This document shows, in pieces, positions 1 to 64,000 of a DNA stretch of 64,000 bases; position 1 is the stretch's first letter; each line of letters starts with the position of its first letter. The stretch is from Halalkalicoccus jeotgali B3 (GTDB lineage Archaea > Halobacteriota > Halobacteria > Halobacteriales > Halalkalicoccaceae): contig NC_014297.1 in assembly GCF_000196895.1 (NCBI RefSeq), positions 1,054,001 through 1,118,000 of the forward strand. Direction: 5' to 3'. Both the position numbers and the translations under genes were made by a program. A model generated the notes under the pieces. The model searched no databases. It was not told where the DNA came from and was given only the letters and a program-made list of their open reading frames with translations.

Positions 1-486
1 CTGAAGAAGTACAGCTTGATTCTGCGGGCGTTCCGGTCGTACATCGCTACCAGTGGTATGACGAGGACGGCGATGGCGAGCAGCCCGCCGGCGATTGAGG
101 CCGCACCGCACTCCGCTTCCCTGCTCTTCTCACAGCTTCTGGATCGCCCTGTGTCGACACTCGTTGAGGTGTTGATTAACTCTGCTCGAGGAGATGTTGA
201 TGGTCTTTATTTGATGAAATGTTGAGATTCTATATGACCCGCTGATCTGTTCTGTTGTGATGTGTTCTGAGTGATGAAGTGTTCACCAGGATCTGCATGA
301 TGAGATGATAGTGTCCTGGAGCCCCTGGGGTATCGGGTGAGCTTTATCGTGTTCTGTGTCCAGTACCGCTTTCGCACTGCGCGTCACCCCTGCGGGGTTC
401 CTTACTTCGTCGGAGTTTGAGGCTGTACAGCTATTCTTTTGATGGCTGTAGGGAAGATTAAAGAGAAGAGGAACGTATCATGACAC
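1..486. other. Left-edge region without a supportable gene
   Basis: No convincing coding region is visible. The minus strand at 1-95 would encode a hydrophobic segment, but that frame has no ATG or GTG before the stretch, so it may be a gene fragment. Positions 180-330 are rich in T and G, and the heptamer TGTTCTG recurs at 248-254, 263-269 and 350-356. A small hairpin (ACCCC-TGC-GGGGT) lies at 386-398 and could be a weak terminator. The remainder leads into the gene starting at 487. Confidence 0.4.
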
Positions 487-1044
487 ATGGCAATAGCAGT
501 GGACTCCACCGTCGAGATGGATACCACCCTCCATCACAATGCTGTCAACGTCCTCCTCGCGATCTACGATGCGGAAGACGAGACAGCTAACACAAGCCAG
601 ATAGGGGCCGTTACGGGGCTCTCAAGTGCCAATATTTCCGGCGGACACGCTCAGACACTTGAACGGGAAGGATTGATTGAACGAGCTGGATCTGTCGAGA
701 GTAGCGCGCCGAGGGATACGAACGTCTATACCGTAACACACCGTGGTCGGAAGGAAGCAAAGCGTCTTTTAAATGAAACCGATGCCGAGGTTCCGATGTC
801 GGATGGGGAGAAGTTGGCCCTGTTGAATCTGCTCAAAGACCATGCCGGTGGCATCGAACAAGCCCCCAGGAGTAGAGGGCAGGATGCGGTAAGCCGAGAA
901 GAGCTCAAGGAACTCCGTCAAGAGGTAGCCGAAGTTAAATCGATGCTGGAGAGTCACGAAGAGCGGCTGAATGACCATGACGATGGTTTCGAAAACGCAT
1001 GGAATACATTAGAGAAGGTCGTAGATAGAGTAGTGGAAGACTAA
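487..1044 (+). CDS. Winged helix-turn-helix protein with C-terminal coiled coil
   Basis: A 185-residue acidic protein. Residues about 15-100 look like a MarR/PadR-type winged helix: a predicted recognition helix around TGLSSANISGGHAQTLE, followed by a wing and the typical YTVTHRGRKEAKRLL segment. Residues about 130-175 are strongly charged with heptad-like hydrophobics (LKELRQEVAEVKSML), suggesting a dimerising coiled coil. An upstream ATG at 480 is in another frame that closes quickly. The gene is convergent with the ParA partner and their stop codons overlap by 4 nt (1041-1044). The role is inferred to be transcriptional control of the element. The DNA target is unknown. Confidence 0.65.
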   Translation: MAIAVDSTVEMDTTLHHNAVNVLLAIYDAEDETANTSQIGAVTGLSSANISGGHAQTLEREGLIERAGSVESSAPRDTNVYTVTHRGRKEAKRLLNETDAEVPMSDGEKLALLNLLKDHAGGIEQAPRSRGQDAVSREELKELRQEVAEVKSMLESHEERLNDHDDGFENAWNTLEKVVDRVVED

Positions 1045-1388
1045 TCCTCGATCCCAAGCACTTCGCGTACAGTCTTCTCGGAGAAGGCTGCCTCCAAGAC
1101 GGCAGGGTAGAAGTCTGCGTTCTTCTGTAGCTTCTCGCCGTGCTCACGGCGATACTCGAGGTTAAGTTCTTGGAATTGGAGATCAAGCGTATCTACTTCC
1201 TCCTCGGACAGGTACATCGTCAGGGCCGTCTTGTCCTTCGTAGACGGCCTACCAGTAGAGTTTGTAGATGATGTTTTGCTCGTTTTGGATGTTTTGTTTG
1301 TTTGTTCTTCAGTAGACGCTTCGTCCGAATTGTTCTGAAAGCGGGCGTTGAGTGAATCCTTTCGGGAGTCCTTTGGGTCATCGCTCAT
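1041..1388 (-). CDS. Small ParA-partner protein (putative partition or DNA-binding)
   Basis: A 115-residue protein directly downstream of parA, with a 4-nt ATGA overlap (1385-1388), so the two are probably translationally coupled. The N-terminal half is low complexity and hydrophilic (KTSKTSKTSS, about residues 33-42). The C-terminal half, from about residue 52, has a short strand-like segment (KTALTMYLSEEEVDTLD) followed by helices, as in ribbon-helix-helix or ParB-substitute proteins of archaeal plasmids. Its position suggests it supplies the adaptor function of the partition system. The coding DNA at 1282-1296 contains a 15-bp copy, in inverted orientation, of the repeat upstream of parA. 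The fold assignment is inference. Confidence 0.6.
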   Translation of the reverse strand: MSDDPKDSRKDSLNARFQNNSDEASTEEQTNKTSKTSKTSSTNSTGRPSTKDKTALTMYLSEEEVDTLDLQFQELNLEYRREHGEKLQKNADFYPAVLEAAFSEKTVREVLGIED

Positions 1389-2140
1389 CGGACCACCTCA
1401 GCCATTTCGAGGAACACGTCTCCCATATCACACTCCTCCTCATGGTGGAATATGGACGTTCCGTTCGACCAGGCCCGTTTGAGTGCGACGCGTTTTCGGA
1501 TCTCGTAGACTGGCACGGCCGGCTCGAACGTCTCTCGGAACCACGTCATCATCTCGTCTGACTCGCCGTCGTTCTCGACACGGTTCGCCGCGATCGCGTC
1601 GACGGCGATCGTCTCGTCGAAGTTCTCCTCGATAGTATCGACCTGGTCGAACAGTATCTCGACGGCACGGGTCGACGTTGATTCGGCCAGCCCTGGGACG
1701 ACGATGCTATCGCACGCCAATAGTGCCGAGTCCGTGAGGATCCCCAGCCACGGTGGGCAGTCGATGATAATGTAATCCGGGTCAGCGTCGAGCTGCTCGA
1801 GCGCCATGTCGAGGCGTTCTCGATTTCGCATCTCGGTGATGAGCTCCGGTTCGGCGTTGAACATCTCGATGTTCGACGGAGCCAAGCGTAGTTCGTCATG
1901 GTCGACCAGAATGTCGTTGATTGTTGACTGGTCCGAGAGGAGTGTGTCGTATAGAGACGGGCCGGAGGCATCGTCATATTCGCCCGTGAATCCGAGTCCC
2001 TCAGTTGCGTTCCCCTGGGGGTCGAGGTCGACAAACAGTACGTCCTCGCCAACCTGGTTGAGTGCTCCCGCGAGATTGATCGCGACGGTGGTCTTTCCGA
2101 CGCCGCCCTTCTGGTTTGTGATGGCTATCTTTTTCGCCAT
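1385..2140 (-). CDS. parA: ParA-family partition ATPase
   Basis: A 251-residue ParA/Soj/MinD-type ATPase. It begins with MAKKIAITNQKGGVGKTT, a deviant Walker A with the signature lysine, and continues with DLDPQGNATEGLGF (Walker A') and YIIIDCPPWLG (Walker B). The start is placed at 2140. An in-frame ATG at 2200 exists, but the residues between are a translation of the repeated upstream operator DNA, and a TATA-like box at 2163-2172 makes 2140 a leaderless start. ParA proteins segregate plasmids or chromosomes with a partner protein and a centromere. Here the partner gene follows, and repeats overlap the promoter, implying autoregulation. Confidence 0.9.
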   Translation of the reverse strand: MAKKIAITNQKGGVGKTTVAINLAGALNQVGEDVLFVDLDPQGNATEGLGFTGEYDDASGPSLYDTLLSDQSTINDILVDHDELRLAPSNIEMFNAEPELITEMRNRERLDMALEQLDADPDYIIIDCPPWLGILTDSALLACDSIVVPGLAESTSTRAVEILFDQVDTIEENFDETIAVDAIAANRVENDGESDEMMTWFRETFEPAVPVYEIRKRVALKRAWSNGTSIFHHEEECDMGDVFLEMAEVVR

Positions 2141-2144
2141 GTCT

Positions 2145-2216
2145 GTATTGTCTATCCAAAACGTCAAATAAGTACCGTCAGACAAGTCTATCCAAAACAT
2201 CCAAAACAGACAATAC
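2145..2216 (-). promoter_or_regulatory. parA promoter with iterons, candidate operator/centromere (parS)
   Basis: Perfect 9-bp inverted repeats (GTATTGTCT at 2145-2153, AGACAATAC at 2208-2216) bracket three copies of a GTTTTGGAT(AGAC) motif read on the minus strand, at about 2150-2163, 2186-2199 and 2200-2209. A TATA-like ACTTATTTG lies at 2163-2172, about 26 bp before the parA start at 2140. Repeats overlapping a parA promoter are typical of autoregulatory sites that double as centromeres. This is inferred from layout only. The same region must also serve the divergent gene at 2238. Confidence 0.6.
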
Positions 2217-2237
2217 GGAGTAAACTATATCGAGGGT

Positions 2238-2807
2238 ATGGACTCAGACTGCGCGCTGTACGTCATTGAACTCGAACCGAAGAAGGACTCGAATGTGATG
2301 TGGTACGTTGGGATCTCGAAGCATCCTGAAAAACGATATAGAGAACACTGTGTAGAGTACGGGTCGAAGTGTACACACCGGAATACCTGCGTCGAGATGC
2401 ATGTCCTTCTCTGGGGAAAGAGACGGCTGATGAGATCCCTTGAAGATCGTCTTACGCTAGCACTCTGGGATCAGTATGGGCCGGGGACAACACAAGGCGG
2501 GAATTACACTGGAGAGAAGCTTGGTGATGGTACTCTCCCAGACGATGTGGATACAAGCCTCCCGCCCCCACTGGCGTCGGCTTTGGAAGAAACAGGTGAC
2601 GAACGGTTAGCGAAACTCAGTGAGAGGCGTCGAGTCTACATGACCATAGAAGCAGAAGTGCCATTCAGTTCAGTGGAGGAAGCGGGTGAATGGGCCGATC
2701 GAGAACTGCCCGAAGGTGCAAAGATCAGACTATCCACGTCCGACTACGAACTTGGTACCTACTATGCTGAAGATTCGAAGGCGGTTGAGAAGATAGAATC
2801 TGAGTAG
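2238..2807 (+). CDS. GIY-YIG-like nuclease domain protein
   Basis: A 189-residue protein whose first 95 residues follow the GIY-YIG pattern. LYVIEL (residues 7-12) takes the place of GIY, YVGIS (about 23-27) the place of YIG, then a conserved-looking arginine and histidine occur in KRYREH, a glutamate in SLEDRL and an asparagine in GGNYTG. These match the order of catalytic and structural residues in the family. The C-terminal half is acidic and not recognised. The gene is divergent from parA and shares its repeat-rich upstream region. It may be a homing-type, restriction or structure-specific nuclease of the element. The cleavage activity is inferred. Confidence 0.6.
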   Translation: MDSDCALYVIELEPKKDSNVMWYVGISKHPEKRYREHCVEYGSKCTHRNTCVEMHVLLWGKRRLMRSLEDRLTLALWDQYGPGTTQGGNYTGEKLGDGTLPDDVDTSLPPPLASALEETGDERLAKLSERRRVYMTIEAEVPFSSVEEAGEWADRELPEGAKIRLSTSDYELGTYYAEDSKAVEKIESE

Positions 2808-2825
2808 TCATGCGATAGTGTGAAA

Positions 2826-2871
2826 CCTTGTGCAACATCGGCAGGTCGTGAAAGGGGAGTGTTGCACAAGG
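2826..2871. terminator. 12-bp inverted repeat between convergent genes
   Basis: CCTTGTGCAACA at 2826-2837 is the perfect reverse complement of TGTTGCACAAGG at 2860-2871, with a 22-nt spacer. It sits between the stop of the GIY-YIG-like gene (2807) and the stop of the long minus-strand operon (2892), so a bidirectional terminator or transcript-stabilising hairpin fits. The long spacer would also suit a protein-binding or recombination site. Confidence 0.45.
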
Positions 2872-2891
2872 GATGGCGACGAACGCAGCCC

Positions 2892-3128
2892 TTACTTGCT
2901 CGTCTGATACAGCTTCTGACGAGCGTCGGCCATGTTCGGTCGGACGGTGACAGTCTCCTCGCCGTCGATGAGGCGCTCGAGTGCGTATCGGACTGTCCGC
3001 GGGGGGAGGCGGGTGATCTCGCTGATGTCGCCTTGCGTCAGCTCGCCGTGATCGTCCAGAGCGTAATAGACCAGCTTGCACGACGGGGGGCAGTCCTTGA
3101 TCTCGCGGGGGAGAGTCGTCTCACTCAT
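2892..3128 (-). CDS. Small winged-helix protein, last gene of the twelve-gene operon
   Basis: A 78-residue protein starting MSETTLPREIKD. A longer frame continues upstream, but this ATG overlaps the previous gene by 8 nt, as expected in the operon. Residues about 12-62 form a MarR/DprA-like winged helix: LVYYALDDHGELTQGDISEI, then LPPRTVRYALERL as the recognition helix. Many haloarchaeal elements carry such one-domain regulators. It probably controls element genes, including possibly its own operon. The target is unknown. Confidence 0.7.
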   Translation of the reverse strand: MSETTLPREIKDCPPSCKLVYYALDDHGELTQGDISEITRLPPRTVRYALERLIDGEETVTVRPNMADARQKLYQTSK

Positions 3129-3357
3129 CGCCACACTCCGCTTCCGGTGGGAGGGGGTCGCTTGTCGCCTCGCCACAGTTCGTGCAGTACCACTTGTCCG
3201 CCCCGGGCGTCCGCCCGATCTGGGACCGATTGGGCGTGAGGCAGACCGACTCGCAATACGGACACCGACGCATCTCTTCGTGAGGGGTTGACGAGCGAGC
3301 GTAGAGCGCCTCCTGGAGATCGAATCCCTCGGGGACGATATCGGACGAGCCGCTCAT
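3121..3357 (-). CDS. Zinc-ribbon protein
   Basis: A 78-residue protein with two cysteine pairs, CPYC (about residues 32-35) and CTNC (about 58-61), enclosing roughly 22 residues, the spacing of a zinc ribbon. The flanks are acidic and probably disordered. The start overlaps the stop of the upstream 47-residue gene by 4 nt, and its end overlaps the next gene by 8 nt. The function is unknown. Protein-protein or nucleic-acid contact is the usual role of such microproteins in haloarchaeal plasmids and viruses. Confidence 0.65.
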   Translation of the reverse strand: MSGSSDIVPEGFDLQEALYARSSTPHEEMRRCPYCESVCLTPNRSQIGRTPGADKWYCTNCGEATSDPLPPEAECGDE

Positions 3358-3497
3358 CGGTCGATCACACTCCAGTCGATATGGTCTTCGTCATACCCAT
3401 ACCACTCGGCGTGATTCGCCGCAATCTGGCGAGCGATCTCCTCGTCGCGCAGTTTGATATTGTAGTTGTAGCAATCGCAGTCGCCGCGATGGATCAC
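3354..3497 (-). CDS. 47-residue cysteine-containing microprotein
   Basis: A short gene starting with GTG at 3497, overlapping the upstream gene by 4 nt (GTGA) and the downstream start by 4 nt (ATGA). The product begins MIHRGDCDCYNYNIKLRDEE and ends DDHID-like acidic residues before WSVIDR. It has only two cysteines (CDC), so a full zinc site is not evident. Gapless placement between two coding genes, acidic composition and lack of another frame support it as real. The function is unknown. Confidence 0.5.
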   Translation of the reverse strand: MIHRGDCDCYNYNIKLRDEEIARQIAANHAEWYGYDEDHIDWSVIDR

Positions 3498-3598
3498 GAG
3501 TGATCACCCCCCTGGGCACTCCCGCACCACTTACAGAACGGGACGACGACGGAGATCTCCCGATCGCACGACTGACAGGGACGCTGGTAGCCGTGCAT
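3494..3598 (-). CDS. 34-residue zinc-ribbon microprotein
   Basis: A very short gene starting with ATG at 3598. The product is essentially a single zinc ribbon: CQSC at residues 8-11 and CKWC at about 22-25. It overlaps the previous gene by one base (TGATG) and the next by 4 nt. One-ribbon proteins of this size are common in haloarchaeal mobile DNA but almost always uncharacterised. No function is assigned. Confidence 0.55.
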   Translation of the reverse strand: MHGYQRPCQSCDREISVVVPFCKWCGSAQGGDHS

Positions 3599-3804
3599 CA
3601 GTGCTCACTCCCATCGAACTCGCCGAGTTGAGGGTGCTCATGTTCGTGCTCGTCGAGGTCGCCCTCGTAAAACGCGATCACCTCATCGTAGTCCTCGGGT
3701 TGGCGACCCACGATCCGCTCGAAGTCGTTTTTGTGCTTCCGGGCGTGTGCCGGTGCGCCGAGACCTCGGCTCACCTCTTGGCCACAGATCTGGCAGAAGG
3801 GCAT
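3598..3804 (-). CDS. Small C2H2-like zinc-finger protein
   Basis: A 68-residue protein starting MPFCQICGQEV at 3804, overlapping the stop of the upstream gene by one base (TAATG). An upstream in-frame ATG would make it 88 residues but would run through the neighbouring gene. CQIC (residues 4-7) followed by HARKHK (about 20-25) gives a plausible C2H2 finger. The tail is histidine and glutamate rich (DEHEHEHPQ), which could bind metal. It is probably a nucleic-acid or protein-binding accessory factor of the element. Confidence 0.6.
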   Translation of the reverse strand: MPFCQICGQEVSRGLGAPAHARKHKNDFERIVGRQPEDYDEVIAFYEGDLDEHEHEHPQLGEFDGSEH

Positions 3805-3941
3805 TATGCAAACCTCCGGTAGTAGCTCGGCGTGCAGCTCGAGCAGACGAACTCGGGACTCCATCCGGCGGTCGAGCCGTCGTGATCAATGTCGGCCGTC
3901 CAGAGGGCGTCCATTTCGCCATCGCACGAGAGGCAGTCCAT
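3804..3941 (-). CDS. 45-residue zinc-finger microprotein
   Basis: Starts with ATG at 3941, one base into the stop of the preceding gene (TGATG). The product carries CLSC at residues 3-6 and CSSC at about 33-36, a four-cysteine zinc-binding arrangement. It ends SYYRRFA, with a small basic patch. It is coupled to both neighbours by single-base overlaps. The function is unknown. Confidence 0.5.
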   Translation of the reverse strand: MDCLSCDGEMDALWTADIDHDGSTAGWSPEFVCSSCTPSYYRRFA

Positions 3942-4315
3942 CAGTCATCCGCCTCCTGGACGTCGGCACCACCGTCCGTCATTATCGCGTTCTCGACGTT
4001 AAACGTATCTTCGACGCGGCGGCACTCGTTGTGTTCGTCAGACTCCCCGTGCAGTACCTCGGTGAACTCCTTTGAGTAACGAGCAGAGGACGTGAGATTG
4101 TAGAGAGTCTCACTCTCCGGCCAGAAGATTACCATCGCGAAGTCCTCGTGCATGTCCCCCCGTTCAATCCAGCCGTAGACCGAGACGGATTGTTCACCGT
4201 TCCACTCACCGACGGTGAATCGGTCCCACGAGACGAAACGGCAGGCTCGGAGTTTGCGCGCGATCCATCGCCGGTTTTCGATTCGGTCAGCCCCGTCTGA
4301 GGAAGTATCGCTCAC
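3941..4315 (-). CDS. Hypothetical protein of the element operon
   Basis: A 124-residue protein starting with GTG at 4315 (MSDTSSDG), overlapping the preceding gene by 4 nt. There is no recognised domain. Residues about 25-85 are a mix of strands and aromatic residues (SVSVYGWIERGD, FAMVIFWPESETLYNL), which reads as a small beta-rich fold, and the tail is acidic. Its first eight codons are nearly identical to those of the gene immediately upstream (4312-4524), suggesting local duplication around the translation start. The function is unknown. Confidence 0.55.
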   Translation of the reverse strand: MSDTSSDGADRIENRRWIARKLRACRFVSWDRFTVGEWNGEQSVSVYGWIERGDMHEDFAMVIFWPESETLYNLTSSARYSKEFTEVLHGESDEHNECRRVEDTFNVENAIMTDGGADVQEADD

Positions 4316-4524
4316 GCCGGCTCACCTCCCGGAAGACACCAGTCATCGTGATTGGGGCCGTCACGCCCCGGGTCGACGCAATCCGGTCGACGAGAACAAC
4401 GTTCTGTCGCTCCTGTATCACCGCGTCCGCGTTCGTGACCGTATTCGATCCCTGACGGGCCAATAGTTATCTGACGGCCACATACCGGACAGCGTTCAGT
4501 ACCGTCTGAGGAGGTATCGCTCAT
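4312..4524 (-). CDS. Zinc-finger protein with duplicated N-terminus
   Basis: A 70-residue protein beginning MSDTSSDGTERCPVCGRQ. CPVC at about residues 12-15 is followed by further cysteines at about 43, 49 and 62, enough for a zinc site of irregular spacing. The first eight residues match the next gene downstream. It is linked by 4-nt overlaps on both sides. No function is known. Confidence 0.55.
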   Translation of the reverse strand: MSDTSSDGTERCPVCGRQITIGPSGIEYGHERGRGDTGATERCSRRPDCVDPGRDGPNHDDWCLPGGEPA

Positions 4525-4757
4525 CGCGAGTCCCCCATGAGATCGGCCAGCAGTTCCTCGTAACCGAGTTCGTCAGTCGTACAGCCACACTCGCCGCGGC
4601 CATGGTGTGGGATGTTCGACTTCGAGATCGAGAAGCACATCGCGAGCTCGCGATTCGTCCACTCGCCATACAGCAGGCGGATCGCCGCGCATTCCCGGGG
4701 CGAGAGGTCAGTCGACGGGCCCGGCGAGTGGACGTCGATGATCGGGTCGGTGCTCAT
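4521..4757 (-). CDS. Small LuxR/sigma-like helix-turn-helix protein
   Basis: A 78-residue protein. LSPRECAAIRLLYGEWTNRE (residues about 18-37) resembles the start of a LuxR/sigma-region-4 HTH, in which a PRE motif precedes the scaffold helix. The following ELAMCFSISKSNIPHHG segment would hold the recognition helix. Cysteine and histidine residues (HHGRGECGC) follow and may bind zinc. It overlaps the large upstream gene by 4 nt. DNA binding is inferred. Confidence 0.55.
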   Translation of the reverse strand: MSTDPIIDVHSPGPSTDLSPRECAAIRLLYGEWTNRELAMCFSISKSNIPHHGRGECGCTTDELGYEELLADLMGDSR

Positions 4758-7700
4758 GCCGCCACCTCCTGGATCGCGACCTGATCGGACTGCCTCCCGA
4801 AGCGAACCGTCCTCGTCTCGGGCTCGAGGCCCCGATGGGAGAGGCGCCCGGCCAGATCGATCCAGCGCTCGTAGACAGCGAACTGACCCAGTGCGCCGGC
4901 CCAGTCCTCACTGAAGAACGCCGCGCCGACCGGATGCTCGGAATCGTGAGCCGCCTCGCCAGAGATCGCCTCGGCGAGGTCGTAGAGGACGTCGACCGGA
5001 TCGGCGCCCGTCTCCGTTGCGATCCCCGGGACGATGTCTGAGCCGCGCTCATCGCTCGTCGGGAAGGGGAGCGCAAAGCGAATCCCGGCCTCATCTGAGT
5101 CGGCCAGCCCGAGTGCCTCGAGACGCGGGAGGTGGGTGCGGACCGACCGAGACGAGACGTCCGCCCGGCCGGCGAGTTCACTCTGTGTGAGGGGTGATTC
5201 AACGGTCAGCAGCGCTTTCGTGAGTTTCTGAACTGTGGGTTGCATGGTTGGAAGGAGTCGGTCTGAGGGGAGCTGGGCGAGTGCCCGGCGCACCTCGTCG
5301 AGTCGGATATCTCGAGGGCGGTCCTCGGACTGCAGGGCGTAATCGATCGCCGCCGCGGCGTCGAGTGGCGAGCCGGCGAGAGCGTCGAACAGCGCGATCG
5401 ACTCGCGAGTCGCTGAGAGGTTCTTCTGCGCGAGCCGATCGCGAGCAGTGAGTGCCATCGCCGGCCGGCCGACGTCGGTCGTGATCGACACGGGAACGTC
5501 GAACTCGGGGGCGTCCTCGTGGAGTCGACTATCGGCCCCGTCCGCCCCGCGGCGGATCTCTGCCCGGAGGTCGTCGGCCAGTCGCGAGATAGACGACCCG
5601 ACGATAACGAACGAGCCGATCATGTCCCCGGACGGGTCATCGGCCGGGATCGACGGCTCCATCGCAGCTGCTCGTTTGTCTTCGTCGGCCTCGAACAGCT
5701 GCCGATAGGCAGCGAAGTGACCGTGCCGGCTCGCGATCTGAGCCCCGTGAACGACGTTCTTCGCGAGGTCGGCCCGGTCGTCGGCATCGAACCGGCGCGT
5801 GAACTCGGGGACGCGAACCTCCCGGACGAGCTCGACGTCGGCGAGATCGCACAGATGGGCGACCGTGCCGATGATCCCGTGAGAGAACCGAGTGATCCGA
5901 GAGCGGAACTCCTCGGGAGTACACGAGTAGTCGCCATTATGCCACTGCCGAGTCATGTCGAGAAGCTCATCTTCAGCGGCCATCAGCGCCTCCGCGTACC
6001 GCTCGGCAGTCGTATCTCGATCCGACAGCCAGCCGAGACAACGAGCATCCCGAAGGATCCGCGGGTCGTCCGTTGCGAGCCCACCGAGATCGCCGACGTC
6101 ACCGTCGAGGCGATCGGGAGTGAGAACATCCCGGAACACACGGCGGTCGGTTAACGCTCGTGCAACACACACCGTGTACTGCATAGGGTTGCGGTACTCA
6201 GCGCCGGCCACCAGTCGGTCGTCGCCATCGTAGCTCAGGTACGGCTGGCGTAGCTCGTCACTCGGTTCAACTGGGTGGTCAACCAAGCTCACAGCGCCTT
6301 CGGTGGCACTTGCAGCAACCGCGGCCCCTCGCCACCGGGGCATATACTCCACAGTCACGGCGGCGCCGTGGCGGCGGCGGTCGGCCGGGCCGGTCGCGGC
6401 GGTGGTGGGGGTGTCCTCCCCTCCCCCATCTCGCTGCGTGCTTACACGGCAATAGATGGAGGACTTTCCGGAGTCGCTAACGCAACTATCGAGTGTTGCC
6501 TGCCGACCGATTTCAGCGTCGAGACGGTCCACAAACGCCGATCCTGCTTTGAGGAGTTCGACGTGCGGTCCATCGGCAGTCTCGAACGTCGCGACGAGAT
6601 CGAGGTCGCTGAGTCGACCAACGCACTGTCGTATTCGCGAGGACGAAACGCCGGCACTACTCTCGATCGCGTGCTTCGGGAGGGTTTCGCTGGCCTCCCC
6701 GCTGAGTTGCCGGAGGATCGCCACCTCTCGCGAGTCGTGACTGAGTTCCAGGCCGGCCTGTTCGACTGTCGCATCGGTGGACTGCCCAGGACGGCCTGTA
6801 CTGCAGATCTCGCTAACGCCGGGCAGGTCCTGGCGGTGCTTCCTCGCGAGCTTCCGACGGACGCCCATGGTCGTCACGACGCGGACGTCACACCCTCGTG
6901 CGAGTGCGGCAATGATCGACAGGACGCCCCGGCGCTGATCGGCAACCCGGTCGAAGAACTCCCGATCGAGTCGAACGGCGACGGTCGGCGTTCGACCACT
7001 CCCGGCGAGCAACTCGAGCGCATGCCCGATCTCCTCGGTCGGGGATGTCCCCTGGCCGAGCGTCTGGAGGTCGTCGACGAGTTGCCAGAGCGCGACCCGG
7101 TCGCCCTTCCCGATCCGGACTGCGAGCTCGGGATACGTATCGGGGAGATCGCGACCGACTAACTCCTCGCGATACTCGTTGGGTGACTTTCCGGTTGCGC
7201 TAACGCGGACCGACTCGATGATCGCCTCGATGAACGATCCCGTCTCGGTGAGTTCCGACCAGAGGTCGGTCGGCGAGCGATCGCCCACCTCCACGTCGAC
7301 GATGGCAGACAGGGGGGCCTGATCGGTGAACGTCAGCGACCCGTCGCCGGTGATCGGCTCGCCCGCCTCGAACTCCTGGAGTTGCTCCTCGACCTTCGCC
7401 TCGTAGCGTCGATCACAGTCCTCGAACGCCCCCTCGTACAGCGAGGCGTAGAGGCTGTCCCACTCGTCGAGTGCACCCTCCGTCTCGCCGCTGGTCGAGT
7501 GGCGCTCGTTGAACGCTTCGAGACGCTGCTCTGCGATCTCGGCGTAGGGGTCCTCGAGGCCGAGTTCTTCGACGTCGCCCTCGGCTCGGAGGTAGCTGTG
7601 CTCGTCGGGGTCGTATTCAATCGAGTTATATGACTTGTTGGCGTCCTCGACGTTGGCCTTTCCACGCACCTCTCGAGCTTCTTCGGCTGTTTGGGTGGAC

Positions 7701-7846
7701 TGAAGTACCCGAAGCGCACTCGTTTTGTGAACAGAACCACACGACCGACACTCAACTCGGTCTTTGAAACGAATATCCTCAACTATCCAATAGCTATTAC
7801 AATGAGTACAGCCAACAACCGAGAAGGGCGCACTGTCGCCCCTCAT
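4754..7846 (-). CDS. 1030-residue zinc-ribbon (DUF5817-like) and multi-winged-helix protein
   Basis: This is the dominant gene of the operon. Residues 1-60 form a zinc ribbon with CTHC (about 13-16) and CRSC (about 33-36), followed by an AREVRGKANVED helix, resembling the haloarchaeal DUF5817 module. Later segments look like winged helices, for example REVAILRQLSGEASETLP near residue 370 and VESPLTQSELAGRADVSSRS near residue 890. Long helical linkers lie between. No nuclease, helicase or polymerase motif was found. It may be the central regulator, or a replication or packaging adaptor, of the element. Many haloarchaeal plasmid-like elements carry relatives without a defined role. The start at 7846 overlaps the upstream gene by 4 nt. 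Confidence 0.65.
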   Translation of the reverse strand: MRGDSAPFSVVGCTHCNSYWIVEDIRFKDRVECRSCGSVHKTSALRVLQSTQTAEEAREVRGKANVEDANKSYNSIEYDPDEHSYLRAEGDVEELGLEDPYAEIAEQRLEAFNERHSTSGETEGALDEWDSLYASLYEGAFEDCDRRYEAKVEEQLQEFEAGEPITGDGSLTFTDQAPLSAIVDVEVGDRSPTDLWSELTETGSFIEAIIESVRVSATGKSPNEYREELVGRDLPDTYPELAVRIGKGDRVALWQLVDDLQTLGQGTSPTEEIGHALELLAGSGRTPTVAVRLDREFFDRVADQRRGVLSIIAALARGCDVRVVTTMGVRRKLARKHRQDLPGVSEICSTGRPGQSTDATVEQAGLELSHDSREVAILRQLSGEASETLPKHAIESSAGVSSSRIRQCVGRLSDLDLVATFETADGPHVELLKAGSAFVDRLDAEIGRQATLDSCVSDSGKSSIYCRVSTQRDGGGEDTPTTAATGPADRRRHGAAVTVEYMPRWRGAAVAASATEGAVSLVDHPVEPSDELRQPYLSYDGDDRLVAGAEYRNPMQYTVCVARALTDRRVFRDVLTPDRLDGDVGDLGGLATDDPRILRDARCLGWLSDRDTTAERYAEALMAAEDELLDMTRQWHNGDYSCTPEEFRSRITRFSHGIIGTVAHLCDLADVELVREVRVPEFTRRFDADDRADLAKNVVHGAQIASRHGHFAAYRQLFEADEDKRAAAMEPSIPADDPSGDMIGSFVIVGSSISRLADDLRAEIRRGADGADSRLHEDAPEFDVPVSITTDVGRPAMALTARDRLAQKNLSATRESIALFDALAGSPLDAAAAIDYALQSEDRPRDIRLDEVRRALAQLPSDRLLPTMQPTVQKLTKALLTVESPLTQSELAGRADVSSRSVRTHLPRLEALGLADSDEAGIRFALPFPTSDERGSDIVPGIATETGADPVDVLYDLAEAISGEAAHDSEHPVGAAFFSEDWAGALGQFAVYERWIDLAGRLSHRGLEPETRTVRFGRQSDQVAIQEVAA

Positions 7847-8115
7847 TTGTCATCCTCCTGCGAAGCAACGATTTGCTTCCTCTCGCACCAAAAGTGTACT
7901 TCGATCTGGGAAAAGCGACACCAGTCATTTCGAGTGCTACTCTTCGCCTCTTCAATGGTTTCGCGCGTCTGGTGAACCGAATCTATTTGATATGCAAACT
8001 GTTCACCTGATTCAACATCGACCAGTCGGTATAGGAGAACGTATACGAATTCCCCCTTGATTTCTGATGCTCGGCGAAAACCGCGGGGATACTTATCGTC
8101 ACGACTTGCCGTCAT
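7843..8115 (-). CDS. Hypothetical small protein, second gene of the operon
   Basis: A 90-residue protein with no recognised domain. It starts MTASRDDKYPRGFRR and has a beta-like stretch (EFVYVLLYRLVDVESGEQF) followed by a charged helix. Base composition is lower in GC than the chromosomal genes. It overlaps the gene before and the gene after by 4 nt each. The function is unknown. Confidence 0.5.
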   Translation of the reverse strand: MTASRDDKYPRGFRRASEIKGEFVYVLLYRLVDVESGEQFAYQIDSVHQTRETIEEAKSSTRNDWCRFSQIEVHFWCERKQIVASQEDDK

Positions 8116-8456
8116 GCTGCCCCCTCGCCTTCATCGGCAGCTTTCGGTGCGGGGAGATCGACGCCCTCGATCGCCTCGAAGACGAGGATCTGACTCTTGG
8201 GGAACCACGCCTCGTCATCCTCTCGACCGAGGAGGATCGCGTCATCCGTCTCTCGGATGATAGATCCGGCGACGACTTCGCCACCTCCAGTCGACGGGTA
8301 GTCCTTCTGCCCGACGAGCCAGTCGGGGGCGTAGGCAACGAGTTCGCGACCGGCGTTGAGCTCGACGACGACCGCGTCGGCCCGCACAACGTTGAGGAAC
8401 GGATCGCCGATGAGGTCGCCGTAGGAGCTAACCTCGACCGTATCGAGATCACCCAT
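8112..8456 (-). CDS. Hypothetical protein, first gene of the twelve-gene operon
   Basis: A 114-residue protein starting MGDLDTVEVSSYGDLI at 8456. A longer frame to 8474 is possible, but the promoter at 8487-8492 makes 8456 the likely first codon. The body is predicted mostly beta (ADAVVVELNAGRELVAYAPD, DDAILLGREDDEAWFP), possibly an SH3-like or OB-like barrel. The C-terminus is acidic and disordered. As the first gene of the operon it may be the most highly expressed. No function can be assigned. Confidence 0.55.
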   Translation of the reverse strand: MGDLDTVEVSSYGDLIGDPFLNVVRADAVVVELNAGRELVAYAPDWLVGQKDYPSTGGGEVVAGSIIRETDDAILLGREDDEAWFPKSQILVFEAIEGVDLPAPKAADEGEGAA

Positions 8457-8484
8457 CGAGGTCACCCCGAGCAACCTGACCAGT

Positions 8485-8495
8485 TGTATAAACCG
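8485..8495 (-). promoter_or_regulatory. TATA box of the twelve-gene operon
   Basis: Read on the minus strand the sequence is GGTTTATACA, with TTTATA at 8487-8492. A transcription start about 26 bp downstream would fall near 8463, giving a 5' leader of only a few bases before the ATG at 8456. No other promoter-like gap exists inside the operon, because all downstream genes overlap. Confidence 0.5.
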
Positions 8496-8499
8496 TATG

Positions 8500-8903
8500 A
8501 CGATTTATGGATGCTGGTTGCTGGGGGTGACAGAAGTCAGCGTGAGAGGCCGTGTAAGCCTCCGTGATCTGGCCCAGATTCTCTGCGTCTGATGCAGAGC
8601 ATGCGCCAGATGTTCGGCGGACGGTAGCTCCGTTTTCGCGGATATAGCTCCCGAAGGACGCCGTATTCTACCGTTTTTGAGCCAGCGGCCGCGATACATC
8701 CATTCTGGCTGGATGGCGGCCGTAGTAGGTCAATAACGGTGCACATGGCCTCGTTCCGGTGGCGTCCTTCTGCGACCGTCTTGGGAGTACGCCGATCGAC
8801 GATCGGCATTATCTGCTACAAAAGTCGTGATGAAACGCAACGGAGGTATTCAACAGCACGATTCTGACAGCGTCTCTACCACTCACTGATGCGTATCCGA
8901 GGT
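8500..8903. other. Dyad-rich non-coding stretch at the element/chromosome junction
   Basis: No supportable gene. Several dyads are present: ATCTGG-C-CCAGAT at 8567-8579; CTCTGC/GCAGAG with a 7-nt loop at 8581-8599; AGCCAG...CTGGCT near 8681-8710 with nearby GCGGCCG repeats; and GCCGATCG-A-CGATCGGC at 8791-8807. The region separates the accessory operon from chromosomal genes that begin at 8904. It could be an origin, an attachment region or a regulatory region. No integrase and no tRNA gene fragment was recognised here. Confidence 0.35.
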
Positions 8904-9095
8904 TCACCCGTGACAGTTGGGGTTGTGGCTGGCGGCTGCGTCGGCGCCGTTGTGGCAACCGGCTACATCGACGCCGGCCGGGTTGTGCGCAGCGACTTCA
9001 CCGGCAGCGCCGACGAGCAGCATCAGCGCGACGATCGCCAAGAGGATGGCGATTCGGTGATAGCGGATCGTGAATCGAAGGGCCGTATCTTTCAT
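8904..9095 (-). CDS. Small exported protein with His/Cys-rich tail
   Basis: A 63-residue protein with a basic N-terminus, one hydrophobic segment (IAILLAIVALMLLVGAAG, about residues 15-32) and an AHNP processing-like end. It is followed by a short tail containing GCHNGAD and SHNPNCHG. The hydrophobic segment reads as a Sec signal peptide or anchor. The two Cys-His groups in the last 20 residues could bind metal or form a disulfide. It is divergent from the Rieske gene. The function is unknown. Confidence 0.5.
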   Translation of the reverse strand: MKDTALRFTIRYHRIAILLAIVALMLLVGAAGEVAAHNPAGVDVAGCHNGADAAASHNPNCHG

Positions 9096-9323
9096 GAGTG
9101 CGACGACTTACCACACCTATCGCGGGACAATGGTCGTTCCGATCTATTCATCGGCTCGACGTTATTTCGGACGAAAGGACGAGAAGCGAGAGTCGTGGAC
9201 GACCCGTCGTTTGCTCATGGACAGATGGCCGGAAATTCGTTCGGATAGACGGTTCGACGTGCTCTATATCACGAAGCGTCTACCGATCGAGGGGCTAAAC
9301 TACCTCCCGACCGAGAGGCGACC

Positions 9324-9758
9324 ATGAGCGGGCGCTATCGATTGACGAGCGTCGAGACGGTCGAAAACGAGGGTACGTGGTTGTTCACGGTTCGTGACGA
9401 GCGCGACGAGGACGTGGAGGTCCTGCTCGTGCCCTGTGAGGACGACGAGGGTGGAGCGGTCGAGGCGTGGGTCAACAGCTGTACCCACGAGGCTCAACCC
9501 CTCTACCGTGAGGGCGTCGGTGCGGCGGTCCGCGAGGGGGCAGTCGTCTGCCCGAAACACGGGTCGATGTTCGACACCTGTTCGGGCTACTGCGACAACG
9601 GCCCCGCCGCGGAGACGACCCTGCCCTCCGTCGAGATAAGCGTCGAGGACGGCCAGGTCTACCTGACCGACGGGGACGTCAGGTTCCTGCGTGCGGGCCC
9701 CAGCGAGGACGACGATGACGACGACGGGCCGAGTTCGACCTCCCACCTGCGACTGTAG
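9324..9758 (+). CDS. Rieske-type [2Fe-2S] ferredoxin-like protein
   Basis: A 144-residue soluble protein with the Rieske cluster motifs C-T-H (C53, H55) and C-P-K-H (C76, H79) separated by about 20 residues. These coordinate a [2Fe-2S] cluster through two cysteines and two histidines. No oxygenase catalytic domain or membrane anchor is present, so it is of the nitrite-reductase small subunit/ferredoxin type and probably an electron carrier. The tail is a run of aspartates (EDDDDDDGP) ending HLRL. It is convergent with the ABC transporter genes. Confidence 0.85.
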   Translation: MSGRYRLTSVETVENEGTWLFTVRDERDEDVEVLLVPCEDDEGGAVEAWVNSCTHEAQPLYREGVGAAVREGAVVCPKHGSMFDTCSGYCDNGPAAETTLPSVEISVEDGQVYLTDGDVRFLRAGPSEDDDDDDGPSSTSHLRL

Positions 9759-9769
9759 ATCGAAACGGG

Positions 9770-10663
9770 TCAGTCGACCTGCGAACTCGACGCGCGGTTC
9801 AGGTATCCGACGGCGATCGCGCCCAACAGGAGATCGAGTGCCACCAAGAGTCCGAGCGCCGGCACGAGTGTGTTCCAGATCCCGCCGAACGCCGTCACGT
9901 CGAGGACGGCAAGGACGTCCCGACCGAGTACGAGCGCTCGCACCGCATCGACGCCGTAGGTGATCGGGTTGACCGTCGCGACCGCCTGCACCCAGCCGGG
10001 CAGCACCTCGACGGGGAGGAAGGCGCTCGAAACGAACAACAGCGGGAACTGAAGCAGGTTCGCGCCGATGATGGTCGCCTCCTGATCGCGGGTCACGAGC
10101 GCGACGACGTTCGAGAAGGCGGTAAACCAGATCGCGAACACGACGGTGACCCCGAGGATCCCGAGGACGCCGAGCAGGCCGGTCTCGACGTAGGTTCCGA
10201 CCTCGCCGCCGGTATCGATCCACAGGAGCACGTAACCGAGTACAAGGATAATAACGGTCTGGACGACGATCCGGACGACCTCCGAGAGGGCTTTCCCGAG
10301 GAACATCGCGCCGCGGCTGATCGGCGAAACGAGCACTTTCTCGAACATTCCGCTTTCCATGTCGTCGACTAGTCCGATGCCCGATCCGGCGGCCGCGACC
10401 AGTGCCGACTGGATCACGATCGCGGGGACGAGGTACGTGATGTAATTGACTTCCGCACCGAGCGCGCCGGCCAGCGCCCCGCCGGTCACCTGACCGAACA
10501 CCTCGGTGAACAACACGAGGAACACGATCGGCTGGACCAGCGAGGAGACGACTACGAACGGGTTGCGCGTCGTCTTTATCAGCCAGCGCTTGAGAACGAT
10601 CCAGACGTCGATCGCAAAGGCGTTTCCGCTCCGTTGCTCGACTACGCCGTCGGGAGTACTCAC
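9770..10663 (-). CDS. ABC-2 type transporter permease
   Basis: A 297-residue membrane protein with about six hydrophobic segments and the ABC-2 family layout: a cytosolic N-terminus ending KRWLIKTTRNPF, then a helix SSLVQPIVFLVLF and a conserved central region around LVSPISRGAMFLGKALSEV. Proteins of this type (DrrB/NodJ-like) pair with a separate ATPase and export drugs, lipids or polysaccharides. The ATPase gene is immediately upstream with a 4-nt overlap. The substrate is unknown. Confidence 0.85.
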   Translation of the reverse strand: MSTPDGVVEQRSGNAFAIDVWIVLKRWLIKTTRNPFVVVSSLVQPIVFLVLFTEVFGQVTGGALAGALGAEVNYITYLVPAIVIQSALVAAAGSGIGLVDDMESGMFEKVLVSPISRGAMFLGKALSEVVRIVVQTVIILVLGYVLLWIDTGGEVGTYVETGLLGVLGILGVTVVFAIWFTAFSNVVALVTRDQEATIIGANLLQFPLLFVSSAFLPVEVLPGWVQAVATVNPITYGVDAVRALVLGRDVLAVLDVTAFGGIWNTLVPALGLLVALDLLLGAIAVGYLNRASSSQVD

Positions 10664-11673
10664 CGGCCCACCTCCGTCTCGACGGGCTCGCCGGGGCCGC
10701 CCGACTCCGTTCGGTCGCGCTCGTCGTTCGCCCGCTCGCCGGTGATCGCGAGGAACACGTCGTCGAGCGTCGGCGATCTGACGTCGAAGCCGGTCACAGT
10801 GAGCCCCGCATCGCGGAGCGCGACCAGCAGATCCGTTCCCGATCGGCGCGCGCGCTTCGAGGTGACACTGATTCCCTCGTCGGTGGGTTCGACGGTGCCG
10901 TCCTCGAAGAGCCCGGACCGCTCTGCGACCCGGCGAGCGCGAGTGCGGTCGTCCTCGCTCGCGTCCGCGAGCGTGATGTCGAGGACGTCGCCGCCGACCT
11001 GCGATTTGAGCGCCTCGGGCGAATCGGTGGCGACGATCCGCCCGTCTTGGATCACCGAGAGGCGATCGCAGAGCTGGTCGGCCTCCTCGAGGTACTGGGT
11101 CGTGAGAAACACCGTCGTCCCCTGGCGGTTGATCTCCCTGAAGTATTCCCAGAGGTCGATCCGGGCCTTCGGATCGAGCCCGGTCGTCGGCTCGTCGAGA
11201 AAGACGAGCGGGGGGCGGTGGACGAGAGCGGTCGCGACGTCGAGGCGCTTTCGCATCCCGCCGGAGAACCCGTCGGCGCGCTTCTCGGCGACGTCCGCCA
11301 GATCGACCAGATCGAGCAGTTCGTCGATCCGATCGGCACGCTCGCCTCGGGGAACGCCGTAGGCCTCACAGGCGAAACTGACGTTCTCGCGGGCGGTGAG
11401 TTCCTTATCGATGCTCGTCTCTTGGGCCATGTACCCGATCGATGCTCGCACCGCTCGTGGCTCCTCGATCACGTCGAACCCGTTTACCGCGACCGTGCCC
11501 GCGGTCGGGCGCAACAGGGTGGTGAGCGTCTTGATCGCCGTCGTCTTGCCGGCACCGTTCGGACCCAGGAACCCGAAAAACTCCCCTTCGGGGACCGCGA
11601 GATTGATCCCCCGGACGGCCTCGGTCCCGTCCGAATAGGTGAGTTCGACGCTCGTCGCCTCGATCGCGTTCAT
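10660..11673 (-). CDS. ABC transporter ATP-binding protein (DrrA-like)
   Basis: A 337-residue ATPase. Walker A is GPNGAGKTT (about residues 37-45), the signature is FSGGMRKRLDVA and Walker B is LVFLDEPTTGLD. A C-terminal extension of about 90 residues after the nucleotide-binding domain is typical of drug-resistance ATPases of the DrrA/CcmA type. The start at 11673 (MNAIEATSVEL) is preferred over 11724 because a TATA box at 11698-11705 gives a near-leaderless transcript. It forms a two-gene exporter operon with the permease. Confidence 0.88.
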   Translation of the reverse strand: MNAIEATSVELTYSDGTEAVRGINLAVPEGEFFGFLGPNGAGKTTAIKTLTTLLRPTAGTVAVNGFDVIEEPRAVRASIGYMAQETSIDKELTARENVSFACEAYGVPRGERADRIDELLDLVDLADVAEKRADGFSGGMRKRLDVATALVHRPPLVFLDEPTTGLDPKARIDLWEYFREINRQGTTVFLTTQYLEEADQLCDRLSVIQDGRIVATDSPEALKSQVGGDVLDITLADASEDDRTRARRVAERSGLFEDGTVEPTDEGISVTSKRARRSGTDLLVALRDAGLTVTGFDVRSPTLDDVFLAITGERANDERDRTESGGPGEPVETEVGR

Positions 11674-11697
11674 CGGATCGGTAAAGCGGACGAACGC

Positions 11698-11722
11698 GTA
11701 TATAGATACTGAACGAATATTC
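11698..11722 (-). promoter_or_regulatory. ABC exporter promoter with GAATATTC palindrome
   Basis: On the minus strand CTATATAC (11698-11705) is a TATA box about 26 bp before a start site near 11676, just ahead of the ATG at 11673. The palindrome GAATATTC at 11715-11722 lies directly upstream, where the BRE or an activator/repressor site would be. This suggests regulated expression of the exporter. It is inferred from sequence only. Confidence 0.45.
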
Positions 11723-12001
11723 AATCAACGTGAGCCGCGGCCGTCTTCGCCGGCCTCGGGGAGTATCCCGAGTCGCATCTACTGATCGGCGGTGAGGGCA
11801 AACAGGGCTAAACGGGGCCGGACCTACCTTCGGTCGGTTCCCCCGTTCGTAGCGGCCCCGGAATCCGTCTAAGCACCGCTTATCGACGATTATCGACTCC
11901 CTATCGCATCACGGGGCCGCACCGCCGCACGGAGCGGGTCGTTCGCGATGGTCGCCACTAGCGAGTGTATAGTAACGTATCATTTCGACTATCTATTCGT
12001 T
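11723..12001. other. Intergenic region, no gene seen
   Basis: About 280 bp between the divergent ABC operon and a small plus-strand gene. It includes a GC-rich tract and AT-rich sequence near 11960-12000 that probably holds the promoter for the gene at 12002. No open frame with haloarchaeal character, RNA gene or repeat was recognised. Confidence 0.4.
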
Positions 12002-12130
12002 ATGGATCTCCAGCACGATGCTGCCGATCGCGTGTCGGCGTACTACCGGTCAAACGGTCTCGAACTTCGGGATGCGACCTCCGCGGAGGCGTGGCTGTTC
12101 GCCTCCGATCCCGTCGAAATCGAACAGTAA
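12002..12130 (+). CDS. Small conserved-type haloarchaeal protein (42 residues)
   Basis: Starts MDLQHDAADRVSAYYRSNG and ends ASDPVEIEQ. It resembles the small haloarchaeal DUF7331-like proteins, which have a short pattern of an aromatic pair, a hydrophobic strand and a W-(hydrophobic)-x-S-D-x-V-E ending (AWLFASDPVEIE). A longer frame to 11948 exists but lacks that character. The role is unknown. It is convergent with the next gene, with 6 nt between stops. Confidence 0.55.
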   Translation: MDLQHDAADRVSAYYRSNGLELRDATSAEAWLFASDPVEIEQ

Positions 12131-12136
12131 TCGGAC

Positions 12137-12511
12137 TCAGACTTCCGTCACCCACGCGACGTATCCCGTGGGTTGTTCGTAGACGGTCCGGAAACACCGT
12201 TCGACGAACTCCGCGAGTCGCTCCTCGTCGGTGTAGGCCTGGATCCGGACGTTCGTTCCCTCGGCGTTCTCGGGCCGGGTCAGTTCCTCGATCGAGAACG
12301 CAGCGAACTCGTCGAGCAGCCCTTCGAGGCGATAGAGTTCCTCGTCGGTGCAGTCGAGGTTCATGGTGTTCCCGCCGACCTGCATCCACGTCGGCCCCTC
12401 GGTGTCGGCTTCGAACGTACAGAATCGACTCTCGCGGGCCCGATGGGCGGCGATCGCGTCCGCGAAGAGCGCTTTGCGGTCGGACTCCGAATCGGCGCAG
12501 AATCTCGTCAT
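12137..12511 (-). CDS. Conserved haloarchaeal hypothetical protein
   Basis: A 124-residue acidic protein starting MTRFCADSESDRKALFADAI at 12511. A longer frame upstream runs antisense to the transporter gene and is rejected. It is predicted alpha/beta with a strand-helix segment (TNVRIQAYTDEERLAEFVER) and a hydrophobic end (GYVAWVTEV). No catalytic motif was seen. It stands alone between convergent and codirectional neighbours. Confidence 0.6.
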   Translation of the reverse strand: MTRFCADSESDRKALFADAIAAHRARESRFCTFEADTEGPTWMQVGGNTMNLDCTDEELYRLEGLLDEFAAFSIEELTRPENAEGTNVRIQAYTDEERLAEFVERCFRTVYEQPTGYVAWVTEV

Positions 12512-12555
12512 ACGTCGACTACGGAGGCGAGACCGAAAGGTCGCTCGAAGACTGA

Positions 12556-13536
12556 CTACAGGAGCGCGCGGACGACCAGTAGCGTAACGATGCTGATCAC
12601 ACAGAACGCACAGAGGACGGTTGCGATCGGCGTCAGGCCGCTCTCGCGCATCCGGGCCGGTCGGATCTCGAAGCCGAGTCCGACGAACGCGAGGACGAAC
12701 AGCCAATCGGCGGTTCGACCGATCCCCGCTATCGACTCGGGGGTCAACAGCCCGGCGTTGGCGACCGCCGCCACCAAGAGAAAGCCGACAAGGAACTTCG
12801 GGAACTGGAGCCAGAGGCGCTTGACGCCGGGATCGTTCGCCTTCCGAGTCGCGTACCCGAGCGAGTACGCGACGACGACCGCACCAAGGAGGGTGTTTCG
12901 GGCGAGTTTCGTCACCGTCGCCCACTGGCCGGCCTCCGGCGAGTGAGCAAATCCCGCCGCCGCGACCGGGCCCGTACTGAACATACTCAGTCCGGCCCAG
13001 ACGCCGAACTGACGGGCACTCAGTCCCAGCAGATCCCCGAGGGCAGGGTAGAGCACGAGCGTGATCGCGTCGAAGAAAACGACCGTTGCGGCCGCGTACG
13101 TGAGTTGATCGCCCCGGGCCTCGACGACCCGCCCGACGGCCGCGACAGCGGACACCCCGCAGATGCTAGTTCCGGCCGCGAGCAACGAGGCGGTCTTCCC
13201 ACGGAGACCGAAGACGCGGCGCGCTACCGCCTCGACTAACAGGAGGCTGAACGCGACCGTCACGACGACCAACACGAGAACCGTCGGCCCCGCCCCGATC
13301 AGTTCGTCGATCGCGATCGACGCCCCGAGCAGCACGATCCCGGTTTCGAGAAAGAGCTTGTGGTTCTCGATCCCGTGGGCGATCCACGGTGGAATCTCCA
13401 CGAGGTTGCCGATCAGCACGCCCACGCCGATCGCGAGGACGAGGTCGTTGATCCCCACTAGGCCCGCGACGCTCCGGGCGACGATCCCGACGACGACCAG
13501 CGTCAGTATTCCCGGAATTTGTTGCCGCAAACCCAT
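12556..13536 (-). CDS. YeiH/UPF0324-type membrane transporter (putative sulfate exporter family)
   Basis: A 326-residue protein with about ten hydrophobic segments. Family-typical stretches include [20 protein letters not shown] and [20 protein letters not shown]. The start at 13536 ([13 protein letters not shown]) overlaps the stop of an upstream 45-residue membrane protein by one base. The family is annotated as putative sulfate exporters, but the substrate has rarely been shown. The role here is by homology only. Confidence 0.8.
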
Positions 13537-13673
13537 CAGATCGCCTGCCCCATCCAGTGTAGCCCGACGACGGCGACCCCGAGGATTACCGCCTGCCATC
13601 CCCGGTCGAGACCGGTCCAGTACGCGCTTATCTGTCCCGATAGCGGCGTTCCGTCGTCACGCTCCATGACCAT
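13536..13673 (-). CDS. 45-residue membrane microprotein upstream of YeiH
   Basis: A small gene whose TGA overlaps the transporter ATG (TGATG), implying coupling. The product has a polar N-terminus ([19 protein letters not shown]) and one transmembrane segment ([15 protein letters not shown]). An alternative start two codons in (13667) is equally possible. It may be a small subunit or regulator of the YeiH-type transporter. This is inferred only from context. Confidence 0.5.
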
Positions 13674-13809
13674 GCTTGCGCGTATCCATCCGCGTGAACG
13701 ACTTTACCGTGTCGTTTTCGCTGGCAAAAATCTCCGACGACTGCAACAACTTTCGGGGGCGAGTCGCGGTTCCTGTATCTCTTTAATGCTGGAGGAGCGA
13801 GGGGCCGAT

Positions 13810-14433
13810 ATGGCACAACCACAGATCCTGATCGTCGGGGCGCCCGGTGCGGGAAAGGGAACCCAGAGTTCGAATATCGCCGAGGAGTACGGGGTCGAAC
13901 ACGTCACGACGGGCGACGCCCTGCGCGCGAACAAGGACACGGAGACCGAGTACGGCACGCCACGCGAGTACATGGAGACCGGGGAACTGGTCCCCGACGA
14001 GCTCGTCAACGAGATCGTCCGCGAGGCCCTCGAATCGGCCGACGGCTACGTGCTGGACGGCTATCCGCGAAACGAGTCCCAGGTCGAGTACCTCGAAGGC
14101 ATCACGGATCTGGACGTGATCCTCTATCTCGATGTCGCCGAAGAGGAACTCGTCCACCGACTGACGGGCCGGCGCGTCGACCCCGAGACGGGCGAGAACT
14201 ATCACACGGAGTTCGACATGCCCGACGACGAGGCGGTGCGCGAACGCCTCGTCCAGCGCGATGACGACACCGAAGACACCGTCAAAGAGCGCCTGCGGGT
14301 CTTCGAGGAGAACACCGCGCCGGTCATCGAGCACTACGAGGACCACGCGGGGTTCGTCCGGATAGACGGCGAAGGGAGCCCCGACGAGGTCTGGGCCGAT
14401 ATCGAGGCCGCGATCGACGAGCGCGTCCGCTAA
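13810..14433 (+). CDS. adk: Adenylate kinase
   Basis: A 207-residue nucleoside monophosphate kinase of the bacterial-type family. The P-loop GAPGAGKGT lies at about residues 10-18, then the NMP-binding [16 protein letters not shown] and [15 protein letters not shown] at the LID. It interconverts AMP, ADP and ATP. The start at 13810 follows a purine-rich GGAGG and gives the normal length. It heads the conserved archaeal run adk - EMC3-like - cmk - cbf5, normally found at the end of the ribosomal protein superoperon, with one membrane protein gene and one SHOCT gene inserted here. Confidence 0.93.
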
Positions 14434-14523
14434 CCACCGGTTCGGTCGCCCGTGCGGACGGATCGCCGGTCGGGGGCGTTCGGCGAAGGTATTTTACCCC
14501 GCCGAACATATACGCGAGTATTC

Positions 14524-15483
14524 ATGTCCCACCGGCACGACCCGACGCTCCCCGTCGAGGCGTTCGAGACGCCCGACGCGGGGTTCATGGCCGCCGCGGG
14601 GGCCTTCCTCGCGGCCGTCCTCGTCGCGGCGGTGCTGACCGTCGCGGCCGCGGTCGGCGCGTCGGTGGCGAGCGTCCTCGGAGGCGTCTCGACCGCGGCG
14701 ACCGTCGGCGTCATCGCCGGTGGCGTGGCGTCGAGTTTCGTCGCGGGCCTGCCCGAGCGCATCGGTCGGCGATCGCAACGGTTGGTCCTCCCGTTCGTTC
14801 CCGCCGTCGTTCTCGTCGGGATCGCCGCCATCGCGCTCGCGGTCCCCGCGATCCCGGCGCTGGTCGCCCTCGGTGCGGGTATCGGGGCGGGGCTGACGCT
14901 TCTCGGCGCGTTCGCGATCGCGACCATGTCGCGGACCCGCTATGCGCGCGCGATGACACCGGACGAGCCGACGGCGTCGGTCCTGTGGCTGAAGCCGAAC
15001 CAGGACCGCCGGTGGTTCGCACTCGGCGCGCTCTGGATCGCGGGCTACGCCGCGTTGATCGTGGCGACGGGCGAGTTCTCGGCCGGAAACACGATCCTCC
15101 ACGTCCTCGTGTGGGGTGTCTTCGCCCTCTACCGGGGACTCGAACTGCGTCTCCGACTCGGGAAGACCGGTCGGGACGGCCGACTGGCCCGGATTTTCGA
15201 TCCGGACCGCCTCCTCGATTTGACGGATCGGTGGCTGCCGGAACTGCGGGTTCACGAGGCCGGACTCGCGGTCGTCCGGCCGATGCAACGGCGTTTCGTT
15301 CCGTGGACGACCGTCGCCGACGTCCGTCTGACAGCCGAGGAACTCGTCATCGAACGCCCCCGCCGATTCGATCTGCGCTGTGACCGGACTACGATCGACG
15401 ACGCTGAACGCCTCTTCGATCGGATCGAATCCGCCCGGACGAACCGGGAGATCGCCGACGCATTGACGATTCGGAACGCTTGA
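14524..15483 (+). CDS. Membrane protein with C-terminal PH-like domain
   Basis: A 319-residue protein. Residues about 20-145 hold four hydrophobic segments rich in Ala, Val and Gly. Two more follow near 165-205 (WFALGALWIAGYAALIVATG). The C-terminal 80 residues look like a small bacterial PH (bPH2-like) domain: ELRVHEAGLAVV, RFVPWTTVADVRLTAEELVI. The start follows a likely promoter near 14505-14515. It is not assigned to a pathway. Confidence 0.65.
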   Translation: MSHRHDPTLPVEAFETPDAGFMAAAGAFLAAVLVAAVLTVAAAVGASVASVLGGVSTAATVGVIAGGVASSFVAGLPERIGRRSQRLVLPFVPAVVLVGIAAIALAVPAIPALVALGAGIGAGLTLLGAFAIATMSRTRYARAMTPDEPTASVLWLKPNQDRRWFALGALWIAGYAALIVATGEFSAGNTILHVLVWGVFALYRGLELRLRLGKTGRDGRLARIFDPDRLLDLTDRWLPELRVHEAGLAVVRPMQRRFVPWTTVADVRLTAEELVIERPRRFDLRCDRTTIDDAERLFDRIESARTNREIADALTIRNA

Positions 15484-15509
15484 TCCGCCGTCGCCGGAAC
15501 GAGGGCGTC

Positions 15510-15881
15510 TCAGTTCGATCGTTCGATCGACAGCTCCCGCGTTTCGACCCCCGCTTGGTCGGCCCGCTCGTTGGTCTCGATCAACCGGTCGAGCGCGGCT
15601 TCGAACTCGGCGTCGTTCATCTCGCCGGCGGCGTAGCGACGCTGGAGTGTCGTGACCGGATCGCGCTCGGATGGGTCGTCCTCGACGGTTCGACTGGAGT
15701 CGACCCGCTGGGTGAGATACCACGTCAGGAACACGCTGACGACGAGCAGCGCCGTAATGGCGACCGCGTAGATGGGATCGGCGAGCAACAGCGCCGCGAT
15801 GATGATGACGTCGGCGAGGACGAACTTAATGATGAAGATCTCCACGACGTCGTAGCTGCTTTCCGTACTGTCACGACCCAT
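15510..15881 (-). CDS. SHOCT-domain membrane protein
   Basis: A 123-residue protein with two transmembrane segments (about residues 14-52) and a short C-terminal SHOCT motif: LQRRYAAGEMNDAEFEAALDRL is the typical RYA.GEI...EFE pattern. Such proteins are widespread in haloarchaea and of unknown role. It is convergent with the upstream membrane protein gene. Confidence 0.8.
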   Translation of the reverse strand: MGRDSTESSYDVVEIFIIKFVLADVIIIAALLLADPIYAVAITALLVVSVFLTWYLTQRVDSSRTVEDDPSERDPVTTLQRRYAAGEMNDAEFEAALDRLIETNERADQAGVETRELSIERSN

Positions 15882-16030
15882 AGTTGATTCATCGGTTCGT
15901 CCGGCAAGAGTATAATGGACCGTGTGCCTGTCGGTTCCGGGTCGAGCGCTCGATCGGCGGTCCGATCGTTCGGAGACCGCTCAAACCGAGAGGAACAGGT
16001 TGATTACCCACGATTTCCTACGGCGGGGTA

Positions 16031-16960
16031 ATGGGACGAACCGCGGAGAAAGTACAGACACTCATCGAACAAAACCCCGAGATGGAACGCGCGATAGCGG
16101 TCGTGTTGCGCGAGTCCGAGGGCGACGGGGAGGTCGAGTGGGCGGACGTCCGCGAGGACATCACCAGCGGACAGTGGGGCCGATTGATCGAAAAGGGGAT
16201 CCTCGTCGACGGTCTCGAAGGGTTCGAGGTCAGTGACCGCGAGGAGGTCGCCTCGGTCGTCGACGCGGCCGGGACGGGAACGACTACCGCAAACGCGACT
16301 ACCACGAACTCGACGAGCGCGGACGACGACGAGGAGTCCAGCTGGTCGAAGTGGGACAAAATGGCCGCCGGCGGGGTCGCCCTGACCTTCCTCGGCTATG
16401 CGTGGGGCCCCGCCCGGGACGCCATCGGAGGGACGATGAACGTGGTTCTTGGCCCACTCAACGCCGCGTTGCCCTTTTATGCCGTCATCCTCGTCCTCGC
16501 GCTGGTGACGGGGCTGTACTCCTCGCTGTTGCAGTCGAACCTGATGGACACCTCGAAGATGAGCGAGTATCAGGGCAAGATGAAGGCCATTCAGGACAAA
16601 CGCGAGCGCGCAAAGGAGCGCGGCGACGACGAGGCCATGGAGCGCATCCAACAGGAGCAGATGGAGGCGATGGGCGAGCAGATGGGCATGCTCAAAGAGC
16701 AGTTCCGCCCGATGGTCTGGATCATGCTGCTTACCATCCCAGTGTTCCTGTGGATGTACTGGATGATCGGTGCACGGGGAGCCGAGGCACACCTCCAAGA
16801 GGTCGGCGGGATCGTGATGCCGCTTGCCGGCCAGGTGGGGTGGACCAGCGGCATCGTCGGCCCGATGCAGGCGTGGATCGTCTGGTACTTCGTCTGCTCG
16901 ATGGCGTTCACCCAGATCCTGCGCAAATCGCTCAACGTCAGCACGACGCCGACGGGCTAG
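16031..16960 (+). CDS. EMC3/TMCO1-like (DUF106) membrane insertase-family protein
   Basis: A 309-residue protein. The N-terminal 120 residues are soluble and acidic, with a Thr/Asn-rich linker. The membrane part contains a helix near residue 150 (FYAVILVLALVTGLYSSLL), a charged coiled segment (KMSEYQGKMKAIQDKRERAK) and two more helices. That arrangement is the archaeal DUF106 family, related to YidC/Oxa1, Get1 and EMC3, which insert proteins into membranes. Its location between adk and cmk is conserved in archaea. Confidence 0.85.
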   Translation: MGRTAEKVQTLIEQNPEMERAIAVVLRESEGDGEVEWADVREDITSGQWGRLIEKGILVDGLEGFEVSDREEVASVVDAAGTGTTTANATTTNSTSADDDEESSWSKWDKMAAGGVALTFLGYAWGPARDAIGGTMNVVLGPLNAALPFYAVILVLALVTGLYSSLLQSNLMDTSKMSEYQGKMKAIQDKRERAKERGDDEAMERIQQEQMEAMGEQMGMLKEQFRPMVWIMLLTIPVFLWMYWMIGARGAEAHLQEVGGIVMPLAGQVGWTSGIVGPMQAWIVWYFVCSMAFTQILRKSLNVSTTPTG

Positions 16961-17001
16961 CGGATAGAAACTTCTTTTAGCCTCTCCGGGCGAGAGTGGA
17001 T

Positions 17002-17580
17002 ATGTTACTCACGGTTTCGGGACCGCCGGGCAGCGGCAAGAGCACCGCCGCCGCCGGGCTCTCGGAGGCGCTCGACTACGAGCACGTAAGCGGTGGGGAC
17101 GTCTTTCGCGAACTCGCCGCCGAACGGGGGCTCTCGCTCTCGGAGTTCAACACGCTCGCAGAGGAGGACGACGCGATCGACCGGGACCTCGATCGACGGC
17201 TCCGGGAACTGGCCGCCGAGCGCGAGGACCTCGTGCTCGAATCCCGACTCGCGGGCTGGATGGCCGCCGAACACGCCGACCTCCGGCTGTGGCTTAACGC
17301 GCCGGTCGAGGTGCGGGCCGAGCGGATCGCAGAGCGAGAGGACAAGTCGGTCAAGCAGGCCAAATCCGAGACGTTGACGCGGGCCGAAAGCGAGGCCCGT
17401 CGCTACGAGGAGTACTACGGAATCGACATCTCGGACCTCTCGATCTACGATCTGGCGGTCAACACCGCCCGTTGGGGGCCCGCGGAGACGACCGACCTGC
17501 TGGTTACCGCCGCCGAACGCTACGACCCGACCGGCGACGAGGGGGCCTTCCCGGTAGCGGGCGTGCGCTACGAGTTCTGA
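17002..17580 (+). CDS. cmk: Cytidylate kinase (archaeal CMP kinase)
   Basis: A 192-residue kinase starting [20 protein letters not shown], with the P-loop GPPGSGKST, then [20 protein letters not shown] (CMP-binding) and [17 protein letters not shown]. It phosphorylates CMP/dCMP. A GTG two codons upstream is possible, but the ATG gives the usual archaeal start. The stop overlaps the cbf5 start by one base (TGATG), so they are probably cotranslated. Confidence 0.92.
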
Positions 17581-18449
17581 TGGTTCGTGCCCCGCCAGAG
17601 GAGCGTGACCTCGGATCGCTCGTCGAGTTCGGCGTCGTCAACCTCGATAAGCCCCCCGGGCCCTCTGCCCACCAGGTGTCGGCGTGGGTCCGGGACCTGG
17701 TAGGCGTCGAGAAAGCCGCCCACGCCGGCACCCTCGACCCGAAGGTCACGGGCTGTCTGCCGGTCCTGACGGGCACGGCGACGCGGCTGGCCCCCGCGTT
17801 TCTGGAGGGCGAGAAGGAGTACGTTGCGGTGCTCGAACTCCACGGGCCGGCTCCCGCCGATATCGAGGCCGTGATCGGGGAGTTCGAGGGCGACCTCTAC
17901 CAGAAACCACCGCGGAAGAGCGCGGTCTCCCGGCGACTCCGCGTCCGGACCATCTACGAACTCGACCTCCTCGAAGTCCAGGAGCGAAAGGCGCTTTTGA
18001 AGATCCGCTGTGAGAGCGGAACCTACGTCAGGAAGCTCTGTCACGACCTCGGCCTCGCGCTCGGAACGGGCGCGCACATGGGTCACCTCCGGCGGACCGC
18101 GACTACCCCGTTCGACGACGCCTCGCTGTGTTCGCTGTACGACCTGGCCGACGCGATCGCGTTCGCCGAGGAGGGCGACGAGGCCCCCTTGCGGGACCTC
18201 CTCGAACCCGGTGAGCGGGCGCTCGCCCACCTGCCTCGGGTGACGGTCGCGCCGAGTGCGGCCCACGAGATTGCCCACGGCGCGCAGGTCTACGCCCCGG
18301 GCGTGATCGACGCCGAGGGCGACCCCGACGACGAGCCGCTCGTTGCCTGTTATACCCCCGAGGGCTCGGCGGTCTGTCTCGGCCGGCTCGTGGGCGATCC
18401 CGCCGCCGAGACGGGGCGGGTGGTTGCGCTCGAACGCGTGTTGGTCTAG
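17580..18449 (+). CDS. cbf5: tRNA/rRNA pseudouridine synthase Cbf5 (TruB family)
   Basis: A 289-residue protein with the catalytic aspartate in HAGTLDPKVTG (D53), a Lys-Pro loop (NLDKPPGPSAH) and a C-terminal PUA domain from about residue 210. In archaea it is the catalytic subunit of H/ACA box RNPs and also modifies U55 of tRNA. It is the last gene of the adk-EMC3-cmk-cbf5 run. Its TAG overlaps the stop of the convergent hydrolase gene by 4 nt (18446-18449). Confidence 0.92.
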   Translation: MVRAPPEERDLGSLVEFGVVNLDKPPGPSAHQVSAWVRDLVGVEKAAHAGTLDPKVTGCLPVLTGTATRLAPAFLEGEKEYVAVLELHGPAPADIEAVIGEFEGDLYQKPPRKSAVSRRLRVRTIYELDLLEVQERKALLKIRCESGTYVRKLCHDLGLALGTGAHMGHLRRTATTPFDDASLCSLYDLADAIAFAEEGDEAPLRDLLEPGERALAHLPRVTVAPSAAHEIAHGAQVYAPGVIDAEGDPDDEPLVACYTPEGSAVCLGRLVGDPAAETGRVVALERVLV

Positions 18450-19288
18450 TCGAGGAAGGCGATCACCCGTTCGGCGAACTCCTCGGGGCGCTCGCGGGGA
18501 ACCCAGTGGCCGGCGTCGGGGACGACCCAGCACTCGACACCCATCAGATCGGCGGCCCGAACCGACCAGCGCGGCGGGAACACCTCGTCCTCGCGCCCGT
18601 GGACGAACAGCGTCGGGGCGTCGATCTCCCCCAACCGGGACCGGTAATCGGTGCGAAACCCGCTTGAACTCACCTCGTGGCGGCGCCAACTCCGGTAGGC
18701 GCGTCCGGCGTCGGGGTGCTGGACGAGTTCGTAGACCGTCTCGACGAGTTCCGGGGGAAGGGACTCGGGATCGGTCACGATCCCCCCGAGACTCGCCCTC
18801 GTCAGGCGCCGACTCCGACGCAAGGCCGCCATGGAGAGGCGGTTCAGTGCCGGGAGCCGCGAGAGTGCGTAGGTGAGCCGGCCGTTGGGCAACTCCCGTC
18901 CGAGACCGTAGCTCGCGACGGGCACGAGCCGATCGACCCGCTCGGGCGAACGAAGCGCGAGGCCGAGCGCGACGCTTCCGCCGACCGACAGGCCCACGAA
19001 ACTCGCGCTGTCGATCCCGATCGCGTCGATGAACGACTCGATGACCGCGACGTGGCGCTCGGTGCTGTATGCGAGGTCGGGTCGGTCGCTGTCGCCGTAT
19101 CCCAGGAGATCGGGAACGACCACGCGAAAACGCTCCGCGAGCGGGGTGATGACCTCGCCCCACGAGAGGTGGGCGGCGTCGATCAGCCCGCCGTGCAACA
19201 GGACCACCGGCGGCCCCTCCGTGCCGGCCTGCAGATATCGGAGCCGGTAGTCGCCGGCGTTGACGTATCGTTCGTCGATCGCGCTCAT
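18446..19288 (-). CDS. Alpha/beta-fold hydrolase
   Basis: A 280-residue protein with the canonical layout: an oxyanion region HGGL (after PPVVLLHGG), nucleophile elbow GLSVGG (Ser at about residue 102), an acid in VHGREDEVFP and the catalytic histidine in DAGHWVPRE. It resembles esterase or haloperoxidase-like enzymes. The substrate is unknown. The start at 19288 (MSAIDERYVNAGDYRL) is preferred over much longer upstream extensions, which are antisense to the HTH-10 gene. Confidence 0.85.
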   Translation of the reverse strand: MSAIDERYVNAGDYRLRYLQAGTEGPPVVLLHGGLIDAAHLSWGEVITPLAERFRVVVPDLLGYGDSDRPDLAYSTERHVAVIESFIDAIGIDSASFVGLSVGGSVALGLALRSPERVDRLVPVASYGLGRELPNGRLTYALSRLPALNRLSMAALRRSRRLTRASLGGIVTDPESLPPELVETVYELVQHPDAGRAYRSWRRHEVSSSGFRTDYRSRLGEIDAPTLFVHGREDEVFPPRWSVRAADLMGVECWVVPDAGHWVPRERPEEFAERVIAFLD

Positions 19289-19414
19289 GCTCCCCGTTTT
19301 GCCGCCGGCGGGTAGTTCCTTTCGGCGCGCTCGGTCCCGGTTCGGAGACCCGGCTTGCAGGTTCGGCGTCGGCAGAGGAACAATCGTTATGTACTCCGGT
19401 GCGGAGACACACCC

Positions 19415-20146
19415 ATGATCGACCTCGCGATGGACATGGAGCAGTACGACTGCCCCTTTATCGACACGACGGACGATCACGGGGTCGCGTTCTCGGCGGT
19501 CCACTGGCATTTTGACACCGCGAGCGAGCGCCTCGAGACGCGCATGATCGTCGAGGCCGACTCCCATGTCGAACTCGAACGCGCGCTGGCGGCGCTCCGG
19601 GAGCACGACCGGCTCCACGAGTGCGATACGTTCATGAAACATGGCGATACGGGTCTCGTCCGGACGGTAATCGACCAGACCAACGCCATGCAAACGATCC
19701 GCGACAACGGCGGCTACATCACCGGCCCGTTTCACATCGAGGACGGCCGCGAGTGCTGGGAAGTGGGCTTCGACGACGAGGACGTCGCCGACGAGACGCT
19801 CTCGGATCTGGAACGCGAAAACGAGTTTTCGGTCACCGAGCGGGCGGCAGTTTCCCCCGAGGACCTGTTCGACGTGCTGCGAAACGCCGGGCCCGCCGCG
19901 GACCTGCTCTCGGCCTGTCGATCGCTCTCCGTGACCGAACGTGAGACGCTCTCGGTCGCGGTCGACCGGGGCTACTTCGAGACCCCGCGGGAGGAGACTC
20001 TCTCATCGCTCGGGACTCGGTTCGGGATCTCGGATACGGCGGTCTCGAACAACCTGCGCCGGGCCGAACGGAAACTCCTCGGGCGGGTCGTCGATACGGC
20101 GGCCGAACTCGACGATCACGATCGGGAAAACGATACCCTTAATTGA
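19415..20146 (+). CDS. HTH-10 family (bacterio-opsin activator-like) regulator
   Basis: A 243-residue protein. The N-terminal part is a sensor-like alpha/beta region (residues about 1-170, with AFSAVHWHFDTASERLETRM and FHIEDGRECWEVGF). The C-terminal 60 residues carry the Bat-type HTH: LSVTERETLSVAVDRGYFET, then SSLGTRFGISDTAVSNNLRR. The start at 19415 follows a short promoter gap. Such regulators control diverse haloarchaeal genes, and no target is evident here. Confidence 0.85.
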   Translation: MIDLAMDMEQYDCPFIDTTDDHGVAFSAVHWHFDTASERLETRMIVEADSHVELERALAALREHDRLHECDTFMKHGDTGLVRTVIDQTNAMQTIRDNGGYITGPFHIEDGRECWEVGFDDEDVADETLSDLERENEFSVTERAAVSPEDLFDVLRNAGPAADLLSACRSLSVTERETLSVAVDRGYFETPREETLSSLGTRFGISDTAVSNNLRRAERKLLGRVVDTAAELDDHDRENDTLN

Positions 20147-20169
20147 CCGACGGGCGTTGTCCGAGACAC

Positions 20170-20240
20170 GGGACCGTGGGGTAGTGGTATCCTCTGCGGA
20201 TGGGGTCCGTAGGACCTGAGTTCGACTCTCAGCGGTCCCA
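20170..20240 (+). tRNA. tRNA-Pro (anticodon GGG)
   Basis: Acceptor strands GGGACCG (20170-20176) and CGGTCCC (20233-20239) pair perfectly, with discriminator A at 20240. The D arm contains GGGGTAGTGGTAT. The anticodon stem TGCGG/CCGTA encloses ATGGGGT, giving anticodon GGG. The T arm CTGAG-TTCGACT-CTCAG is complete. CCA is not encoded. There is no intron. Confidence 0.92.
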
Positions 20241-20338
20241 CTCTTCCGGCTGGAAACGGAACAGTCACGAGCGCTGCGCTCGCCCGGAAACACGAGGCAT
20301 ATACGTCGAGGCTCGGTAGTGTCTCAAACGAGTAGCGA

Positions 20339-20932
20339 ATGGGTTCGACAGTGATCGACTCGTTTATCGAAACCGAGTCACGAAACGCGATCGCGGCGTG
20401 GCTACTCGCCGGGTTCGTCCTCGCCGTCGCCGCGAGCAGTCTCTTGGTGGGGGATCTCCTCTGGGCCGGGTTCGCGGCGTTCGTCTGCGTCCTCGCGGTG
20501 CTTCCGGCCGTCGCGTTTCGGAGCGGGCGGGTGACCCCGCCGTGGGAGGTGCTCGCGCTCGCCTCCGGACCGCTGGTCGTGCGAACGTTCGGGCCGGGCG
20601 GCGTCGGGGAGTTCGCGACCTACCTCTCGGTGGCGGCGATCGCGCTGTTGGTCGCGGTCGAGCTCAACGCGTTCACCCCCGTCAGGATGACCTCCGGGTT
20701 CGCGGTCGCGTTCGTCGTCATCGCGACGATGGCGACGGCGGGCGCGTGGGCCGTGGTCCGCTGGATCGCCGACCTCTATCTGGCGACCGGTTTTCTGGGC
20801 AGCGAGGAGGCGCTCATGTGGGAGTTCGTCGCCTCGACGGCCGCCGGGATCGTTGCCGGGATCGTCTTCGAGTTGTACTTCCGGCGGTACTCCCGGGCGC
20901 TCGAACGGCCGCTGGCCGGTGAAACGCCGTGA
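20339..20932 (+). CDS. Haloarchaeal multi-pass membrane protein
   Basis: A 197-residue protein with about six hydrophobic segments (for example AWLLAGFVLAVAASSLLVG and IALLVAVELNAF) and a short basic cytosolic tail (FRRYSRALERP). It is 4 nt into the next gene, which has a related transmembrane layout, so both probably act together. The function is not known. Confidence 0.7.
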   Translation: MGSTVIDSFIETESRNAIAAWLLAGFVLAVAASSLLVGDLLWAGFAAFVCVLAVLPAVAFRSGRVTPPWEVLALASGPLVVRTFGPGGVGEFATYLSVAAIALLVAVELNAFTPVRMTSGFAVAFVVIATMATAGAWAVVRWIADLYLATGFLGSEEALMWEFVASTAAGIVAGIVFELYFRRYSRALERPLAGETP

Positions 20933-21582
20933 ACCTCCGCGATCGCGTCGGAATCTCTTCGCGGACACAGCGGTATCTCGTGTGGTTGATGGAGGTCGCC
21001 CTCGTCGGGATGTTCTTCATCGGGCTCGAACGGGGCGAGACCGGCATCGTCGTTAACACCGGCGTGGCGCTCGCCGTGACCCAGCTCCCCCCGCTGCTCG
21101 AACGCGAGTACGGCATCGCGATGGACGCGGGGTTGACCCTCTGGATCACCGCCGCCGTATTCCTACACGCGTTCGGGACCGTAGGGCTGCCCGGAAGCCC
21201 GCTCAGCCCGTATAAGTCGATCTGGTGGTGGGATCACCTGACTCACGGGCTGTCGTCCTCGGTCGTCGCCGCCGCCGGCTACGCCACCGCGCGCGCCCTC
21301 GAGATCCACAGCGACGACATTCACCTCCCCTCGCGGTTCATGTTCGTGTTCATCCTCCTGTTCGTCCTCGCGTTCGGCGTCTTCTGGGAGGTCCTTGAGT
21401 TCGCCATCGCAACGATCTCCCCGTCGCTCGGCCTCGGCACGGTCCTCACGCAGTACGGCCTCGAGGACACGATGCTGGATCTGGTGTTCGACACCGTCGG
21501 GGCGATCATCGTCGCCCTCTGGGGGACGTCGCACCTGAACGAGCTCGTCGGCTCGATCACGACCCGCCTCGAAAGCGGGTGA
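20929..21582 (+). CDS. YjdF/DUF2238-like membrane protein
   Basis: A 217-residue protein starting with GTG at 20929, overlapping the upstream gene by 4 nt. Family-like elements are WWWDHLTHGLSSS, GVFWEVLEFA and a closing DTMLDLVFDTVGAIIVA, as in DUF2238/YjdF proteins. About six transmembrane helices are seen. The His-Asp pair in the membrane-facing WDHLTHG motif is suggestive of metal or proton chemistry, but no activity is known. Confidence 0.75.
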   Translation: MNLRDRVGISSRTQRYLVWLMEVALVGMFFIGLERGETGIVVNTGVALAVTQLPPLLEREYGIAMDAGLTLWITAAVFLHAFGTVGLPGSPLSPYKSIWWWDHLTHGLSSSVVAAAGYATARALEIHSDDIHLPSRFMFVFILLFVLAFGVFWEVLEFAIATISPSLGLGTVLTQYGLEDTMLDLVFDTVGAIIVALWGTSHLNELVGSITTRLESG

Positions 21583-21638
21583 GCCACGCGAGAGCGAGCC
21601 ACGAACGACTTATATCCGTCAGGTGCGTTCGGGAGTCT

Positions 21639-22613
21639 ATGTTCGTCGGCCACGCGATGCTGGCGTTCGCCCTCGGTGCCGGGGGCGCGCGACTGGCCGG
21701 ACGCCGTCCCGAGCGGGCGCTTTCGATCGGCGTTCTCGCAGGGGCCTTCGCGACCGTCCCGGACGTCGATATGCTGTACGCGCTGTCGGGACTGGTCGGC
21801 GAAACGGGCGGCGTTGAGGGGTTCTGGAGCGCGAGCACGCTCGTCCACCGCGCCGCCACTCACTCGCTTCTCGTCGGCGTCGCAAGCGCCGTCGGGTTCT
21901 CGCTCTGTGCGGCCGGCCTCGCCTCGCTGCGACCGGGCGAGCGTCCCCTCGTGCGGGCGGCGGGTCCGCTCTCGGGACTCGCGATCCTGTTTGCCCTGCT
22001 CGCGGTCGCCGGGGCCGCGAGCGGCCCGCTCGGACTCGCGGTGATGGGGGCGTTCGTCCTCGCGGGGCTCGCGCTCACGGCGGCAGCCGTTCGGTTCGGC
22101 GGTCTCGGACCCGGCGTGGTCGGGGCGGCGGCGCTGGTCGGACTGGTGAGCCACCCGTTCGGGGACCTCCTGACCGGCGAGCCGCCGCTGTTTCTCTACC
22201 CGCTCGAAGCCCCGCTCGTCACCGAACGCGTCCTCTTGAGCCCGGATCCGACGCTTCACCTGCTGGGTGCGTTCGGCCTCGAACTGGCGACGATCTGGCT
22301 GGCCGCACTCGTCTACTGTCGGCTGACCGAGCGCTCGCTCCGGGGCCACGTCCACTGGCGGGCGGCGCTGGGCGTCGCCTACGTGGGTGGTGCGCTGGCG
22401 GTGCCCGCACCGACCGTCGACTCGGCCTACCGGTTCGTCTTCGGGGTCCTCGCGATCGGCGTCGTCGGCCCCGCGCCGCTGGCCCGGCGGATCTATCCCG
22501 CGACCCGGATCGCACAGTGGCGCCCGGACGGGGTTGCGACGCCGCTGCTCACCGGGCTGGCCGCGATCACGCTCGCGGGGCTGTCCTTTGCGGTCGGCTA
22601 CGCGCTGCTCTGA
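21639..22613 (+). CDS. YdjM/DUF457-type membrane-bound metal-dependent hydrolase
   Basis: A 324-residue protein beginning MFVGHAMLAFALGA, with a conserved HRAATHS motif (about residues 71-77) and D/H residues (SHPFGDLLTG) characteristic of the membrane-bound LexA-regulated hydrolase family (YdjM). About nine helices are predicted. The start at 21639 follows a TATA-like TTATATCC near 21610. The substrate is unknown. Confidence 0.78.
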   Translation: MFVGHAMLAFALGAGGARLAGRRPERALSIGVLAGAFATVPDVDMLYALSGLVGETGGVEGFWSASTLVHRAATHSLLVGVASAVGFSLCAAGLASLRPGERPLVRAAGPLSGLAILFALLAVAGAASGPLGLAVMGAFVLAGLALTAAAVRFGGLGPGVVGAAALVGLVSHPFGDLLTGEPPLFLYPLEAPLVTERVLLSPDPTLHLLGAFGLELATIWLAALVYCRLTERSLRGHVHWRAALGVAYVGGALAVPAPTVDSAYRFVFGVLAIGVVGPAPLARRIYPATRIAQWRPDGVATPLLTGLAAITLAGLSFAVGYALL

Positions 22614-22661
22614 GTGCCGTCTCACGGCGTTTATTTTCCGTCGGGACCTACTGCGCGACGG

Positions 22662-23537
22662 ATGACACCTCCCGCCCGCCCCTCGCGTCGAACCGTCCTC
22701 GCAACCGTCGGTGGAACTGCCGCTGCCGCGCTCTCCGGCTGTATCGGCGGCCGCGACGACACTCCCCCGACGGACGACGGCGAACCCACGGAAACCGAAC
22801 GAGAGACGTCCCTAATGATGGAGGGAACCGACTACGAGACGACCGTCCACGTCCTCACCGCGGGCGAGGGCCCCACGGGGATGGTCCTCGGGGGGGTTCA
22901 CGGCAACGAGGTCGGCGGGGTCGAGGCCGCCCACGTCGCCACCGAATACGAGCTTTCCGGTGGTCGACTGATCGTCATCCCCGAGACGAACGCGCCCGCC
23001 GTCGAGAAGGAGGGACGCACCGGACCCGACGGCGACCTGAACCGCCAGTTTCCCATCGGCGAGGAGCCCACGACGGAGATCGCACGCGGGCTCTGGGCCG
23101 AGATCGAGGCCTACGAACCGGACTGTCTGATCGACATGCACACTTCGCGGGGCATCCTCGGCGTCGACGAGGGCGCGGTCGGCCAGACGATCTTCCCCTC
23201 GCCTGCAGAGGGGACGAGCGTCGACGCCGAGGCAACGGCCCAGTACGTAAACGAGGAGGTCATCGCCGAGTTCCTCGAGGAGAACCCCGAGTACGCCTTC
23301 CGGGCGGCGCGCGTCGAGGAGGAGAACATCGACCAGAACGACGAGAGCCACCTGATGGCGGTGATGAAGGCGGGCGCGGACCTCGGAATCGAGGGCTGGA
23401 TCACCGAGGTCACCTACAGGGGCTTCGACCGCGACCAGCAGGCGTTTCTCCACGACCGGATCGCGACCCGGCTGCTCGCGGAAAACGGCCTCGACGTCGT
23501 GAGCCCGCTCGATGGCGAGTCGCTTCAGTCCCTATAG
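22662..23537 (+). CDS. Exported succinylglutamate desuccinylase/carboxypeptidase-like lipoprotein
   Basis: A 291-residue protein with a Tat signal (RRTVLATVGGTAAAALSGC), the cysteine at about residue 27 forming a lipobox. The mature part carries zinc-dependent M14/AstE-type motifs: GGVHGNEVGG (His, Glu), DLNRQFP and LIDMHTS (third ligand). It probably cleaves an acyl or peptide bond outside the cell. Its end overlaps the convergent oxidoreductase gene by 6 nt. Confidence 0.8.
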   Translation: MTPPARPSRRTVLATVGGTAAAALSGCIGGRDDTPPTDDGEPTETERETSLMMEGTDYETTVHVLTAGEGPTGMVLGGVHGNEVGGVEAAHVATEYELSGGRLIVIPETNAPAVEKEGRTGPDGDLNRQFPIGEEPTTEIARGLWAEIEAYEPDCLIDMHTSRGILGVDEGAVGQTIFPSPAEGTSVDAEATAQYVNEEVIAEFLEENPEYAFRAARVEEENIDQNDESHLMAVMKAGADLGIEGWITEVTYRGFDRDQQAFLHDRIATRLLAENGLDVVSPLDGESLQSL

Positions 23538-24596
23538 CTCGACGCGCTTTCCGGTCTCGGCGGCTTCGTAGACGGCCTCGATCGCCCGGATGTCGAGGAC
23601 GCCGTGTTCGCCATCGGGCGCCGGCTCGGTGTCGGTCAGCAGGCAGTGGGCGAAGTAATCGAACTCCTCGCGCATCTGGTCGCGCTGGTCGAACGTTACC
23701 GTCGAGCGTGTTCCCTCGCGCTCGACGAGGAGCTCGCGGGATCGGCCGGGGAAGAAGGGACGGTCGAGCAGCAGTTGCCCCTCCGTTCCGACCACCCGCA
23801 GGTGGCTCTCCTCGCAGGCGCTGTGGCTGACCGACCCCGTGAGGACGATCCCGTCCTCGAACCCGAACTCGAAGCTCGCGTGCTCGTCGACGCCCTCGAA
23901 CTCCGGACTCTCCGACCAGGTTCGCCCGGAGGCGGAGATCGGATCCCGATCCAGCAGGAAGCGGGTCGTGTTCAGCGGGTAGATCCCGATGTCGTTCATC
24001 GTCGTTCCCCCCGAGAGGTCGGGATCGAGGCGCCAGTGGTCGGGGCCGTCGACGAACGAGAGCATGTCGTCTGTCATCCCGCCGTGGACGCTGACGGGCT
24101 CGCCAATGACGCCCTCACGGAGCAGGTCCCGGGCGCGACGGGTTGCGGGGTCGGTCTGGACGCGGTAGGCGATCATCAGGGTGACGCCCGCTCGCTCGCA
24201 GACCGCCGTCAGCTCCCTTGCACGCTCCGCGGAGACCTCCATGGGTTTCTCACAGATGACGTCCTTGCCGAGTTTCGCGGCGGACCGAACGTGCTCTAAG
24301 TGCAGCGCGTTGGGCGTGGCAACGTACACGGCGTCGTAGGCCCCGCTTGCCTCGCCGTCGGCGAAGGCCTCGTAGTCGATGGCGTATTCGAGGTCGGTTC
24401 CCTCGACCTCACGCGGGTCCGAGATCGAACCGCTCACCGCCACGGTCGTCTCACAGAAGTCGCTGCCCTCGATCGCGGGGATGGCTTCCTCGCGCGTCCA
24501 CCACCCCATCCCGACCATCGCGAGACGAACCGTTCCTTCCTCGCGGTGTTGCCAGTCGCGCTCGGTGAACCCGCCGAGGAACTCCTCCAGTGACAT
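23532..24596 (-). CDS. D-xylose 1-dehydrogenase-like oxidoreductase (Gfo/Idh/MocA family)
   Basis: A 354-residue protein with an N-terminal Rossmann motif (VGMGWWTREEAIPAIE), CEKPMEVS and a C-terminal oligomerisation domain. Overall it closely resembles the haloarchaeal NADP-dependent D-xylose dehydrogenase (Gfo6/Xdh), including FTERDWQ near the start and QMREEFDYFAHCLL. The enzyme oxidises D-xylose to xylonolactone in the oxidative pentose pathway. No other xylose genes are adjacent, so related sugars cannot be excluded. The start at 24596 is preferred over 24665. Confidence 0.78.
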   Translation of the reverse strand: MSLEEFLGGFTERDWQHREEGTVRLAMVGMGWWTREEAIPAIEGSDFCETTVAVSGSISDPREVEGTDLEYAIDYEAFADGEASGAYDAVYVATPNALHLEHVRSAAKLGKDVICEKPMEVSAERARELTAVCERAGVTLMIAYRVQTDPATRRARDLLREGVIGEPVSVHGGMTDDMLSFVDGPDHWRLDPDLSGGTTMNDIGIYPLNTTRFLLDRDPISASGRTWSESPEFEGVDEHASFEFGFEDGIVLTGSVSHSACEESHLRVVGTEGQLLLDRPFFPGRSRELLVEREGTRSTVTFDQRDQMREEFDYFAHCLLTDTEPAPDGEHGVLDIRAIEAVYEAAETGKRVEL

Positions 24597-24712
24597 ACGA
24601 CCGGGCTTGGTCGCCCGATCGCTTATATCGTCCCCTGACACCGGTCCCCGGCCTTCCGAAAGCACCGGCGGGGCGCATCAGTTATGTGGCTCGGTTCTGA
24701 ACGTCCGGTCGG

Positions 24713-25090
24713 ATGGCCCGGGACCCGCTCGCCGAGGGGGACGAACCGGACCCCCAACGCGTCCTCGACGCGCTCTGTGACGACGACTGCCGGGCGATCG
24801 TCCGGACCCTCGACGGCGCGATGACCGCAAGCGATATCTCGGAGGCCTGTGAGATCCCCCTCTCGACGACCTACCGGAAACTGGATACGATGACCGAGGC
24901 GACGCTACTGGAGGAACTAACGGAGATCCGAGCCGACGGCCGCCACACCGCGCGCTATCGTCTCGATTTCGACTCGGTCACGGTCTCGATCACCGAGGAC
25001 CGCCGGCTCGATCTGACGATCTCCCGGCCGACGCGGACGGCCGACGAACGACTCGCGGCGCTGTGGTCGGACGTTCGACGGGAGGTCTGA
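24713..25090 (+). CDS. ArsR-like winged-helix regulator
   Basis: A 125-residue protein with a typical haloarchaeal winged helix: VLDALCDDDCRAIVRTLDG, then ASDISEACEIPLSTTYRKLD as recognition region, and a wing ending ARYRLDFD. The C-terminal strand and helix (DSVTVSITEDRRLDLTI) may dimerise. Its stop is one base before the start of a small membrane protein, a pairing commonly seen in haloarchaea and suggesting that the regulator answers to the membrane protein. Confidence 0.8.
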   Translation: MARDPLAEGDEPDPQRVLDALCDDDCRAIVRTLDGAMTASDISEACEIPLSTTYRKLDTMTEATLLEELTEIRADGRHTARYRLDFDSVTVSITEDRRLDLTISRPTRTADERLAALWSDVRREV

Positions 25091-25091
25091 G

Positions 25092-25385
25092 ATGGTCCAC
25101 GAAACCGCACCCGAGTGGGTAACGATCGCACTGATCGTCGTCAAGACGCTGATGGTGGTTTTGGGTGGGGCGATCACCTTTTTCGCCTATCGGGCCTTTC
25201 GGCGCACTCGAAACCGGTCGCTTGGCCTCCTTACAGGCGGGTTCGCGCTCGTGACGCTCGGGAGCGCACTCGCCGGGCTTGCCTTCGAGATCCTCGGGGT
25301 GTGGATCGGGCTCGGGGTACTCATCGAGGGACTGTTCGTGTTGGCGGGGTTCTCGCTGATCGCCGCCTCCTTGCTCGGGGAGTGA
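25092..25385 (+). CDS. Small DUF7521-like membrane protein
   Basis: A 97-residue protein with three hydrophobic segments (IALIVVKTLMVVLGGAITFF, LLTGGFALVTLGSALAGLAF and the C-terminal region) separated by a basic loop (RRTRNRS). It directly follows a winged-helix regulator gene, the usual context of the DUF7521 family. The role is unknown, possibly sensing at the membrane. Confidence 0.7.
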   Translation: MVHETAPEWVTIALIVVKTLMVVLGGAITFFAYRAFRRTRNRSLGLLTGGFALVTLGSALAGLAFEILGVWIGLGVLIEGLFVLAGFSLIAASLLGE

Positions 25386-25386
25386 C

Positions 25387-27432
25387 TCAGCGGAGCCGGA
25401 GGAACTGCCGGTCGTCGGCGCGCTCTGCGCTGGCCGGGTAGACGACGAGGAAATCCCCGCCGTGGAGCGTCGAGACGCTCTTGGGGAGGGTTTCGAGTTC
25501 CGGATGCCACCCGCGGGTCCCGCGCCGGGCGCTCAGCAGGACGACCAGATCCCTCCGCGAGACCTCGTCTCGAATCAACGCGAGAAGCGCCTTCCAGTCC
25601 CTCACGGCGTCGGAATCGGTCTCGACCGTCGGTGCGACGCCCTCGACGGCCCGTCGACATCGTGGGACGTCGTCCCCGACGACGACCGCTCGGATCCCGA
25701 GGCCCGTCCGGCTCGCGAGGAGTTTGACGGTGTGGATCGCCTCGGCGAAGCCGGCGTTGTGATCGATTCCTGGCGGGAGCACGAGGACGACCCGGCTGGC
25801 CGTGGTGAGCGGTTCGCGGATACGGGAGACGACCACGAGCTGGGTGGTCCGTTCGAGGACCTGATCGATCACGTTCCCGTGAGCTTGCTGGCGGCGCGAG
25901 CGCGCGCCGTCCCAGCCGATGACGACCGTCGTGATCCGGTTCTCGATGCCCGCGTTGACGACGCCGGAGGCGACGTTGTAGTTGAGCCGCGTCCCCGTAT
26001 CGACGGGGACCTCCGCTCCAGCGACGTAGGCGACGGTCCGCGCGAGCGTCGCTTCGGCCCGCGCCACGCGCGAGCGGGCGTCCTCGCCGGGTTCGACGAC
26101 CGTCAGCGCCCGGAGCGGTTCGTCCGAGCGCGGGTTGCGGATCACGAGCGCCAGATCACACAGCGCCTCCCAGTGTTCGGACTCGGCCGAGAAGGGGAGT
26201 AAGATCCGCTGTGGGCTCGCGACTTCGTCCTCGTGCGGGGTTTCGAGCAGGATCCGCTTTCCGGCGCGTTCGACGACGGCGGGGCTGATGAGGCTCGCCG
26301 CGAGGATCATCAACACGACGGCGTTGACCATGTCCCCGTCGAAGCCGTCGATGCCGAGTTCGAAGCCCACGAGGACGATCGCGAGCGCGGCGGCGGCCTG
26401 TCCCAGCGAGAGCCCGAACATCCCGCTGACTTGTTCGGGGCTGTAGCCGTAGAGCCGGCCGGTGACCCACGCCGCCGCGAACTTCGTGGCGAGGACGCTG
26501 GCGACGAGAACGACCGTGATGAGCAGCGTCCGCGGGCCCGCGGCGATCGCGCGGACGTCGACGAGCATCCCGATCGACAGCAGGAAAAAGGGGATAAAGA
26601 GCGCGTTGCCCACGAACTCGATGCGGTTCATCAGCGTGCCCGACTCGGGGATCAGCCGGTTCAGAGCCAACCCCGCGAGGAAGGCTCCGACGATCGGCTC
26701 GACGCCCGCGAGCTCCGCGAGGAACGCACAGACGAACACCACCGCCAGCACGAAGAGGAACTCGAAGTAGCTCTCGTCGGTGTGGGTGCGGAAGAACCAC
26801 CTGCCCACGTGCGGGACGAGCGTCCAGACGCCGAGGAAAAAGAGGACGAGGCCGATCCCGAGTCGCGTCCAGAAGAGTCCGTCGAGGACTCCCTGCGTCG
26901 AGGCCGCGACCACCGCCAGCACGAGCAACGCGAGCGTGTCGGTGACGATCGTCCCGCCGATGGTCACGGTCATCGCCTCGTCGCCGACGATCCCCAGCCG
27001 ATTGGCGACCGGGTACGCGAGCAGGGTGTGGGAGGCGAAGATCGAGGCGAACAGCGACGCTGCCGGTATCGTGAGCCCGAGAACGAGAACGCCGGCGACG
27101 GTTCCGACCGCCTGCGGGATCACGAACGACAGCAGGCCGAAGACGACACTCCGATCGACGCTCTCGGTGAACTCGCCGACGTCGATCTCCAGACCGGCGA
27201 CGAACATGAGATAGAGCAATCCCACCTCCCCCAGCAGGACGATCGTCGTGTCGCGTGCGAGGAGTCCGAGCGCGTTCGGGCCGATCGCCGCCCCCACGAC
27301 GATGACCCCGACGATTCCGGGCAGGCGATAGCGCTGGAAGGCGAGCGGCGCAACGAGAAACACGAGAACCGCGAGCGCGAATATCAGGACGGGATCCGCG
27401 ACGGGCAGGTCCGTCGCGAGCATCGCTGTCAT
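25387..27432 (-). CDS. CPA2-type cation/proton antiporter with C-terminal universal stress domain
   Basis: A 681-residue protein. Residues about 10-390 hold roughly twelve transmembrane helices with the family motif GLEIDVGEF and a discontinuous unwound region, as in KefB/NapA antiporters that exchange Na+ or K+ for H+. The C-terminal 270 residues are soluble, with two UspA-like halves ([20 protein letters not shown] is the nucleotide-binding loop). Start: 27432 or three codons later at 27423, both ATG. The gene probably helps pH and ion homeostasis. Confidence 0.85.
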
Positions 27433-27603
27433 CGGTTCGGTGGGGTTCGCCCTCGGAACACCCACTCGCCCCATCGCGGTCCGTCGATGCGATTCACGCT
27501 ACCGTCTCACGAGTTCGCCAACCGACATAAATCTACGAGTCCCGGTCGGAATCCCGGGGACCGGTCGTCGCCGCGGTCGCGACACCCGCCCCCACGACCG
27601 AAT

Positions 27604-28359
27604 TCAGGCGGCGTTCTCGACGTGGCTCTCGTCCAACTCCGAGACGGCGATCATGAGCCGGCCGTCGTCGAGTGCACTCACCAGTTTCGACTCGACGAAC
27701 GTACTGCCGTCGGAGCGCAGCCCCTCGCTTCGACCGCTCCAAGTCCCCTGCTCCCGGACGACCGGCAACACGTGCGTGCGGATGTGCTCGACCTCCCACT
27801 CGGGGTGGAGTTCCGTCCAGTGTTTGCCCGCGACGTCATCGGGGGCGTAGCCGTAACACGAGGCGTAGGTCTCGTCGGCCCGCTCGAAGAACTCGTCGCT
27901 GCCGACGACACCGACGCCGTCGAGTTCGGTTTCGGCCGCCGGGTCGAATCGCCCGTCCGAGTCGACCGCGTGACCGACCCGACGGATCAGCATGGTGTAC
28001 TGGTCGGTTCCCATCCCTTTCCGGAGGTAATCGGTCAGCCCCGCGTGGATGATCTCGGCGGCGACGGCGTTGGTCTCCTCGCCCGAGAACAACAACACCG
28101 GAAGCTCCGGATGGTCCTCGCGGACGGTCTCGAGGAACTCGATCCCGTTCATCCCGGGCATCCGGTAGTCGCTGATCACACAGTCGATGCCCTCGCCGTC
28201 GTCGAGTCGCTCGAGCGCGTCGACCGGGGACGTCTCGCTCAGCACGCGACACTCCAACCCGCTCGCCTCGCGTTCGAGGAACGTCTTTACGAGCCCTCCC
28301 AACGCCGGATCGTCGTCGACGTGAAGGATCGTCACTCCGTCGCTTCCCTCGGATTCCAT
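27604..28359 (-). CDS. Response regulator with PAS domain (HoxA-like receiver)
   Basis: A 251-residue protein. The receiver domain spans residues 1-120, with acidic pocket HVDDDP, phospho-acceptor Asp in CVISDYRMPGMNG and the switch Lys in DYLRKGMG. Residues about 140-240 form a PAS-like fold (SDEFFERADETYASCYGY, GLRSDGSTFVESKL). There is no DNA-binding or kinase output domain, so it signals through protein contacts, as is common in haloarchaea. A start at 28383 (eight codons upstream) is also possible. Confidence 0.85.
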   Translation of the reverse strand: MESEGSDGVTILHVDDDPALGGLVKTFLEREASGLECRVLSETSPVDALERLDDGEGIDCVISDYRMPGMNGIEFLETVREDHPELPVLLFSGEETNAVAAEIIHAGLTDYLRKGMGTDQYTMLIRRVGHAVDSDGRFDPAAETELDGVGVVGSDEFFERADETYASCYGYAPDDVAGKHWTELHPEWEVEHIRTHVLPVVREQGTWSGRSEGLRSDGSTFVESKLVSALDDGRLMIAVSELDESHVENAA

Positions 28360-28508
28360 ATCCCTCAAAAGGGTCCGAAACATACAATATTATTGATACG
28401 ATAAACGGCCGGGTCCGTCCCCGCTCGGAGCGAAACGGATCGCACGCGCGGTCACGTCGCCCCCGCGACGGGCGACGGCTTGATGGCGGTTCGGTCCTCG
28501 GGGTCGGT

Positions 28509-28670
28509 ATGAACAAACGGTCGCTCGTCGCCAGCCTCGTTTTCCTCGCGCTCGCGTTCGTCGGCGTCGTTCACACGGTCGCGGACTTCGCCTACGGCAC
28601 CGGCCTCTCGGGGATCGGGATCCCGGTCGTCGCGGTCGCGCTGGTCGGGCTCCTCGTCGTGAACCGCTGA
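28509..28670 (+). CDS. 53-residue membrane protein
   Basis: A small gene starting MNKRSLVASLVFLALAFVGV, with two hydrophobic segments separated by DFAYGTGLSGIG. It is convergent with ilvD, 5 nt between the stops. The composition and two-helix design match small haloarchaeal membrane proteins. No function is known. Confidence 0.55.
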   Translation: MNKRSLVASLVFLALAFVGVVHTVADFAYGTGLSGIGIPVVAVALVGLLVVNR

Positions 28671-28675
28671 CTCTT

Positions 28676-30427
28676 CTATTCCTGTTTCGCGCCGGGATTG
28701 CTCACCGCGCCGTTGGCCGCCGAGCCGAAGGTCGCGCCGTATTTCGCGAGCACGCCCGTCGTATACTGGGGCTCGGCGCGTTCCCACGTCTCGCGGCGCT
28801 CTGCTAGCTCGCCGTCGCTGACGTCGACCGAGAGGGTCCGCTCGGGGATGTCCACGGTAACCGTATCGCCCTCCTCGACGAGCCCGATCGGGCCGCCGTC
28901 TGCGGCCTCGGGGGCGACGTGACCGATCATCGGGCCCCGAGTGGCACCCGAGAACCGACCATCAGTCAAAAGCGCCACGTCGTCCTCGTGACCCTGGCCG
29001 ACGACCGCGGCGGTGACGCCGAGCATCTCGCGCATCCCGGGCCCGCCGCGCGGTCCTTCATTCCTGATGACGAGCACGTCGCCGCTTTCGAGGTGACCCT
29101 CTTGGACGTACTTCATCGCCGCTTCCTCGTTCTCGAACACTCTCGCGGGCCCTTCGTGGTGGAATGCGTCGTCGCCGGTCACCTTCAGCACCGCGCCGTC
29201 GGGTGCGAGGTTCCCGGTCAGGATCTTGATCGCGCCCTCGTCCTGATAGGGGTCGTCGGTAGTGTAGATGAAGTCGGCGTCGACCTCGCCGTCCTCGGGA
29301 ATCTCGTTTGCGTCCTCCAGATGGGCGAGTTCCTCCTCTATTGTTCGCCCGGTGACGGTCATCGCGTCGCCGTGGACGTAGCCCGCCGCAAGCAGTCGGC
29401 GCATCACGACCGGGACGCCGCCCTGCTCCCAGAGGTCCTTCATCACGCGGGTACCGCCGGGCTGGAGGTTCGCAATCTTCGGCGTCCGCCGCGAGATCTC
29501 GTCGAACTCCTCGATATCGAGGTCGATGCCCGCCTCCGCGGCCATCGCAAGCAGGTGGAGCACGGCGTTGGTCGAGCCGCCCATCGCGACCTGCACGGCG
29601 ATGGCGTTCTCGAAGGAGAGCTTCGAGAGGACCTCGGAGGGGGTGCGCTCGGCCTCGACGCATTCGAGGGCGAGTTCGCCGGCCCGACGGGCGATCTCGT
29701 AGCGTTCGTCGGTCTCGGCTGGCGCGCCCGCGCTGCCGAGCGGCGCGAGCCCGATCGCCTCCGAGATCGAGGCCATCGTGTTCGCGGTGAACATCCCGCC
29801 ACACGAGCCCGCGCCGGGACAGGCCTCGTGTTCCATTTCCACTAATTCCTCCTCGCTCATTTCGCCGGAGCTGACCGCGCCGACGCCTTCGAAGACGTTC
29901 TGCACTGTGATCTCCCGTCCGTCGTGCTCGCCGGGCATGATCGAGCCCCCATAGAGGAACACGGAGGGGAGGTCCGTGCGGATCGCGGCCATCATCATCC
30001 CCGGCAGGTTCTTATCACAGCCCGCGACCGTCACCAGCGCGTCCATGCGCTCGCCGAAGGCGACGAGCTCAACCGAATCGGCGATCATCTCCCGGCTGAT
30101 GAGCGAGGCCTTCATTCCTTCAGTCCCCATCGAGATCGCGTCCGAGATGGTGATCGTCCCGAACTCGATGGGCATCCCCTCGGCGTCGTCGACGCCCTCG
30201 ATGGCGGCGTCGGCCACGTCGTCGAGGTGGACGTTACACGGGGTGATGTCGGCGGCGGGATTGGCGATCCCGACCATCGGCGAGGCCAGGTCCCGATCGT
30301 CGTAGCCCATTGCGCGGAACATCGCGCGGTGGGGTGCGCGTTCGGGTCCCTCGGTCACCTCGCGACTCGGCAGGTCCTCTCGTTTCTCGCCCCGTCGCTC
30401 CTGTTGTGGCGTGTTACTCATATCCAT
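28676..30427 (-). CDS. ilvD: Dihydroxyacid dehydratase
   Basis: A 583-residue protein with the Fe-S cluster cysteines of the IlvD/Edd family in [11 protein letters not shown] and [16 protein letters not shown], plus [10 protein letters not shown]. It removes water from dihydroxyacids in valine, leucine and isoleucine synthesis. Full length matches the family. The start may be two codons later at 30421 (MSNTPQQE). It is divergent from the GH97 gene. It lies far from the usual ilvBNC genes, but close to sugar-acid genes, so an additional sugar-acid dehydratase role is possible. Confidence 0.9.
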
Positions 30428-30540
30428 TCGGGCGGTTCGGAGGAATTAATAACTGCCGATAGACTCACCTGCGTCGGACGACTGGCTCCCTCGGATGGGT
30501 GCGGATTTCATACCTATTCTAGATATCATCTGAGACTAAT

Positions 30541-30552
30541 TTTATTAATAGT
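30541..30552 (+). promoter_or_regulatory. TATA box of the GH97 gene
   Basis: TTTATTAATAG at 30541-30551 is a strong archaeal TATA box about 27 bp ahead of a start near 30570, just before the ATG at 30575. The transcript would be essentially leaderless. The AT-rich segment 30510-30550 contrasts with the GC-rich coding DNA. Confidence 0.5.
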
Positions 30553-30574
30553 ACGGGTTAACACTCACTCGAAG

Positions 30575-33500
30575 ATGAGTGAGAAGCGATCTCAGCGTGC
30601 GGTGACGGAGTCGAGTCGGCGAGGGTTCCTCGGGGGCGTCGGGGCGCTCGTCGCCGCGGCGGCGTACAGCCGGGACGTGCCCGCGGCGGTGGCCGCCCGG
30701 GTCACGAACGACGAGGACGACGCCGTCCAGCGCGTCTCCTCGCCCGACGGGTCGATCGCGGTGACAATCGACCTCTCGGACGGCGTTCCGACCTACGAGG
30801 TGGCCTGCAACGGAACGACCTACATCGAGCCCTCCACGGTGGGCTTTGACTTCCGGAACCAGCCATCCTTCGGCGCGAGCGAGGGCGAGGGCGGGGCTGC
30901 ACTCGGGGCCACGGGAAGCGAACGCGAGTCGGCCACCGAGGGGTGGGACCCCGTCTGGGGCTCCTACGAACGTGTCTCGGCCGAGTACGAGTCGCTCGTC
31001 GTCGGCCTGGAGGAACGAGACGATCCGGGTCGATCGGCCAACCTGGAGGTCCGGGTGTTCGACGACGGGGTGGGCTTTCGTGTGATCCTCGACGAAAGCT
31101 TCGCGAGTAACTCCGAGCGAGCGGTCATCACCACCGAGAACACCGGCTTCGACTTCGCGGGTGACTACACCGCGTGGTGGATCGAAAACGAGGTCACGAA
31201 CCCGCGATTCGAACAGGAGTACACCGAGTCGGCGCTGAGTGAGATCCCCGGCGGCACCCGCGAGACCCGCCCGACCGATACCCCGATACGGAACGGCGCG
31301 CACACGCCGCTGACGGTCGACGCCGGGGACGTCTACCTGAGCGTCCACGAGTCGAACCTCGAGGATTACGCCGCGGCGACGCTCGCGCCCCGCTCACAAG
31401 AGGGCGGAACCGAGTTCGGTACCGAACTCACGCCGCTTCCGGACGGGACGCGGGCCTCGCTCGAACTGCCGAACGCCACGCCGTGGCGGACGATCCAGAT
31501 CGGGTCGACGCCCGGCGATCTCGTCGAATCGGAGCTGATACCGCTGCTTGCGGATCCTCTCGACGAACCGGCGTTTCCGACTGTCGGCGGGGAAGCCGAC
31601 ACCGACTGGATCATCCCCCGAAAGTATGCCGGCATCTGGTGGACGATGATCGCGGGGTCGGCAAACTGGGAGTACCGCCCCGACGGGAGCTTCGAGAGCC
31701 CGGAGGAGGCGGCCGGATACGTCCACGGCGCTCGAACCGAACGGATGAAACGCTACATGAGCTTCGCGAGCGAGAACGGTCTCGACAGCGTGCTCGTCGA
31801 GGGCTGGAACGAGGGCTGGGATACGTATCCCGGCGACGGCTCGGGACTCGAGTTCGGCGTCGACGACTCCTATCCCGACTTCGACGTGCGGGAGGTCACC
31901 GGGTTCGGGGCGGCCCTCGATGACCCCGTCGAGATGACCATCCACAACGAGACGGCGGGCAACCTCCCCCAGTACGAGGCCCAGATCGCCGAGGACGACA
32001 TCTTCGAACAGTACGAGGAGGTGGGGATCCACACGATCAAGAACGGCTACGTCTCGGACCCGGGACTCATCATCACCGACGAGGACGAGAACCCCCAGCC
32101 GACCCACAACCAGCACAACCAACTCGCGGTCAACCACCACCGACTGGTCATGCGGGCGGCGGCGAAACACCGCCAGATGCTCGAGATCCACGAGGGGATC
32201 AAACCCACCGGCGAGATCCGCACCTACCCCAACGTCGCCAACCGCGAGGTCGTCAAGGCCCAAGAGTACGACGGGTTCGGCCAGCTGGGGTCGAACGTCG
32301 GGCGCGAACACCACGTCACGCTGCCGTTTACCCGGATGCTCGCCGGGCCGACGAGCTACCAGCCCGGCATCTTCGATCTCACCTTCAACGACGACCGAGG
32401 CGGGCGGATCCAGACGACGCGAGCCAAGCAGCTCGCGATGTACCCCACCTACCTGAGTGGTCTGCAGATGGTCGCCGACCGGATGGAAGCCTACGTCAAC
32501 GAGGAGTTCGCACTCGGCGAGGCCCTTCAGGCGGCCTCCGGCGACCTCGACGGGATGATCACCGACGACGCGTGGCGAAACGCCTTCGGGACGAACTTCG
32601 TCGCGGTCGATCCCAACCGCGTCCCCAGCGGCTCGTCGGTTTCCGTTACGGTACGGGACGTCCCCTCGGCGGGCACGTACGACCTGCACCTCCGGTACGC
32701 GAGCGCGCCCGAGGACAACGCCGGGCGCGTGATCGAGGCCGGCGGGCCACGGGCGACACTGCGGGTCAACGGTTCGACCGAGACGATCGCCCCCGAGTTC
32801 ACCGAGTACTGGGACCAGTGGGAGGTGTTCACGACCGCCGTCGAACTGGACGCGGGCGACAACGAGGTCGCCATCGAGCTGCACTACGAGAACGGCGAGT
32901 CCTTCGAGGGCGACGTCGGCGGGTTCAACCTGAACACGGTCGCGGTGACCGAGTCTGGCGATCCCTCGCCGATCCCCGCGGAATACGAGGGGTATACGCC
33001 CGAGAGCGAGAACTTCGACGCGAAACCCGAGTTCGCCTTCATCGAGGACGTACCGGTGGACTGGGACGAGACCCGTGTGGTGGATTCGGCCATCGGCGAG
33101 TACGTCGTCACCGCCCGACGGTCGGGCGAGGAGTGGTACGTCGGCTCGATGACCGACGGGGGCGGACGGGCACTCGACGTGCCCCTCGACTTCCTCGCAC
33201 CCGGCGAATCGGGCGGGTCGGGGCGTGGACGGGCTCCACGCGGCCCGAAGTACGTCGCCGAGATCTACTCCGACGGGGTCGGTGCCGGCGTGGATAGCGA
33301 TCCGACCGACGTGCGGATCGACGAGGCGATCGTCGACCCGAGTACGACCCTGTTGGTCTCGATGGCTCCCAGCGGCGGGACCGCGATTCGCCTCCGCCCG
33401 GCAAAGGGTCGGGAACGAAGCGAGCGTCCGAGCTACGAGCGTCCCGAACAGACGCTCACCTACTCGATCGACTCCGAGGCGGGGCTGGGCGAGCCGCTCG

Positions 33501-34393
33501 TCACGGCGACCGGGTCGAACGACGGCGATTTCGTCGGCGGAACGACCGTCGAGATCGAAGTCGACGGCGAGGTCGTTGCCGTCGACAACGTCCGGCTCCC
33601 GCCGGGCGCATCGGAGGACACTGTCGAACTGGGCTATCGGATCAGTTCCATCGGAACCTACGACGTGGTCGTTCGCGACCCCGAGAGCGGCGATGAACTC
33701 GCCTCGGGGACCGTCAGCGTCGAGCCCGGCGAACTCGTCGTCGAACTCTCCGATCCCGGCGGCGACGATTACGGCCCCGGCGGGTACGTCTATCCGACCG
33801 ACGGGGCCTTCGAGGACGGCGCGTTCGACCTGCGATCGTTTGCCCTCTACGAGACGGACGCGCAGTATCGCTTCGCCTTCACCGTCGAGAACCTCTATGA
33901 CACCTTCGACGGGGCGTTCTCGCCGCATTACTTCCTGTTGTACCTGCGCGATCCCTCGCGCTCGGACGGCCGGACGACCGGGCTCGACGACCTCGGACTC
34001 ACCGCCGAGTTCGAGGCGCCCTGGCACTACCGGATCGACGCCAGCGGGTTCGGGCGCGCGGTCGTCGACAGCGAGGGTACGGGCCTGGGAACGCCCGACC
34101 TCGTCGTCGATTTCGAGAGCGATACCGTGATCGTCTCGGTCGGGAAGGACGTACTCGGCGGTCTGGACCCGACCGACGCGGAACTCGCCCCGCTCGTCGG
34201 CAGCGAGGACAACGGGGCGCTCCGGCCGGTTGCGGTCGATCCCGAGTCGTTCGTCTTCGGTGGCGCACGTGAGGGCGCGGTCGGAAACGCACCGCGGGTC
34301 GTCGACCTCCTGACCCCCGACGGCGTCGCCCAGGAGGCGGCCCTCGAATACGACGCCGACTCGCTCGCGACGATCCCGTTCACGTCGCTGTAG
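30575..34393 (+). CDS. Secreted multi-domain glycoside hydrolase family 97 protein
   Basis: A 1272-residue Tat-exported protein (RRGFLGGVGALVAAAAYS, about residues 15-32). Residues about 50-335 match the GH97 N-terminal beta-sandwich. About 340-640 form the catalytic barrel, with VEGWNEGWDT, IHTIKNGYVSD, LEIHEGIKPTGEIRTYPN and an E in VKAQEYDGFG, the segments that carry catalytic and Ca-binding glutamates in the family. Residues about 680-800 look like a CBM. The last 270 residues, from about 1005, resemble a glucodextranase/DOMON-like beta domain. GH97 enzymes are alpha-glucosidases or alpha-galactosidases, and the exact specificity is not clear. About twice the normal length. Confidence 0.85.
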   Translation: MSEKRSQRAVTESSRRGFLGGVGALVAAAAYSRDVPAAVAARVTNDEDDAVQRVSSPDGSIAVTIDLSDGVPTYEVACNGTTYIEPSTVGFDFRNQPSFGASEGEGGAALGATGSERESATEGWDPVWGSYERVSAEYESLVVGLEERDDPGRSANLEVRVFDDGVGFRVILDESFASNSERAVITTENTGFDFAGDYTAWWIENEVTNPRFEQEYTESALSEIPGGTRETRPTDTPIRNGAHTPLTVDAGDVYLSVHESNLEDYAAATLAPRSQEGGTEFGTELTPLPDGTRASLELPNATPWRTIQIGSTPGDLVESELIPLLADPLDEPAFPTVGGEADTDWIIPRKYAGIWWTMIAGSANWEYRPDGSFESPEEAAGYVHGARTERMKRYMSFASENGLDSVLVEGWNEGWDTYPGDGSGLEFGVDDSYPDFDVREVTGFGAALDDPVEMTIHNETAGNLPQYEAQIAEDDIFEQYEEVGIHTIKNGYVSDPGLIITDEDENPQPTHNQHNQLAVNHHRLVMRAAAKHRQMLEIHEGIKPTGEIRTYPNVANREVVKAQEYDGFGQLGSNVGREHHVTLPFTRMLAGPTSYQPGIFDLTFNDDRGGRIQTTRAKQLAMYPTYLSGLQMVADRMEAYVNEEFALGEALQAASGDLDGMITDDAWRNAFGTNFVAVDPNRVPSGSSVSVTVRDVPSAGTYDLHLRYASAPEDNAGRVIEAGGPRATLRVNGSTETIAPEFTEYWDQWEVFTTAVELDAGDNEVAIELHYENGESFEGDVGGFNLNTVAVTESGDPSPIPAEYEGYTPESENFDAKPEFAFIEDVPVDWDETRVVDSAIGEYVVTARRSGEEWYVGSMTDGGGRALDVPLDFLAPGESGGSGRGRAPRGPKYVAEIYSDGVGAGVDSDPTDVRIDEAIVDPSTTLLVSMAPSGGTAIRLRPAKGRERSERPSYERPEQTLTYSIDSEAGLGEPLVTATGSNDGDFVGGTTVEIEVDGEVVAVDNVRLPPGASEDTVELGYRISSIGTYDVVVRDPESGDELASGTVSVEPGELVVELSDPGGDDYGPGGYVYPTDGAFEDGAFDLRSFALYETDAQYRFAFTVENLYDTFDGAFSPHYFLLYLRDPSRSDGRTTGLDDLGLTAEFEAPWHYRIDASGFGRAVVDSEGTGLGTPDLVVDFESDTVIVSVGKDVLGGLDPTDAELAPLVGSEDNGALRPVAVDPESFVFGGAREGAVGNAPRVVDLLTPDGVAQEAALEYDADSLATIPFTSL

Positions 34394-34441
34394 GGTCACC
34401 GCGATAGAACCGATTTTTACACGGGGGAGCGAATCGCCCCT

Positions 34442-35689
34442 ATGCCACGCGCGCTGGTCGTCGCCGACGACCTCACCGGCGCGACCGACACTGCCCACGC
34501 GTTCGCGACGCGGGGCTACGAGACGGCGGTGCAGGTCGATCCGAACCGAACGGCCCCCGAGTCGACCGTCCTCGCGGTGAACACCGACTCGCGCTATGTC
34601 GACCCCGAAACCGCCGCCGGGCGGGTGCGCCGGGCGATCGCCGGGAGCGACGCCCGACTCGTCTACAAGAAAGTCGACTCGACGCTGCGGGGGAACGTCG
34701 AACGCGAGGTCGACGCCGCCATCGAAGCCGGGGGGTTCGACCTCGCGCTCGTCGCGCCCGCCGCCCCCGCCGTCGGGCGACTGACCGCCTGCGGCGCCCA
34801 CCTCGTCGACGGCCGCCTGCTCTCGGAGACCGAGTACGCGGACGATCCCAACCCGCCTCCCAGCGCCCGCCCGGCGGCGCTGTTCGAGGGGGCGACTCGA
34901 CCGGTCGAACGCATCGGGATCGAGGTCGTCGCAAGCGGTCCCGAACCCGTCCGGGAGACGCTCGCCGCCGTCCGGACCGGTGCGGTGGTCACCTGCGACG
35001 CGACCCACGACCGGCACCTCGCGGCGCTGGGGCGGGCGGGTCGGGAACTCGACCGCTCGGTGCTCTACGTCGGCAGTTCGGGTCTCGCCGAGCACGTCGC
35101 CCTCCCGGTCGATCCCGGCACCCCGCGTCCCACCGCGACCGGCGACGGGGGGGCACTCGGGATCGTCGGCAGCGTCAGCGAGACGAGCCTCGCACAGATC
35201 GCTGCGCTCCCGGCCGAATGGGTGCTCGCGATCGATCCCGAGGCCCTGCTTTCCGATCCCGAGCGCGCGGGCCGAGAGGCGGGTCGGCGGGCCACGGCAC
35301 GCCTCGCAACCGGCGAGCACGCCGTCGTGACGGCCGCGCCGGATCGCGAAACGGTCGGGCGAACCCTCGAACTCGGTCGCGAACGGGGACTGACTGGCAA
35401 GGCGATCCGTACGCGGGTCGCGACGGCGCTCGCGGGCGCGGCGCGCCCGGCCGTCGCCGAGGCGGCGGGACTGTTCGTCACCGGCGGGGACGTCGCGATG
35501 GCCGCTTTCGACCGGCTCGGAGTGCGGGCGCTCTCGCTGTCGGGGGCGGACATCGAGGCCGGGATCCCGATCGGGCGGATCGACGGCGGACCCGCAGACG
35601 GTGTGGCGGTCGTCACCAAAGCCGGCGGGTTCGGAGGCGAGGTGACGGTAATTAACTGCCTGCGGACCCTCGGTGAGGACCATGAGTAA
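34442..35689 (+). CDS. DUF1537-family four-carbon acid sugar kinase
   Basis: A 415-residue kinase of the OtnK/DtnK family: MPRALVVADDLTGATDTAHA at the N-terminus, YKKVDSTLRGN in the substrate-binding domain, and a C-terminal nucleotide-binding half with VTGGDVAMAAF. Relatives phosphorylate D-threonate, D-erythronate or 3-oxo-tetronate on C4. It is followed by an overlapping PdxA-type dehydrogenase, the pairing that converts the phosphate to dihydroxyacetone phosphate in bacteria. The substrate is inferred from that pairing. Confidence 0.82.
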   Translation: MPRALVVADDLTGATDTAHAFATRGYETAVQVDPNRTAPESTVLAVNTDSRYVDPETAAGRVRRAIAGSDARLVYKKVDSTLRGNVEREVDAAIEAGGFDLALVAPAAPAVGRLTACGAHLVDGRLLSETEYADDPNPPPSARPAALFEGATRPVERIGIEVVASGPEPVRETLAAVRTGAVVTCDATHDRHLAALGRAGRELDRSVLYVGSSGLAEHVALPVDPGTPRPTATGDGGALGIVGSVSETSLAQIAALPAEWVLAIDPEALLSDPERAGREAGRRATARLATGEHAVVTAAPDRETVGRTLELGRERGLTGKAIRTRVATALAGAARPAVAEAAGLFVTGGDVAMAAFDRLGVRALSLSGADIEAGIPIGRIDGGPADGVAVVTKAGGFGGEVTVINCLRTLGEDHE

Positions 35690-36704
35690 GCCCACGGTCG
35701 GGATCACGATGGGCGATCCCGCCGGGATCGGCCCGGAGATCGTCGTCAAGGGATATCGCGAGCTTCGAGCGGCGGCCGACGTGCTGGTGATCGGCGACGC
35801 CGACGTCGTCGAGAGCGCCCGCGGGATCTGTGGGTCGGATCTGGGTGTCGAGCGGATCGCTTCGCCGACCGAGGCGACCTTCAGCCCGGACGCGATCCCC
35901 GTCCTCGATCTCGACAACGTCGGCGATCTAGAGCGGGGCGTGGTCCGCGAGGACTACGGACGAGCGAGCCTCGGGTACGTCGAGCGGGCCATCGAACTCG
36001 CGCAGGCGGGCGAGATCGACGCGATGACCACCGCCCCGATCAACAAGCAGTCGACGAAACTCGCGGGCAGCGAACATGCGGGCCATACGGGGATGCTCGC
36101 CGACTACACCGACACCGAGAACTACTCGATGATGCTGATCGAGGACGACCTCAGAGTGACCCACGTCAGCACCCACGTCCCCCTTCGGGAGGCCTGCGAC
36201 CTCGTTGGCGAGGAGGTCGTCCTCGACACCGTCCGCGTGACCGACGAGGCGCTTCGCGAGTTGGGCGTCGAGGAGCCGACAGTGGCGGTCGCGGGGCTCA
36301 ACCCCCACGCCAGCGACGGCGGGTTGCTCGGCGCGGAGGATGGCGACGAAATCGAACCGGCCGTTTCGCGCGCCCGCGAGGAGGGGATCGACGCGTTCGG
36401 GCCCGAATCGCCCGACACGGTCTACGTGCAGGCCGCCCGTGGCGCCGCGGACTGTGTCGTTTCGATGTACCACGACCAGGGTCACATCCCGATCAAGATG
36501 CTCGGCTTCGCCGAGGGCGGCGCAGTCTCGGGCGTCAACGTCACGATCGGCCTCCCGATCGTCAGGACGAGCGTCGATCACGGCACCGCCTTCGACATCG
36601 CGGGCGAGGGAATCGCCAGCGAGCGGAGCCTGCTCGACGCCGTAGCGGTCGCAGGCAAGATGGCCCGAGACCGGACGCGCGCCGAGGCGGGTGAGGGCGC
36701 GTGA
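35682..36704 (+). CDS. PdxA2-type 4-phospho-tetronate dehydrogenase
   Basis: A 340-residue member of the PdxA family: VGITMGDPAGIGPE at the N-terminus, metal-site histidines in SEHAGHTGM and STHVPLREA, and YHDQGHIPIK near the C-terminus. PdxA2 enzymes oxidise 4-phospho-D-threonate or -erythronate, with decarboxylation to dihydroxyacetone phosphate. Vitamin B6 PdxA is less likely because the gene sits between a DUF1537 kinase and an epimerase-like protein. The start at 35682 overlaps the kinase stop by 8 nt and the stop overlaps the next start by 4 nt. Confidence 0.85.
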   Translation: MSKPTVGITMGDPAGIGPEIVVKGYRELRAAADVLVIGDADVVESARGICGSDLGVERIASPTEATFSPDAIPVLDLDNVGDLERGVVREDYGRASLGYVERAIELAQAGEIDAMTTAPINKQSTKLAGSEHAGHTGMLADYTDTENYSMMLIEDDLRVTHVSTHVPLREACDLVGEEVVLDTVRVTDEALRELGVEEPTVAVAGLNPHASDGGLLGAEDGDEIEPAVSRAREEGIDAFGPESPDTVYVQAARGAADCVVSMYHDQGHIPIKMLGFAEGGAVSGVNVTIGLPIVRTSVDHGTAFDIAGEGIASERSLLDAVAVAGKMARDRTRAEAGEGA

Positions 36705-38005
36705 ACCTCGAATTTCCCGACGCCGAGACGCTTCGGGGAGCCAACGACGTCGATCCCGAGGACCTGCCCCGCTTCGCACGCGCGACCCGCGAGCGCGACC
36801 TCGATTCGATCGAGGACGTCGATGCGGCCGCCCGGCAGGCCGTCGCCGACCTCCCGCTCGACGCGCTCGATCCCGGTGCGGAGGTCGCGATCACCGCCGG
36901 GAGTCGCGGCATTCACGACATGCCCGCACTGTTAGCGGCGGCCGTCGACGACCTGCGCGAGCGGGGGTTCGAGCCCTCGGTGATCGCCGCGATGGGTTCG
37001 CATGGCGGGGCGACCAGCGATGGGCAACGCGAGACGCTCGACGCGCTCGGGATCTCCGAGGACCGTCTGGGGTGTGCGATCCACACCTCGATGGCGGTCG
37101 CCGAAGTCGGACGCGATAGTCTGGATCGGCCGGTCTACGTCGCCGAGGACGCCCTCGACATGGACGCGGTGATCCTCGCGAACCGGATCAAACCCCACAC
37201 CGACTTTCATGGACCGGTCGAGAGCGGGCTGTGTAAGATCGCGGTGATCGGGCTGGGCAAGCATCGCGGCGCCGAATCGCTGCACAACGCCGGGTTAGCG
37301 TCGGATTTCAGCGAGGTCATCCGGGAGCGAGCCGAGTTAATCATCGAGAACAGTCCCGTCGTGGGCGGGATCGGCCTGATAGAGGACGCCGCCGACAGGG
37401 CGACCCACATCGAGGGTGTTCCTGCGAATCGGATCACCGAACGGGAGCCCGAACTGCTCGACCGAGCGCGCGAGGAACTCCCGACCCTCCCCGTTTCCGA
37501 CCTCGACTTTCTCGTACTCGACGAGATCGGCAAGGAGGTCTCGGGGACCGGCATGGACACCAACGTGATCGGGCGGGTGCTCTTTCACGGCGAGGCCGAA
37601 CCCGAGTCTCCGAGTATCACCCGGATCTACGCCCGGTCGATCACGCCCGCCTCCCACGGCAACGGGCTGGGGCTCGGTCTCGCGGACTTCGTTCACCAGG
37701 GCGTCGTCGCGGACCTCGAACTCTCCGATATGTACGTCAACATCGTCACCAGCGGGGAACCCACCCGGGCGCGCATCCCCTTTACCGTTCCCGATGATCT
37801 GACTGCGCTCATGCTGGCGTGCTCGACGACAGGGGTGGCGGACCCCGCCGACCTGCGGGTCGCCCGGATCGAGAACACGATGGAGCCCGACGAACTGCTG
37901 GTCTCGGAACCCGTCGCCCGCGAGTTGGACGGTCGCGAGGACGTCTCGGTCGGTTCGCTCGAACCGCTCGGATACGAGGACGGAACGTTCGCGCCGTTCG
38001 GGTGA
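36701..38005 (+). CDS. LarA-like (lactate racemase/2-hydroxyacid epimerase) family protein
   Basis: A 434-residue protein, close to the 424 of LarA. It starts with GTG at 36701. Family features: AGSRGIHDMP, AAMGSHGGATSDGQ, then NRIKPHTDFHGPVESGLCK and GLGKHRGAESLH, which supply the histidines and lysines used by LarA to bind the nickel-pincer cofactor. LarA relatives racemise lactate, malate or epimerise longer 2-hydroxyacids. Within this operon it probably inverts C2 of a four-carbon or similar sugar acid so that it can enter the kinase/dehydrogenase route. LarB/C/E cofactor genes are not in this window. Confidence 0.75.
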   Translation: MNLEFPDAETLRGANDVDPEDLPRFARATRERDLDSIEDVDAAARQAVADLPLDALDPGAEVAITAGSRGIHDMPALLAAAVDDLRERGFEPSVIAAMGSHGGATSDGQRETLDALGISEDRLGCAIHTSMAVAEVGRDSLDRPVYVAEDALDMDAVILANRIKPHTDFHGPVESGLCKIAVIGLGKHRGAESLHNAGLASDFSEVIRERAELIIENSPVVGGIGLIEDAADRATHIEGVPANRITEREPELLDRAREELPTLPVSDLDFLVLDEIGKEVSGTGMDTNVIGRVLFHGEAEPESPSITRIYARSITPASHGNGLGLGLADFVHQGVVADLELSDMYVNIVTSGEPTRARIPFTVPDDLTALMLACSTTGVADPADLRVARIENTMEPDELLVSEPVARELDGREDVSVGSLEPLGYEDGTFAPFG

Positions 38006-38054
38006 CGTTACCGGGACGCCAAGTTCTTTGAGCGTGCTCCTCGGATCGGGACGT

Positions 38055-38942
38055 ATGCCGACACTTGACAGCTCGTTCACCGGCGTCCTGTGCCCCATCG
38101 TCACGCCACTCGACGACGGCGAGGTCGACGAGGAAGCGCTCGCATCGCTCACCCAGTTCATTCTAGAGGGCGGCGTCGACGGCCTCTTTCCCTGTGGCAC
38201 CACCGGCGAGTTCGCCAGCCTCGCGCCCGAACAGCGCAGCCAGGTCATCGGTACCGTCGCCGAGGTTGCGGGTGATGCGCCCGTGATCGCCGGCGCGGCC
38301 GCCACGAGCGTCCCCGAAACCCTCGAACGCATCGAGGAGGCCGAGGCCGCCGGCGCCGACGCCGCCGCGATCGTCGGGCCCTACTTCCACACCGCCAACG
38401 CCGCCGGAGGCACCCAGCAGTACTTCGAGGCGGTCGCCGACGAGAGCGCTCTGCCGCTCTATCTGTATAACATCCCGATGTACGTCGGCGACGGGATCGA
38501 CGCCGAGACGGTAGGTGCGCTCGCCGAACACGACTCGATCCGCGGGATGAAAGACACCAGCGGCGACCTCTCGTATTTCCTCTCGGTGGATCGTCAGACC
38601 CCCGAGGAGTTCGTCCTCTTCCAAGGCTTTGACACCCTGCTTGTGCCAGCCCTGCGGATGGGCTCGAACGGTGGCGTCCACGCGCTCGGAAACGTCATCC
38701 CCGAGGTTTTTGCCGAACTGCTCGATTCTGCCGACGCCGAGCGCGGCGCCGAACTCCAGCGCGAGGCGATCGCGCCGCTGTTCGAACTCTGCGTGGAGTA
38801 CGGCTTCGCCCCGGCGACGAAGGCCGCACTGGTCCATCGGGACGTGATTCCCTCGGATGCGGTCAAGCCCCCGCTGGTCTCGCTCGATGAAGAGGCCCGT
38901 GCGGAGATCGGCGAGGCCGTCGATCGGGCGCTCGACGTCTGA
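38055..38942 (+). CDS. Dihydrodipicolinate synthase-family aldolase
   Basis: A 295-residue class I aldolase of the DapA/NanA/KdgA superfamily: CGTTGEFASLAPEQR loop, catalytic Tyr in YLYNIPMY (Y138) and Schiff-base Lys in GMKDTSGD (K166). The start at 38055 lies 49 nt after the LarA-like gene. In haloarchaea relatives cleave 2-keto-3-deoxy sugar acids, or serve as DapA. Placement at the end of the sugar-acid set suggests cleavage of a 2-keto acid intermediate. A lysine biosynthetic role is less likely. Confidence 0.78.
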   Translation: MPTLDSSFTGVLCPIVTPLDDGEVDEEALASLTQFILEGGVDGLFPCGTTGEFASLAPEQRSQVIGTVAEVAGDAPVIAGAAATSVPETLERIEEAEAAGADAAAIVGPYFHTANAAGGTQQYFEAVADESALPLYLYNIPMYVGDGIDAETVGALAEHDSIRGMKDTSGDLSYFLSVDRQTPEEFVLFQGFDTLLVPALRMGSNGGVHALGNVIPEVFAELLDSADAERGAELQREAIAPLFELCVEYGFAPATKAALVHRDVIPSDAVKPPLVSLDEEARAEIGEAVDRALDV

Positions 38943-38946
38943 CCAG

Positions 38947-40311
38947 TTACGTCAGCGGGAACAGCGTCGAGAGGATCAACACGACCGTGATTCCGGTGAT
39001 CGACATGACGAAGTTCACCGCCGAGAAGGTCTTGAACGTCTCCGCCTGCGTGATACCCGAAACTTCCTTGACGATCCAGTAGCCGCTGTCGTTGTACCAC
39101 GCAAAGAGCATCCCGCCGGTGCCGACGGCCATCATCATCCAGACCGGATGCACCCCCGCCCCGCCCGTCAGCGGCGCCATGATCGCCGCGCCGGTGAGGA
39201 TCGCGACGGTTCCCGACCCCTGTGCGACGCGGATCAGACCGGCGATCAGCCATCCCGTGAGAAGGAGCGGAATGCCGACCTCGCCGAGCCCCTCGGCGAT
39301 GTAATCGCCGATGCCGGCCGTCTGGAGCATCGCGCCGAACGCACCGCCCGCGGCCGTGATCGCGATGATGTTCCCGCCGCTTTTGAGCGCCTCCGTCAGT
39401 TCGTCGCCGAGGGCTTCCTTATCGAGGTCGCTCATTCGATAGAACGTCCCCGTCGCGGCGAGCGCAGCCAGCGTCAGCGCGATGTTCGGATCGCCGAAAA
39501 ACCCCGTCGCCGAGAGGATCGACGAGCCCTCCGGGACCGCGACGCCGGCGATCGTGTTCGCGGCGATCAATGCCACGGGCAACGCGATCGGTAGCGACGA
39601 CTCGGCCAACCCCGGCAGTTCGGCCGTCGATTTGTCCGCCGTCTCCTGAATACTCTCGCTGGTCGTGCCCATCGCCTCCCGGAGCGGAATGTCCATTCGC
39701 TGATCGATCCACCGCCCGTAGACGACCCCGCCAACGAGCGTCGTCGGGAGGGCAACTGACATGCCGACGAGGATCGCGAGACCGAGATCGACGTTCAGTT
39801 CCGCGGCCATCGCCAGTGGGCCGGGCGTCGGCGGGACGAGCATGTGTGTGCCGAGCGCACCGGCGCCAAGCACCGAGATGTAGATCGCGTACTTCCCCCC
39901 GGTCCGTGCGCGCATCGACCGGCCGATCGGCGCGAGCAGGTAGAACACGTTGTCGAAAAAGACCGGGATCGAGAGGACGTAGCTGCTTCCGAGCAGCGCG
40001 AACTCGGAGTTGTCCTTGCCGGTGAGGCCGAGGAACCCCCGAACGATACGCTCGGCGGCGCCACTTTCCATCAGCGTCTTGCCGATGATCGCCGCCATCA
40101 GGATCGGGATCCCGATCCCGACCAGTATCTCGCCGAACGCCTCCGCCGTCGTCGTCGGTACGTCCACGATCGGCACCTCGGTCGTGACGATCCCGACGAC
40201 GAACGTCGCGATGATCAACCCGACAAACGCGGGCAGTTTCAACCAGACGAGCAACAGGACGACGGTCAACAACCCCACGGCGAACGGGATCAACGGGTTT
40301 TCGAGCACCAT
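38947..40311 (-). CDS. GntP-family gluconate/hydroxyacid permease
   Basis: A 454-residue protein with about 12-14 hydrophobic segments and GntP family features such as SIPVFFDNVFYLLAP and MLVPPTPGPLAMA. GntP proteins import gluconate or related hydroxyacids with protons. It is convergent with the aldolase gene (4 nt between stops). The start at 40311 is chosen because the additional N-terminal residues from 40359 are translated operator DNA. It is presumably the uptake system for the acid degraded by the adjacent operon. Confidence 0.85.
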   Translation of the reverse strand: MVLENPLIPFAVGLLTVVLLLVWLKLPAFVGLIIATFVVGIVTTEVPIVDVPTTTAEAFGEILVGIGIPILMAAIIGKTLMESGAAERIVRGFLGLTGKDNSEFALLGSSYVLSIPVFFDNVFYLLAPIGRSMRARTGGKYAIYISVLGAGALGTHMLVPPTPGPLAMAAELNVDLGLAILVGMSVALPTTLVGGVVYGRWIDQRMDIPLREAMGTTSESIQETADKSTAELPGLAESSLPIALPVALIAANTIAGVAVPEGSSILSATGFFGDPNIALTLAALAATGTFYRMSDLDKEALGDELTEALKSGGNIIAITAAGGAFGAMLQTAGIGDYIAEGLGEVGIPLLLTGWLIAGLIRVAQGSGTVAILTGAAIMAPLTGGAGVHPVWMMMAVGTGGMLFAWYNDSGYWIVKEVSGITQAETFKTFSAVNFVMSITGITVVLILSTLFPLT

Positions 40312-40314
40312 TTT

Positions 40315-40346
40315 CCATGAGTAATGATACCATGGGTAATAAATAT
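40315..40346 (-). promoter_or_regulatory. gntP promoter with tandem operator-like repeat
   Basis: Read on the minus strand, a TATA box (TATTTATTACC, about 40338-40346) is followed by two direct copies of ATTACYCATGG, at 40330-40340 and 40315-40325, 15 bp apart with one mismatch. They lie between the TATA box and the ATG at 40311, exactly where a bound repressor would block initiation. This is likely the site for a sugar-acid responsive regulator, not identified in the window. Confidence 0.55.
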
Positions 40347-40360
40347 GAGGTGCGAACACG

Positions 40361-40410
40361 CCGTCGTCATTCGATTACGTACACGACGGTGGACTGACCG
40401 GTAGAAATAA
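40361..40410 (+). promoter_or_regulatory. Inverted repeat and TATA box of the reductoisomerase-like gene
   Basis: CCGTCGT (40361-40367) and ACGACGG (40383-40389) form a 7-bp inverted repeat with a 15-nt spacer between the two divergent promoters. TAGAAATAA at 40402-40410 is a TATA-like box that would start transcription near 40432, giving a leaderless transcript from the GTG at 40435. Confidence 0.4.
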
Positions 40411-40434
40411 GCGACTGTGATCTAGGGTTCGTGT

Positions 40435-41442
40435 GTGACAGAGACAACCATATACGACGACTCGGATGCCGACCTCTCGGTGCTCGAGGGCGCGACCGTG
40501 GCGATGATCGGCTACGGGAACCAGGGGCGCTCTCAGGCGCTCAACCTGCGCGACTCGGGCGTCGAGGTGGTCGTAGGGAATCGCGGCGACGAGTACCGCG
40601 AGCGGATCGAGGACGACGGCTTCGAGGCGCTCTCGATCGCGGACGCGGCCGAGCGCGGCGACGTGATCTGTCTGCTCATCCCCGACGAGGTCGCCCCCGA
40701 CGTATTCGACGCGGAGATCGAACCCGGACTCGAGGAGGGGAACACGGTCTACGTCTCGCATGGCTACAACCTCACCTACGACCTGTTACAGCCCCCCGAG
40801 ACCACCGACGTCGTGCTCGTCGCGCCGCGCATGGGTGGGTGGGCCGTCCGGGAACTCTACGAGTCGGGCGAGGGGTTCCCGAGCGTGCTGGCAGTCGAGC
40901 AGGACTACACGGGGGACGCGAAGGCCATTGCACTGGCGATGGCGAAGGGGATCGGCTCGACGCAGGCGGGGGTGGTCGAGGGGACCGCGGACATGGAGAC
41001 GAAGATCGACTTGCTTTCCGAGCAGGCGCTTCTCCCGATCATGATGGCCGCGATGACCACGAAGTTCGAGGTGGAAGTCGCCCACGGGATCCCCCCGGAG
41101 ATCGTCATGTCCGAACTGTACCTCTCTTATGAGATGGCCGAGATCTTCGAGGAGATGGCCGAACGGGGCTACCTCGGCCAGCTTCCATTTCACTCGCGAA
41201 CGAGCCAGTACGGCCAGCTCAGCCGCTTTGATCAGTTCGACGCCGAACCGCTGCGGGAGTTCTACGAAGAACAGCTCCAGGGGATCGATAACGGGTCGTT
41301 CGCCCGCGAGTGGAGCGCCGAGCAGGACCTCGACCGCCCGGGATTGAAACGCCTCTACAAGAAGTACCGTGAATCCGCGTTCTTCGAGGCCGAACGCGAG
41401 ACGATGGAGCGACTCGACTTCGGGGCCGAAGACGGCACGTGA
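40435..41442 (+). CDS. Ketol-acid reductoisomerase paralogue (IlvC-like)
   Basis: A 335-residue protein starting with GTG. The N-terminal Rossmann motif is IGYGNQGRSQALNLRDSG, and the catalytic histidine is kept in SHGYNL (H109). The metal ligands D192 and E196 are kept in IDLLSEQALL. In the C-terminal knot, however, the two metal-binding glutamates are ELYLSYE, two residues further apart than the usual ECLHE, and the normal KGPGH loop is replaced by RMGGW. It is probably a distinct reductase/isomerase acting on another hydroxyketo acid, rather than the branched-chain enzyme. It is divergent from the GntP permease. Confidence 0.75.
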   Translation: MTETTIYDDSDADLSVLEGATVAMIGYGNQGRSQALNLRDSGVEVVVGNRGDEYRERIEDDGFEALSIADAAERGDVICLLIPDEVAPDVFDAEIEPGLEEGNTVYVSHGYNLTYDLLQPPETTDVVLVAPRMGGWAVRELYESGEGFPSVLAVEQDYTGDAKAIALAMAKGIGSTQAGVVEGTADMETKIDLLSEQALLPIMMAAMTTKFEVEVAHGIPPEIVMSELYLSYEMAEIFEEMAERGYLGQLPFHSRTSQYGQLSRFDQFDAEPLREFYEEQLQGIDNGSFAREWSAEQDLDRPGLKRLYKKYRESAFFEAERETMERLDFGAEDGT

Positions 41443-41541
41443 GACGATAGCGACCCGTTCGCCTCGCTTGCGACCCGTTCGACCGGGGTCCACCGCTTCG
41501 TCGCCCCAGTAGTTATGTCGGGGGTGGTCGATATAACAGCC

Positions 41542-42000
41542 ATGTACGAGACGATACTCGTGCCGACCGACGGGAGCCCCCAATCGAGGGAGGCTGCCGA
41601 CCACGCCCTCGAGATCGCCCGCCAGTTCGGAAGCACCGTCCACGCGCTGTACGTCCTCGACGACCGGGGGACCGGGCGCATGTCTCAAGCGGTTAACGAG
41701 CTCTCGCACGACTCCCCCGAGCGCAAGGAGATGGACCAGCGCCACGAGGAGGCCGGCGCGGAACTGACCGACGAGATCGTCGAGCGGGCCCGCGAGGCGG
41801 GGGTGGACGCCGAAAGCGTCGTCCGGAGCGGTGACCCCGCCGAGACGATCACCGACTACGCCGAGGAGCGGGGGATCGACCTCATCGTACTGGGTGCGCG
41901 CGGGCGAAGCGCGGTCGGGAAGTTCCTGCTGGGGGACGTCGCCGGCAAGGTCGCGCGCCACGCCACGACGCCCGTGATGCTGATCCGACCCGACGAGTAG
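41542..42000 (+). CDS. Universal stress protein (UspA family)
   Basis: A 152-residue one-domain Usp: MYETILVPTDGSPQSREAAD at the N-terminus and the ATP-binding loop GARGRSAVGKFLLGDVAGKV near the C-terminus (G-2x-G-9x-G-S/T type). The start at 41542 is the usual one. An in-frame ATG upstream is ignored. It lies alone between metabolic genes. The role is stress adaptation by family resemblance. Confidence 0.9.
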   Translation: MYETILVPTDGSPQSREAADHALEIARQFGSTVHALYVLDDRGTGRMSQAVNELSHDSPERKEMDQRHEEAGAELTDEIVERAREAGVDAESVVRSGDPAETITDYAEERGIDLIVLGARGRSAVGKFLLGDVAGKVARHATTPVMLIRPDE

Positions 42001-42052
42001 GCCGGTTGCCACCGCCGAAACGCCCTTCTCCCGCGTCCGCGAACCACCGGCG

Positions 42053-43018
42053 ATGACAGTTCGGGTGACCACCGGCGGCCGACTCCACTTCGGGTTTCAG
42101 AACCTCTCGCTGGCCCACGAACGCCTCTACGGGAGTCTGGGGCTCGCCCTCTCCGAACCCCGAGCGGTCGTCGAGTGTGCGTGCGCCGACGCGATCCGAG
42201 CGCAGCACCCGGACGCCGAGCGCTACGCCCGGCGCGCGGTCGAGATCCTCGACGTGCCCGGTGCGCACGTGACCGTCAACGAGGTGCTGCCGCGCCACGC
42301 CGGACTCGGCAGCGGCACGCAGCTCTCGCTTGCGGTCCTCGCGGGGATCGCCCGCGCGTACGGTCGCGAGCCGCGGATCGAGGACCGCGCCCCGCTGTTG
42401 GGTCGGGGCGGGCGAAGCGGCGTCGGGATCGCCACCTTCCGGGAGGGCGGATTCGTCTGTGATGGAGGCCACCCGGCGACGCGCTTTACCGCCGAACGTC
42501 CCCGCGACGGCACTTGGGAGGTCCCCCCGATCGTCGCGCGCCACCCGATCCCCGAGGAATGGCGATTCGTCCTCGTGATCCCCGACCTCGAACCCGGCAG
42601 AAGCGGCACTGAGGAGGACGCGGACATGCGGGCGGTCGTCGAGCGCGCCAGCCCCGCCGTCGCGGACGAGATCACGGCGATCGGCTCCCGACAGGTGTTG
42701 CCGGCGATCGTCGAGGAGGACCTCGCGACGTTCGGCGCGGGCGTCGCGGAGATCGGGCGACTCAACGGGGCGTGGTACGCGGACGCCCAGGGCGGGGTGT
42801 ATCGGCCGCCGATCGGGACGGTCGTACGCGAACTCGAGGCCGACCGCGCAGTAGTGGGTGCGGGCCAGTCGTCGTGGGGACCAGTCGTCTACGGCGTCAC
42901 CGATCGAGAAGGCGCCGCGGGTGCACGCGAGGCCGGCGAACGTGCACTCTCGCGGGCCGACATCGGGGGCAACGTACGTGTGGTCGCGGGTCGAAACACC
43001 GGCGCTCGAATCGACTGA
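42053..43018 (+). CDS. mptG: Beta-ribofuranosylaminobenzene 5'-phosphate synthase family protein
   Basis: A 321-residue GHMP-superfamily protein: VTTGGRLHFGFQNLSL at the N-terminus, the glycine-rich PRHAGLGSGTQLSLAV motif and C-terminal GAGQSSWGPVVYGV. RFAP synthase joins 4-aminobenzoate or 4-hydroxybenzoate with PRPP in methanopterin synthesis. Haloarchaea use folate-like cofactors and still carry relatives, so the precise product is uncertain. The gene stands alone. Confidence 0.72.
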   Translation: MTVRVTTGGRLHFGFQNLSLAHERLYGSLGLALSEPRAVVECACADAIRAQHPDAERYARRAVEILDVPGAHVTVNEVLPRHAGLGSGTQLSLAVLAGIARAYGREPRIEDRAPLLGRGGRSGVGIATFREGGFVCDGGHPATRFTAERPRDGTWEVPPIVARHPIPEEWRFVLVIPDLEPGRSGTEEDADMRAVVERASPAVADEITAIGSRQVLPAIVEEDLATFGAGVAEIGRLNGAWYADAQGGVYRPPIGTVVRELEADRAVVGAGQSSWGPVVYGVTDREGAAGAREAGERALSRADIGGNVRVVAGRNTGARID

Positions 43019-43023
43019 CGGTC

Positions 43024-43176
43024 TCAGGGCTGTTTGCTGTAGTCTTCCTCGCTCTCGTGTTCGGCCTCGCCGTGTTGTTCCAGTTCCTGCTGGCTGTCGA
43101 ATGTCTCGTCACAGATCGTACAGCGAAACTGGTCGGTTTCCTCGGTTTCCTCGTCCTCTCTGGGATCAGTTACCAT
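43024..43176 (-). CDS. C2H2 zinc-finger microprotein
   Basis: A 50-residue protein: an acidic N-terminus (TDPREDEETEETD), then a classical finger FRCTICDETFDSQQELEQH...H with CTIC and two histidines (about residues 18-40). The start at 43176 (MVTDPRE) is preferred over 43254. Haloarchaea carry many single-finger proteins of this kind. Some regulate colony or biofilm traits, but this one is unassigned. It is convergent with the mptG-like gene. Confidence 0.75.
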   Translation of the reverse strand: MVTDPREDEETEETDQFRCTICDETFDSQQELEQHGEAEHESEEDYSKQP

Positions 43177-43313
43177 GGGACAGCTTTCTACCCTAATGAT
43201 AATGAACTCCATACTTGCCGATGCAAGTGTGTTATATAATCTCACACGACACACCGGACGAAAATTGCCGGTTTCGGGGCCGTTGTGGGGCGGACTCGCA
43301 TAGGACTGCCATC

Positions 43314-43637
43314 ATGCAGTTCTGTCCCGACTGCGGTTCGATGATGAAAGCTGAGGACGATCGGTGGGTCTGTGGCTCGTGTGGCGAGACGACCGCACGC
43401 GACCGTGAGGCCGAATCGGCGTTCGTCTCCACCGAGGAACAGAGCGGCGACGAACTGATCGAGACCGAGGAGGGCGCGGAGTTCGAGGGCAAACCGACCG
43501 CCCGGGATGTGACCTGCGAGGAGTGTGGCGCGAGCGAGGCGTGGTACACGATCAAACAGACCGGCAGTGCTGACGAGCCCCCGACGCGCTTTTTCAAATG
43601 TAAGGAGTGTGGGTATCGCTGGCGCGAGTACAACTGA
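43314..43637 (+). CDS. tfs: Transcription factor S (RNA polymerase cleavage factor)
   Basis: A 107-residue protein with an N-terminal zinc ribbon (C4, C7, C20, C23) like RPB9, and a C-terminal TFIIS ribbon (C68, C71, C96, C99) carrying the catalytic acidic pair in GSADEPPTRFFKC (D87, E88). It stimulates transcript cleavage by stalled RNA polymerase. The start at 43314 (MQFCPDCGS) is the family start. Confidence 0.93.
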   Translation: MQFCPDCGSMMKAEDDRWVCGSCGETTARDREAESAFVSTEEQSGDELIETEEGAEFEGKPTARDVTCEECGASEAWYTIKQTGSADEPPTRFFKCKECGYRWREYN

Positions 43638-43687
43638 CCGGCGCTCACACGCAACCTGCCGACCGCAGCCACAGGCAAAAAATGGGG

Positions 43688-43939
43688 TCAGTCGTCGTGA
43701 GCCGGGAGGTACAGAACGGTCCCACACCCGATACATTCGAACCCGAGGTTCCCGATCGCCCCCCGCTCGACGTCTTTCAGGATCGTCGCCCCACAATCGC
43801 CACAAACGTAGGTCGTATCGCCGCCTCCCTCGACGAACGACTCCATGTCCGGCTCCCCGACGAGAATCGTGATCTCGGGGTCGTCCCGGTCGATCTCGAT
43901 GCCCAGATCCTCGATCGGCGTGAGCGCGTATGTGGGCAT
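43688..43939 (-). CDS. Small zinc-ribbon protein
   Basis: An 83-residue protein, with CGDC at about residues 46-49 and CIGC at about 68-71 enclosing a short beta segment. The first 40 residues are acidic and contain DDPEITILVGEPDM. It is convergent with tfs. The function is unknown, possibly ribosome- or transcription-linked like its neighbour. Confidence 0.7.
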   Translation of the reverse strand: MPTYALTPIEDLGIEIDRDDPEITILVGEPDMESFVEGGGDTTYVCGDCGATILKDVERGAIGNLGFECIGCGTVLYLPAHDD

Positions 43940-44218
43940 GTCTATTCATTGGCCGGCGGACGAGTTAGGGATATTGATAACTATTGTGCATACCGGGCGG
44001 GCGATCCAGTATTTCGTAGCGGCCTCGACCCGATCGTGAGTGGACCGTAGTTGGCGCTTCGAGAGGGGGATGCCGATCAGTACTACGGCCCACAGGAGCG
44101 ACTCGGTGGTCGTAGCGGAGATGGAGGTCGCGGTTGGGTTTATCACGATTAACTCGGGTTCGAGACAACCTTCGCGGGTAGCAAGGGATTTTAGAGGGGG
44201 GCCGTGTTGGACACACCC
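43940..44218. other. Intergenic region upstream of ppc
   Basis: About 280 bp. The minus strand could encode 66 residues with one hydrophobic stretch, but codon and start evidence is poor. The part near 44150-44215 contains the sequence leading to the ppc start, with a purine-rich GAGGGGGG at about 44192. No RNA or repeat was recognised. Confidence 0.35.
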
Positions 44219-46927
44219 ATGAACGATGAGTTGCACAACCGGACGGTCAATCAGGACGTCCGGGAACTCGGTGCGCTGGTGGGGGATACGATCCGCGAGC
44301 AGGCCTCTCGTGACGACTTCGAGACGGTCGAGACCCTTCGGACTGCCTCGATCGCCTACCGTAACGGGGATGCCGACTCCAGACAGGGGCTCCACCAGAT
44401 CCTCGATCGGCTTCGCCCCGACCGCGAGAGTATCGTCGCGCGCGGCTTTACCACCTACTTCGAGCTGATCAACCTCGCCGAGGAGCGCGAACGGGTCCGG
44501 GCGATCCGCAGCGCCTCCCAGGAGCAGTCGCTCGGGGACAGCCTCGAGGTCGCCGCCGAGGCGCTCGCGGAGGTCGACGAACACACCGCAAAACGCGTCC
44601 TCGAGGACGTCCTCATCGAGCCGACCTTCACGGCCCATCCCACCGAAGCTCGCAGGAAGACGGTCAAATCCAAGCTTCGAAGCGTCGGGGTGGACCTCGA
44701 GACGCTCGACGAACGCGATCTGACCGACAAGGAGCGAAGCCACGTCGACCGGGACATCGAAAGCGAGGTTGTCAGCCTCTGGCAGACCCCGCAGGTCCGG
44801 TATCGCCAACCCGAGCCGACCGACGAGGCCATCAACGTCCAGTGGTACCTCGAGAACACCATCTTCGACGTGGTCGGGGAGGTCTACGACGAGTTCGAGG
44901 AGGCCCTTTCGAAGGCCGGCCACGACATCGATGTGCCCAAACTGTTCGAGTTCCGCTCGTGGGCCGGTTCGGACCGCGACGGCAACCCCTACGTCACCCC
45001 CGAGGTGACCGCGGAAACCCTGGATCGCCAGCGACGGGTCGTCCTCGAGCGCTATCGCGACGCCCTCAAACGTCTCTCCGGGGTCCTCAGCCAGGACGGC
45101 AGCCGGATCGACGTGGGCGAGGCTTTCGAGAAGTCGCTGTCGGCGGATCGCGAGCGCCTGCCGGGGGTCGCCCGCGCCGCGGAGGACCGCTACCCGCGCG
45201 AGCCCTACCGCCAGAAGCTGAAGCTGATGCGCGAGCGGATCAACCGGATCGACGACGTCCGTCCCGGCGGCTACGAGGACTCGACCGAGTTCCGCGCGGA
45301 TCTGGACGTGCTCGCCGAGAGCGCCGCCGAGAACGGCGGACAGAGCGTCGTGAACGCCCACGTCGATCCCCTCCGTCGGCAGGTCGACACCTTCGGATTC
45401 TCGCTTGCGAGCCTCGACCTGCGCGACCACCAGGAAAACCACACCGAGGCCGTCGCCGAGGCGCTCGCGCTCGAAGGGATCGACTACCGGGAGCTCTCCG
45501 AAGAGGAGCGCATCGAGACGCTCACCGAGGCCGTCGTACAGGACGAACCCGTGATCGACCCCGGGGCGCTGTATCGCGACGAGGGCGCCGACCTCTCGGA
45601 GACCGCCCGCACGGTGCTGGAGCTGTTCGCCCGACTCGCGGACTGGCAGGCCGAGTACGGCGACGACGCCATCGATACGTACGCCATCTCGATGACCGAG
45701 GAGCCGAGTCACGTCCTCGAAGTGCTCTTCTTGGCCGAGCAGGCCGGCGTGATCGCGCTGCCCGAGCACTCGGGAATCGACATCGTTCCCCTCCTTGAGA
45801 CCGAGTACGCCCTCTCCGGTGCCCGTCGGATCATGGGCACGCTCTTCGAGAACGAGGCCTACAGTCAGGCGCTCGACGCGCGAGGGGACACCCAGGAGAT
45901 CATGCTCGGCTATTCGGATTCGAACAAGGAAAACGGCTTTCTGGCCGCGAACTGGTCGCTGTACGACAACCAGCGCCGCCTCGCGGAGATCACCGACGAC
46001 TTCGACGTGACGATGCGGCTGTTTCACGGTCGCGGCGGGTCAATCTCGCGAGGCGGGGGCCCGATGAACGAGGCGCTGCTCGCGCTGCCAAACGAGTCGG
46101 TCTCCGGACAGGTGAAGTTCACCGAGCAGGGAGAGGCCATCGCCGAGAAGTACGCCAACCCCCGGATCGCCGAGAGAAACATCGAGCAGATGGTCAACGC
46201 ACAGGTCCGGGCCCGAAAGCGCGCCCTCGACGAGCCCGAGGAGGACGTCCGCGAGGAGTGGACCGGGGCCATGGAGACGATGGCCGACGCCGCCCGCGAG
46301 GAGTACCGCGACTTACTGGAGAGCGACGGGTTCGTCAGCTACTTCGAGCAGGCCACGCCCATCACCGTGATCGAGGAACTCAACCTCGGCTCGCGGCCCG
46401 CCTCCCGGAGCGAGGAGCGGTCGGTCGAGGACCTCCGGGCGATCCCGTGGGTGTTCTCTTGGACCCAATCGCGGTGTATCCTGCCGGGGTGGTACGCGCT
46501 GGCGGCGGGGATCGACGCCTACCTGGACTCGGGTGGCGACGTAGCGGACCTCCGGGAGATGTACGACGAGTGGCCGTTCTTCAGAACGACGCTCGATAAC
46601 GCCGCACTGGCACTAGCGCGCACGGAGATGGAGATCGCCGCCGAGTACGCCGGCCTCGCCGAATCCTCGCTGGCCGAGACGTTCTTCCCGCGGATCGAAC
46701 GCGAGTACGAGCGCGCCTCGGAGCTGGTGACCGAGATCGCCGGGCGCGACGCGCTGGTCCGCCGGGACTGGCTCGAAGAGAGCCTGCGGCGTCGCAACCC
46801 CTACGTCGACCCGCTGAACCTGCTCCAGACGCACCTGCTGGGACAGACCCACCGCACCGATGTCGAGGAGCGAACCCTCCGGCTCACGGTCAAGGGGATC
46901 GCCGCCGGGATGAAAAACACCGGCTAA
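44219..46927 (+). CDS. ppc: Phosphoenolpyruvate carboxylase
   Basis: A 902-residue enzyme with the signature motifs TAHPTEARRKT (about residue 138), GYSDSNKENGF (about 563), FHGRGGSISRGGGP (about 601) and the C-terminal GMKNTG. It carboxylates PEP to oxaloacetate, replenishing the TCA cycle. The full length is normal for the bacterial-type enzyme. The start at 44219 (MNDELHNRTV) is the usual one. It lies upstream of the carotenoid genes without coupling. Confidence 0.95.
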   Translation: MNDELHNRTVNQDVRELGALVGDTIREQASRDDFETVETLRTASIAYRNGDADSRQGLHQILDRLRPDRESIVARGFTTYFELINLAEERERVRAIRSASQEQSLGDSLEVAAEALAEVDEHTAKRVLEDVLIEPTFTAHPTEARRKTVKSKLRSVGVDLETLDERDLTDKERSHVDRDIESEVVSLWQTPQVRYRQPEPTDEAINVQWYLENTIFDVVGEVYDEFEEALSKAGHDIDVPKLFEFRSWAGSDRDGNPYVTPEVTAETLDRQRRVVLERYRDALKRLSGVLSQDGSRIDVGEAFEKSLSADRERLPGVARAAEDRYPREPYRQKLKLMRERINRIDDVRPGGYEDSTEFRADLDVLAESAAENGGQSVVNAHVDPLRRQVDTFGFSLASLDLRDHQENHTEAVAEALALEGIDYRELSEEERIETLTEAVVQDEPVIDPGALYRDEGADLSETARTVLELFARLADWQAEYGDDAIDTYAISMTEEPSHVLEVLFLAEQAGVIALPEHSGIDIVPLLETEYALSGARRIMGTLFENEAYSQALDARGDTQEIMLGYSDSNKENGFLAANWSLYDNQRRLAEITDDFDVTMRLFHGRGGSISRGGGPMNEALLALPNESVSGQVKFTEQGEAIAEKYANPRIAERNIEQMVNAQVRARKRALDEPEEDVREEWTGAMETMADAAREEYRDLLESDGFVSYFEQATPITVIEELNLGSRPASRSEERSVEDLRAIPWVFSWTQSRCILPGWYALAAGIDAYLDSGGDVADLREMYDEWPFFRTTLDNAALALARTEMEIAAEYAGLAESSLAETFFPRIEREYERASELVTEIAGRDALVRRDWLEESLRRRNPYVDPLNLLQTHLLGQTHRTDVEERTLRLTVKGIAAGMKNTG

Positions 46928-47047
46928 TCACCCCGTGACCTCCACCCGTCGCGTTCGTTGTCACTGAGAGCACGTCGCCGACGGCGCTGCCGACCGGTGC
47001 GACGACGTGGCACCCGGATTTATACCGTCGTCGGCCCGAGTGTCGAC

Positions 47048-48529
47048 ATGAAGCTGTCCGAGCAGTCGATCGTCGTGATCGGGAGCGGATTCGGCGGACT
47101 CTCTGTGGCGTGTTATCTGGCCGATGCCGGCGCGGACGTACGGGTCGTCGAGAAGAACGACGGGCTCGGCGGGCGCGCATCGCGGCTGGAAGCCGACGGT
47201 TTTCGCTTCGACATGGGACCGTCGTGGTACCTGATGCCCGACGTCTTCGAGCGGTTTTTCGCCGACTTCGGGCGCGAGGTCGAGGAGTACTACACCACCG
47301 AGCAGCTCGACCCCCACTACCGGATCTTCTTCAAGGACGGGGACGACGTCGATATCTCGCCGGATCTCGAGGAGACCAAAGAGACCTTCGAGGCCTACGA
47401 GCCGGGTGCGGGCGACGCTCTCGAAGAGTACCTCGAAAAGAGCGAACTCAACTACGAGGTCGGCATGGAGCACTTCGTCTACGAGGATCGGCCCCGGTTT
47501 CGGGACTGGGCCGACTGGGACGTGATGAAAAACGCCCGCGGGCTCTCGCTGGTCGGCTCGATGCAGGACCACGTCGAGAACTACTTCGATCACCCGAAAC
47601 TCCAGCAGGTCATGCAGTACACCCTCGTGTTTCTCGGGGGGGCACCGAACAACACGCCCGCACTCTACAACCTGATGAGTCACGTCGATTTCAACCTCGG
47701 CGTCCACTACCCCGAGGGCGGGTTGGGCGGCGTCGTCGACGGGATCACCGAACTCGGCGAGGAGCTGGGTGTCACCTACCACACCGATCAGCCCGTCTCC
47801 GCCATCGAGGGCCGCGCCGGCGGGTTCAAGGTCGAGGCCCGCGACACCTTCCTCCCCGACCTCGTGGTCTCGGACGCCGACTACGCTCACACCGAACTCG
47901 ACCTCCTCCCGCCCGAAAAGCGGGGGTACAGCGAGTCCTACTGGGACTCACGCACCTACGCGCCCTCCGCATTCTTGCTCTATCTGGGCGTCGAGGGCGA
48001 CCTCGACGAACTGGCCCACCACACCCTCGTCCTACCCACCGACTGGGAGACCCACTTCGCGGAGATCTTCGACGATCCGGAGTGGCCCGCCGATCCCGCC
48101 TACTACCTCTGTGTCCCCTCGAAGACCGACGATTCGGTCGCGCCCGAGGGTCACTCGAACCTCTTTGCGCTGGTGCCGGTCGCCCCCGGCCTCGACGACC
48201 GGCCCGTGATCCGCGAGAGCTACCGAAACCTCGTCCTCGACGACATCGCCGAGAACACCGGCGTCGACCTCAGAGAGCGGATCGTCTTCGAGGAGACGTT
48301 CACGATCGACGACTTCGCCGACCGGTACAACAGCAGGAAGGGCACGGCACTCGGCCTCGCTCACACGCTCGAACAGACCGCCGTCTTCCGCCCGCCCCAC
48401 CGCTCGAAGGAGGTCCCCGGACTCTATTTCACCGGCTCGTACACCACCCCCGGCATCGGTGTCCCGATGTGCCTGATCAGCGGGCAACTCACGGCCGAAG
48501 CCGTCGCGACGGACTACCCCGACCAGTGA
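47048..48529 (+). CDS. crtI: Phytoene desaturase/carotenoid oxidoreductase (CrtI/CrtD-type)
   Basis: A 493-residue FAD-dependent enzyme: VIGSGFGGLSVACYL (GxGxxG, about residues 10-24), FDMGPSWYLMPDVFERFF and the C-terminal YFTGSYTTPGIGVPMCLISG. It introduces double bonds in C40 or C50 precursors. In haloarchaea the copy beside lyeJ is needed for bacterioruberin. The start at 47048 gives a normal length. The stop overlaps the lyeJ start by 4 nt. Confidence 0.9.
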   Translation: MKLSEQSIVVIGSGFGGLSVACYLADAGADVRVVEKNDGLGGRASRLEADGFRFDMGPSWYLMPDVFERFFADFGREVEEYYTTEQLDPHYRIFFKDGDDVDISPDLEETKETFEAYEPGAGDALEEYLEKSELNYEVGMEHFVYEDRPRFRDWADWDVMKNARGLSLVGSMQDHVENYFDHPKLQQVMQYTLVFLGGAPNNTPALYNLMSHVDFNLGVHYPEGGLGGVVDGITELGEELGVTYHTDQPVSAIEGRAGGFKVEARDTFLPDLVVSDADYAHTELDLLPPEKRGYSESYWDSRTYAPSAFLLYLGVEGDLDELAHHTLVLPTDWETHFAEIFDDPEWPADPAYYLCVPSKTDDSVAPEGHSNLFALVPVAPGLDDRPVIRESYRNLVLDDIAENTGVDLRERIVFEETFTIDDFADRYNSRKGTALGLAHTLEQTAVFRPPHRSKEVPGLYFTGSYTTPGIGVPMCLISGQLTAEAVATDYPDQ

Positions 48530-49356
48530 CCCTTCGCTACCTGCTGGTACTCTCCCGGCCGCGTTTTTGGTTCTATCTGGCCGGGCCGGTACTCGTGGGC
48601 GCGGTCTTCGGGGCCGACCGTCTCGGCGACCTACTCTCGGTCCCCGTACTCGCACTGTTCGCGTACTTCCTCGTGCCCGCGAACGTCTTCCTCTACGGGA
48701 TCAACGACGTCTACGACCGGGAGATCGACGCGGCAAACCCGAAAAAGGAGGGCCGCGAGGCGCGCTTCGAGGGCCAACGGGCCGTCCCGGTCGCCGTGAC
48801 GGTCTGTGCGCTCGTCCCGCTTGCGTTCTTTCCGGTGCTTCCTGCCGGTGCGTGGCCGTGGCTCGCGGCCTTTCTGCTTCTCGGGGCGGCCTACAGCGCT
48901 CCGCCCGCGCGGTTCAAAACCACGCCGGTTCTCGATTCGGTCTCGAACGGACTCTACTTCGCGCCCGGCGCGGCCGCGTACGTCGCCCTCGCGGGCACGC
49001 AGCCACCCGCGCTGGCGATCGCCGGCGGGTGGCTCTGGACGATGGGGATGCACACGTTCAGCGCGATCCCCGACATCGAACCGGATCGCGCCGCCGGAAT
49101 CGAAACGACCGCGACCGTCCTCGGGGAGTCACGGACCTACGCGTACTGTGGTGCGTGCTGGGCGCTCTCGGCCCTCGCCTTCGGCGCGCTTGATGCCCGA
49201 CTGGGCGCGCTCTTTTCGATCTACCCGGCGCTCGTCCTCGCGGTCGCGATCACCGAGGCCGATGTCTCGCGGGCCTACTGGTGGTTCCCGGCGATCAACA
49301 CCGTCGTCGGCGCGCTGTTCACGATGGGGGGGCTCTGGGCGCTTGTGTACGGTTAG
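48526..49356 (+). CDS. lyeJ: Lycopene elongase/prenyltransferase (UbiA family)
   Basis: A 276-residue UbiA-type membrane protein, starting GTG at 48526 within the crtI stop. The aspartate-rich motifs NDVYDREID (about residues 58-66) and DIEPDRAAG (about 183-191) bind prenyl diphosphate and Mg2+. Eight or nine helices. In haloarchaea it adds C5 units to lycopene, forming the C50 backbone of bacterioruberin. Normally cruF follows directly, but here a 9.9-kb segment separates them. Confidence 0.9.
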   Translation: MTLRYLLVLSRPRFWFYLAGPVLVGAVFGADRLGDLLSVPVLALFAYFLVPANVFLYGINDVYDREIDAANPKKEGREARFEGQRAVPVAVTVCALVPLAFFPVLPAGAWPWLAAFLLLGAAYSAPPARFKTTPVLDSVSNGLYFAPGAAAYVALAGTQPPALAIAGGWLWTMGMHTFSAIPDIEPDRAAGIETTATVLGESRTYAYCGACWALSALAFGALDARLGALFSIYPALVLAVAITEADVSRAYWWFPAINTVVGALFTMGGLWALVYG

Positions 49357-49487
49357 GTCCGGAATCCTCCCCTCCGGCCGCCGACTCTCGGATCTGTCGT
49401 AGGAACCCTCCATGACGGGCACCCCTCCGGTGGTGCTGTACGGCGTCGGTCTCGCGGTCGGCAGCGATACCCCGACGTTGGGCCCGG

Positions 49488-51881
49488 TCAGGCGGTTCGG
49501 CTGGGGGCTTCCTGGTCCCGAGCGCCGGCGTCGTCGGACGTGATCCGGGACAGTCGCATCGCATTGCCCGTCACGGCCGTCGTCATCCCGGCGTCACCGG
49601 CGAGAACGGCCAGCCAGATCGGGACGTAGCCGAAGGGTACCCCGATCGCGAGGGTGGCCTTGACCGCGAGGCTCGCGTAGACGTTCTGCCGGATGACCCC
49701 GTTTGCGTCGTGTGCGAGTTCGTACAGGTAGGGGAGTTTCGAGAGGTCGTCGGCCATCAGGGCGATGTCCGCCGTTTCGAGGGCGGTGTCGGTACCCGCC
49801 GCACCCATCGCGATGCCGACGGTCGCCGTCGCGAGCGCGGGTGCGTCGTTGATCCCGTCGCCGATCATCGCAACCCCCTCGTGGGTCGCGACGAGCTCCT
49901 CGATCGCGCCGACTTTCTCCTCGGGGAGCAGTTCGGCCCGATACTCGTCGACGCCGACCTGGTCTGCGATCGCGCGGGCGGTGCGCTCGTTGTCGCCGGT
50001 GAGCATGACGGTCCGTTCGACACCGAGTTCCCGGAGTCGGGCGACCGTCGCGGCGGCTTCCGGTCGGATCTCGTCGGCGACGCCGATGACCCCCTCGAGT
50101 TCCTCGTCGGTCCCGACGAGGACGACCGTCTTGCCCTCGGACTGGAGCCGGGGGACCGTGTCCTCGAGCAGGTCCAGACAGTCGTTTCGCTCACAGAGCT
50201 TGCGGGCGGTCCGCGTGACTGCGCCGCCGTCGGTCGTCGCGTGGACGTGCGAGAGGTCGAACCCGAGCTCCTCGAACAGGCCGGGTTTGCCCGCGAAGTG
50301 GGGCGTCCCGTCGAGGTCGGCACGGACACCCTTGCCGGTGATGCTCTCGAACTCCTCGATCTCGCGCTCGTCGACCTGCTCCCGTTCGGCGTAGGCGACG
50401 ATGGCTTCGCCGATCGGGTGTTCGCTGCGGCGTTCGAGCCCGCGCGCACACCGCAGGACGTCCTCCTCGCTGGTACCGTTCAGCGCGACGACGTCGGTGA
50501 CGGTGAGTTGGCCCTTCGTGATCGTCCCGGTCTTATCGAAGGCGACGACGTCGATCTCACCCATCGCCTCGAGGTGGTTTCCGCCCTTGATCAGAACGCC
50601 GTTTTTCGCGGCGCTGGTGATTCCCGAAACCACGGAGACGGGCGTCGAGATGACGAACGCACACGGGCAGGCAAGCACCAGCAACGTCAGCCCGTAGACG
50701 ATTGCCGTCGGCCACGTGGTTCCGAGCACGGCGGGACTGGCGAGCGTTACGAGCACGGCGAAGGCGACGACGACCGGCGTGTAGTACGCCGAGAACCGCT
50801 CGACGAACTGCTCGCGTTCGGTCCGGTTCGACTGTGCGTCCTCGACCAGCTCGACGATCCGCGAGAGGGTGTCTTCGCCCGCCGCGGAGGTGACCTGCAC
50901 TTCGAGGTACCCCTCCTCGTTGATCGTCCCGGCGTAGACCCCCTCGCCGACGGTCTTGTCGACGGGGACGCTCTCGCCGGTGATCGGGGCCTGATTGACG
51001 GCGCTTTCGCCCTCTAGGACCTCCCCGTCGGTCGGGATCTTCTCGCCCGGGCGGACGACCACGACGTCCCCGACCGCGAGCTCGTCGACCGGAACGGTCA
51101 CCTCCTCGCCGTCCCGTCTGACCGTCGCCTCCTCCGGCGAGAGGTCCATCAGTTCACGCAGCGAGTTGCGCGCGCGGTCCATCGAGTAGCGTTCGAGGAG
51201 TTCGGCGACGCTGAAGAGAAACGCGAGCGTGGCGGCCTCGAAGTACAGCGCCTCCCCGAAGGCCACGCTCGCGACCAGCGCGCCGAGGATGGCCACCGAC
51301 ATCAGGAAATCGATGTCGAGGTTCAGGTTCCGCGCCGAGTAGTAACCGTTACGGACGATCTCCTGACCGCCGACGGCGACGGCGACGAGGAAAGCGATGT
51401 CGGCGACGAGCAACTCGCGACCCACGACGCTCGCGAGCTGGACGTTCGAACCGGTCAGCAGGAACTCGAAGAGGAGCCCGGCCGCGACGAAAACGCCACT
51501 CGCCCACGTCTTGAGCGCGCGCGGACTCGTCCGGATGTCCTCTCGCGTGTCGCTCCCGTCGGCGTCGTCGCCGGCGTCGGTGCTGCTCTCGACGACCTCG
51601 TAGCCGGCGCTCTCGATGGCGCTTTTCATCCCCGCCTCGTCGAGGGCGTTTGGGTCGTACGTGACGCGTACCGATCCGGTCGTCGGCCGCGCGTCGATCG
51701 CAGAGACGCCCGCGAGGCTGTCGAGTGCGTTCTCGATCTTTCCCGCACACGAGGGACAGTCCATTCCGGGGACGCCGAACCGAGCCACAGCGGTCCGTTC
51801 ACCCGGGTGGTCGTGTGAACCGGCGCCGGAACCGGGTTCGCCGCCGGCGTCACTCGAGTCTCGATCGGGAGTACTCATCAC
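49488..51881 (-). CDS. zntA: Zinc/cadmium-type P1B heavy-metal-transporting ATPase
   Basis: A 797-residue pump. The N-terminal HMA domain is at about residues 33-95 with GMDCPSC (C41, C44). The E1-E2 region holds the membrane CPC motif in LACPCAFVISTP, and the phosphorylation site in DKTGTITKG. The ATP-binding region has SEHPIGEAI and GDGINDAPAL. The last helices hold LAGDAGMTT, the DxG-type motif that points to Zn2+/Cd2+/Pb2+ rather than Cu+. A second ATG at 51878 is equally likely. It lies between lyeJ and the transposon, unrelated to pigment synthesis. Confidence 0.88.
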   Translation of the reverse strand: MMSTPDRDSSDAGGEPGSGAGSHDHPGERTAVARFGVPGMDCPSCAGKIENALDSLAGVSAIDARPTTGSVRVTYDPNALDEAGMKSAIESAGYEVVESSTDAGDDADGSDTREDIRTSPRALKTWASGVFVAAGLLFEFLLTGSNVQLASVVGRELLVADIAFLVAVAVGGQEIVRNGYYSARNLNLDIDFLMSVAILGALVASVAFGEALYFEAATLAFLFSVAELLERYSMDRARNSLRELMDLSPEEATVRRDGEEVTVPVDELAVGDVVVVRPGEKIPTDGEVLEGESAVNQAPITGESVPVDKTVGEGVYAGTINEEGYLEVQVTSAAGEDTLSRIVELVEDAQSNRTEREQFVERFSAYYTPVVVAFAVLVTLASPAVLGTTWPTAIVYGLTLLVLACPCAFVISTPVSVVSGITSAAKNGVLIKGGNHLEAMGEIDVVAFDKTGTITKGQLTVTDVVALNGTSEEDVLRCARGLERRSEHPIGEAIVAYAEREQVDEREIEEFESITGKGVRADLDGTPHFAGKPGLFEELGFDLSHVHATTDGGAVTRTARKLCERNDCLDLLEDTVPRLQSEGKTVVLVGTDEELEGVIGVADEIRPEAAATVARLRELGVERTVMLTGDNERTARAIADQVGVDEYRAELLPEEKVGAIEELVATHEGVAMIGDGINDAPALATATVGIAMGAAGTDTALETADIALMADDLSKLPYLYELAHDANGVIRQNVYASLAVKATLAIGVPFGYVPIWLAVLAGDAGMTTAVTGNAMRLSRITSDDAGARDQEAPSRTA

Positions 51882-51900
51882 CGCTGGCTAGGCCGCGTAG

Positions 51901-51958
51901 TTTTATTAAACTAGCTGCTAAAAAACCCGTTTCTATGCCCCATTATTGATAATTCAAT
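51901..51958 (-). promoter_or_regulatory. Metal ATPase promoter with upstream dyad
   Basis: On the minus strand TTTAATAAAA (51901-51910) is a TATA box about 26 bp before the ATG at 51881, giving a leaderless transcript. ATTGA-TAAT-TCAAT at 51945-51958 is a short inverted repeat about 40 bp upstream, a plausible binding site for an ArsR/SmtB-type or other metal sensor. It is sequence-based inference. Confidence 0.4.
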
Positions 51959-52155
51959 CGAGATATTTTATTAACTCTCCAGGTAGCGACGAGACGCCGG
52001 ACCGGGTCGGCGACTTCCGTTGGACTCGCCCAAATGGCCGATCGCGTCCATCGGTACCCGGGGCTGTCCAACGATGAATGAACAAACCTAAATGAATGAT
52101 GGTGCTGTTTGACCGGCTTTATTTTTCCTGCTTTCGGGGATTGGTACGAACTACG

Positions 52156-52935
52156 ATGGTTCGAAGAGATAGCGAATCCGACGGGACGCATCACCGACGA
52201 ACAGTACTGAAAGCCGGCCTCGTCGCCACAACGGGTGTCGCCGGCCTATCGACGGCCGGGTTCGCCCAGAACGACGGGAGTTCCGAGGACCACGTGATCA
52301 CGCTCACGGTCGTCGATCAGGACGGAAACCCGCTACAGGGAGAGGTGGCGATTTTCGAGGGGAATCACGGAGACATCGTCGACGACCGGGAACTCGACGA
52401 GAACGGTCAGGCGACGTGGGAAGTGAGTCGGGAAGGACAGTACTCCTACGACTACATCCGGTCCGGATACGAGATGGTTTCGGAGGACACCACCTTCGAA
52501 GTCGATGGCGGCACCGAGGTCACGGTCGAAATGCGAAAGGAGGACTGGGAGGTCGGGGACAACACGATCACCGTCACCGCCCTCGACGAGGAGACCGGCA
52601 AACCCGTCGAGGGGGCACGGGTCGAACTGGTCGGTGGACTGCCCGGTCCCGCCGAATCGGTCGATCGAGGCGAGACGAACGCCGAAGGCGTCTACGAGGC
52701 CACCGTACCGGCCGTCATGCAGGCGGTCAGCGTGGACCTCGTTGATGGGTACTACGGCGACTCTGCGCTGGTCGACCTCAGTGAAGGCGACGCCGAGGTG
52801 ACGATCGAACTGACGCCCGCAAGCGGTTCGGACGACGGCGGGGAGGACTCGGAAGGCGATGAATCGCCGGCTGACGGCGAGGATTCGTCCGAAGCGGACT
52901 CGGACGACAGTGTAGACTGCGAGAAACGTACGTAA
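52156..52935 (+). CDS. Tat-exported protein with Ig/carboxypeptidase-regulatory-like repeats
   Basis: A 259-residue protein with a Tat signal (HRRTVLKAGLVATTGVAGL, ending near AGFAQ). The mature part contains two beta-sandwich-like repeats with VVDQDGNPLQGEVAIFEG and ALDEETGKPVEGARVELVGG, typical of carboxypeptidase-regulatory-like domains. The C-terminal 40 residues are Asp/Ser/Glu-rich and disordered. It is probably a cell-surface or binding protein. The start at 52156 is preferred. Its end is 56 bp from the transposon. Confidence 0.7.
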   Translation: MVRRDSESDGTHHRRTVLKAGLVATTGVAGLSTAGFAQNDGSSEDHVITLTVVDQDGNPLQGEVAIFEGNHGDIVDDRELDENGQATWEVSREGQYSYDYIRSGYEMVSEDTTFEVDGGTEVTVEMRKEDWEVGDNTITVTALDEETGKPVEGARVELVGGLPGPAESVDRGETNAEGVYEATVPAVMQAVSVDLVDGYYGDSALVDLSEGDAEVTIELTPASGSDDGGEDSEGDESPADGEDSSEADSDDSVDCEKRT

Positions 52936-52985
52936 CGCACTCGATTCCGCGTTCGGCCGTCCGGCGAAACCTCCTCAGTGCTGTT

Positions 52986-52991
52986 CACACC
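52986..52991. repeat. Left target-site duplication (CACACC)
   Basis: CACACC directly precedes the left terminal inverted repeat of the transposon, and is repeated immediately after the right one at 59182-59187. A 6-bp direct duplication outside perfect inverted repeats is the expected footprint of DDE transposition. Confidence 0.75.
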
Positions 52992-53004
52992 CAGTAGTTC
53001 CGAA
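52992..53004. repeat. Left terminal inverted repeat of the transposon
   Basis: CAGTAGTTCCGAA, perfect reverse complement of 59169-59181. Bases further inside do not match in a significant way. Confidence 0.8.
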
Positions 53005-53026
53005 GGTCAAAATCTGTGCAGGAGAT
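52999..53026 (+). repeat. 28-bp subterminal repeat, copy 1
   Basis: Twenty-eight bases starting TCCGAAGGTCA that recur at 54396-54423 with a single mismatch. Copy 1 overlaps the left terminal repeat. The two copies flank 1.4 kb containing two genes, so they may mark an older or nested element or a cassette junction. Confidence 0.75.
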
Positions 53027-53134
53027 CATCTCATCAAATCGTGTAGCGTAGAAAGTTGATCCATTGGCCCGAATGCCGTTGGCTACAAGCAAGGCAATAA
53101 TACTACTGGAGTCCGGAACCCGAAATAACAAACC

Positions 53135-53410
53135 ATGGGAAAAGACGATCTGATTGACGAGATTGAACGGCGAATAGAAGGATCAGAGACGCTGTCAGCC
53201 GAAGATTTAGACGTTGAGCAACGGTGCCGATATTGCGAGACACCACTACCGTATGAGGACTATAATGAGCACACCCCGAGCGCAGATTACGTCATCCACA
53301 TCATGCCCACTGCCGGAGAACAATCACCTCCAGAAAAGAGAATATACTGCACCCCAGACTGCCTGGTCAAGGACATGCGCGAAATAGAGGAACAATTCCT
53401 CCAAGAATAA
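53135..53410 (+). CDS. Small C4-type zinc-binding protein (transposon passenger)
   Basis: A 91-residue acidic protein starting MGKDDLIDEIERRIEG. It has CRYC (residues 31-34) and CTPDC (about 71-75), suggestive of a four-cysteine zinc site. The rest is helical and charged. Codon use is AT-richer than flanking chromosomal genes. It lies just inside the left end of the transposon. The function is unknown. Confidence 0.6.
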   Translation: MGKDDLIDEIERRIEGSETLSAEDLDVEQRCRYCETPLPYEDYNEHTPSADYVIHIMPTAGEQSPPEKRIYCTPDCLVKDMREIEEQFLQE

Positions 53411-53433
53411 ACCGCCGACAGAAGGTGTGAGCG

Positions 53434-53997
53434 TTACCTTCTGTGAAGACTCACCGCTCGCTCCGTAGCTTCGTAGACATTAGGGGTTGACCGCCAGTCG
53501 AGACGGCCATAATCTCCCTGCTGTACCGTCTCGTTTGCTTTAATCGCATTGACAGTTTCTTCAAGCCGATCCCGCTTCTCAAATAGGTCACCTTCGAAGA
53601 GGACTGAATTAACTTGATTCGGCGAGACCTCCAGAGCCTCGGCGATGACCTGACGCACGTGAGGATCTCTGTTGATGTGCTGAGTTACTCGTTGAAGTTC
53701 ATCGTTCACAGCGGGCCCCATCTCATCTCCATAGACCCGCCCGTTCGTACGCTGATTCAGCAAGTAGCTGTCTGCTCCCTCACTCGTTTCATTGAGTAAG
53801 CCAATTTCTTCGGTCAGCCGACGGAGCCGACCATATGAGGCTTCAGGGCAGGCAGCTTCGATATCAGCTCGATACATGCCCGAACCTGGTGGTGCATTAC
53901 TGGAGGTATAGGCGAGGACCTCCGCTAATTCGGGAGCAATTCGAATATCTGCATTCGCTTCACGTTCGACCGCGGCGATCAGATCTTTTCGAGACAT
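53434..53997 (-). CDS. Unknown passenger protein with winged-helix-like N-terminus
   Basis: A 187-residue protein starting MSRKDLIAAVEREANADIRI. Residues about 20-75 contain a helix-turn-helix-like pattern (YRADIEAACPEASYGRLRRL). The C-terminal half is helical with charged repeats (DLFEKRDRLEETVNAIKANE). It is convergent with the small zinc protein, 23 nt between stops. It is possibly a regulator or nucleic-acid-binding protein of the transposon. Confidence 0.5.
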   Translation of the reverse strand: MSRKDLIAAVEREANADIRIAPELAEVLAYTSSNAPPGSGMYRADIEAACPEASYGRLRRLTEEIGLLNETSEGADSYLLNQRTNGRVYGDEMGPAVNDELQRVTQHINRDPHVRQVIAEALEVSPNQVNSVLFEGDLFEKRDRLEETVNAIKANETVQQGDYGRLDWRSTPNVYEATERAVSLHRR

Positions 53998-54746
53998 ATT
54001 TCAGTGGTGTTCAATGGCGTGTCAATCATATACGATACCATACACTAGCCACTCCCTCTATGGATTACCGAAGCGTCTAAGTCCTCGGAGGAGCTACAGC
54101 CTTGCACAGACCAGTGGGAGGTCTACCGGTCACTCTCTGCTAGTGCCAGAGACAGTGGCCGAATCGGCTTTATTGGAGGGTGTTATCTCATGACGAGACT
54201 TTGGCACGATATACATATAACACTTTCCCCAGATATTGACAATAAAGCATTTGAACCGGATTGAATTTTCTAATCGGAAATTTTGAATGTAGTCTTCCGT
54301 TCTAAAGATTAAAATTTATCCTATCAATCATAAAACATCAATATTTTCCCACCAATTATATGTCATATATGCTTGAACTAATGGGTATATTGCAATCCGA
54401 AGGTCAGAATCTGTGCAGGAGATAAATCCACGAGGAAGCTATACAAAACAATGACTAAACAACACATTATCGGCGGCTGCGAACGGTTCATCGAAAAAGC
54501 CGAACACTACACCCACTGCGAACATGGTTAAGTACAAGTGGAAAGCATCGATTTCGAAATCACGAAATTAACAGAGTCGGGATGAGTTTGAGGGAAAAGC
54601 GCCAACAGTAGCTTCGCGAATGGCAAATAGGTCTGAATCTCGGAATAATAAGTGCAAAAACGCGACAAAACTATGAGTATCAAGCCAAATCATACAATAA
54701 CTAAACCACCGAAAGAACTAGATAGGGGGCTACCGTTGGGTACACT
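53998..54746. other. AT-rich gene-poor stretch inside the transposon
   Basis: About 750 bp with no convincing long gene. It contains AT-rich tracts (54290-54370) and the second copy of the 28-bp repeat at 54396-54423. A 26-residue frame at 54451-54531 (MTKQHIIGGCERFIEKAEHY...) is too short to claim. The region may hold decayed sequence from an earlier insertion. Confidence 0.45.
54396..54423 (+). repeat. 28-bp repeat, copy 2
   Basis: Matches 52999-53026 at 27 of 28 positions, in direct orientation. It lacks the first seven bases of the terminal inverted repeat, so it is not itself a complete end. Confidence 0.75.
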
Positions 54747-54953
54747 ATGAGTGTTGGAGTTACTGTAGAAGAACGGGCCATTAGTGTTGACCTGCCTGAT
54801 CAGCGAGAATATCGTAGCAAGGAGGATGCGGAATTAGATAAGGCTCTGGTAGAGTCAATTAAATGCGCAGAAGAGGCAGATAACGACTATTTGACGACAG
54901 TGTTGAAAAACGAACTCAAATCCCATTATTACAGCGAACAATTGAGTTACTGA
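54747..54953 (+). CDS. Small passenger protein of 68 residues
   Basis: Starts MSVGVTVEERAISVDLPDQR. Residues 1-20 are strand-like and the rest is charged helix (KEDAELDKALVESIKCAEEA). No recognised domain. It precedes another small gene by 63 nt on the same strand. It could be an antitoxin-like or regulatory peptide for the convergent Fic protein, but this is speculation. Confidence 0.45.
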   Translation: MSVGVTVEERAISVDLPDQREYRSKEDAELDKALVESIKCAEEADNDYLTTVLKNELKSHYYSEQLSY

Positions 54954-55016
54954 CTTAAGCAGATACCTCGCAAACATGCTAGGTTATTAAGTGGTAGTGA
55001 GTGTAGTTCCGTTATC

Positions 55017-55364
55017 ATGGGCGAGGATGAAGTGAAAGAACGCGTCAAAGAATTGCTCTTAGAACACGAGGGTTCAGATGACCCTATCACTTCGCGAGAG
55101 ATCAATGAGGAAACGAACCTTGACAATATCGGTTCTTTCCCCTCTACTAGAGCTGTGATTCGTGAGCTTGTACTGGAAGACCAACTGCCGATAGCAGCCA
55201 CATCACAAGGATATTTCATTATCCAAGACGAAAATGAGCTATCAGAGTATGTGGATCAACTTGAAAGTCGCGTGATGAATATTACTGACCGCAAATTTGC
55301 TGTACAGCGCGCTGCTCTAAATTGGGATGAAGGGTTCACCGACGAAGACGACGATATTTTATAG
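55017..55364 (+). CDS. Winged-helix-like passenger protein
   Basis: A 115-residue acidic protein. ERVKELLLEHEGSDDPITSR and EINEETNLDN...TRAVIRELVLED form a winged-helix-like N-terminal domain, resembling phage repressor or replication-helper proteins. A wing could follow (GYFIIQDENEL). A TATA box at about 54984-54991 gives a leaderless start at 55017. It is convergent with fic, 62 nt between stops. It may regulate the transposon. Confidence 0.55.
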   Translation: MGEDEVKERVKELLLEHEGSDDPITSREINEETNLDNIGSFPSTRAVIRELVLEDQLPIAATSQGYFIIQDENELSEYVDQLESRVMNITDRKFAVQRAALNWDEGFTDEDDDIL

Positions 55365-55408
55365 CCCTAATTGTTGAGCTCTTTAATCGAGCATCGAGTA
55401 GAGAATCC

Positions 55409-55421
55409 CAGTAGCTCCGAA
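55409..55421. repeat. Near-copy of the transposon terminal repeat
   Basis: CAGTAGCTCCGAA differs from the terminal repeat by one base and has the same orientation as the left end. It lies between the Fic gene and the winged-helix gene, so the right part (fic to transposase) may once have been a separate, smaller element with this as its left end. Confidence 0.55.
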
Positions 55422-55426
55422 ATAGA

Positions 55427-56587
55427 TTAGCGATATTGTAACTCATCGACAGGCTTCTGGATTATATCGAAAACCTCTTTTGCTCGATAGACACGGTTCC
55501 TGCTCTGCCCCGTAGTCTCCTCTAATACTCCATCTTCTTCTAACCGATCTACAGCCTTATTCGCTGTTCTGTAAGCCATATCAATCATCTGTTTAGCTTC
55601 ATTAACGGTAATATATGGTTGGGCGAATATTTCCATCGAAAGCTGTGAAACAGAATTTGCATCGTCTTGGTATCTGTCTCGATAATCATCACGCAAATCG
55701 AGCAAAGCAGAAGCCCTACTGAATGCCTCTTCTGTCTGCTGAGAAATACCTCTTAAGAAGAAAACTAGCCACTCTTGCCAAGCATTGTCTCGGCTTACAG
55801 CTAATAGCCGATTAGTGTATTCCTCTCTATTACGATTGAAGTATGAACTGGGATATAGAAAGGGTTCTGGTAAAAGGTCATCATCACACATCATCATCAT
55901 GATGAGTAGCCGACCCATTCTACCGTTACCATCCCGGAAGGGGTGGATCGTCTCAAACTGATAGTGCACCAATCCTATATCGATTAGAGACTGATACCTG
56001 CCGCCAGTCTGGATATATGTCTCCAGATTCTGCATCGCATAGGGGACTACTGACGGTGGTGAGGGTACAAATCGTGCATCTTCTCCACGACCTCCGATAT
56101 AAACTTGTGTATCACGAAATTTTCCAGGTTTTTTATCTCCGCCTCGAACACCACTCATCAAAGTATTGTGTAGAGAGCGGATAAGATCAAGGTCGATTCC
56201 GTTTTCCATTTTTTGAATTCCTTCGAAGACCGCTCTGACATAGTTATGAACTTCTTTTAGCTCATTACGGCTAGGCCCTGATGGGTCATTTTCCTGCCCT
56301 GCTTCGTATTCGTATACATCGGATAGTGTAACTCGTGTCCCCTCTATTTCAGAAGAGACGACTGCCTCTTTATAAATAAAAGGACTAATCAACATACTGG
56401 GGTTCTCAACACGCCTCCCGACGCCACTAAGTTGGCCTATGTTATTGGTTGCCTGCGTGAACACATCCAATAGTTCATCGTCCATTTCTATTTCTGGAGG
56501 AAGAGTGTCTGGTTTGAACGCGATATCTCCCCCAGAATTCACTAACTCTCCAGACATTTTGCCGGATCGGAATTGATCTATGTTCAT
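55427..56587 (-). CDS. fic: Fic/DOC-domain AMPylase-type protein with autoinhibitory motif
   Basis: A 386-residue Fic protein. The active-site motif HPFRDGNGRMGR lies at residues 215-226. An inhibitory helix motif SSEIEG is at residues 78-83 ([S/T]xxxE[G/N]), N-terminal to the core, so it is class II and probably self-restrained. The C-terminal 80 residues look like a winged helix (ITVNEAKQMIDMAYRTANKA). Fic enzymes add AMP or other phosphate groups to target proteins. Start: 56587, supported by a TATA box at 56611-56618. Longer starts add little-supported residues. The target is unknown. Confidence 0.88.
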   Translation of the reverse strand: MNIDQFRSGKMSGELVNSGGDIAFKPDTLPPEIEMDDELLDVFTQATNNIGQLSGVGRRVENPSMLISPFIYKEAVVSSEIEGTRVTLSDVYEYEAGQENDPSGPSRNELKEVHNYVRAVFEGIQKMENGIDLDLIRSLHNTLMSGVRGGDKKPGKFRDTQVYIGGRGEDARFVPSPPSVVPYAMQNLETYIQTGGRYQSLIDIGLVHYQFETIHPFRDGNGRMGRLLIMMMMCDDDLLPEPFLYPSSYFNRNREEYTNRLLAVSRDNAWQEWLVFFLRGISQQTEEAFSRASALLDLRDDYRDRYQDDANSVSQLSMEIFAQPYITVNEAKQMIDMAYRTANKAVDRLEEDGVLEETTGQSRNRVYRAKEVFDIIQKPVDELQYR

Positions 56588-56610
56588 ATATCCTATCATT
56601 GGTAGAGAGC

Positions 56611-56618
56611 ATATTAAA
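56611..56618 (-). promoter_or_regulatory. TATA box of fic
   Basis: On the minus strand the sequence is AGTTTAATATG, with TTTAATAT at 56611-56618. About 26 bp downstream is 56588, one base before the ATG at 56587. So the fic mRNA would be leaderless and begin at the chosen start codon. Confidence 0.5.
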
Positions 56619-56849
56619 CTGTTTTCCATATAGGTTCAATACAGGTGGATCACCGGAACTCATAGTGACCTTGTATTTCGGCCCAATATATATCTAAAAG
56701 GGCCTATACAGTGCTCAAAGTCGAAGAACCCGAGTTCAAAGTGAAATATAGGAAGTGAAATAAGAGGCAGGCATGAGGCGTATATTGATGTGCTACCGAA
56801 GATAGTACAATAAGCTATATCATGTTCACAGTAAAACATATATAGAGGA

Positions 56850-57086
56850 TCATATAGTTCGGATCCAAATTGCCCGCCGTGGTTCTGGCTTTTTCTTTCT
56901 AACCCGCCCTTGCCCTGCTAACTCTTCGAGATAATTGTATACCGTCCGTCGCGGGGCATCAACCATATCCGCGATCTCACCTGTCGTATAGGGCTCCATT
57001 GGCTCCATCGCTTCGAAGACTGTCTCTACAGTAGCGCCATGTTCCGACTCAAACTGCCCCTTTTTGTCGCGATTTACGTCATTCAT
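56850..57086 (-). CDS. Small winged-helix regulator (transposon passenger)
   Basis: A 78-residue protein starting MNDVNRDKKGQFESEHGATV. The winged helix is EPYTTGEIADMVDAPRRTVY, then YLEELAGQGRVRKKKPEPRR, the usual haloarchaeal HTH design with a basic C-terminal wing. It is divergent from the 33-residue membrane peptide and the transposase. It may act as transposition or fic regulator. Confidence 0.7.
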   Translation of the reverse strand: MNDVNRDKKGQFESEHGATVETVFEAMEPMEPYTTGEIADMVDAPRRTVYNYLEELAGQGRVRKKKPEPRRAIWIRTI

Positions 57087-57124
57087 GTGTACCGAATGTA
57101 GTCGTCTGTGTTGCAACTTGCAAC

Positions 57125-57226
57125 ATGAACTACTTAGCCCTTGCCGTGATAGGAACCGGTATACTTATTGGCCATGCCTTACAAGGAATGGATATAGGAG
57201 CCTGGTTAATCGATAGACTGCGGTAG
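57125..57226 (+). CDS. 33-residue membrane peptide
   Basis: Starts MNYLALAVIGTGILIGHALQ, with one hydrophobic segment, and ends IDRLR. It begins 39 nt from the divergent winged-helix start and is followed directly by a hairpin-rich segment. Single-helix peptides of this type occur in proviruses and toxin systems, but the evidence is limited to the open frame. Confidence 0.35.
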   Translation: MNYLALAVIGTGILIGHALQGMDIGAWLIDRLR

Positions 57227-57229
57227 AAT

Positions 57230-57327
57230 ATCCGGGTGTTAGAGCACCCGGATTTGGCTCCTTGCGGAGCGCGCGGAGCTGATCCCCTATGTCCAGTAAG
57301 AGTCACAGCTCCAACGAGCAGTTGGAG
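57230..57327 (+). other. Three-hairpin structured segment upstream of the transposase
   Basis: ATCCGGGTG/CACCCGGAT form a 9-bp stem with a 6-nt loop (57230-57253). GCTCC-TTGC-GGAGC follows at about 57257-57270. CTCCAAC/GTTGGAG form a 7-bp stem with a 5-nt loop (57309-57327). Three strong stems within 100 nt before a transposase gene may act as terminator, attenuator or structured RNA controlling transposition. Confidence 0.5.
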
Positions 57328-57401
57328 ACTACGGCGGTTAAGCATGGCGACAGAACACCCCATGATGCGCAGTATAATGCAATTTCTGGGGTTGCATTCT
57401 T

Positions 57402-58994
57402 ATGAGCCGCGACGACGATGCACCACAGTCGCGGTTAGAGGCACAAGCAAGCGAGATTATTAACGAGGAAACAACAGTAATAGAACTAACCAGTCAACTC
57501 GATTTCGGCTACGTCAAACACAATGATCAGTACGCGGAGTGGCACGCTTCAGCGCCACTCCTGCCCTTAGTTCGGGCGTTGTTCGTACGGGAAATTGAAA
57601 GCCATAACACCAGCCAACTCCACCGAAACCTCGCAAACAGCCCGAGCGAAGCGGAGGCCCTTGGATTTGATGGCGTGCCTTCGCGGTCAACTTTCTCGCG
57701 TGCGTGGCGCGAACGCTTTAACGATAGTCTGAAGAAAAGTATCGAATTCAATGCGAAGCGCATCCGTAAGCTGGCTCACGAACGCGGGTGCTCGATCGGT
57801 CTGAACGCTACGAAGCCCGAAGACAAGCAAGACGCTTCACGGCGGACCCAAGACCGGTTCATCGCCAGCAAGTCAAAGGAGGTGACCGAAGAGATGCAGC
57901 GACTGGTATTCCCCGCCTTCGAATTCGGGCGCGCCGAGAACGCTACGCACAAGACGGACACTTTCCTCGAATTGCAGAGCCATATGGGCCTCTCACAGTC
58001 CGCTGCAGAGTCCGGTACAGATCTCTTCGCCGATGACACGGACCGCGAGTCCGGTGCCCCAGACGGCGACACACACCTGCATAACGTCAAGCAGCTTGGT
58101 CCTGACGCAATTCAAGAGATGGTCGATGAGGGCATTGGTCGGATGGTCCACGAAGCGAAGCACCATCTCGAATTTGACCGGCCCGCAGACGTGGCGATCG
58201 ACATGACCTATATCGCCTACTACGGCGACCGGGATGAACTGGAGATGGTCATGGGTGCGCCACGGACGAAGGCTTATGACTGGTGCTACAAGTTCGCGAC
58301 GCTGACCGTCGTTGGCGAGAACGTAAAGTTCACACTGGCGATGCGGCCTGTTGAGAAGGGTGATCGAATCGGTGTGATTGTCCGCGATCTATTCTGGCGG
58401 GCGCGTGAACACGTTAGTATTGGCACAGTCTATGCTGATTCGGAATTCTGTGCGGCTGATACTATCCACGCGCTCGAAGAGGCAGGAGTGCAGTACGTAA
58501 TACCCTCGCCGAAGAATCGGCGTGTGAAGCGTGCTATTGAGCAAATGATTCAGAACGTGGAGGTTGAGCAAGCGTATGGAATCTATGGTCCAGTTCTTGG
58601 CAGCGGCACCCGGAAACGAGCTGAAACGAATCTCGTACTTATCCCATCAACGGCAGATGAAGACAAGACAGTTGCGTTCATCACGAACAAGGACGTTGAC
58701 GACGAGATCGAGTTAGACCGACGCGAAACGAAAGGTGTGGTTGGTAGGTACCGGCGGCGCTGGGGTATCGAGAACAGCTACAAGACGATTAAGGACTTCT
58801 TGGCGTGGACGACCTCAAAGGACTTCAGCGTCCGATTGTTCTACTTCGGATTCGCCGTTCTGCTGTACAATATGTGGCTAATAGTCGATCTACTGGTGCA
58901 ATTGAGTCTCGACATAGAACACCGCTATAAGCCGCGTGTCACGGCAAAGCGGTTCCTGAATCTGGCACGCAAGCAGCTCGCTGGCATCGGCTAA
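57402..58994 (+). CDS. IS4-superfamily (YREK) DDE transposase
   Basis: A 530-residue transposase. The catalytic triad is in VAIDMTYIAYYGD, GTVYADSEFCAAD and YRRRWGIENSYKTIKDF, the last matching the YREK signature exactly (Y-2-R-3-E-6-K). The N-terminal 130 residues form an HTH-like DNA-binding domain. It is longer than ISH3/ISH8-type relatives (around 400 residues). Its right end lies 187 bp before the terminal repeat. It seems intact, so the element may still be mobile. Confidence 0.88.
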   Translation: MSRDDDAPQSRLEAQASEIINEETTVIELTSQLDFGYVKHNDQYAEWHASAPLLPLVRALFVREIESHNTSQLHRNLANSPSEAEALGFDGVPSRSTFSRAWRERFNDSLKKSIEFNAKRIRKLAHERGCSIGLNATKPEDKQDASRRTQDRFIASKSKEVTEEMQRLVFPAFEFGRAENATHKTDTFLELQSHMGLSQSAAESGTDLFADDTDRESGAPDGDTHLHNVKQLGPDAIQEMVDEGIGRMVHEAKHHLEFDRPADVAIDMTYIAYYGDRDELEMVMGAPRTKAYDWCYKFATLTVVGENVKFTLAMRPVEKGDRIGVIVRDLFWRAREHVSIGTVYADSEFCAADTIHALEEAGVQYVIPSPKNRRVKRAIEQMIQNVEVEQAYGIYGPVLGSGTRKRAETNLVLIPSTADEDKTVAFITNKDVDDEIELDRRETKGVVGRYRRRWGIENSYKTIKDFLAWTTSKDFSVRLFYFGFAVLLYNMWLIVDLLVQLSLDIEHRYKPRVTAKRFLNLARKQLAGIG

Positions 58995-59168
58995 GCAACG
59001 ACTGAAGGCGGCGTTCGCCCGTAATTAGTTACAACTCTGTTTTTGACGGCGATATTCGGGTTCGGTTTGATTCGGTTAGTCTCTTCTGAGTGGATTTGGC
59101 TGTTCTGAGTCTCGTAGGCCAGCTATCCGCCCTTTCTTAGCGGTAGTTTTATGCTCAAATCTACCATA
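58995..59168. other. Non-coding right end of the transposon
   Basis: About 175 bp between the transposase stop and the right terminal repeat, with no gene. It contains TTTTTGACGG and TTCGGG stretches typical of transposon ends but no evident internal repeats. Confidence 0.45.
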
Positions 59169-59181
59169 TTCGGAACTACTG
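59169..59181. repeat. Right terminal inverted repeat of the transposon
   Basis: TTCGGAACTACTG, perfect reverse complement of 52992-53004. Confidence 0.8.
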
Positions 59182-59187
59182 CACACC
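59182..59187. repeat. Right target-site duplication (CACACC)
   Basis: Second copy of CACACC, flanking the right end. With 52986-52991 it defines the insertion site, so the pre-insertion sequence would read ...GTTCACACCTATTTC... Confidence 0.75.
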
Positions 59188-59298
59188 TATTTCATATGGC
59201 GCTATAGGGTTTATAGACCGTCCCTCGGGACAGGGGAGGCCGGCGGGGAACCCGCGCGGCTAAGTGCCCGCCGTCCGAACGGCCGACGATGAAGGCAG

Positions 59299-60132
59299 GT
59301 GGTGACCGTGAGTGAACTCGCGACGCCGGGGACCCGTCGGCGGGTCGAATCGACCCTCGAACGCGTCGTCGAAGACAACCGCTTTACCATCGCCGTCACG
59401 TTCCCGATCGTCGGGGTCGCCCTGTTGCTCGCCGGCCGGGCGGAGCTGGTCCCGCCGCAGATCGCGATGAACCCGTATCTGCTGATCGGTGCGAACCTAG
59501 TGATGGTCTCGCCGCTGGTCGCGGGGCTCGTCCCACTGCTCGACCGGCGTGCGCTCGTCGGACTCGGGGTTCTCGCGCTCTTTACCTGGGGGATCGAACT
59601 CGTCGGGGTCCTTACCGGCCTCCCGTACGGGGCGTTCTCGTATGGGGTGGAACTCGGGCCGATGCTGTTCGACCTCGTTCCCCTCGGGCTGCCCGTTTTT
59701 TACTTTCCGATCCTGCTGAATAGCTATCTGCTCGCGCTGTTGGTCCTCGATTCCCCGTCGTTTCTCCGCCGGTTCGCGTTCACGCTCGGCGTCGTCATCG
59801 CGCTGGATCTCATCCTCGATCCCGGTGCGGTCGCACTCGGTTTCTGGGGCTGGGCGGATCCGGGCGGGTACTACGGCGTGCCCGCGGTCAACTACCTCGG
59901 CTGGCTTCTCAGCGGTTCGGTCGCTATCGCGATCCTCCAGGTGGCCTTCGACCACGAGGCGGTCCGCGACCGCCTGGAGCGGTGTGGCTTTTTCCTCGAC
60001 GACCTGGTGAGCTTTCTGGTGCTCTGGGGGTTGATCAACGCCTCCGTCGGCAACTGGATACCCGTTGTGGTGGCGCTGGGGCTGGTCGGGACCTTGCTCA
60101 CGAGCGACTGGTTCGACTTCGACGTGGTGTGA
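59299..60132 (+). CDS. cruF: Carotenoid hydratase CruF (bisanhydrobacterioruberin hydratase)
   Basis: A 277-residue membrane protein with seven or eight helices and the DUF422/CruF features GIELVGVLTGLPYGAFSYG and a glycine-rich LGFWGWADPGGYYGVPAVNY. It hydrates the C50 precursor in the last step of bacterioruberin synthesis. GTG starts exist at 59299, 59302 and 59308. The first is listed. In most haloarchaea it follows lyeJ directly, but here it has lost that contact. It is convergent with crtB, 1 nt between stops. Confidence 0.85.
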   Translation: MVTVSELATPGTRRRVESTLERVVEDNRFTIAVTFPIVGVALLLAGRAELVPPQIAMNPYLLIGANLVMVSPLVAGLVPLLDRRALVGLGVLALFTWGIELVGVLTGLPYGAFSYGVELGPMLFDLVPLGLPVFYFPILLNSYLLALLVLDSPSFLRRFAFTLGVVIALDLILDPGAVALGFWGWADPGGYYGVPAVNYLGWLLSGSVAIAILQVAFDHEAVRDRLERCGFFLDDLVSFLVLWGLINASVGNWIPVVVALGLVGTLLTSDWFDFDVV

Positions 60133-60133
60133 A

Positions 60134-61093
60134 TCAGCGGGTCGGCAGGCTCTCGTGGCGGGGTTCGGCGGTGTGACTCGTCCGATTGGGGATGGCACTC
60201 ACCCGTTCGAAGACGGCCTCGGGGTCAGTGTTCCACTGCCAGTACCACCGCACGCGGGCGACGATCCAGAGCTTCCGCAGGGTACTCAGTTCGGGTTCGT
60301 TGGTCAGGACGTCGTACTCGCAGTCGCGGATCAGGCGGTGGTGTTCGGCGTACAGGACCGCCGCCAACAGAACGGGGAGCTGGCAGTCCTTCGGGAGATA
60401 CTTGATGCCGGCAACGCCCTCGCGGTAGAGCGATTCGGCACGCGAGAGTTCGATCCGGACAGCACTGGCGACGTCCTCGTTCATCTCGAAGCGCTCGATT
60501 CGTCCGTCGCTGACGCCACACTCCGCAAGCGTCGACTGAGGGAGGTAGATCCGATCGCGCTCGATGACGTCCTCGCGGACGTCCCGAACGAAGTTCGTCA
60601 GCTGGAAGGCCTCGCCCAGTGCCGTGGCATGGGAGAGGGCGTTCTCGGGGTCGTCGGGATCCATGATGGCGGTCATCATCCGCCCGACTGCGGCCGCAGA
60701 GCCGTTCATGTAGGCTTCGAGTTCGGCGTACGTCTCGTACCGTCGGGTGTCGATGTCCGTGAGCATCGCCTCGATAAACGTCTCGACGTCCTCGTCGGCG
60801 ATATCGTGGCGCCGTTTGACGGTTCGAAACGCCTCCAGAACGGGCCCTTCGGGGTCGGTTCGACCGAGTGCCTGATCGCGCAACGATTCGAGTTCACGGC
60901 GCTGTTCCTCGGGGGGCGTTCCCGCGGCGTCGTCGACGACCTCGTCGGCGATGCGAAAGAACGCGTACAGCACGTAGGTGGCCTCGCGGACCCGGCCCGG
61001 AAGCAGCCGGGTCGCGTAGTAGAACGTCCGGCCGGTCCGTCGATGAATCGCCTTACTCTGTTCGATCTGATCTCTCTCTACCATTTCGGGCAT
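60134..61093 (-). CDS. crtB: Phytoene synthase
   Basis: A 319-residue squalene/phytoene synthase family protein. The first aspartate-rich motif is in RIADEVVDD (residues 48-55), the second in DVREDVIERD (about 176-185), preceded by GEAFQLTNFVRD. It joins two geranylgeranyl diphosphates to phytoene, the entry to carotenoids. The start is 61093 or 61084 (both ATG). It is convergent with cruF at the end of the carotenoid locus. Confidence 0.92.
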   Translation of the reverse strand: MPEMVERDQIEQSKAIHRRTGRTFYYATRLLPGRVREATYVLYAFFRIADEVVDDAAGTPPEEQRRELESLRDQALGRTDPEGPVLEAFRTVKRRHDIADEDVETFIEAMLTDIDTRRYETYAELEAYMNGSAAAVGRMMTAIMDPDDPENALSHATALGEAFQLTNFVRDVREDVIERDRIYLPQSTLAECGVSDGRIERFEMNEDVASAVRIELSRAESLYREGVAGIKYLPKDCQLPVLLAAVLYAEHHRLIRDCEYDVLTNEPELSTLRKLWIVARVRWYWQWNTDPEAVFERVSAIPNRTSHTAEPRHESLPTR

Positions 61094-61158
61094 TGATCCC
61101 TGATTCCGGCTAGGGACGCCCGATTATTAGTTGTTTGTACCGTCGTACTATCCTTCGC

Positions 61159-62223
61159 TCAGTCGTCGCCCTCGGCCTCCGTGCCTTCGGCGCGCTCCTC
61201 GGCTGTCTGGAGGGTGTCTCGCTCCTCGGCGAAGCCCTCCGAGCCCTCGATGCGCGCGCGGGCCTCGGCGTCGAACTCCATCTCGACGTCCTGATACCGG
61301 CTGACCTGCGAGAGCTCGTGGTGGGACTCGGTCGGGTGACCGATATACCGCCCTTCGAGATCGAACTGGGCCTGTTCGTCCTCCTCGGCGAGCTGCTTGA
61401 AGTCCTCGTAGACCGCGTGGGCCCCCGAGTGCAGGCCGAACAGCGTGATGAAGATGTACTTATAGCCCAGATCACCCAGCTCCTCGAACGTCAGCGGGTC
61501 GTCCTGGTCGGACCACGCAAACGAGGAGGAGTAGTTGAAGGCGAGATCCAGATCCGGGTGGGTCTCGTGGATCGTCTCGGCGTAGTTGACCGCGTCCTCC
61601 CGGCTCGGGTCGGGCATCTCGGGCCAGACTAAGTCGACCCCACAGTCGGCATAGAGGCGGCCGCGTTCGAGGTGTTCCTCCCAGTCACCGTTCGCGGAGC
61701 CGTAGGCGTCCGTGCGGGCGATGACCACGGTGTCCTCGCTCTGCTTTGCGTCGACCGCCGCCGAGAATCGGGCTTCTGCCTGCTCCCGAGAAACGATCTC
61801 CTTGCCGGCGATGTGCCCACAGCGCTTGGGCGTGGTCTGGTCCTCGATGTGGACCGCGGCGACGCCGGCCTTCTCGTACTCTCGGACTGCTCGCCGGACG
61901 TTGTGGACGCCGCCGTAGCCCGTATCACAGTCCGCGATCAGCGGGATGGTACAGGCATCGACCATGCGTTCTGCGTTCTCGACCATCTCAGTCATCGAGA
62001 CCATCTCCAGGTCGGGGAAACCGAACTGGCCGAGCACGGTCGAATAACCGCTCATGTAGATGGCGTCGTGGCCGGTCATTTCGGCGAGCCGGGCGTCGAG
62101 TGCGTGATAGGCGCCGGGTGCGAAGACGAACTGCTGGTCTTCGAGTTGGCGGCGGAACTCCCTGCCGGCGGGGTTATCGATGTCCCGAACGGTCGTGTCG
62201 GTATCGCCGATATTCTCGATCAT
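61159..62223 (-). CDS. aceA: Isocitrate lyase
   Basis: A 354-residue enzyme with the catalytic KRCGH motif (residues 133-137), DCDTGYGG and metal-binding glutamate/aspartate residues (HIEDQ, RTDAY). It cleaves isocitrate to succinate and glyoxylate, allowing growth on acetate. Malate synthase is not adjacent in this window. The start overlaps the stop of a small upstream frame by 4 nt. The C-terminal 30 residues are acidic and charged, as seen in haloarchaeal enzymes. Confidence 0.92.
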
Positions 62224-62360
62224 CGGGCTTCCTCCGTGGGGGTCTCGATGAGGTGGCTCCAGACTTCCTCCTCCATCGTCTCGCGGCGGTCTCGCGAGGA
62301 GCTTGCGGGGGTTAGTTGCGGAACGATCGGCAGTCCGGTGTTGTCGGTGTCGGTGTACAT
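62220..62360 (-). CDS. Small peptide coupled to aceA
   Basis: A 46-residue frame beginning [16 protein letters not shown] and ending IETPTEEAR, whose stop overlaps the aceA start (ATGA). An alternative start at 62441 gives 73 residues with a basic extension. It could be a leader peptide, a small regulator or a chance frame in the aceA 5' region. The overlap and acidic composition slightly favour a real gene. Confidence 0.4.
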
Positions 62361-62481
62361 TGGGTTTCGGTCGCGGGCGGTCTGTGGGCGGTGCGATCGG
62401 GCGGCGAATCGCTTTCGTACACGATTTTTCACGACAGTCATGGAAACTCCGAACTGCTACTTAACTATAACGATTAATCAT

Positions 62482-62487
62482 TTTAAA
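62482..62487 (-). promoter_or_regulatory. aceA operon TATA box
   Basis: GTTTAAAATG with TTTAAA at 62482-62487, in an otherwise AT-rich segment (62455-62530). Transcription would begin near 62458, leaving a leader of about 235 nt to aceA that contains the small upstream frame. Confidence 0.45.
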
Positions 62488-62558
62488 CAGATGAAGGACA
62501 CCCTATGATCGTTAATTAATAATATTGGCAGTATATCACACACTCTTCTCGGCGCTTC

Positions 62559-63809
62559 TCACTCGCGGCCGTCGAGCAGTTCGTCGGCCAGCAGCGGGAC
62601 GAACGTCCCGATGTCGGTGACCATGCCGACCGTTTGGGCGCTCCCGCGATCCTGCAGTTGAGTGACCGTCGCGGGGTTGATGTCCACACAGACGACGCGG
62701 GTGGTCGAGGGCAGGCAGTTACCGACCGCCACGGAGTGAAGCAGCGTCGCGAGCATCAACACGAGATCCGCGTCGTGGGCCTGCTCGCGAATGGCGTTCT
62801 GGGCGGCGATCGAGTCGGTGATGGTATCCGGAAGCGGGCCGTCGTCCCGGATCGAGCCCGCGAGCACGAACGGGATGTCGTTCTCGACACACTCGTACAT
62901 GATCCCCGAGTCGATCTTGCCCTCCGCGACGGCCTCGGGGATCCCGCCCGAGCGGATGATCTCGCTGATCGTGTAGATGTGGTGTTTGTGGCCCTTTCGA
63001 GGGTGCTCTAGGGTCTCGACGTCCATCCCCAGTGAGGTGCCATAGAGGTCGCGTTCGAGGTCGTGGACCGCAAAGCCGTTGCCGGCGCTGATCGAATCGA
63101 CGTAGCCCTCCCGTACGAGGCGGGCCAGATCGTTTCGCGCCCCCGAGTGGATCACTGCAGGGCCGGCGACGACCATCACCGATCCGCCCCGGTTTTTGGT
63201 CTCGGCGATCGCGTCGGCGACGTTCCCGATCTGGGTGGTCGCGGGGCGCTCGCTGCTGACCCCGCCCTGCATGAACCCGAAGGCCCCACCGGCATCGCGC
63301 GGCCGTTCGGGCGGGTTGACGCGGATGCCCGTATTGCCCGTCACGACGAGATCGCCCTTCTCGATGGCGTTGAGAACCTTGGTGTAGGCACGTGGTCCGT
63401 CGTGATCGTCCTCGCCCCCGTCGGGGTCGATCACGACCGCACAGTCCATCTCGATGCGTTCGACCCCGATCCACTTGCCCTCGTATCTGATCTCGGTGGG
63501 GTGGTTCGTCGTCGAGTAGAAGCCCGCGGGAACGACTCGGTCGTCGGGCGCGGGCTCGATTCCGGCGTCGATGGGGTCCTCGAGGGTCGCGCCGGTCTGG
63601 TTGAGTTGATGCAGGATCTCGTGGAGGACGTCCTCCTCCTCGGCGGAGACGCGCATTCGGGCGTAGGTCTCCTCGTGTTTCCGGGTACCGACGTCGAACT
63701 GCTCGATATCGAACCACCCGCCCATGTCCATGACGATGCCGAAACACCGCCCCATCACACCCGAGTCGATGATGTGCCCCTCCAGTTCGACCGTTCGCGA
63801 GACGCTCAT
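62559..63809 (-). CDS. TIGR00300-family protein (archaeal ornithine cyclodeaminase/LOR-SDH-like)
   Basis: A 416-residue protein that matches the archaeal TIGR00300 family: RTVELEGHIIDSGVMGRCFG at the N-terminus, GNTGIRVNPPERPRD, and a C-terminal nucleotide-binding half with VVCVDINPATVTQLQDRGS. Relatives act as ornithine cyclodeaminase, giving proline, or contain the LOR/SDH domain of lysine degradation. Haloarchaeal members have been little studied. It is separated from aceA and likely transcribed alone. Confidence 0.78.
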   Translation of the reverse strand: MSVSRTVELEGHIIDSGVMGRCFGIVMDMGGWFDIEQFDVGTRKHEETYARMRVSAEEEDVLHEILHQLNQTGATLEDPIDAGIEPAPDDRVVPAGFYSTTNHPTEIRYEGKWIGVERIEMDCAVVIDPDGGEDDHDGPRAYTKVLNAIEKGDLVVTGNTGIRVNPPERPRDAGGAFGFMQGGVSSERPATTQIGNVADAIAETKNRGGSVMVVAGPAVIHSGARNDLARLVREGYVDSISAGNGFAVHDLERDLYGTSLGMDVETLEHPRKGHKHHIYTISEIIRSGGIPEAVAEGKIDSGIMYECVENDIPFVLAGSIRDDGPLPDTITDSIAAQNAIREQAHDADLVLMLATLLHSVAVGNCLPSTTRVVCVDINPATVTQLQDRGSAQTVGMVTDIGTFVPLLADELLDGRE

Positions 63810-63845
63810 ACTCGCCCATTACGCGCATGGCCCAAAGCCCCTGCG

Positions 63846-64000
63846 TTAGACGAGAACACCCGTGAGTCCGAGGCTTTCGAGCGTAAGCCAGAGCAAAAAG
63901 GCGAGATAGAGTCCGAGCAACGTCCATGGCTCCCAGGAGGCGAGTTCGAGGTCGGTCCTGAGGAACGCAAACAGCGCGACCGTCGCGAGGACCAGAACGG
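63846..64000 (-). CDS. C-terminal part of a membrane protein (partial)
   Basis: The last 50 codons of a minus-strand gene that continues beyond the window. The visible part ends WTLLGLYLAFLLWLTLESLG...TGVLV, one or two helices with an acidic loop (RTDLELASWEPW). The pattern resembles the end of haloarchaeal sodium/calcium exchanger family proteins, but the family is not proven. Confidence 0.6.
   Translation of the reverse strand, partial: VLVLATVALFAFLRTDLELASWEPWTLLGLYLAFLLWLTLESLGLTGVLV

Follow-up and report, generated by a model that had tools for sequence, protein, structure and literature searches.

A putative early replication operon with a variable set of microgenes in a haloarchaeal tailed-virus provirus

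Described repH regions and the locus in Halalkalicoccus jeotgali

The described systems closest to the locus studied here are the replication regions of the haloviruses ChaoS9, phiH1 and PhiCh1 and those of RepH-type haloarchaeal plasmids. In ChaoS9, 31 of the 85 coding sequences overlap, and a MarR-like gene just downstream of repH has already been noted (PMC6471424). In phiH1, 45 of 97 coding sequences overlap, and the L-region replicates as a plasmid (PMC6210493). It is also known that haloviruses commonly encode CxxC microproteins away from their assembly genes (PMC7911831). Both these microproteins and gene overlaps are thus established features of haloviruses, and the operon described below joins such systems.

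We analysed a stretch of 64,000 nucleotides from Halalkalicoccus jeotgali B3 (the window; 1054001-1118000 of contig C1), in which positions 8456 to 2892 of the minus strand are tiled without a gap by twelve open reading frames, g01 to g12. In the order of transcription the junctions overlap by 4, 4, 4, 4, 4, 1, 1, 1, 4, 4 and 8 nt (4 nt at seven of the eleven, 1 nt at three and 8 nt at one), and the products are 114, 90, 1030, 78, 70, 124, 45, 68, 34, 47, 78 and 78 residues long. An earlier note on this DNA had given this gapless chain with its 1-, 4- and 8-nt overlaps correctly to the base; its tiny genes of 34, 45 and 47 codons are present as g09, g07 and g10, and its tight coupling holds as anatomy. 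We put the probability at about 80% that the locus is the early replication operon of an integrated haloarchaeal tailed-virus provirus of about 77 kb, with a variable accessory slot for microgenes. The analysis gives the giant protein a name, places the operon in a bounded provirus, and replaces the idea of a complex with a rule of gene order that can be tested, in which repH is followed by a variable set of small overlapping genes and these by a regulator.

Like the window, ChaoS9 (PMC6471424) has a RepH with a DUF5817-type N-terminus, overlapping small genes, a MarR-like gene (ChaoS9_390) just downstream of repH, and repH upstream of the terminase/packaging and structural genes. Unlike the window, it has no genes between repH and the winged helix-turn-helix (wHTH) gene, its small genes are not homologous to those of the window, and it is an extrachromosomal provirus that carries orc1 and has no T4SS-like block. 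The phiH1 L-region and PhiCh1 (PMC6210493) share with the window ParA, RepH, small regulators and CxxC microproteins encoded in overlapping genes, whereas their RepH is 28% identical and is without the DUF5817 part, repR is divergent, imm lies downstream of repH on the opposite strand, and a gene of the g12 type was not found. The RepH-type plasmids have the same replication protein family, mostly without coupled downstream genes.

The third gene, g03 (4754 to 7846, minus strand), encodes the 1030-residue product, which is identified by sequence as the RepH of haloviruses and many haloarchaeal plasmids. It matches the RepH of Halobacterium virus ChaoS9 with 99% coverage (E = 9e-91), RepH of phiH and of PhiCh1, ORF19 of NVIV1, and 49 haloarchaeal plasmid records, and PHROG 17376 (replication protein) matches residues 170-1029 (E = 2e-152). 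The DUF5817 zinc ribbon at residues 8-62 (E = 2e-14) covers just the first 62 residues, and wHTH regions lie further on (about 390-430 and 870-916). For many relatives, 840-930 residues long, the alignment begins only at about residue 162-171. The protein had been described as DUF5817-like/winged-helix, and both regions were found, but DUF5817 is no more than the N-terminal zinc ribbon of RepH. In the RepH tree the window protein forms a long branch, with at most 41% identity to any other member. When an AlphaFold2 model was built from 11 sequences, it was of moderate quality (mean pLDDT 66.6, pTM 0.40), and its Foldseek matches were MarR-like wHTH parts and the ChaoS9 RepH only; the search for an enzymatic fold, by AlphaFold2 with Foldseek and by profile against PDB sequences, returned wHTH parts only.

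The stretch between repH and the winged HTH gene

The last gene of the operon, g12 (2892 to 3128, minus strand), encodes a MarR-like wHTH protein of 78 residues (PF13412, 24.6 bits against a cut-off of 21.9). Two or three HTH products had been expected in the operon, which agrees with the clear winged HTH of g12 and a weak HTH in g04; RepH itself also has HTHs. From viruses, plasmids and genomes we assembled 82 loci in which repH is open over 800 codons or more; removal of near-identical RepH proteins left 74, and we searched 334 kb upstream and 423 kb downstream of repH with a wHTH profile built from g12, ChaoS9_390 and the gene of L012. Relatives of g12, including ChaoS9_390, were found in 18 of the 74 loci, and 15 of these 18 had not been used in building the profile. 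In all 18 the gene lies downstream of repH on the same strand, never upstream. It is absent from the other 56 loci, many of them on plasmids; a few of these stretches stop shortly after repH. On the RepH tree (FastTree, with long branches) the presence of the wHTH gene takes 11 changes, against 16 for shuffled labels. Since haloarchaeal plasmids often carry genes for g12-like wHTH proteins (75 records have matches), the family is not specific to RepH.

The distance between repH and the wHTH gene varies widely. No gene lies between them in ChaoS9, L093, L095, L096, L099 and L043, one gene in L012 and L013, two in L097, four or five in L137, L139, L151 and L153, eight in the window and nine in L086. 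Two metagenomic viral contigs, L013 and L092, share 97% identity across repH and the first zinc gene, and diverge abruptly downstream of repH from about position 11,876; after this point L013 has the wHTH gene, while L092 has two further small genes and the start of another HTH gene. Tentatively, and with rather less than even confidence, we suggest that haloarchaeal viruses and virus-like plasmids have, as a general feature, an accessory slot in the repH-to-wHTH stretch, holding a co-translated array of zinc microgenes and other small genes that enter it and are exchanged, and that would probably serve host takeover or counter-defence and be co-regulated with replication. If the rule holds, the slot would readily supply short haloviral microproteins, already sorted by nature, for tests of their effects on hosts and other viruses, and would be well suited to studying the translation of long chains of overlapping genes in haloarchaea.

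A narrower reading is that the intervening microgenes of the window form a host-takeover or anti-defence island co-transcribed with repH. The variable small genes, the shared slot and its frequent turnover point in this direction, as do the methylase and ParB-like gene that occupy the slot in L086 and in L084, a Natrinema halophilum plasmid. Against this, when defence and counter-defence profiles were run on the microproteins, they gave nothing beyond chance-level HTH similarity, and we regard the reading as doubtful.

Borders and contents of the provirus

Within a predicted tailed-virus (myovirus-like) provirus of about 77 kb, inserted in the 3' end of secY, the operon occupies the right end. 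A direct repeat at both ends, an integrase at one end and an empty site in a relative, which are the marks of an integrated provirus, were all found. On the left, secY ends at about 985,650 on contig C1 (attL side, about 985,634-985,651), and a gene for a tyrosine integrase with a C-terminal zinc ribbon starts about 40 nt inside attL (6689-8092 of L078). On the right, attR (8601 to 8628 of the window, plus strand) is the displaced secY 3' end, 28 nt of which are identical to the intact secY end of a related genome; the att sites share a 17-nt core within secY, ATGCGCCAGATGTTCGG. In a sister genome (G004) the host sequence is unbroken through the 3' end of secY, which represents the empty site. 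Haloarchaeal tailed proviruses have mostly been reported in tRNA genes (PMC8651126). Here the target is a protein-coding gene, and the provirus gives secY a new last residue (..MRQMFGD). In eight relatives with related integrases, secY was found beside none of them within roughly 1.5 kb on either side.

The genes of the provirus lie mostly on the minus strand and include those for a PCNA-like protein, a phiH Int1-like recombinase, baseplate, tape measure, tail sheath, head morphogenesis and terminase, followed by a VirB4/TraG-like block, ParA and the repH operon. The tail sheath is 32% identical to that of ChaoS9 over 98% of its length, the tape measure matches PHROG 9696, and the best matches of the terminase are in bacterial phages at about 23%. 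Contractile-tail genes and a gene order of the phiH/ChaoS9 (Vertoviridae-like) type were found, whereas a close terminase and relatedness at the family level to this type were not; because of the terminase, we did not file the provirus in Vertoviridae. The ParA-type partition ATPase (1385 to 2143, minus strand) is 43% identical to phiH ParA, and the gene at 1041 to 1388 (minus strand) resembles genes downstream of parA in phiH. The phiH Int1-like tyrosine recombinase (47% identity; L005:7576-8349) adjoins tail-fibre-like genes, which suggests, by analogy, an invertible tail-fibre segment as in phiH.

Genes for VirB4/TraG- and TraD-like proteins and membrane proteins also lie inside the provirus (L004:8753-15645, or about -11247 to -4355 in window coordinates). 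The best genes of this conjugation-like block are 79-87% identical to contig C4 of G003, another replicon in the genus, as if the block had been acquired. These genes adjoin the ParA/RepH region, and with their high identity they might indicate that the element is not a virus at all, being instead an integrated conjugative plasmid with a RepH replicon. This is improbable, as the same pair of att sites also encloses genes for terminase, head morphogenesis, tape measure, sheath and baseplate, which are on the same strand. A mosaic of virus and conjugative plasmid is possible. Further along, positions 52000-58000 of the window have a G+C content of 43-56%, against about 65% around them, and possibly represent another foreign region.

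Small genes, their coupling and candidate control elements

Paired CxxC or CxxC...HxxxH motifs are found in five of the small products, g05, g07, g08, g09 and g11, each of which thus carries the at least two paired CxxC or C2H2 motifs expected of C(P)XCG microproteins. Zinc binding is predicted for the five from these motifs, which bears out the earlier count of at least five zinc microproteins at the level of prediction. Nine of 14 purified Haloferax zinc microproteins reportedly bound zinc. The window's microproteins resemble known CxxC zinc microproteins only in size and in their paired motifs, and those of Hardycor1 are likewise concentrated in the replication/accessory region. Some Haloferax zinc microproteins are reported to affect stress adaptation, biofilm and swarming (PMC6562870).

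The small genes, all on the minus strand, differ in what is known of their relatives. The first gene, g01 (8112 to 8456; 114 aa), matches PHROG 37067 (function unassigned), and its homologues lie directly upstream of repH in the N. halophilum plasmid and in halovirus CGphi46. For g02 (7843 to 8115; 90 aa) no homologue was found, and g04 (4521 to 4757; 78 aa) has a weak LuxR/GerE-like HTH (E = 0.018) and a Cys/His tail. The predicted zinc microprotein g05 (4312 to 4524; 70 aa) is of the CPVCGR type and DUF7837-like below the cut-off; g05-like genes occur elsewhere, including upstream of repH in L013 and L092. A homologue of g06 (3941 to 4315; 124 aa, GTG start) with 65-68% identity sits in a different overlapping microgene operon, in G351. 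The first residues of g05 and g06, MSDTSSDG, are the same and are encoded by nearly the same DNA (4485-4524 and 4290-4315), which by sequence is a small local duplication across the start codons. A different provirus from the same genus has a copy of g07 (3804 to 3941; 45 aa, CxxC...CxxC) with 78% identity, flanked by genes for a cytosine methylase and a wHTH protein and placed before the terminase, and the significant DNA similarity of that provirus to the operon is limited to this gene. The C2H2-type protein g08 (3598 to 3804; 68 aa, CxxC...HxxxH) has relatives of about 50-61% identity in several haloarchaeal genomes. The double-CxxC product g09 (3494 to 3598; 34 aa), a predicted zinc ribbon, is DUF7575-like below the cut-off, and g10 (3354 to 3497; 47 aa, GTG start) has the Shine-Dalgarno match GGTGATC. 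Finally, homologues of the predicted zinc ribbon g11 (3121 to 3357; 78 aa) with 35-37% identity lie close to g08 homologues in two other operons, in G149 and G329, and a weak resemblance was seen in L097.

The earlier note had read the tight coupling as a sign of fixed stoichiometry, possibly in a multi-protein transcription or replication complex; taken as a model, all twelve products would belong to a single such complex. Replication was right, as the giant protein is RepH, but a complex finds no support in conservation: the window's microproteins are missing from nearly all of the 74 RepH loci. The synteny of the giant protein with the microproteins, which that note had suggested checking, is almost never seen in these loci, and RepH is often without any coupled downstream gene. 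Of the operon's products, its only companions elsewhere are g12-type wHTH proteins, the g01 homologue in one plasmid, and the weaker g05 and g11 resemblances. Two outcomes had been named as speaking against the model, a giant protein without the microproteins and microprotein frames that are not conserved. The first was observed; the frames are conserved (g06 65%, g07 78%, g08 50-61%, g11 35-37%), but in other operons. The sequences indicate that the microproteins are conserved as proteins while their gene company is not, and the eight genes between repH and g12 appear to be accessory genes that are gained and lost singly and differ between elements, and are not supported as obligate subunits of a RepH complex. 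Gapless overlaps with Shine-Dalgarno signals would suit a complex, in cellular genomes genes that overlap by a few nucleotides encode an excess of subunits of heteromeric complexes (PMC10666635), and RepH, HTH proteins and zinc ribbons are plausible as replisome adaptors. On the other hand, in every other place examined RepH is unaccompanied by g02 and g04-g10, apart from the g05-like genes at another position, the microgenes recur singly in unrelated operons, and the 97%-identical L013 and L092 carry different genes. Moreover, overlaps are the rule in haloviruses, and the overlapping cluster of HFTV1 is unequally expressed (PMC12542753). We consider a fixed twelve-member complex very improbable, although RepH and this element's own microproteins may form a complex of their own.

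For the early replication operon that we favour, we suggest the following course of expression. All twelve genes would probably be driven by a single promoter that lies ahead of g01 within an inverted repeat. At each overlap, termination-reinitiation would carry the ribosomes on to the next gene, with help from the internal Shine-Dalgarno motifs; the overlaps and the motifs fit this mechanism. In tests of 14 native gene pairs with such overlaps, nine from Haloferax and five from E. coli, 13 were strictly coupled (PMC6728339), and coupling was lost once genes were some 20 nt apart (PMC10666635). RepH would then initiate plasmid-like replication of the virus genome after its presumed excision, and the nearby ParA would serve its partition, as the presence of both proteins suggests by comparison with the phiH1 L-region (PMC6210493). 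From its family and position, g12 most likely regulates the operon, as a repressor perhaps acting at the inverted repeat, while four predicted zinc ribbons (g05, g07, g09 and g11) and one C2H2-type finger (g08) would be among the eight accessory genes between repH and g12.

The twelve-frame pattern is not due to chance, because of its chain length, codon scores and Shine-Dalgarno matches. When overlaps of 1-11 nt and frames of at least 30 aa were allowed, the operon strand gave 12 linked frames and the opposite strand 2; 500 first-order Markov sequences gave at most 8 (mean 3.1), and elsewhere in the window and in 60 kb of provirus next to it the longest chains had 4-6. When the six frames are ranked by codon score, the annotated one comes first in 11 of the 12 genes; the sole exception is g05 (rank 4), although other members of its protein family are found elsewhere. 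The Shine-Dalgarno match averages 5.4 nt at the 11 internal starts and 2.6 nt at 139 control ATG/GTG codons of the same DNA, a mean reached in none of 20,000 resamplings (p < 5e-5), and complementarity of at least 4 nt is found at 10 of the 11 starts against a quarter of the controls. That some of the tiny frames are accidental, as the poor codon bias of g05 and the want of a convincing homologue for g02, g04, g09 and g10 might suggest, is hardly credible given the unbroken chain, these matches, and the homologues of g01, g05, g06, g07, g08 and g11. We also considered the junctions as recombination seams of near-copy sequence and rejected this as a general rule, despite the duplicated start of g05 and g06, as mean junction identity within operons (14.2 of 34) was not in excess of that between operons (13.8).

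A 16-nt inverted repeat with 15 of 16 positions paired (8461-8476 and 8516-8531) flanks a TTTATA box that precedes g01 by about 30 nt, and its motif was not found elsewhere in the genome. The region 8461 to 8531 is our best candidate for the promoter of the operon together with an operator or origin element. At the other end, a perfect 12-bp inverted repeat (2826 to 2871) lies between the convergent g12 and a GIY-YIG gene and may act as a bidirectional terminator. The sequence at 2827-2870 is a palindromic element, CTTGTGCAACA-N(18-23)-TGTTGCACAAG, whose arms are conserved while the interior varies, and of which the genome has 22 copies, 21 on contigs C2, C3 and C5 and one, that in the provirus, on the 2.8-Mb contig C1; two of the six copies examined lie between convergent genes.

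Follow-up and report, generated by a model that had tools for sequence, protein, structure and literature searches.

A 6,190-bp block of the Halalkalicoccus jeotgali B3 genome (NC_014297.1) very probably belongs, to judge by comparison with related sequences, to a family of modular cargo transposons that is widespread in haloarchaea and whose members sometimes bear defence genes and would move as a core plus cargo. The block occupies positions 52992-59181 of the 64-kb stretch of DNA that was analysed, which we call the window. The core would consist of a gene for a DDE transposase with a YREK motif, near the right end, and two short ends, together with a small helix-turn-helix (HTH) gene in the window's subgroup; the DNA between the left end and the transposase would travel along. 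Comparison at the sequence level establishes that members have common ends and target duplications, that cargo is exchanged between close cores, and that one 14.3-kb member is present or absent as a unit. Transposition of the element, and a function in defence, we infer.

Ends and genes of the window element

The element is bounded by the terminal inverted repeats CAGTAGTTCCGAA (52992-53004, plus strand) and TTCGGAACTACTG (59169-59181, minus strand), which are complementary at 13 of 13 positions. Both ends are adjoined by a 6-bp target-site duplication, CACACC (52986-52991 and 59182-59187). An exact scan of the window finds no other 13-bp inverted pair with a flanking 6-bp direct repeat; by our own estimate, which assumes equal base frequencies, about 0.007 such pairs would be expected by chance. 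The perfect ends and duplication given in a preliminary description of this DNA are therefore confirmed, and so is its compositionally distinct block, whose G+C content (cargo 0.456, transposase part 0.539) is below that of the flanks (0.646). Inside the left repeat lies a motif common to relatives, GGTCAAAATCTGTGCAGGAGAT (53005-53026, plus strand). Over its first 35 bp the left end shares 97% identity with that of a relative, L039, and the left-end pattern, allowing at most two mismatches, occurs in 29 of 391 genomes; the same pattern read backwards, as a control, gave none among the matches listed.

The preliminary count of seven passengers is slightly high: we accept five as likely (91, 187, 68, 115 and 400 aa), along with the small HTH gene that is common to the closest relative, L038. 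The 91-aa protein (53135-53410, plus strand) matches no family above cut-off, and the 187-aa protein (53434-53997, minus strand) is distantly related to proteins encoded by two small plasmids of haloarchaea. The 68-aa and 115-aa proteins (54747-54953 and 55017-55364, both plus strand) are encoded by genes 1 and 2 of a small two-gene module, a pair also found on plasmids L226 and L227. The 400-aa protein (55427-56629, minus strand) is a SoFic-type class II Fic protein and a predicted AMP-transferase. Beside the transposase, and kept at the same place in L038, is the small winged-helix/HTH gene (56850-57116, minus strand), which probably encodes a regulator of the transposon and whose real start is probably an internal ATG. 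The transposase itself, of 530 aa, is encoded by an intact reading frame at 57402-58994 (plus strand).

Comparison with L038 also reveals, at 54396-54563 (plus strand), an internal, older left end without its outer 7 bp, plus adjoining sequence; over 171 bp, this region shares 68% identity with the true left-end region of L038. Because the internal left end, though 7 bp short, matches the true left end of the closest relative, the window element is, on this comparison, a fusion whose outer 1.4 kb at the left was gained later. Transposition would be of the cut-and-paste kind, carried out by the encoded enzyme, and cargo may be gained when an element acquires another left end beyond its original one. 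The structure of the window element agrees with such a route: its older left end is internal and lacks the outer 7 bp. A left-proximal duplication is present inside another relative, L065, as well.

The host genome holds one full-length copy of the element. Repeated finds of the whole unit had been proposed as a check, and none was seen elsewhere in the host genome or among the 391 Halobacteria genomes searched. The predicted empty site was likewise not found: in none of the genus's 6 other genomes does the left flank have a counterpart in the 1.5 kb before CruF. The suggestion of recent movement is not borne out: there is a single copy, no empty site was found in those genomes, and the outermost left part joined the element at a later stage.

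The family in Halobacteria

Relatives of the transposase occur in 131 of the 391 Halobacteria genomes. We surveyed 113 transposase places (85 loci) for paired ends, seeking right ends up to 420 bp past the transposase (700 bp in one search) and target repeats of 5-8 bp, a design that would miss right-side cargo or other repeat lengths. Paired ends with a target repeat were found at 46 places, and automatic pairing gave none at the other 67. In 20 control runs with right ends exchanged between loci, the number of places with such ends averaged 3.35 and never exceeded 8. The 46 places represent 39 distinct elements (the window left out), two of which (4,077 and 4,078 bp) are in fact neighbouring plain copies taken for one element. 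Target repeats are exact and 6 bp long in 20 of the 39, exact and of 5, 7 or 8 bp in 14, and have one mismatch in 5; those of L046, L043 and L087 have one mismatch each. Three cases among the 67 were completed by eye, which is weaker than automatic pairing: L045, with a poor right end; L041/L221, with no target repeat; and L086, with a 6-bp repeat. Solo left ends without a transposase exist too.

Many members of the family are plain insertion sequences of about 2 kb. Others have cargo, which lies between the left end and the transposase, and reach up to 14.3 kb. The idea that cargo carriers form a clade of their own is not backed by the tree: the clade of the window transposase (support 1.0) is mixed, with cargo or extra DNA at 9 of its 17 tips and plain or unresolved elements at 8. 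A scan of genome contigs with a single transposase produced 11 stretches that matched a pattern, none confirmed as a relative; repeated with alignment A1, the scan gave 50 loci.

Close cores bear different cargo. For example, a SoFic-type Fic gene is carried in the window and a NucC-like nuclease in a sister species; the core DNA of the window element and L038 is 71% identical over 2.2 kb, with zero cargo in common. The transposases of L065 and L067 are 96% identical, and their cargo and target repeats differ. L039 and L040 have a ThiF module in common, and the stretch from the left end to this module is about 3.4 kb longer in L039. Elsewhere in the family we find a Pycsar pair, ThiF modules, a kinase and a methyltransferase-helicase operon, and some members have nothing defence-like aboard.

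The 14.3-kb L039 element is missing from its site at 9 of 11 sibling loci, where both flanks lie at most 0.7 kb apart, the other 2 loci having one flank only. Five of the nine enter one gapped alignment of about 800 bp across the junction. At the L039 site the target bases are not conserved letter for letter. Presence or absence of the whole unit as one was seen for this relative only; for L046, L038 and L040, conservation of the flanks within the genus is poor or only partial. Since ends of the same kind recur around other cargo at other sites, and this large member is missing from the sibling site, the original reading of the window block as a cargo transposon stands.

Defence-like genes among the cargo

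We assembled 12 elements for an analysis of cargo content: the window element, L038, L039, L040, L043, L045, L046, L054, L057, L065, L067 and L087. L063 and L068 were dropped, having no target repeat, and L086 and L221, found later, are uncounted. We retained reading frames that encode 120 aa or more and in which acidic residues outnumber basic ones; transposases of the family were removed, and nested ones of other families kept. Five of the 12 elements carry defence-like cargo by profile hits, some of them generic (helicase, methyltransferase) and some partial (ThiF). At a PADLOC threshold of 1e-10, at least 10 of 53 cargo proteins match (the second ThiF being inferred), two of the ten being homologous ThiF proteins. 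Among 110 flank proteins, 34 families each match one member (25 families listed), which we judge by family names to be about 4-6 distinct proteins. The Fisher p-value depends upon the flank count assumed: 0.002 for 4, 0.0095 for 6, and 0.066 for 10. The enrichment of defence genes in the cargo is suggestive, not firm. We are evenly divided on the broader proposal that the family stacks left ends and bears interchangeable immune systems (Fic, Pycsar, ThiF modules, NucC-like nucleases, a kinase, methyltransferase-helicase operons), and so is one vehicle of the patchy spread of defence in Halobacteria.

The Fic protein matches SoFic in PADLOC (3e-111) and in the PDB (2.2e-32). It was correctly placed in class II at the outset, given SSEIEG in its N-terminal part (at 92) and the motif HPFRDGNGRMGR at 229. 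Against the NCBIfam SoFic equivalog it scores 160.5 bits, under the cut-off of 550, and the match to the C-terminal SoFic domain is under the Pfam cut-off. Most likely, as its homology suggests, this passenger is an antiviral toxin of SoFic type: it would act as a single-gene toxin, transferring AMP and causing abortive infection, and an antiviral benefit of this kind might favour retention of the transposon. It is unlikely, in our judgement, that the passengers, Fic included, serve instead to maintain the transposon in the genome as an addiction or toxin-antitoxin module. Expression of SoFic is indeed toxic, and in E. coli the protein is paired with a small antitoxin (PMC12249575); ParE-like and nucleotidyltransferase-like genes are present in L065. 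However, among the listed reading frames of at least 25 aa we recognised no AS1-like antitoxin, nor any clear antitoxin candidate, beside Fic. Moreover, the Fic gene occurs elsewhere by itself: its three closest relatives are without the element's other genes, and one is near defence genes (DUF499, DUF1156 and GmrSD genes lie within 9 kb of L217).

The same genes without the ends had been named as evidence against a cargo transposon. That is what we find for Fic, yet the test discriminates poorly, since such finds are expected if cargo is exchangeable. A stricter search for both end types around the Fic genes of L215-L217 found none; the contig of L216 stops about 40 bp past its Fic gene, so that side fell outside the search. 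Two weak left-end-like matches, one inside the L215 Fic gene and one in L219, are taken as chance. Scans of viral contigs gave no confirmed relative of either Fic or the transposase.

We regard it as rather improbable that the element is a dead relic, with passengers trapped by deletion and no present movement. A single copy and a truncated internal left end would accord with a relic, but the outer ends are perfect and purifying selection has been strong: dN/dS is about 0.08 for the transposase (versus L038; dS in the range 2-3, near saturation) and about 0.03 for Fic (versus L215; dN 0.09, dS 3.0, again near saturation; dS to L216 and L217 not computable). Finally, the chance placement of a plain insertion sequence of about 2 kb beside an unrelated island, with the distant left end a leftover of another copy, has very little probability: simple members, solo left ends and the internal left-end copy do occur, but the outer ends match at 13 of 13 positions with the window's only such 6-bp duplication, the same architecture recurs in relatives that differ in cargo and target repeats, and, at the family level, the 14.3-kb member is wholly missing from the site in siblings.

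Relation to known systems

According to a 2019 survey, composite DNA transposons with diverse passengers were not detected in archaea (PMC6563490). A haloarchaeal family with delimited ends, an empty site in sibling genomes and some defence cargo makes the movement of archaeal immune genes directly testable. Such elements may help immunity genes to spread among archaea, and the family ends could serve as a guide to undescribed defence genes in uncharacterised cargo.

The transposase has D267, D346 and E457, with the spacing D(60-110)D(100-150)E that defines the IS4 family (PMC2266710), and the family's Y(2)R(3)E(6)K motif as Y450, R453, E457 and K464 (spanning 450-464). The initial label of IS4-type is thus apt for the catalytic signature and unfit in other respects. 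IS4 duplications are 7-13 bp (about one helix turn, by subgroup; PMC2266710), compared with 6 bp in the window, and exact 7- or 8-bp repeats occur in 10 of the 39 surveyed elements (repeats of 5-8 bp sought); the best NCBIfam IS4 profile scores 22.6 bits against a cut-off of 115. The best NCBIfam profile overall is ISH3, at 145.6 bits and under its cut-off of 225, and no convincing match was found between the transposase profile and solved structures. Like ISH3, the family has archaeal hosts, and CAGT at both element ends fits the CRGT of ISH3. Yet ISH3 elements are 1225-1500 bp long, with 4-5 bp duplications and a YREK motif that is incomplete in the family (PMC2266710), whereas plain members here are about 2.0 kb (mostly 1.95-2.06 kb) with mostly 6-bp duplications, and the window protein has a complete YREK. 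The best reading is that the family is related to IS4 and ISH3, matching neither as defined.

Among IS4 elements, a 2008 review reports this arrangement of passenger cargo in IS231 only (PMC2266710). The window element resembles IS231 in its YREK motif, in passengers between the left repeat and the transposase gene, and in ends common to plain insertion sequences. IS231 differs in having CAT ends and 10-12 bp duplications and in being nearly confined to the Bacillus cereus group (PMC2266710). Tn7-like transposons also carry variable cargo, including defence systems (PMC8649781), but the window element has one DDE transposase and an archaeal host, and no Tns-type transposition genes were among its reading frames given to Pfam.

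Turning to passengers, a 2023 paper names one from a haloarchaeal transposon, Hlac_3088 of Halorubrum lacusprofundi, for which an antiviral role has been proposed; unlike Fic, its product is a surface protein (PMC10544981). No link between Hlac_3088 and L069 was found in the reading frames of L068 and L069. The SoFic anti-phage protein has the Fic motif, the class II inhibitory motif, and the SoFic profile and structures in common with the window Fic, which differs in its sub-cut-off C-terminal SoFic domain, in having no recognised AS1-like neighbour gene, and in sitting within a transposon.

Extent and assembly of the Fic-bearing element

The element that carries the Fic gene occupies positions 52992-59181 of the window (6,190 bp). 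It terminates in perfect 13-bp inverted repeats, each with CACACC immediately outside, and a scan of the 64-kb window returned no second example of a 13-bp inverted pair with a 6-bp repeat. Its cargo is richer in A+T than the flanks, and it is the only full-length copy in its own genome. That genome also holds a 1,183-bp element (G000:C1, approximately 354,200-355,382; loci L002 and L075). It has related ends and a GATCGC duplication, and the relative transposase in it is reduced to its C-terminal part (61% identity); it is a non-autonomous derivative.

A second left-end motif lies inside the window element, at 54396, and agrees in 27 of 28 bases. This internal end lacks its outer seven bases; together with the adjoining DNA it is 68% identical over 171 bp to the region of the genuine left end in L038, the closest relative of the window element. 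The outer left end, conversely, is nearest to that of L039, another cargo element (97% over 35 bp). On the simplest reading, an older element became joined to the left portion of a second one; this fusion would have added 1.4 kb carrying the genes for proteins of 91 and 187 aa, and the window element would now use its outer left end. In L065 a left-proximal duplication is likewise located internally, and beside its left end L039 is 3.4 kb longer than the related L040. We infer from these three sequence comparisons that such elements may grow by 'left-end stacking'.

A family defined by its transposase and ends

Relatives of the window transposase (E <= 1e-60) occur in 131 of the 391 Halobacteria genomes examined, and 107 plasmid records contain a relative at E <= 1e-40. 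We derived the ends of the family directly from the sequences: the left one resembles CAGTAGTTCCGAACGACAGAATCTGTGCA and the right one CAGTAGTTCCGAATGTGCA, the latter lying some 160-250 bp from the transposase in delimited elements. With at most two mismatches, the left-end pattern is found in 29 of the 391 genomes, and the backwards-read control gave none among the matches listed. A survey of 113 transposase places across 85 loci covered duplications of 5-8 bp and right ends within 420 bp past the transposase, so that other designs would escape it. Paired ends accompanied by a target repeat occur at 46 of these places, and the other 67 lack them. When right ends were swapped between loci, by comparison with the 46 real cases, the mean was 3.35 and the maximum 8 (20 runs). 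After removal of duplicates there remain 39 elements, of which 20 have an exact 6-bp duplication, 14 an exact duplication of 5, 7 or 8 bp, and five a duplication with one mismatch. Many members are simple insertion sequences close to 2.0 kb long, and Natribaculum breve has several copies of this kind.

Both family ends share an inner TGTGCA box, which immediately follows CGAA at several right ends and sits about 11 bp (one helix turn) deeper at the left end. The window element and L038 lack the box at their right ends. Left-end motifs at L166-L170, L172, L173, L175, L177, L179 and L181-L184 have no family transposase within the retrieved 2.8-20 kb and are solo ends or decayed elements. L168 has two left ends in the same direction, approximately 730 bp apart.

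Exchange and content of cargo

The window element and L038 share an HTH-transposase block (71% over 2.2 kb) and no cargo. The transposases of L065 and L067 are 96% identical, yet their cargo and target repeats differ. The 14.3-kb element of L039 is absent from sibling genomes: in nine of 11 loci compared, both flanks lie within 0.7 kb of each other, five of these nine aligning across the junction as a single gapped stretch of about 800 bp, and the other two loci retain the right flank only. The target bases have drifted at these sites and the whole unit is absent.

The window Fic protein is of the SoFic type, with catalytic and inhibitory motifs intact, and relatives (E <= 1e-60) occur in 168 of 391 genomes, with no match in the five other genomes of the same genus in that sample. 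The three closest relatives (77-83%) belong to hosts in other families. Their DNA match is confined to the Fic gene; the other genes of the window element are not near them, and no family ends were found around them, the contig of one (L216) stopping about 40 bp past Fic. Another feature of this trio is that one member has DUF499, DUF1156 and GmrSD genes within 9 kb. Both Fic and transposase have experienced purifying selection, with dS saturated or nearly so. Two further genes of the window element, of 68 and 115 aa, form a pair that recurs on two other haloarchaeal plasmids. Published work describes SoFic as a single toxic protein that acts against phages and has an antitoxin in E. coli (PMC12249575), and reports it in 31.1% of the more complete archaeal genomes (PMC12988326).

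Other members carry their extra DNA between left end and transposase. By profile, L038 (5.4 kb) carries a gene for a NucC/PD-DExK-like nuclease and three others that belong to no known family. L039 (14.3 kb) encodes a ThiF (E1-like) protein together with a PD-T4-6-like kinase; L040 (12.6 kb) a Pycsar cyclase, a PycTM effector, a D12 methyltransferase, an ATPase-fold protein and a ThiF module; and L046 (11.3 kb) a methyltransferase, a helicase and a protein that matches MZB weakly. L065 (11.8 kb) has ParE-like toxin, nucleotidyltransferase-like and TATA-binding protein genes. Cargo is not defence-like or unclear in L087 (5.6 kb), L045 (4.9 kb), L067 (8.4 kb), L086 (4.0 kb), L043, L054 and L057 (2.7-2.8 kb), and L221/L041 (7.7 kb, without duplication; cargo of L221). 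Of these matches, those to ThiF are partial and those to helicase and methyltransferase generic; the Pycsar pair and Fic are the firmest defence-like assignments. Defence-like cargo is present in five of the 12 elements of our control set, and its enrichment over the flanks is suggestive rather than firm.

The Pycsar cyclase and PycTM genes adjoin within a delimited haloarchaeal transposon (L040:8222-9492). Two cargo transposons of one genus share a three-gene module (L039:7725-10659; L040:10972-13786) encoding the ThiF/E1-like protein and two proteins of no clear family, possibly an undescribed defence module. The TATA-binding protein gene travels as transposon cargo at L065:6453-7046. A 168-aa protein, conserved in a subgroup, is encoded on the opposite strand adjoining the transposase (L065:3675-4181, L067:15999-16505, L068:16160-16666); placed like the HTH gene of the window element, it is probably a transposon regulator.

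Relation to known transposons

The window transposase has 530 aa, DDE catalytic residues and a complete Y(2)R(3)E(6)K motif. ISH3 ranks first among NCBIfam models (145.6 bits against a cut-off of 225), followed by IS1380, IS701, IS1634 and IS4, none reaching its cut-off. As the families are defined in PMC2266710, the transposase shares the catalytic features of IS4 but the element differs in duplication length; it has the end signature of ISH3 but neither its size nor its duplication length. Because of this mixed fit, we call the element IS4/ISH3-related and place it in neither family. Relatives are annotated as plain 'transposase' in the five plasmid records inspected, and IS4 is named in two records of the plasmid list.

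Full-text searches of a collection with few subscription papers, judged by their listings and the opening lines of abstracts, gave no description of this transposon family, and its insertion sequences may bear ISfinder names. A 2019 paper states that such transposons were undetected in archaea (PMC6563490). Nearest in kind are IS231 (PMC2266710), Tn7-like transposons with cargo (PMC8649781) and a single passenger gene from haloarchaea for which an antiviral role has been proposed (PMC10544981).
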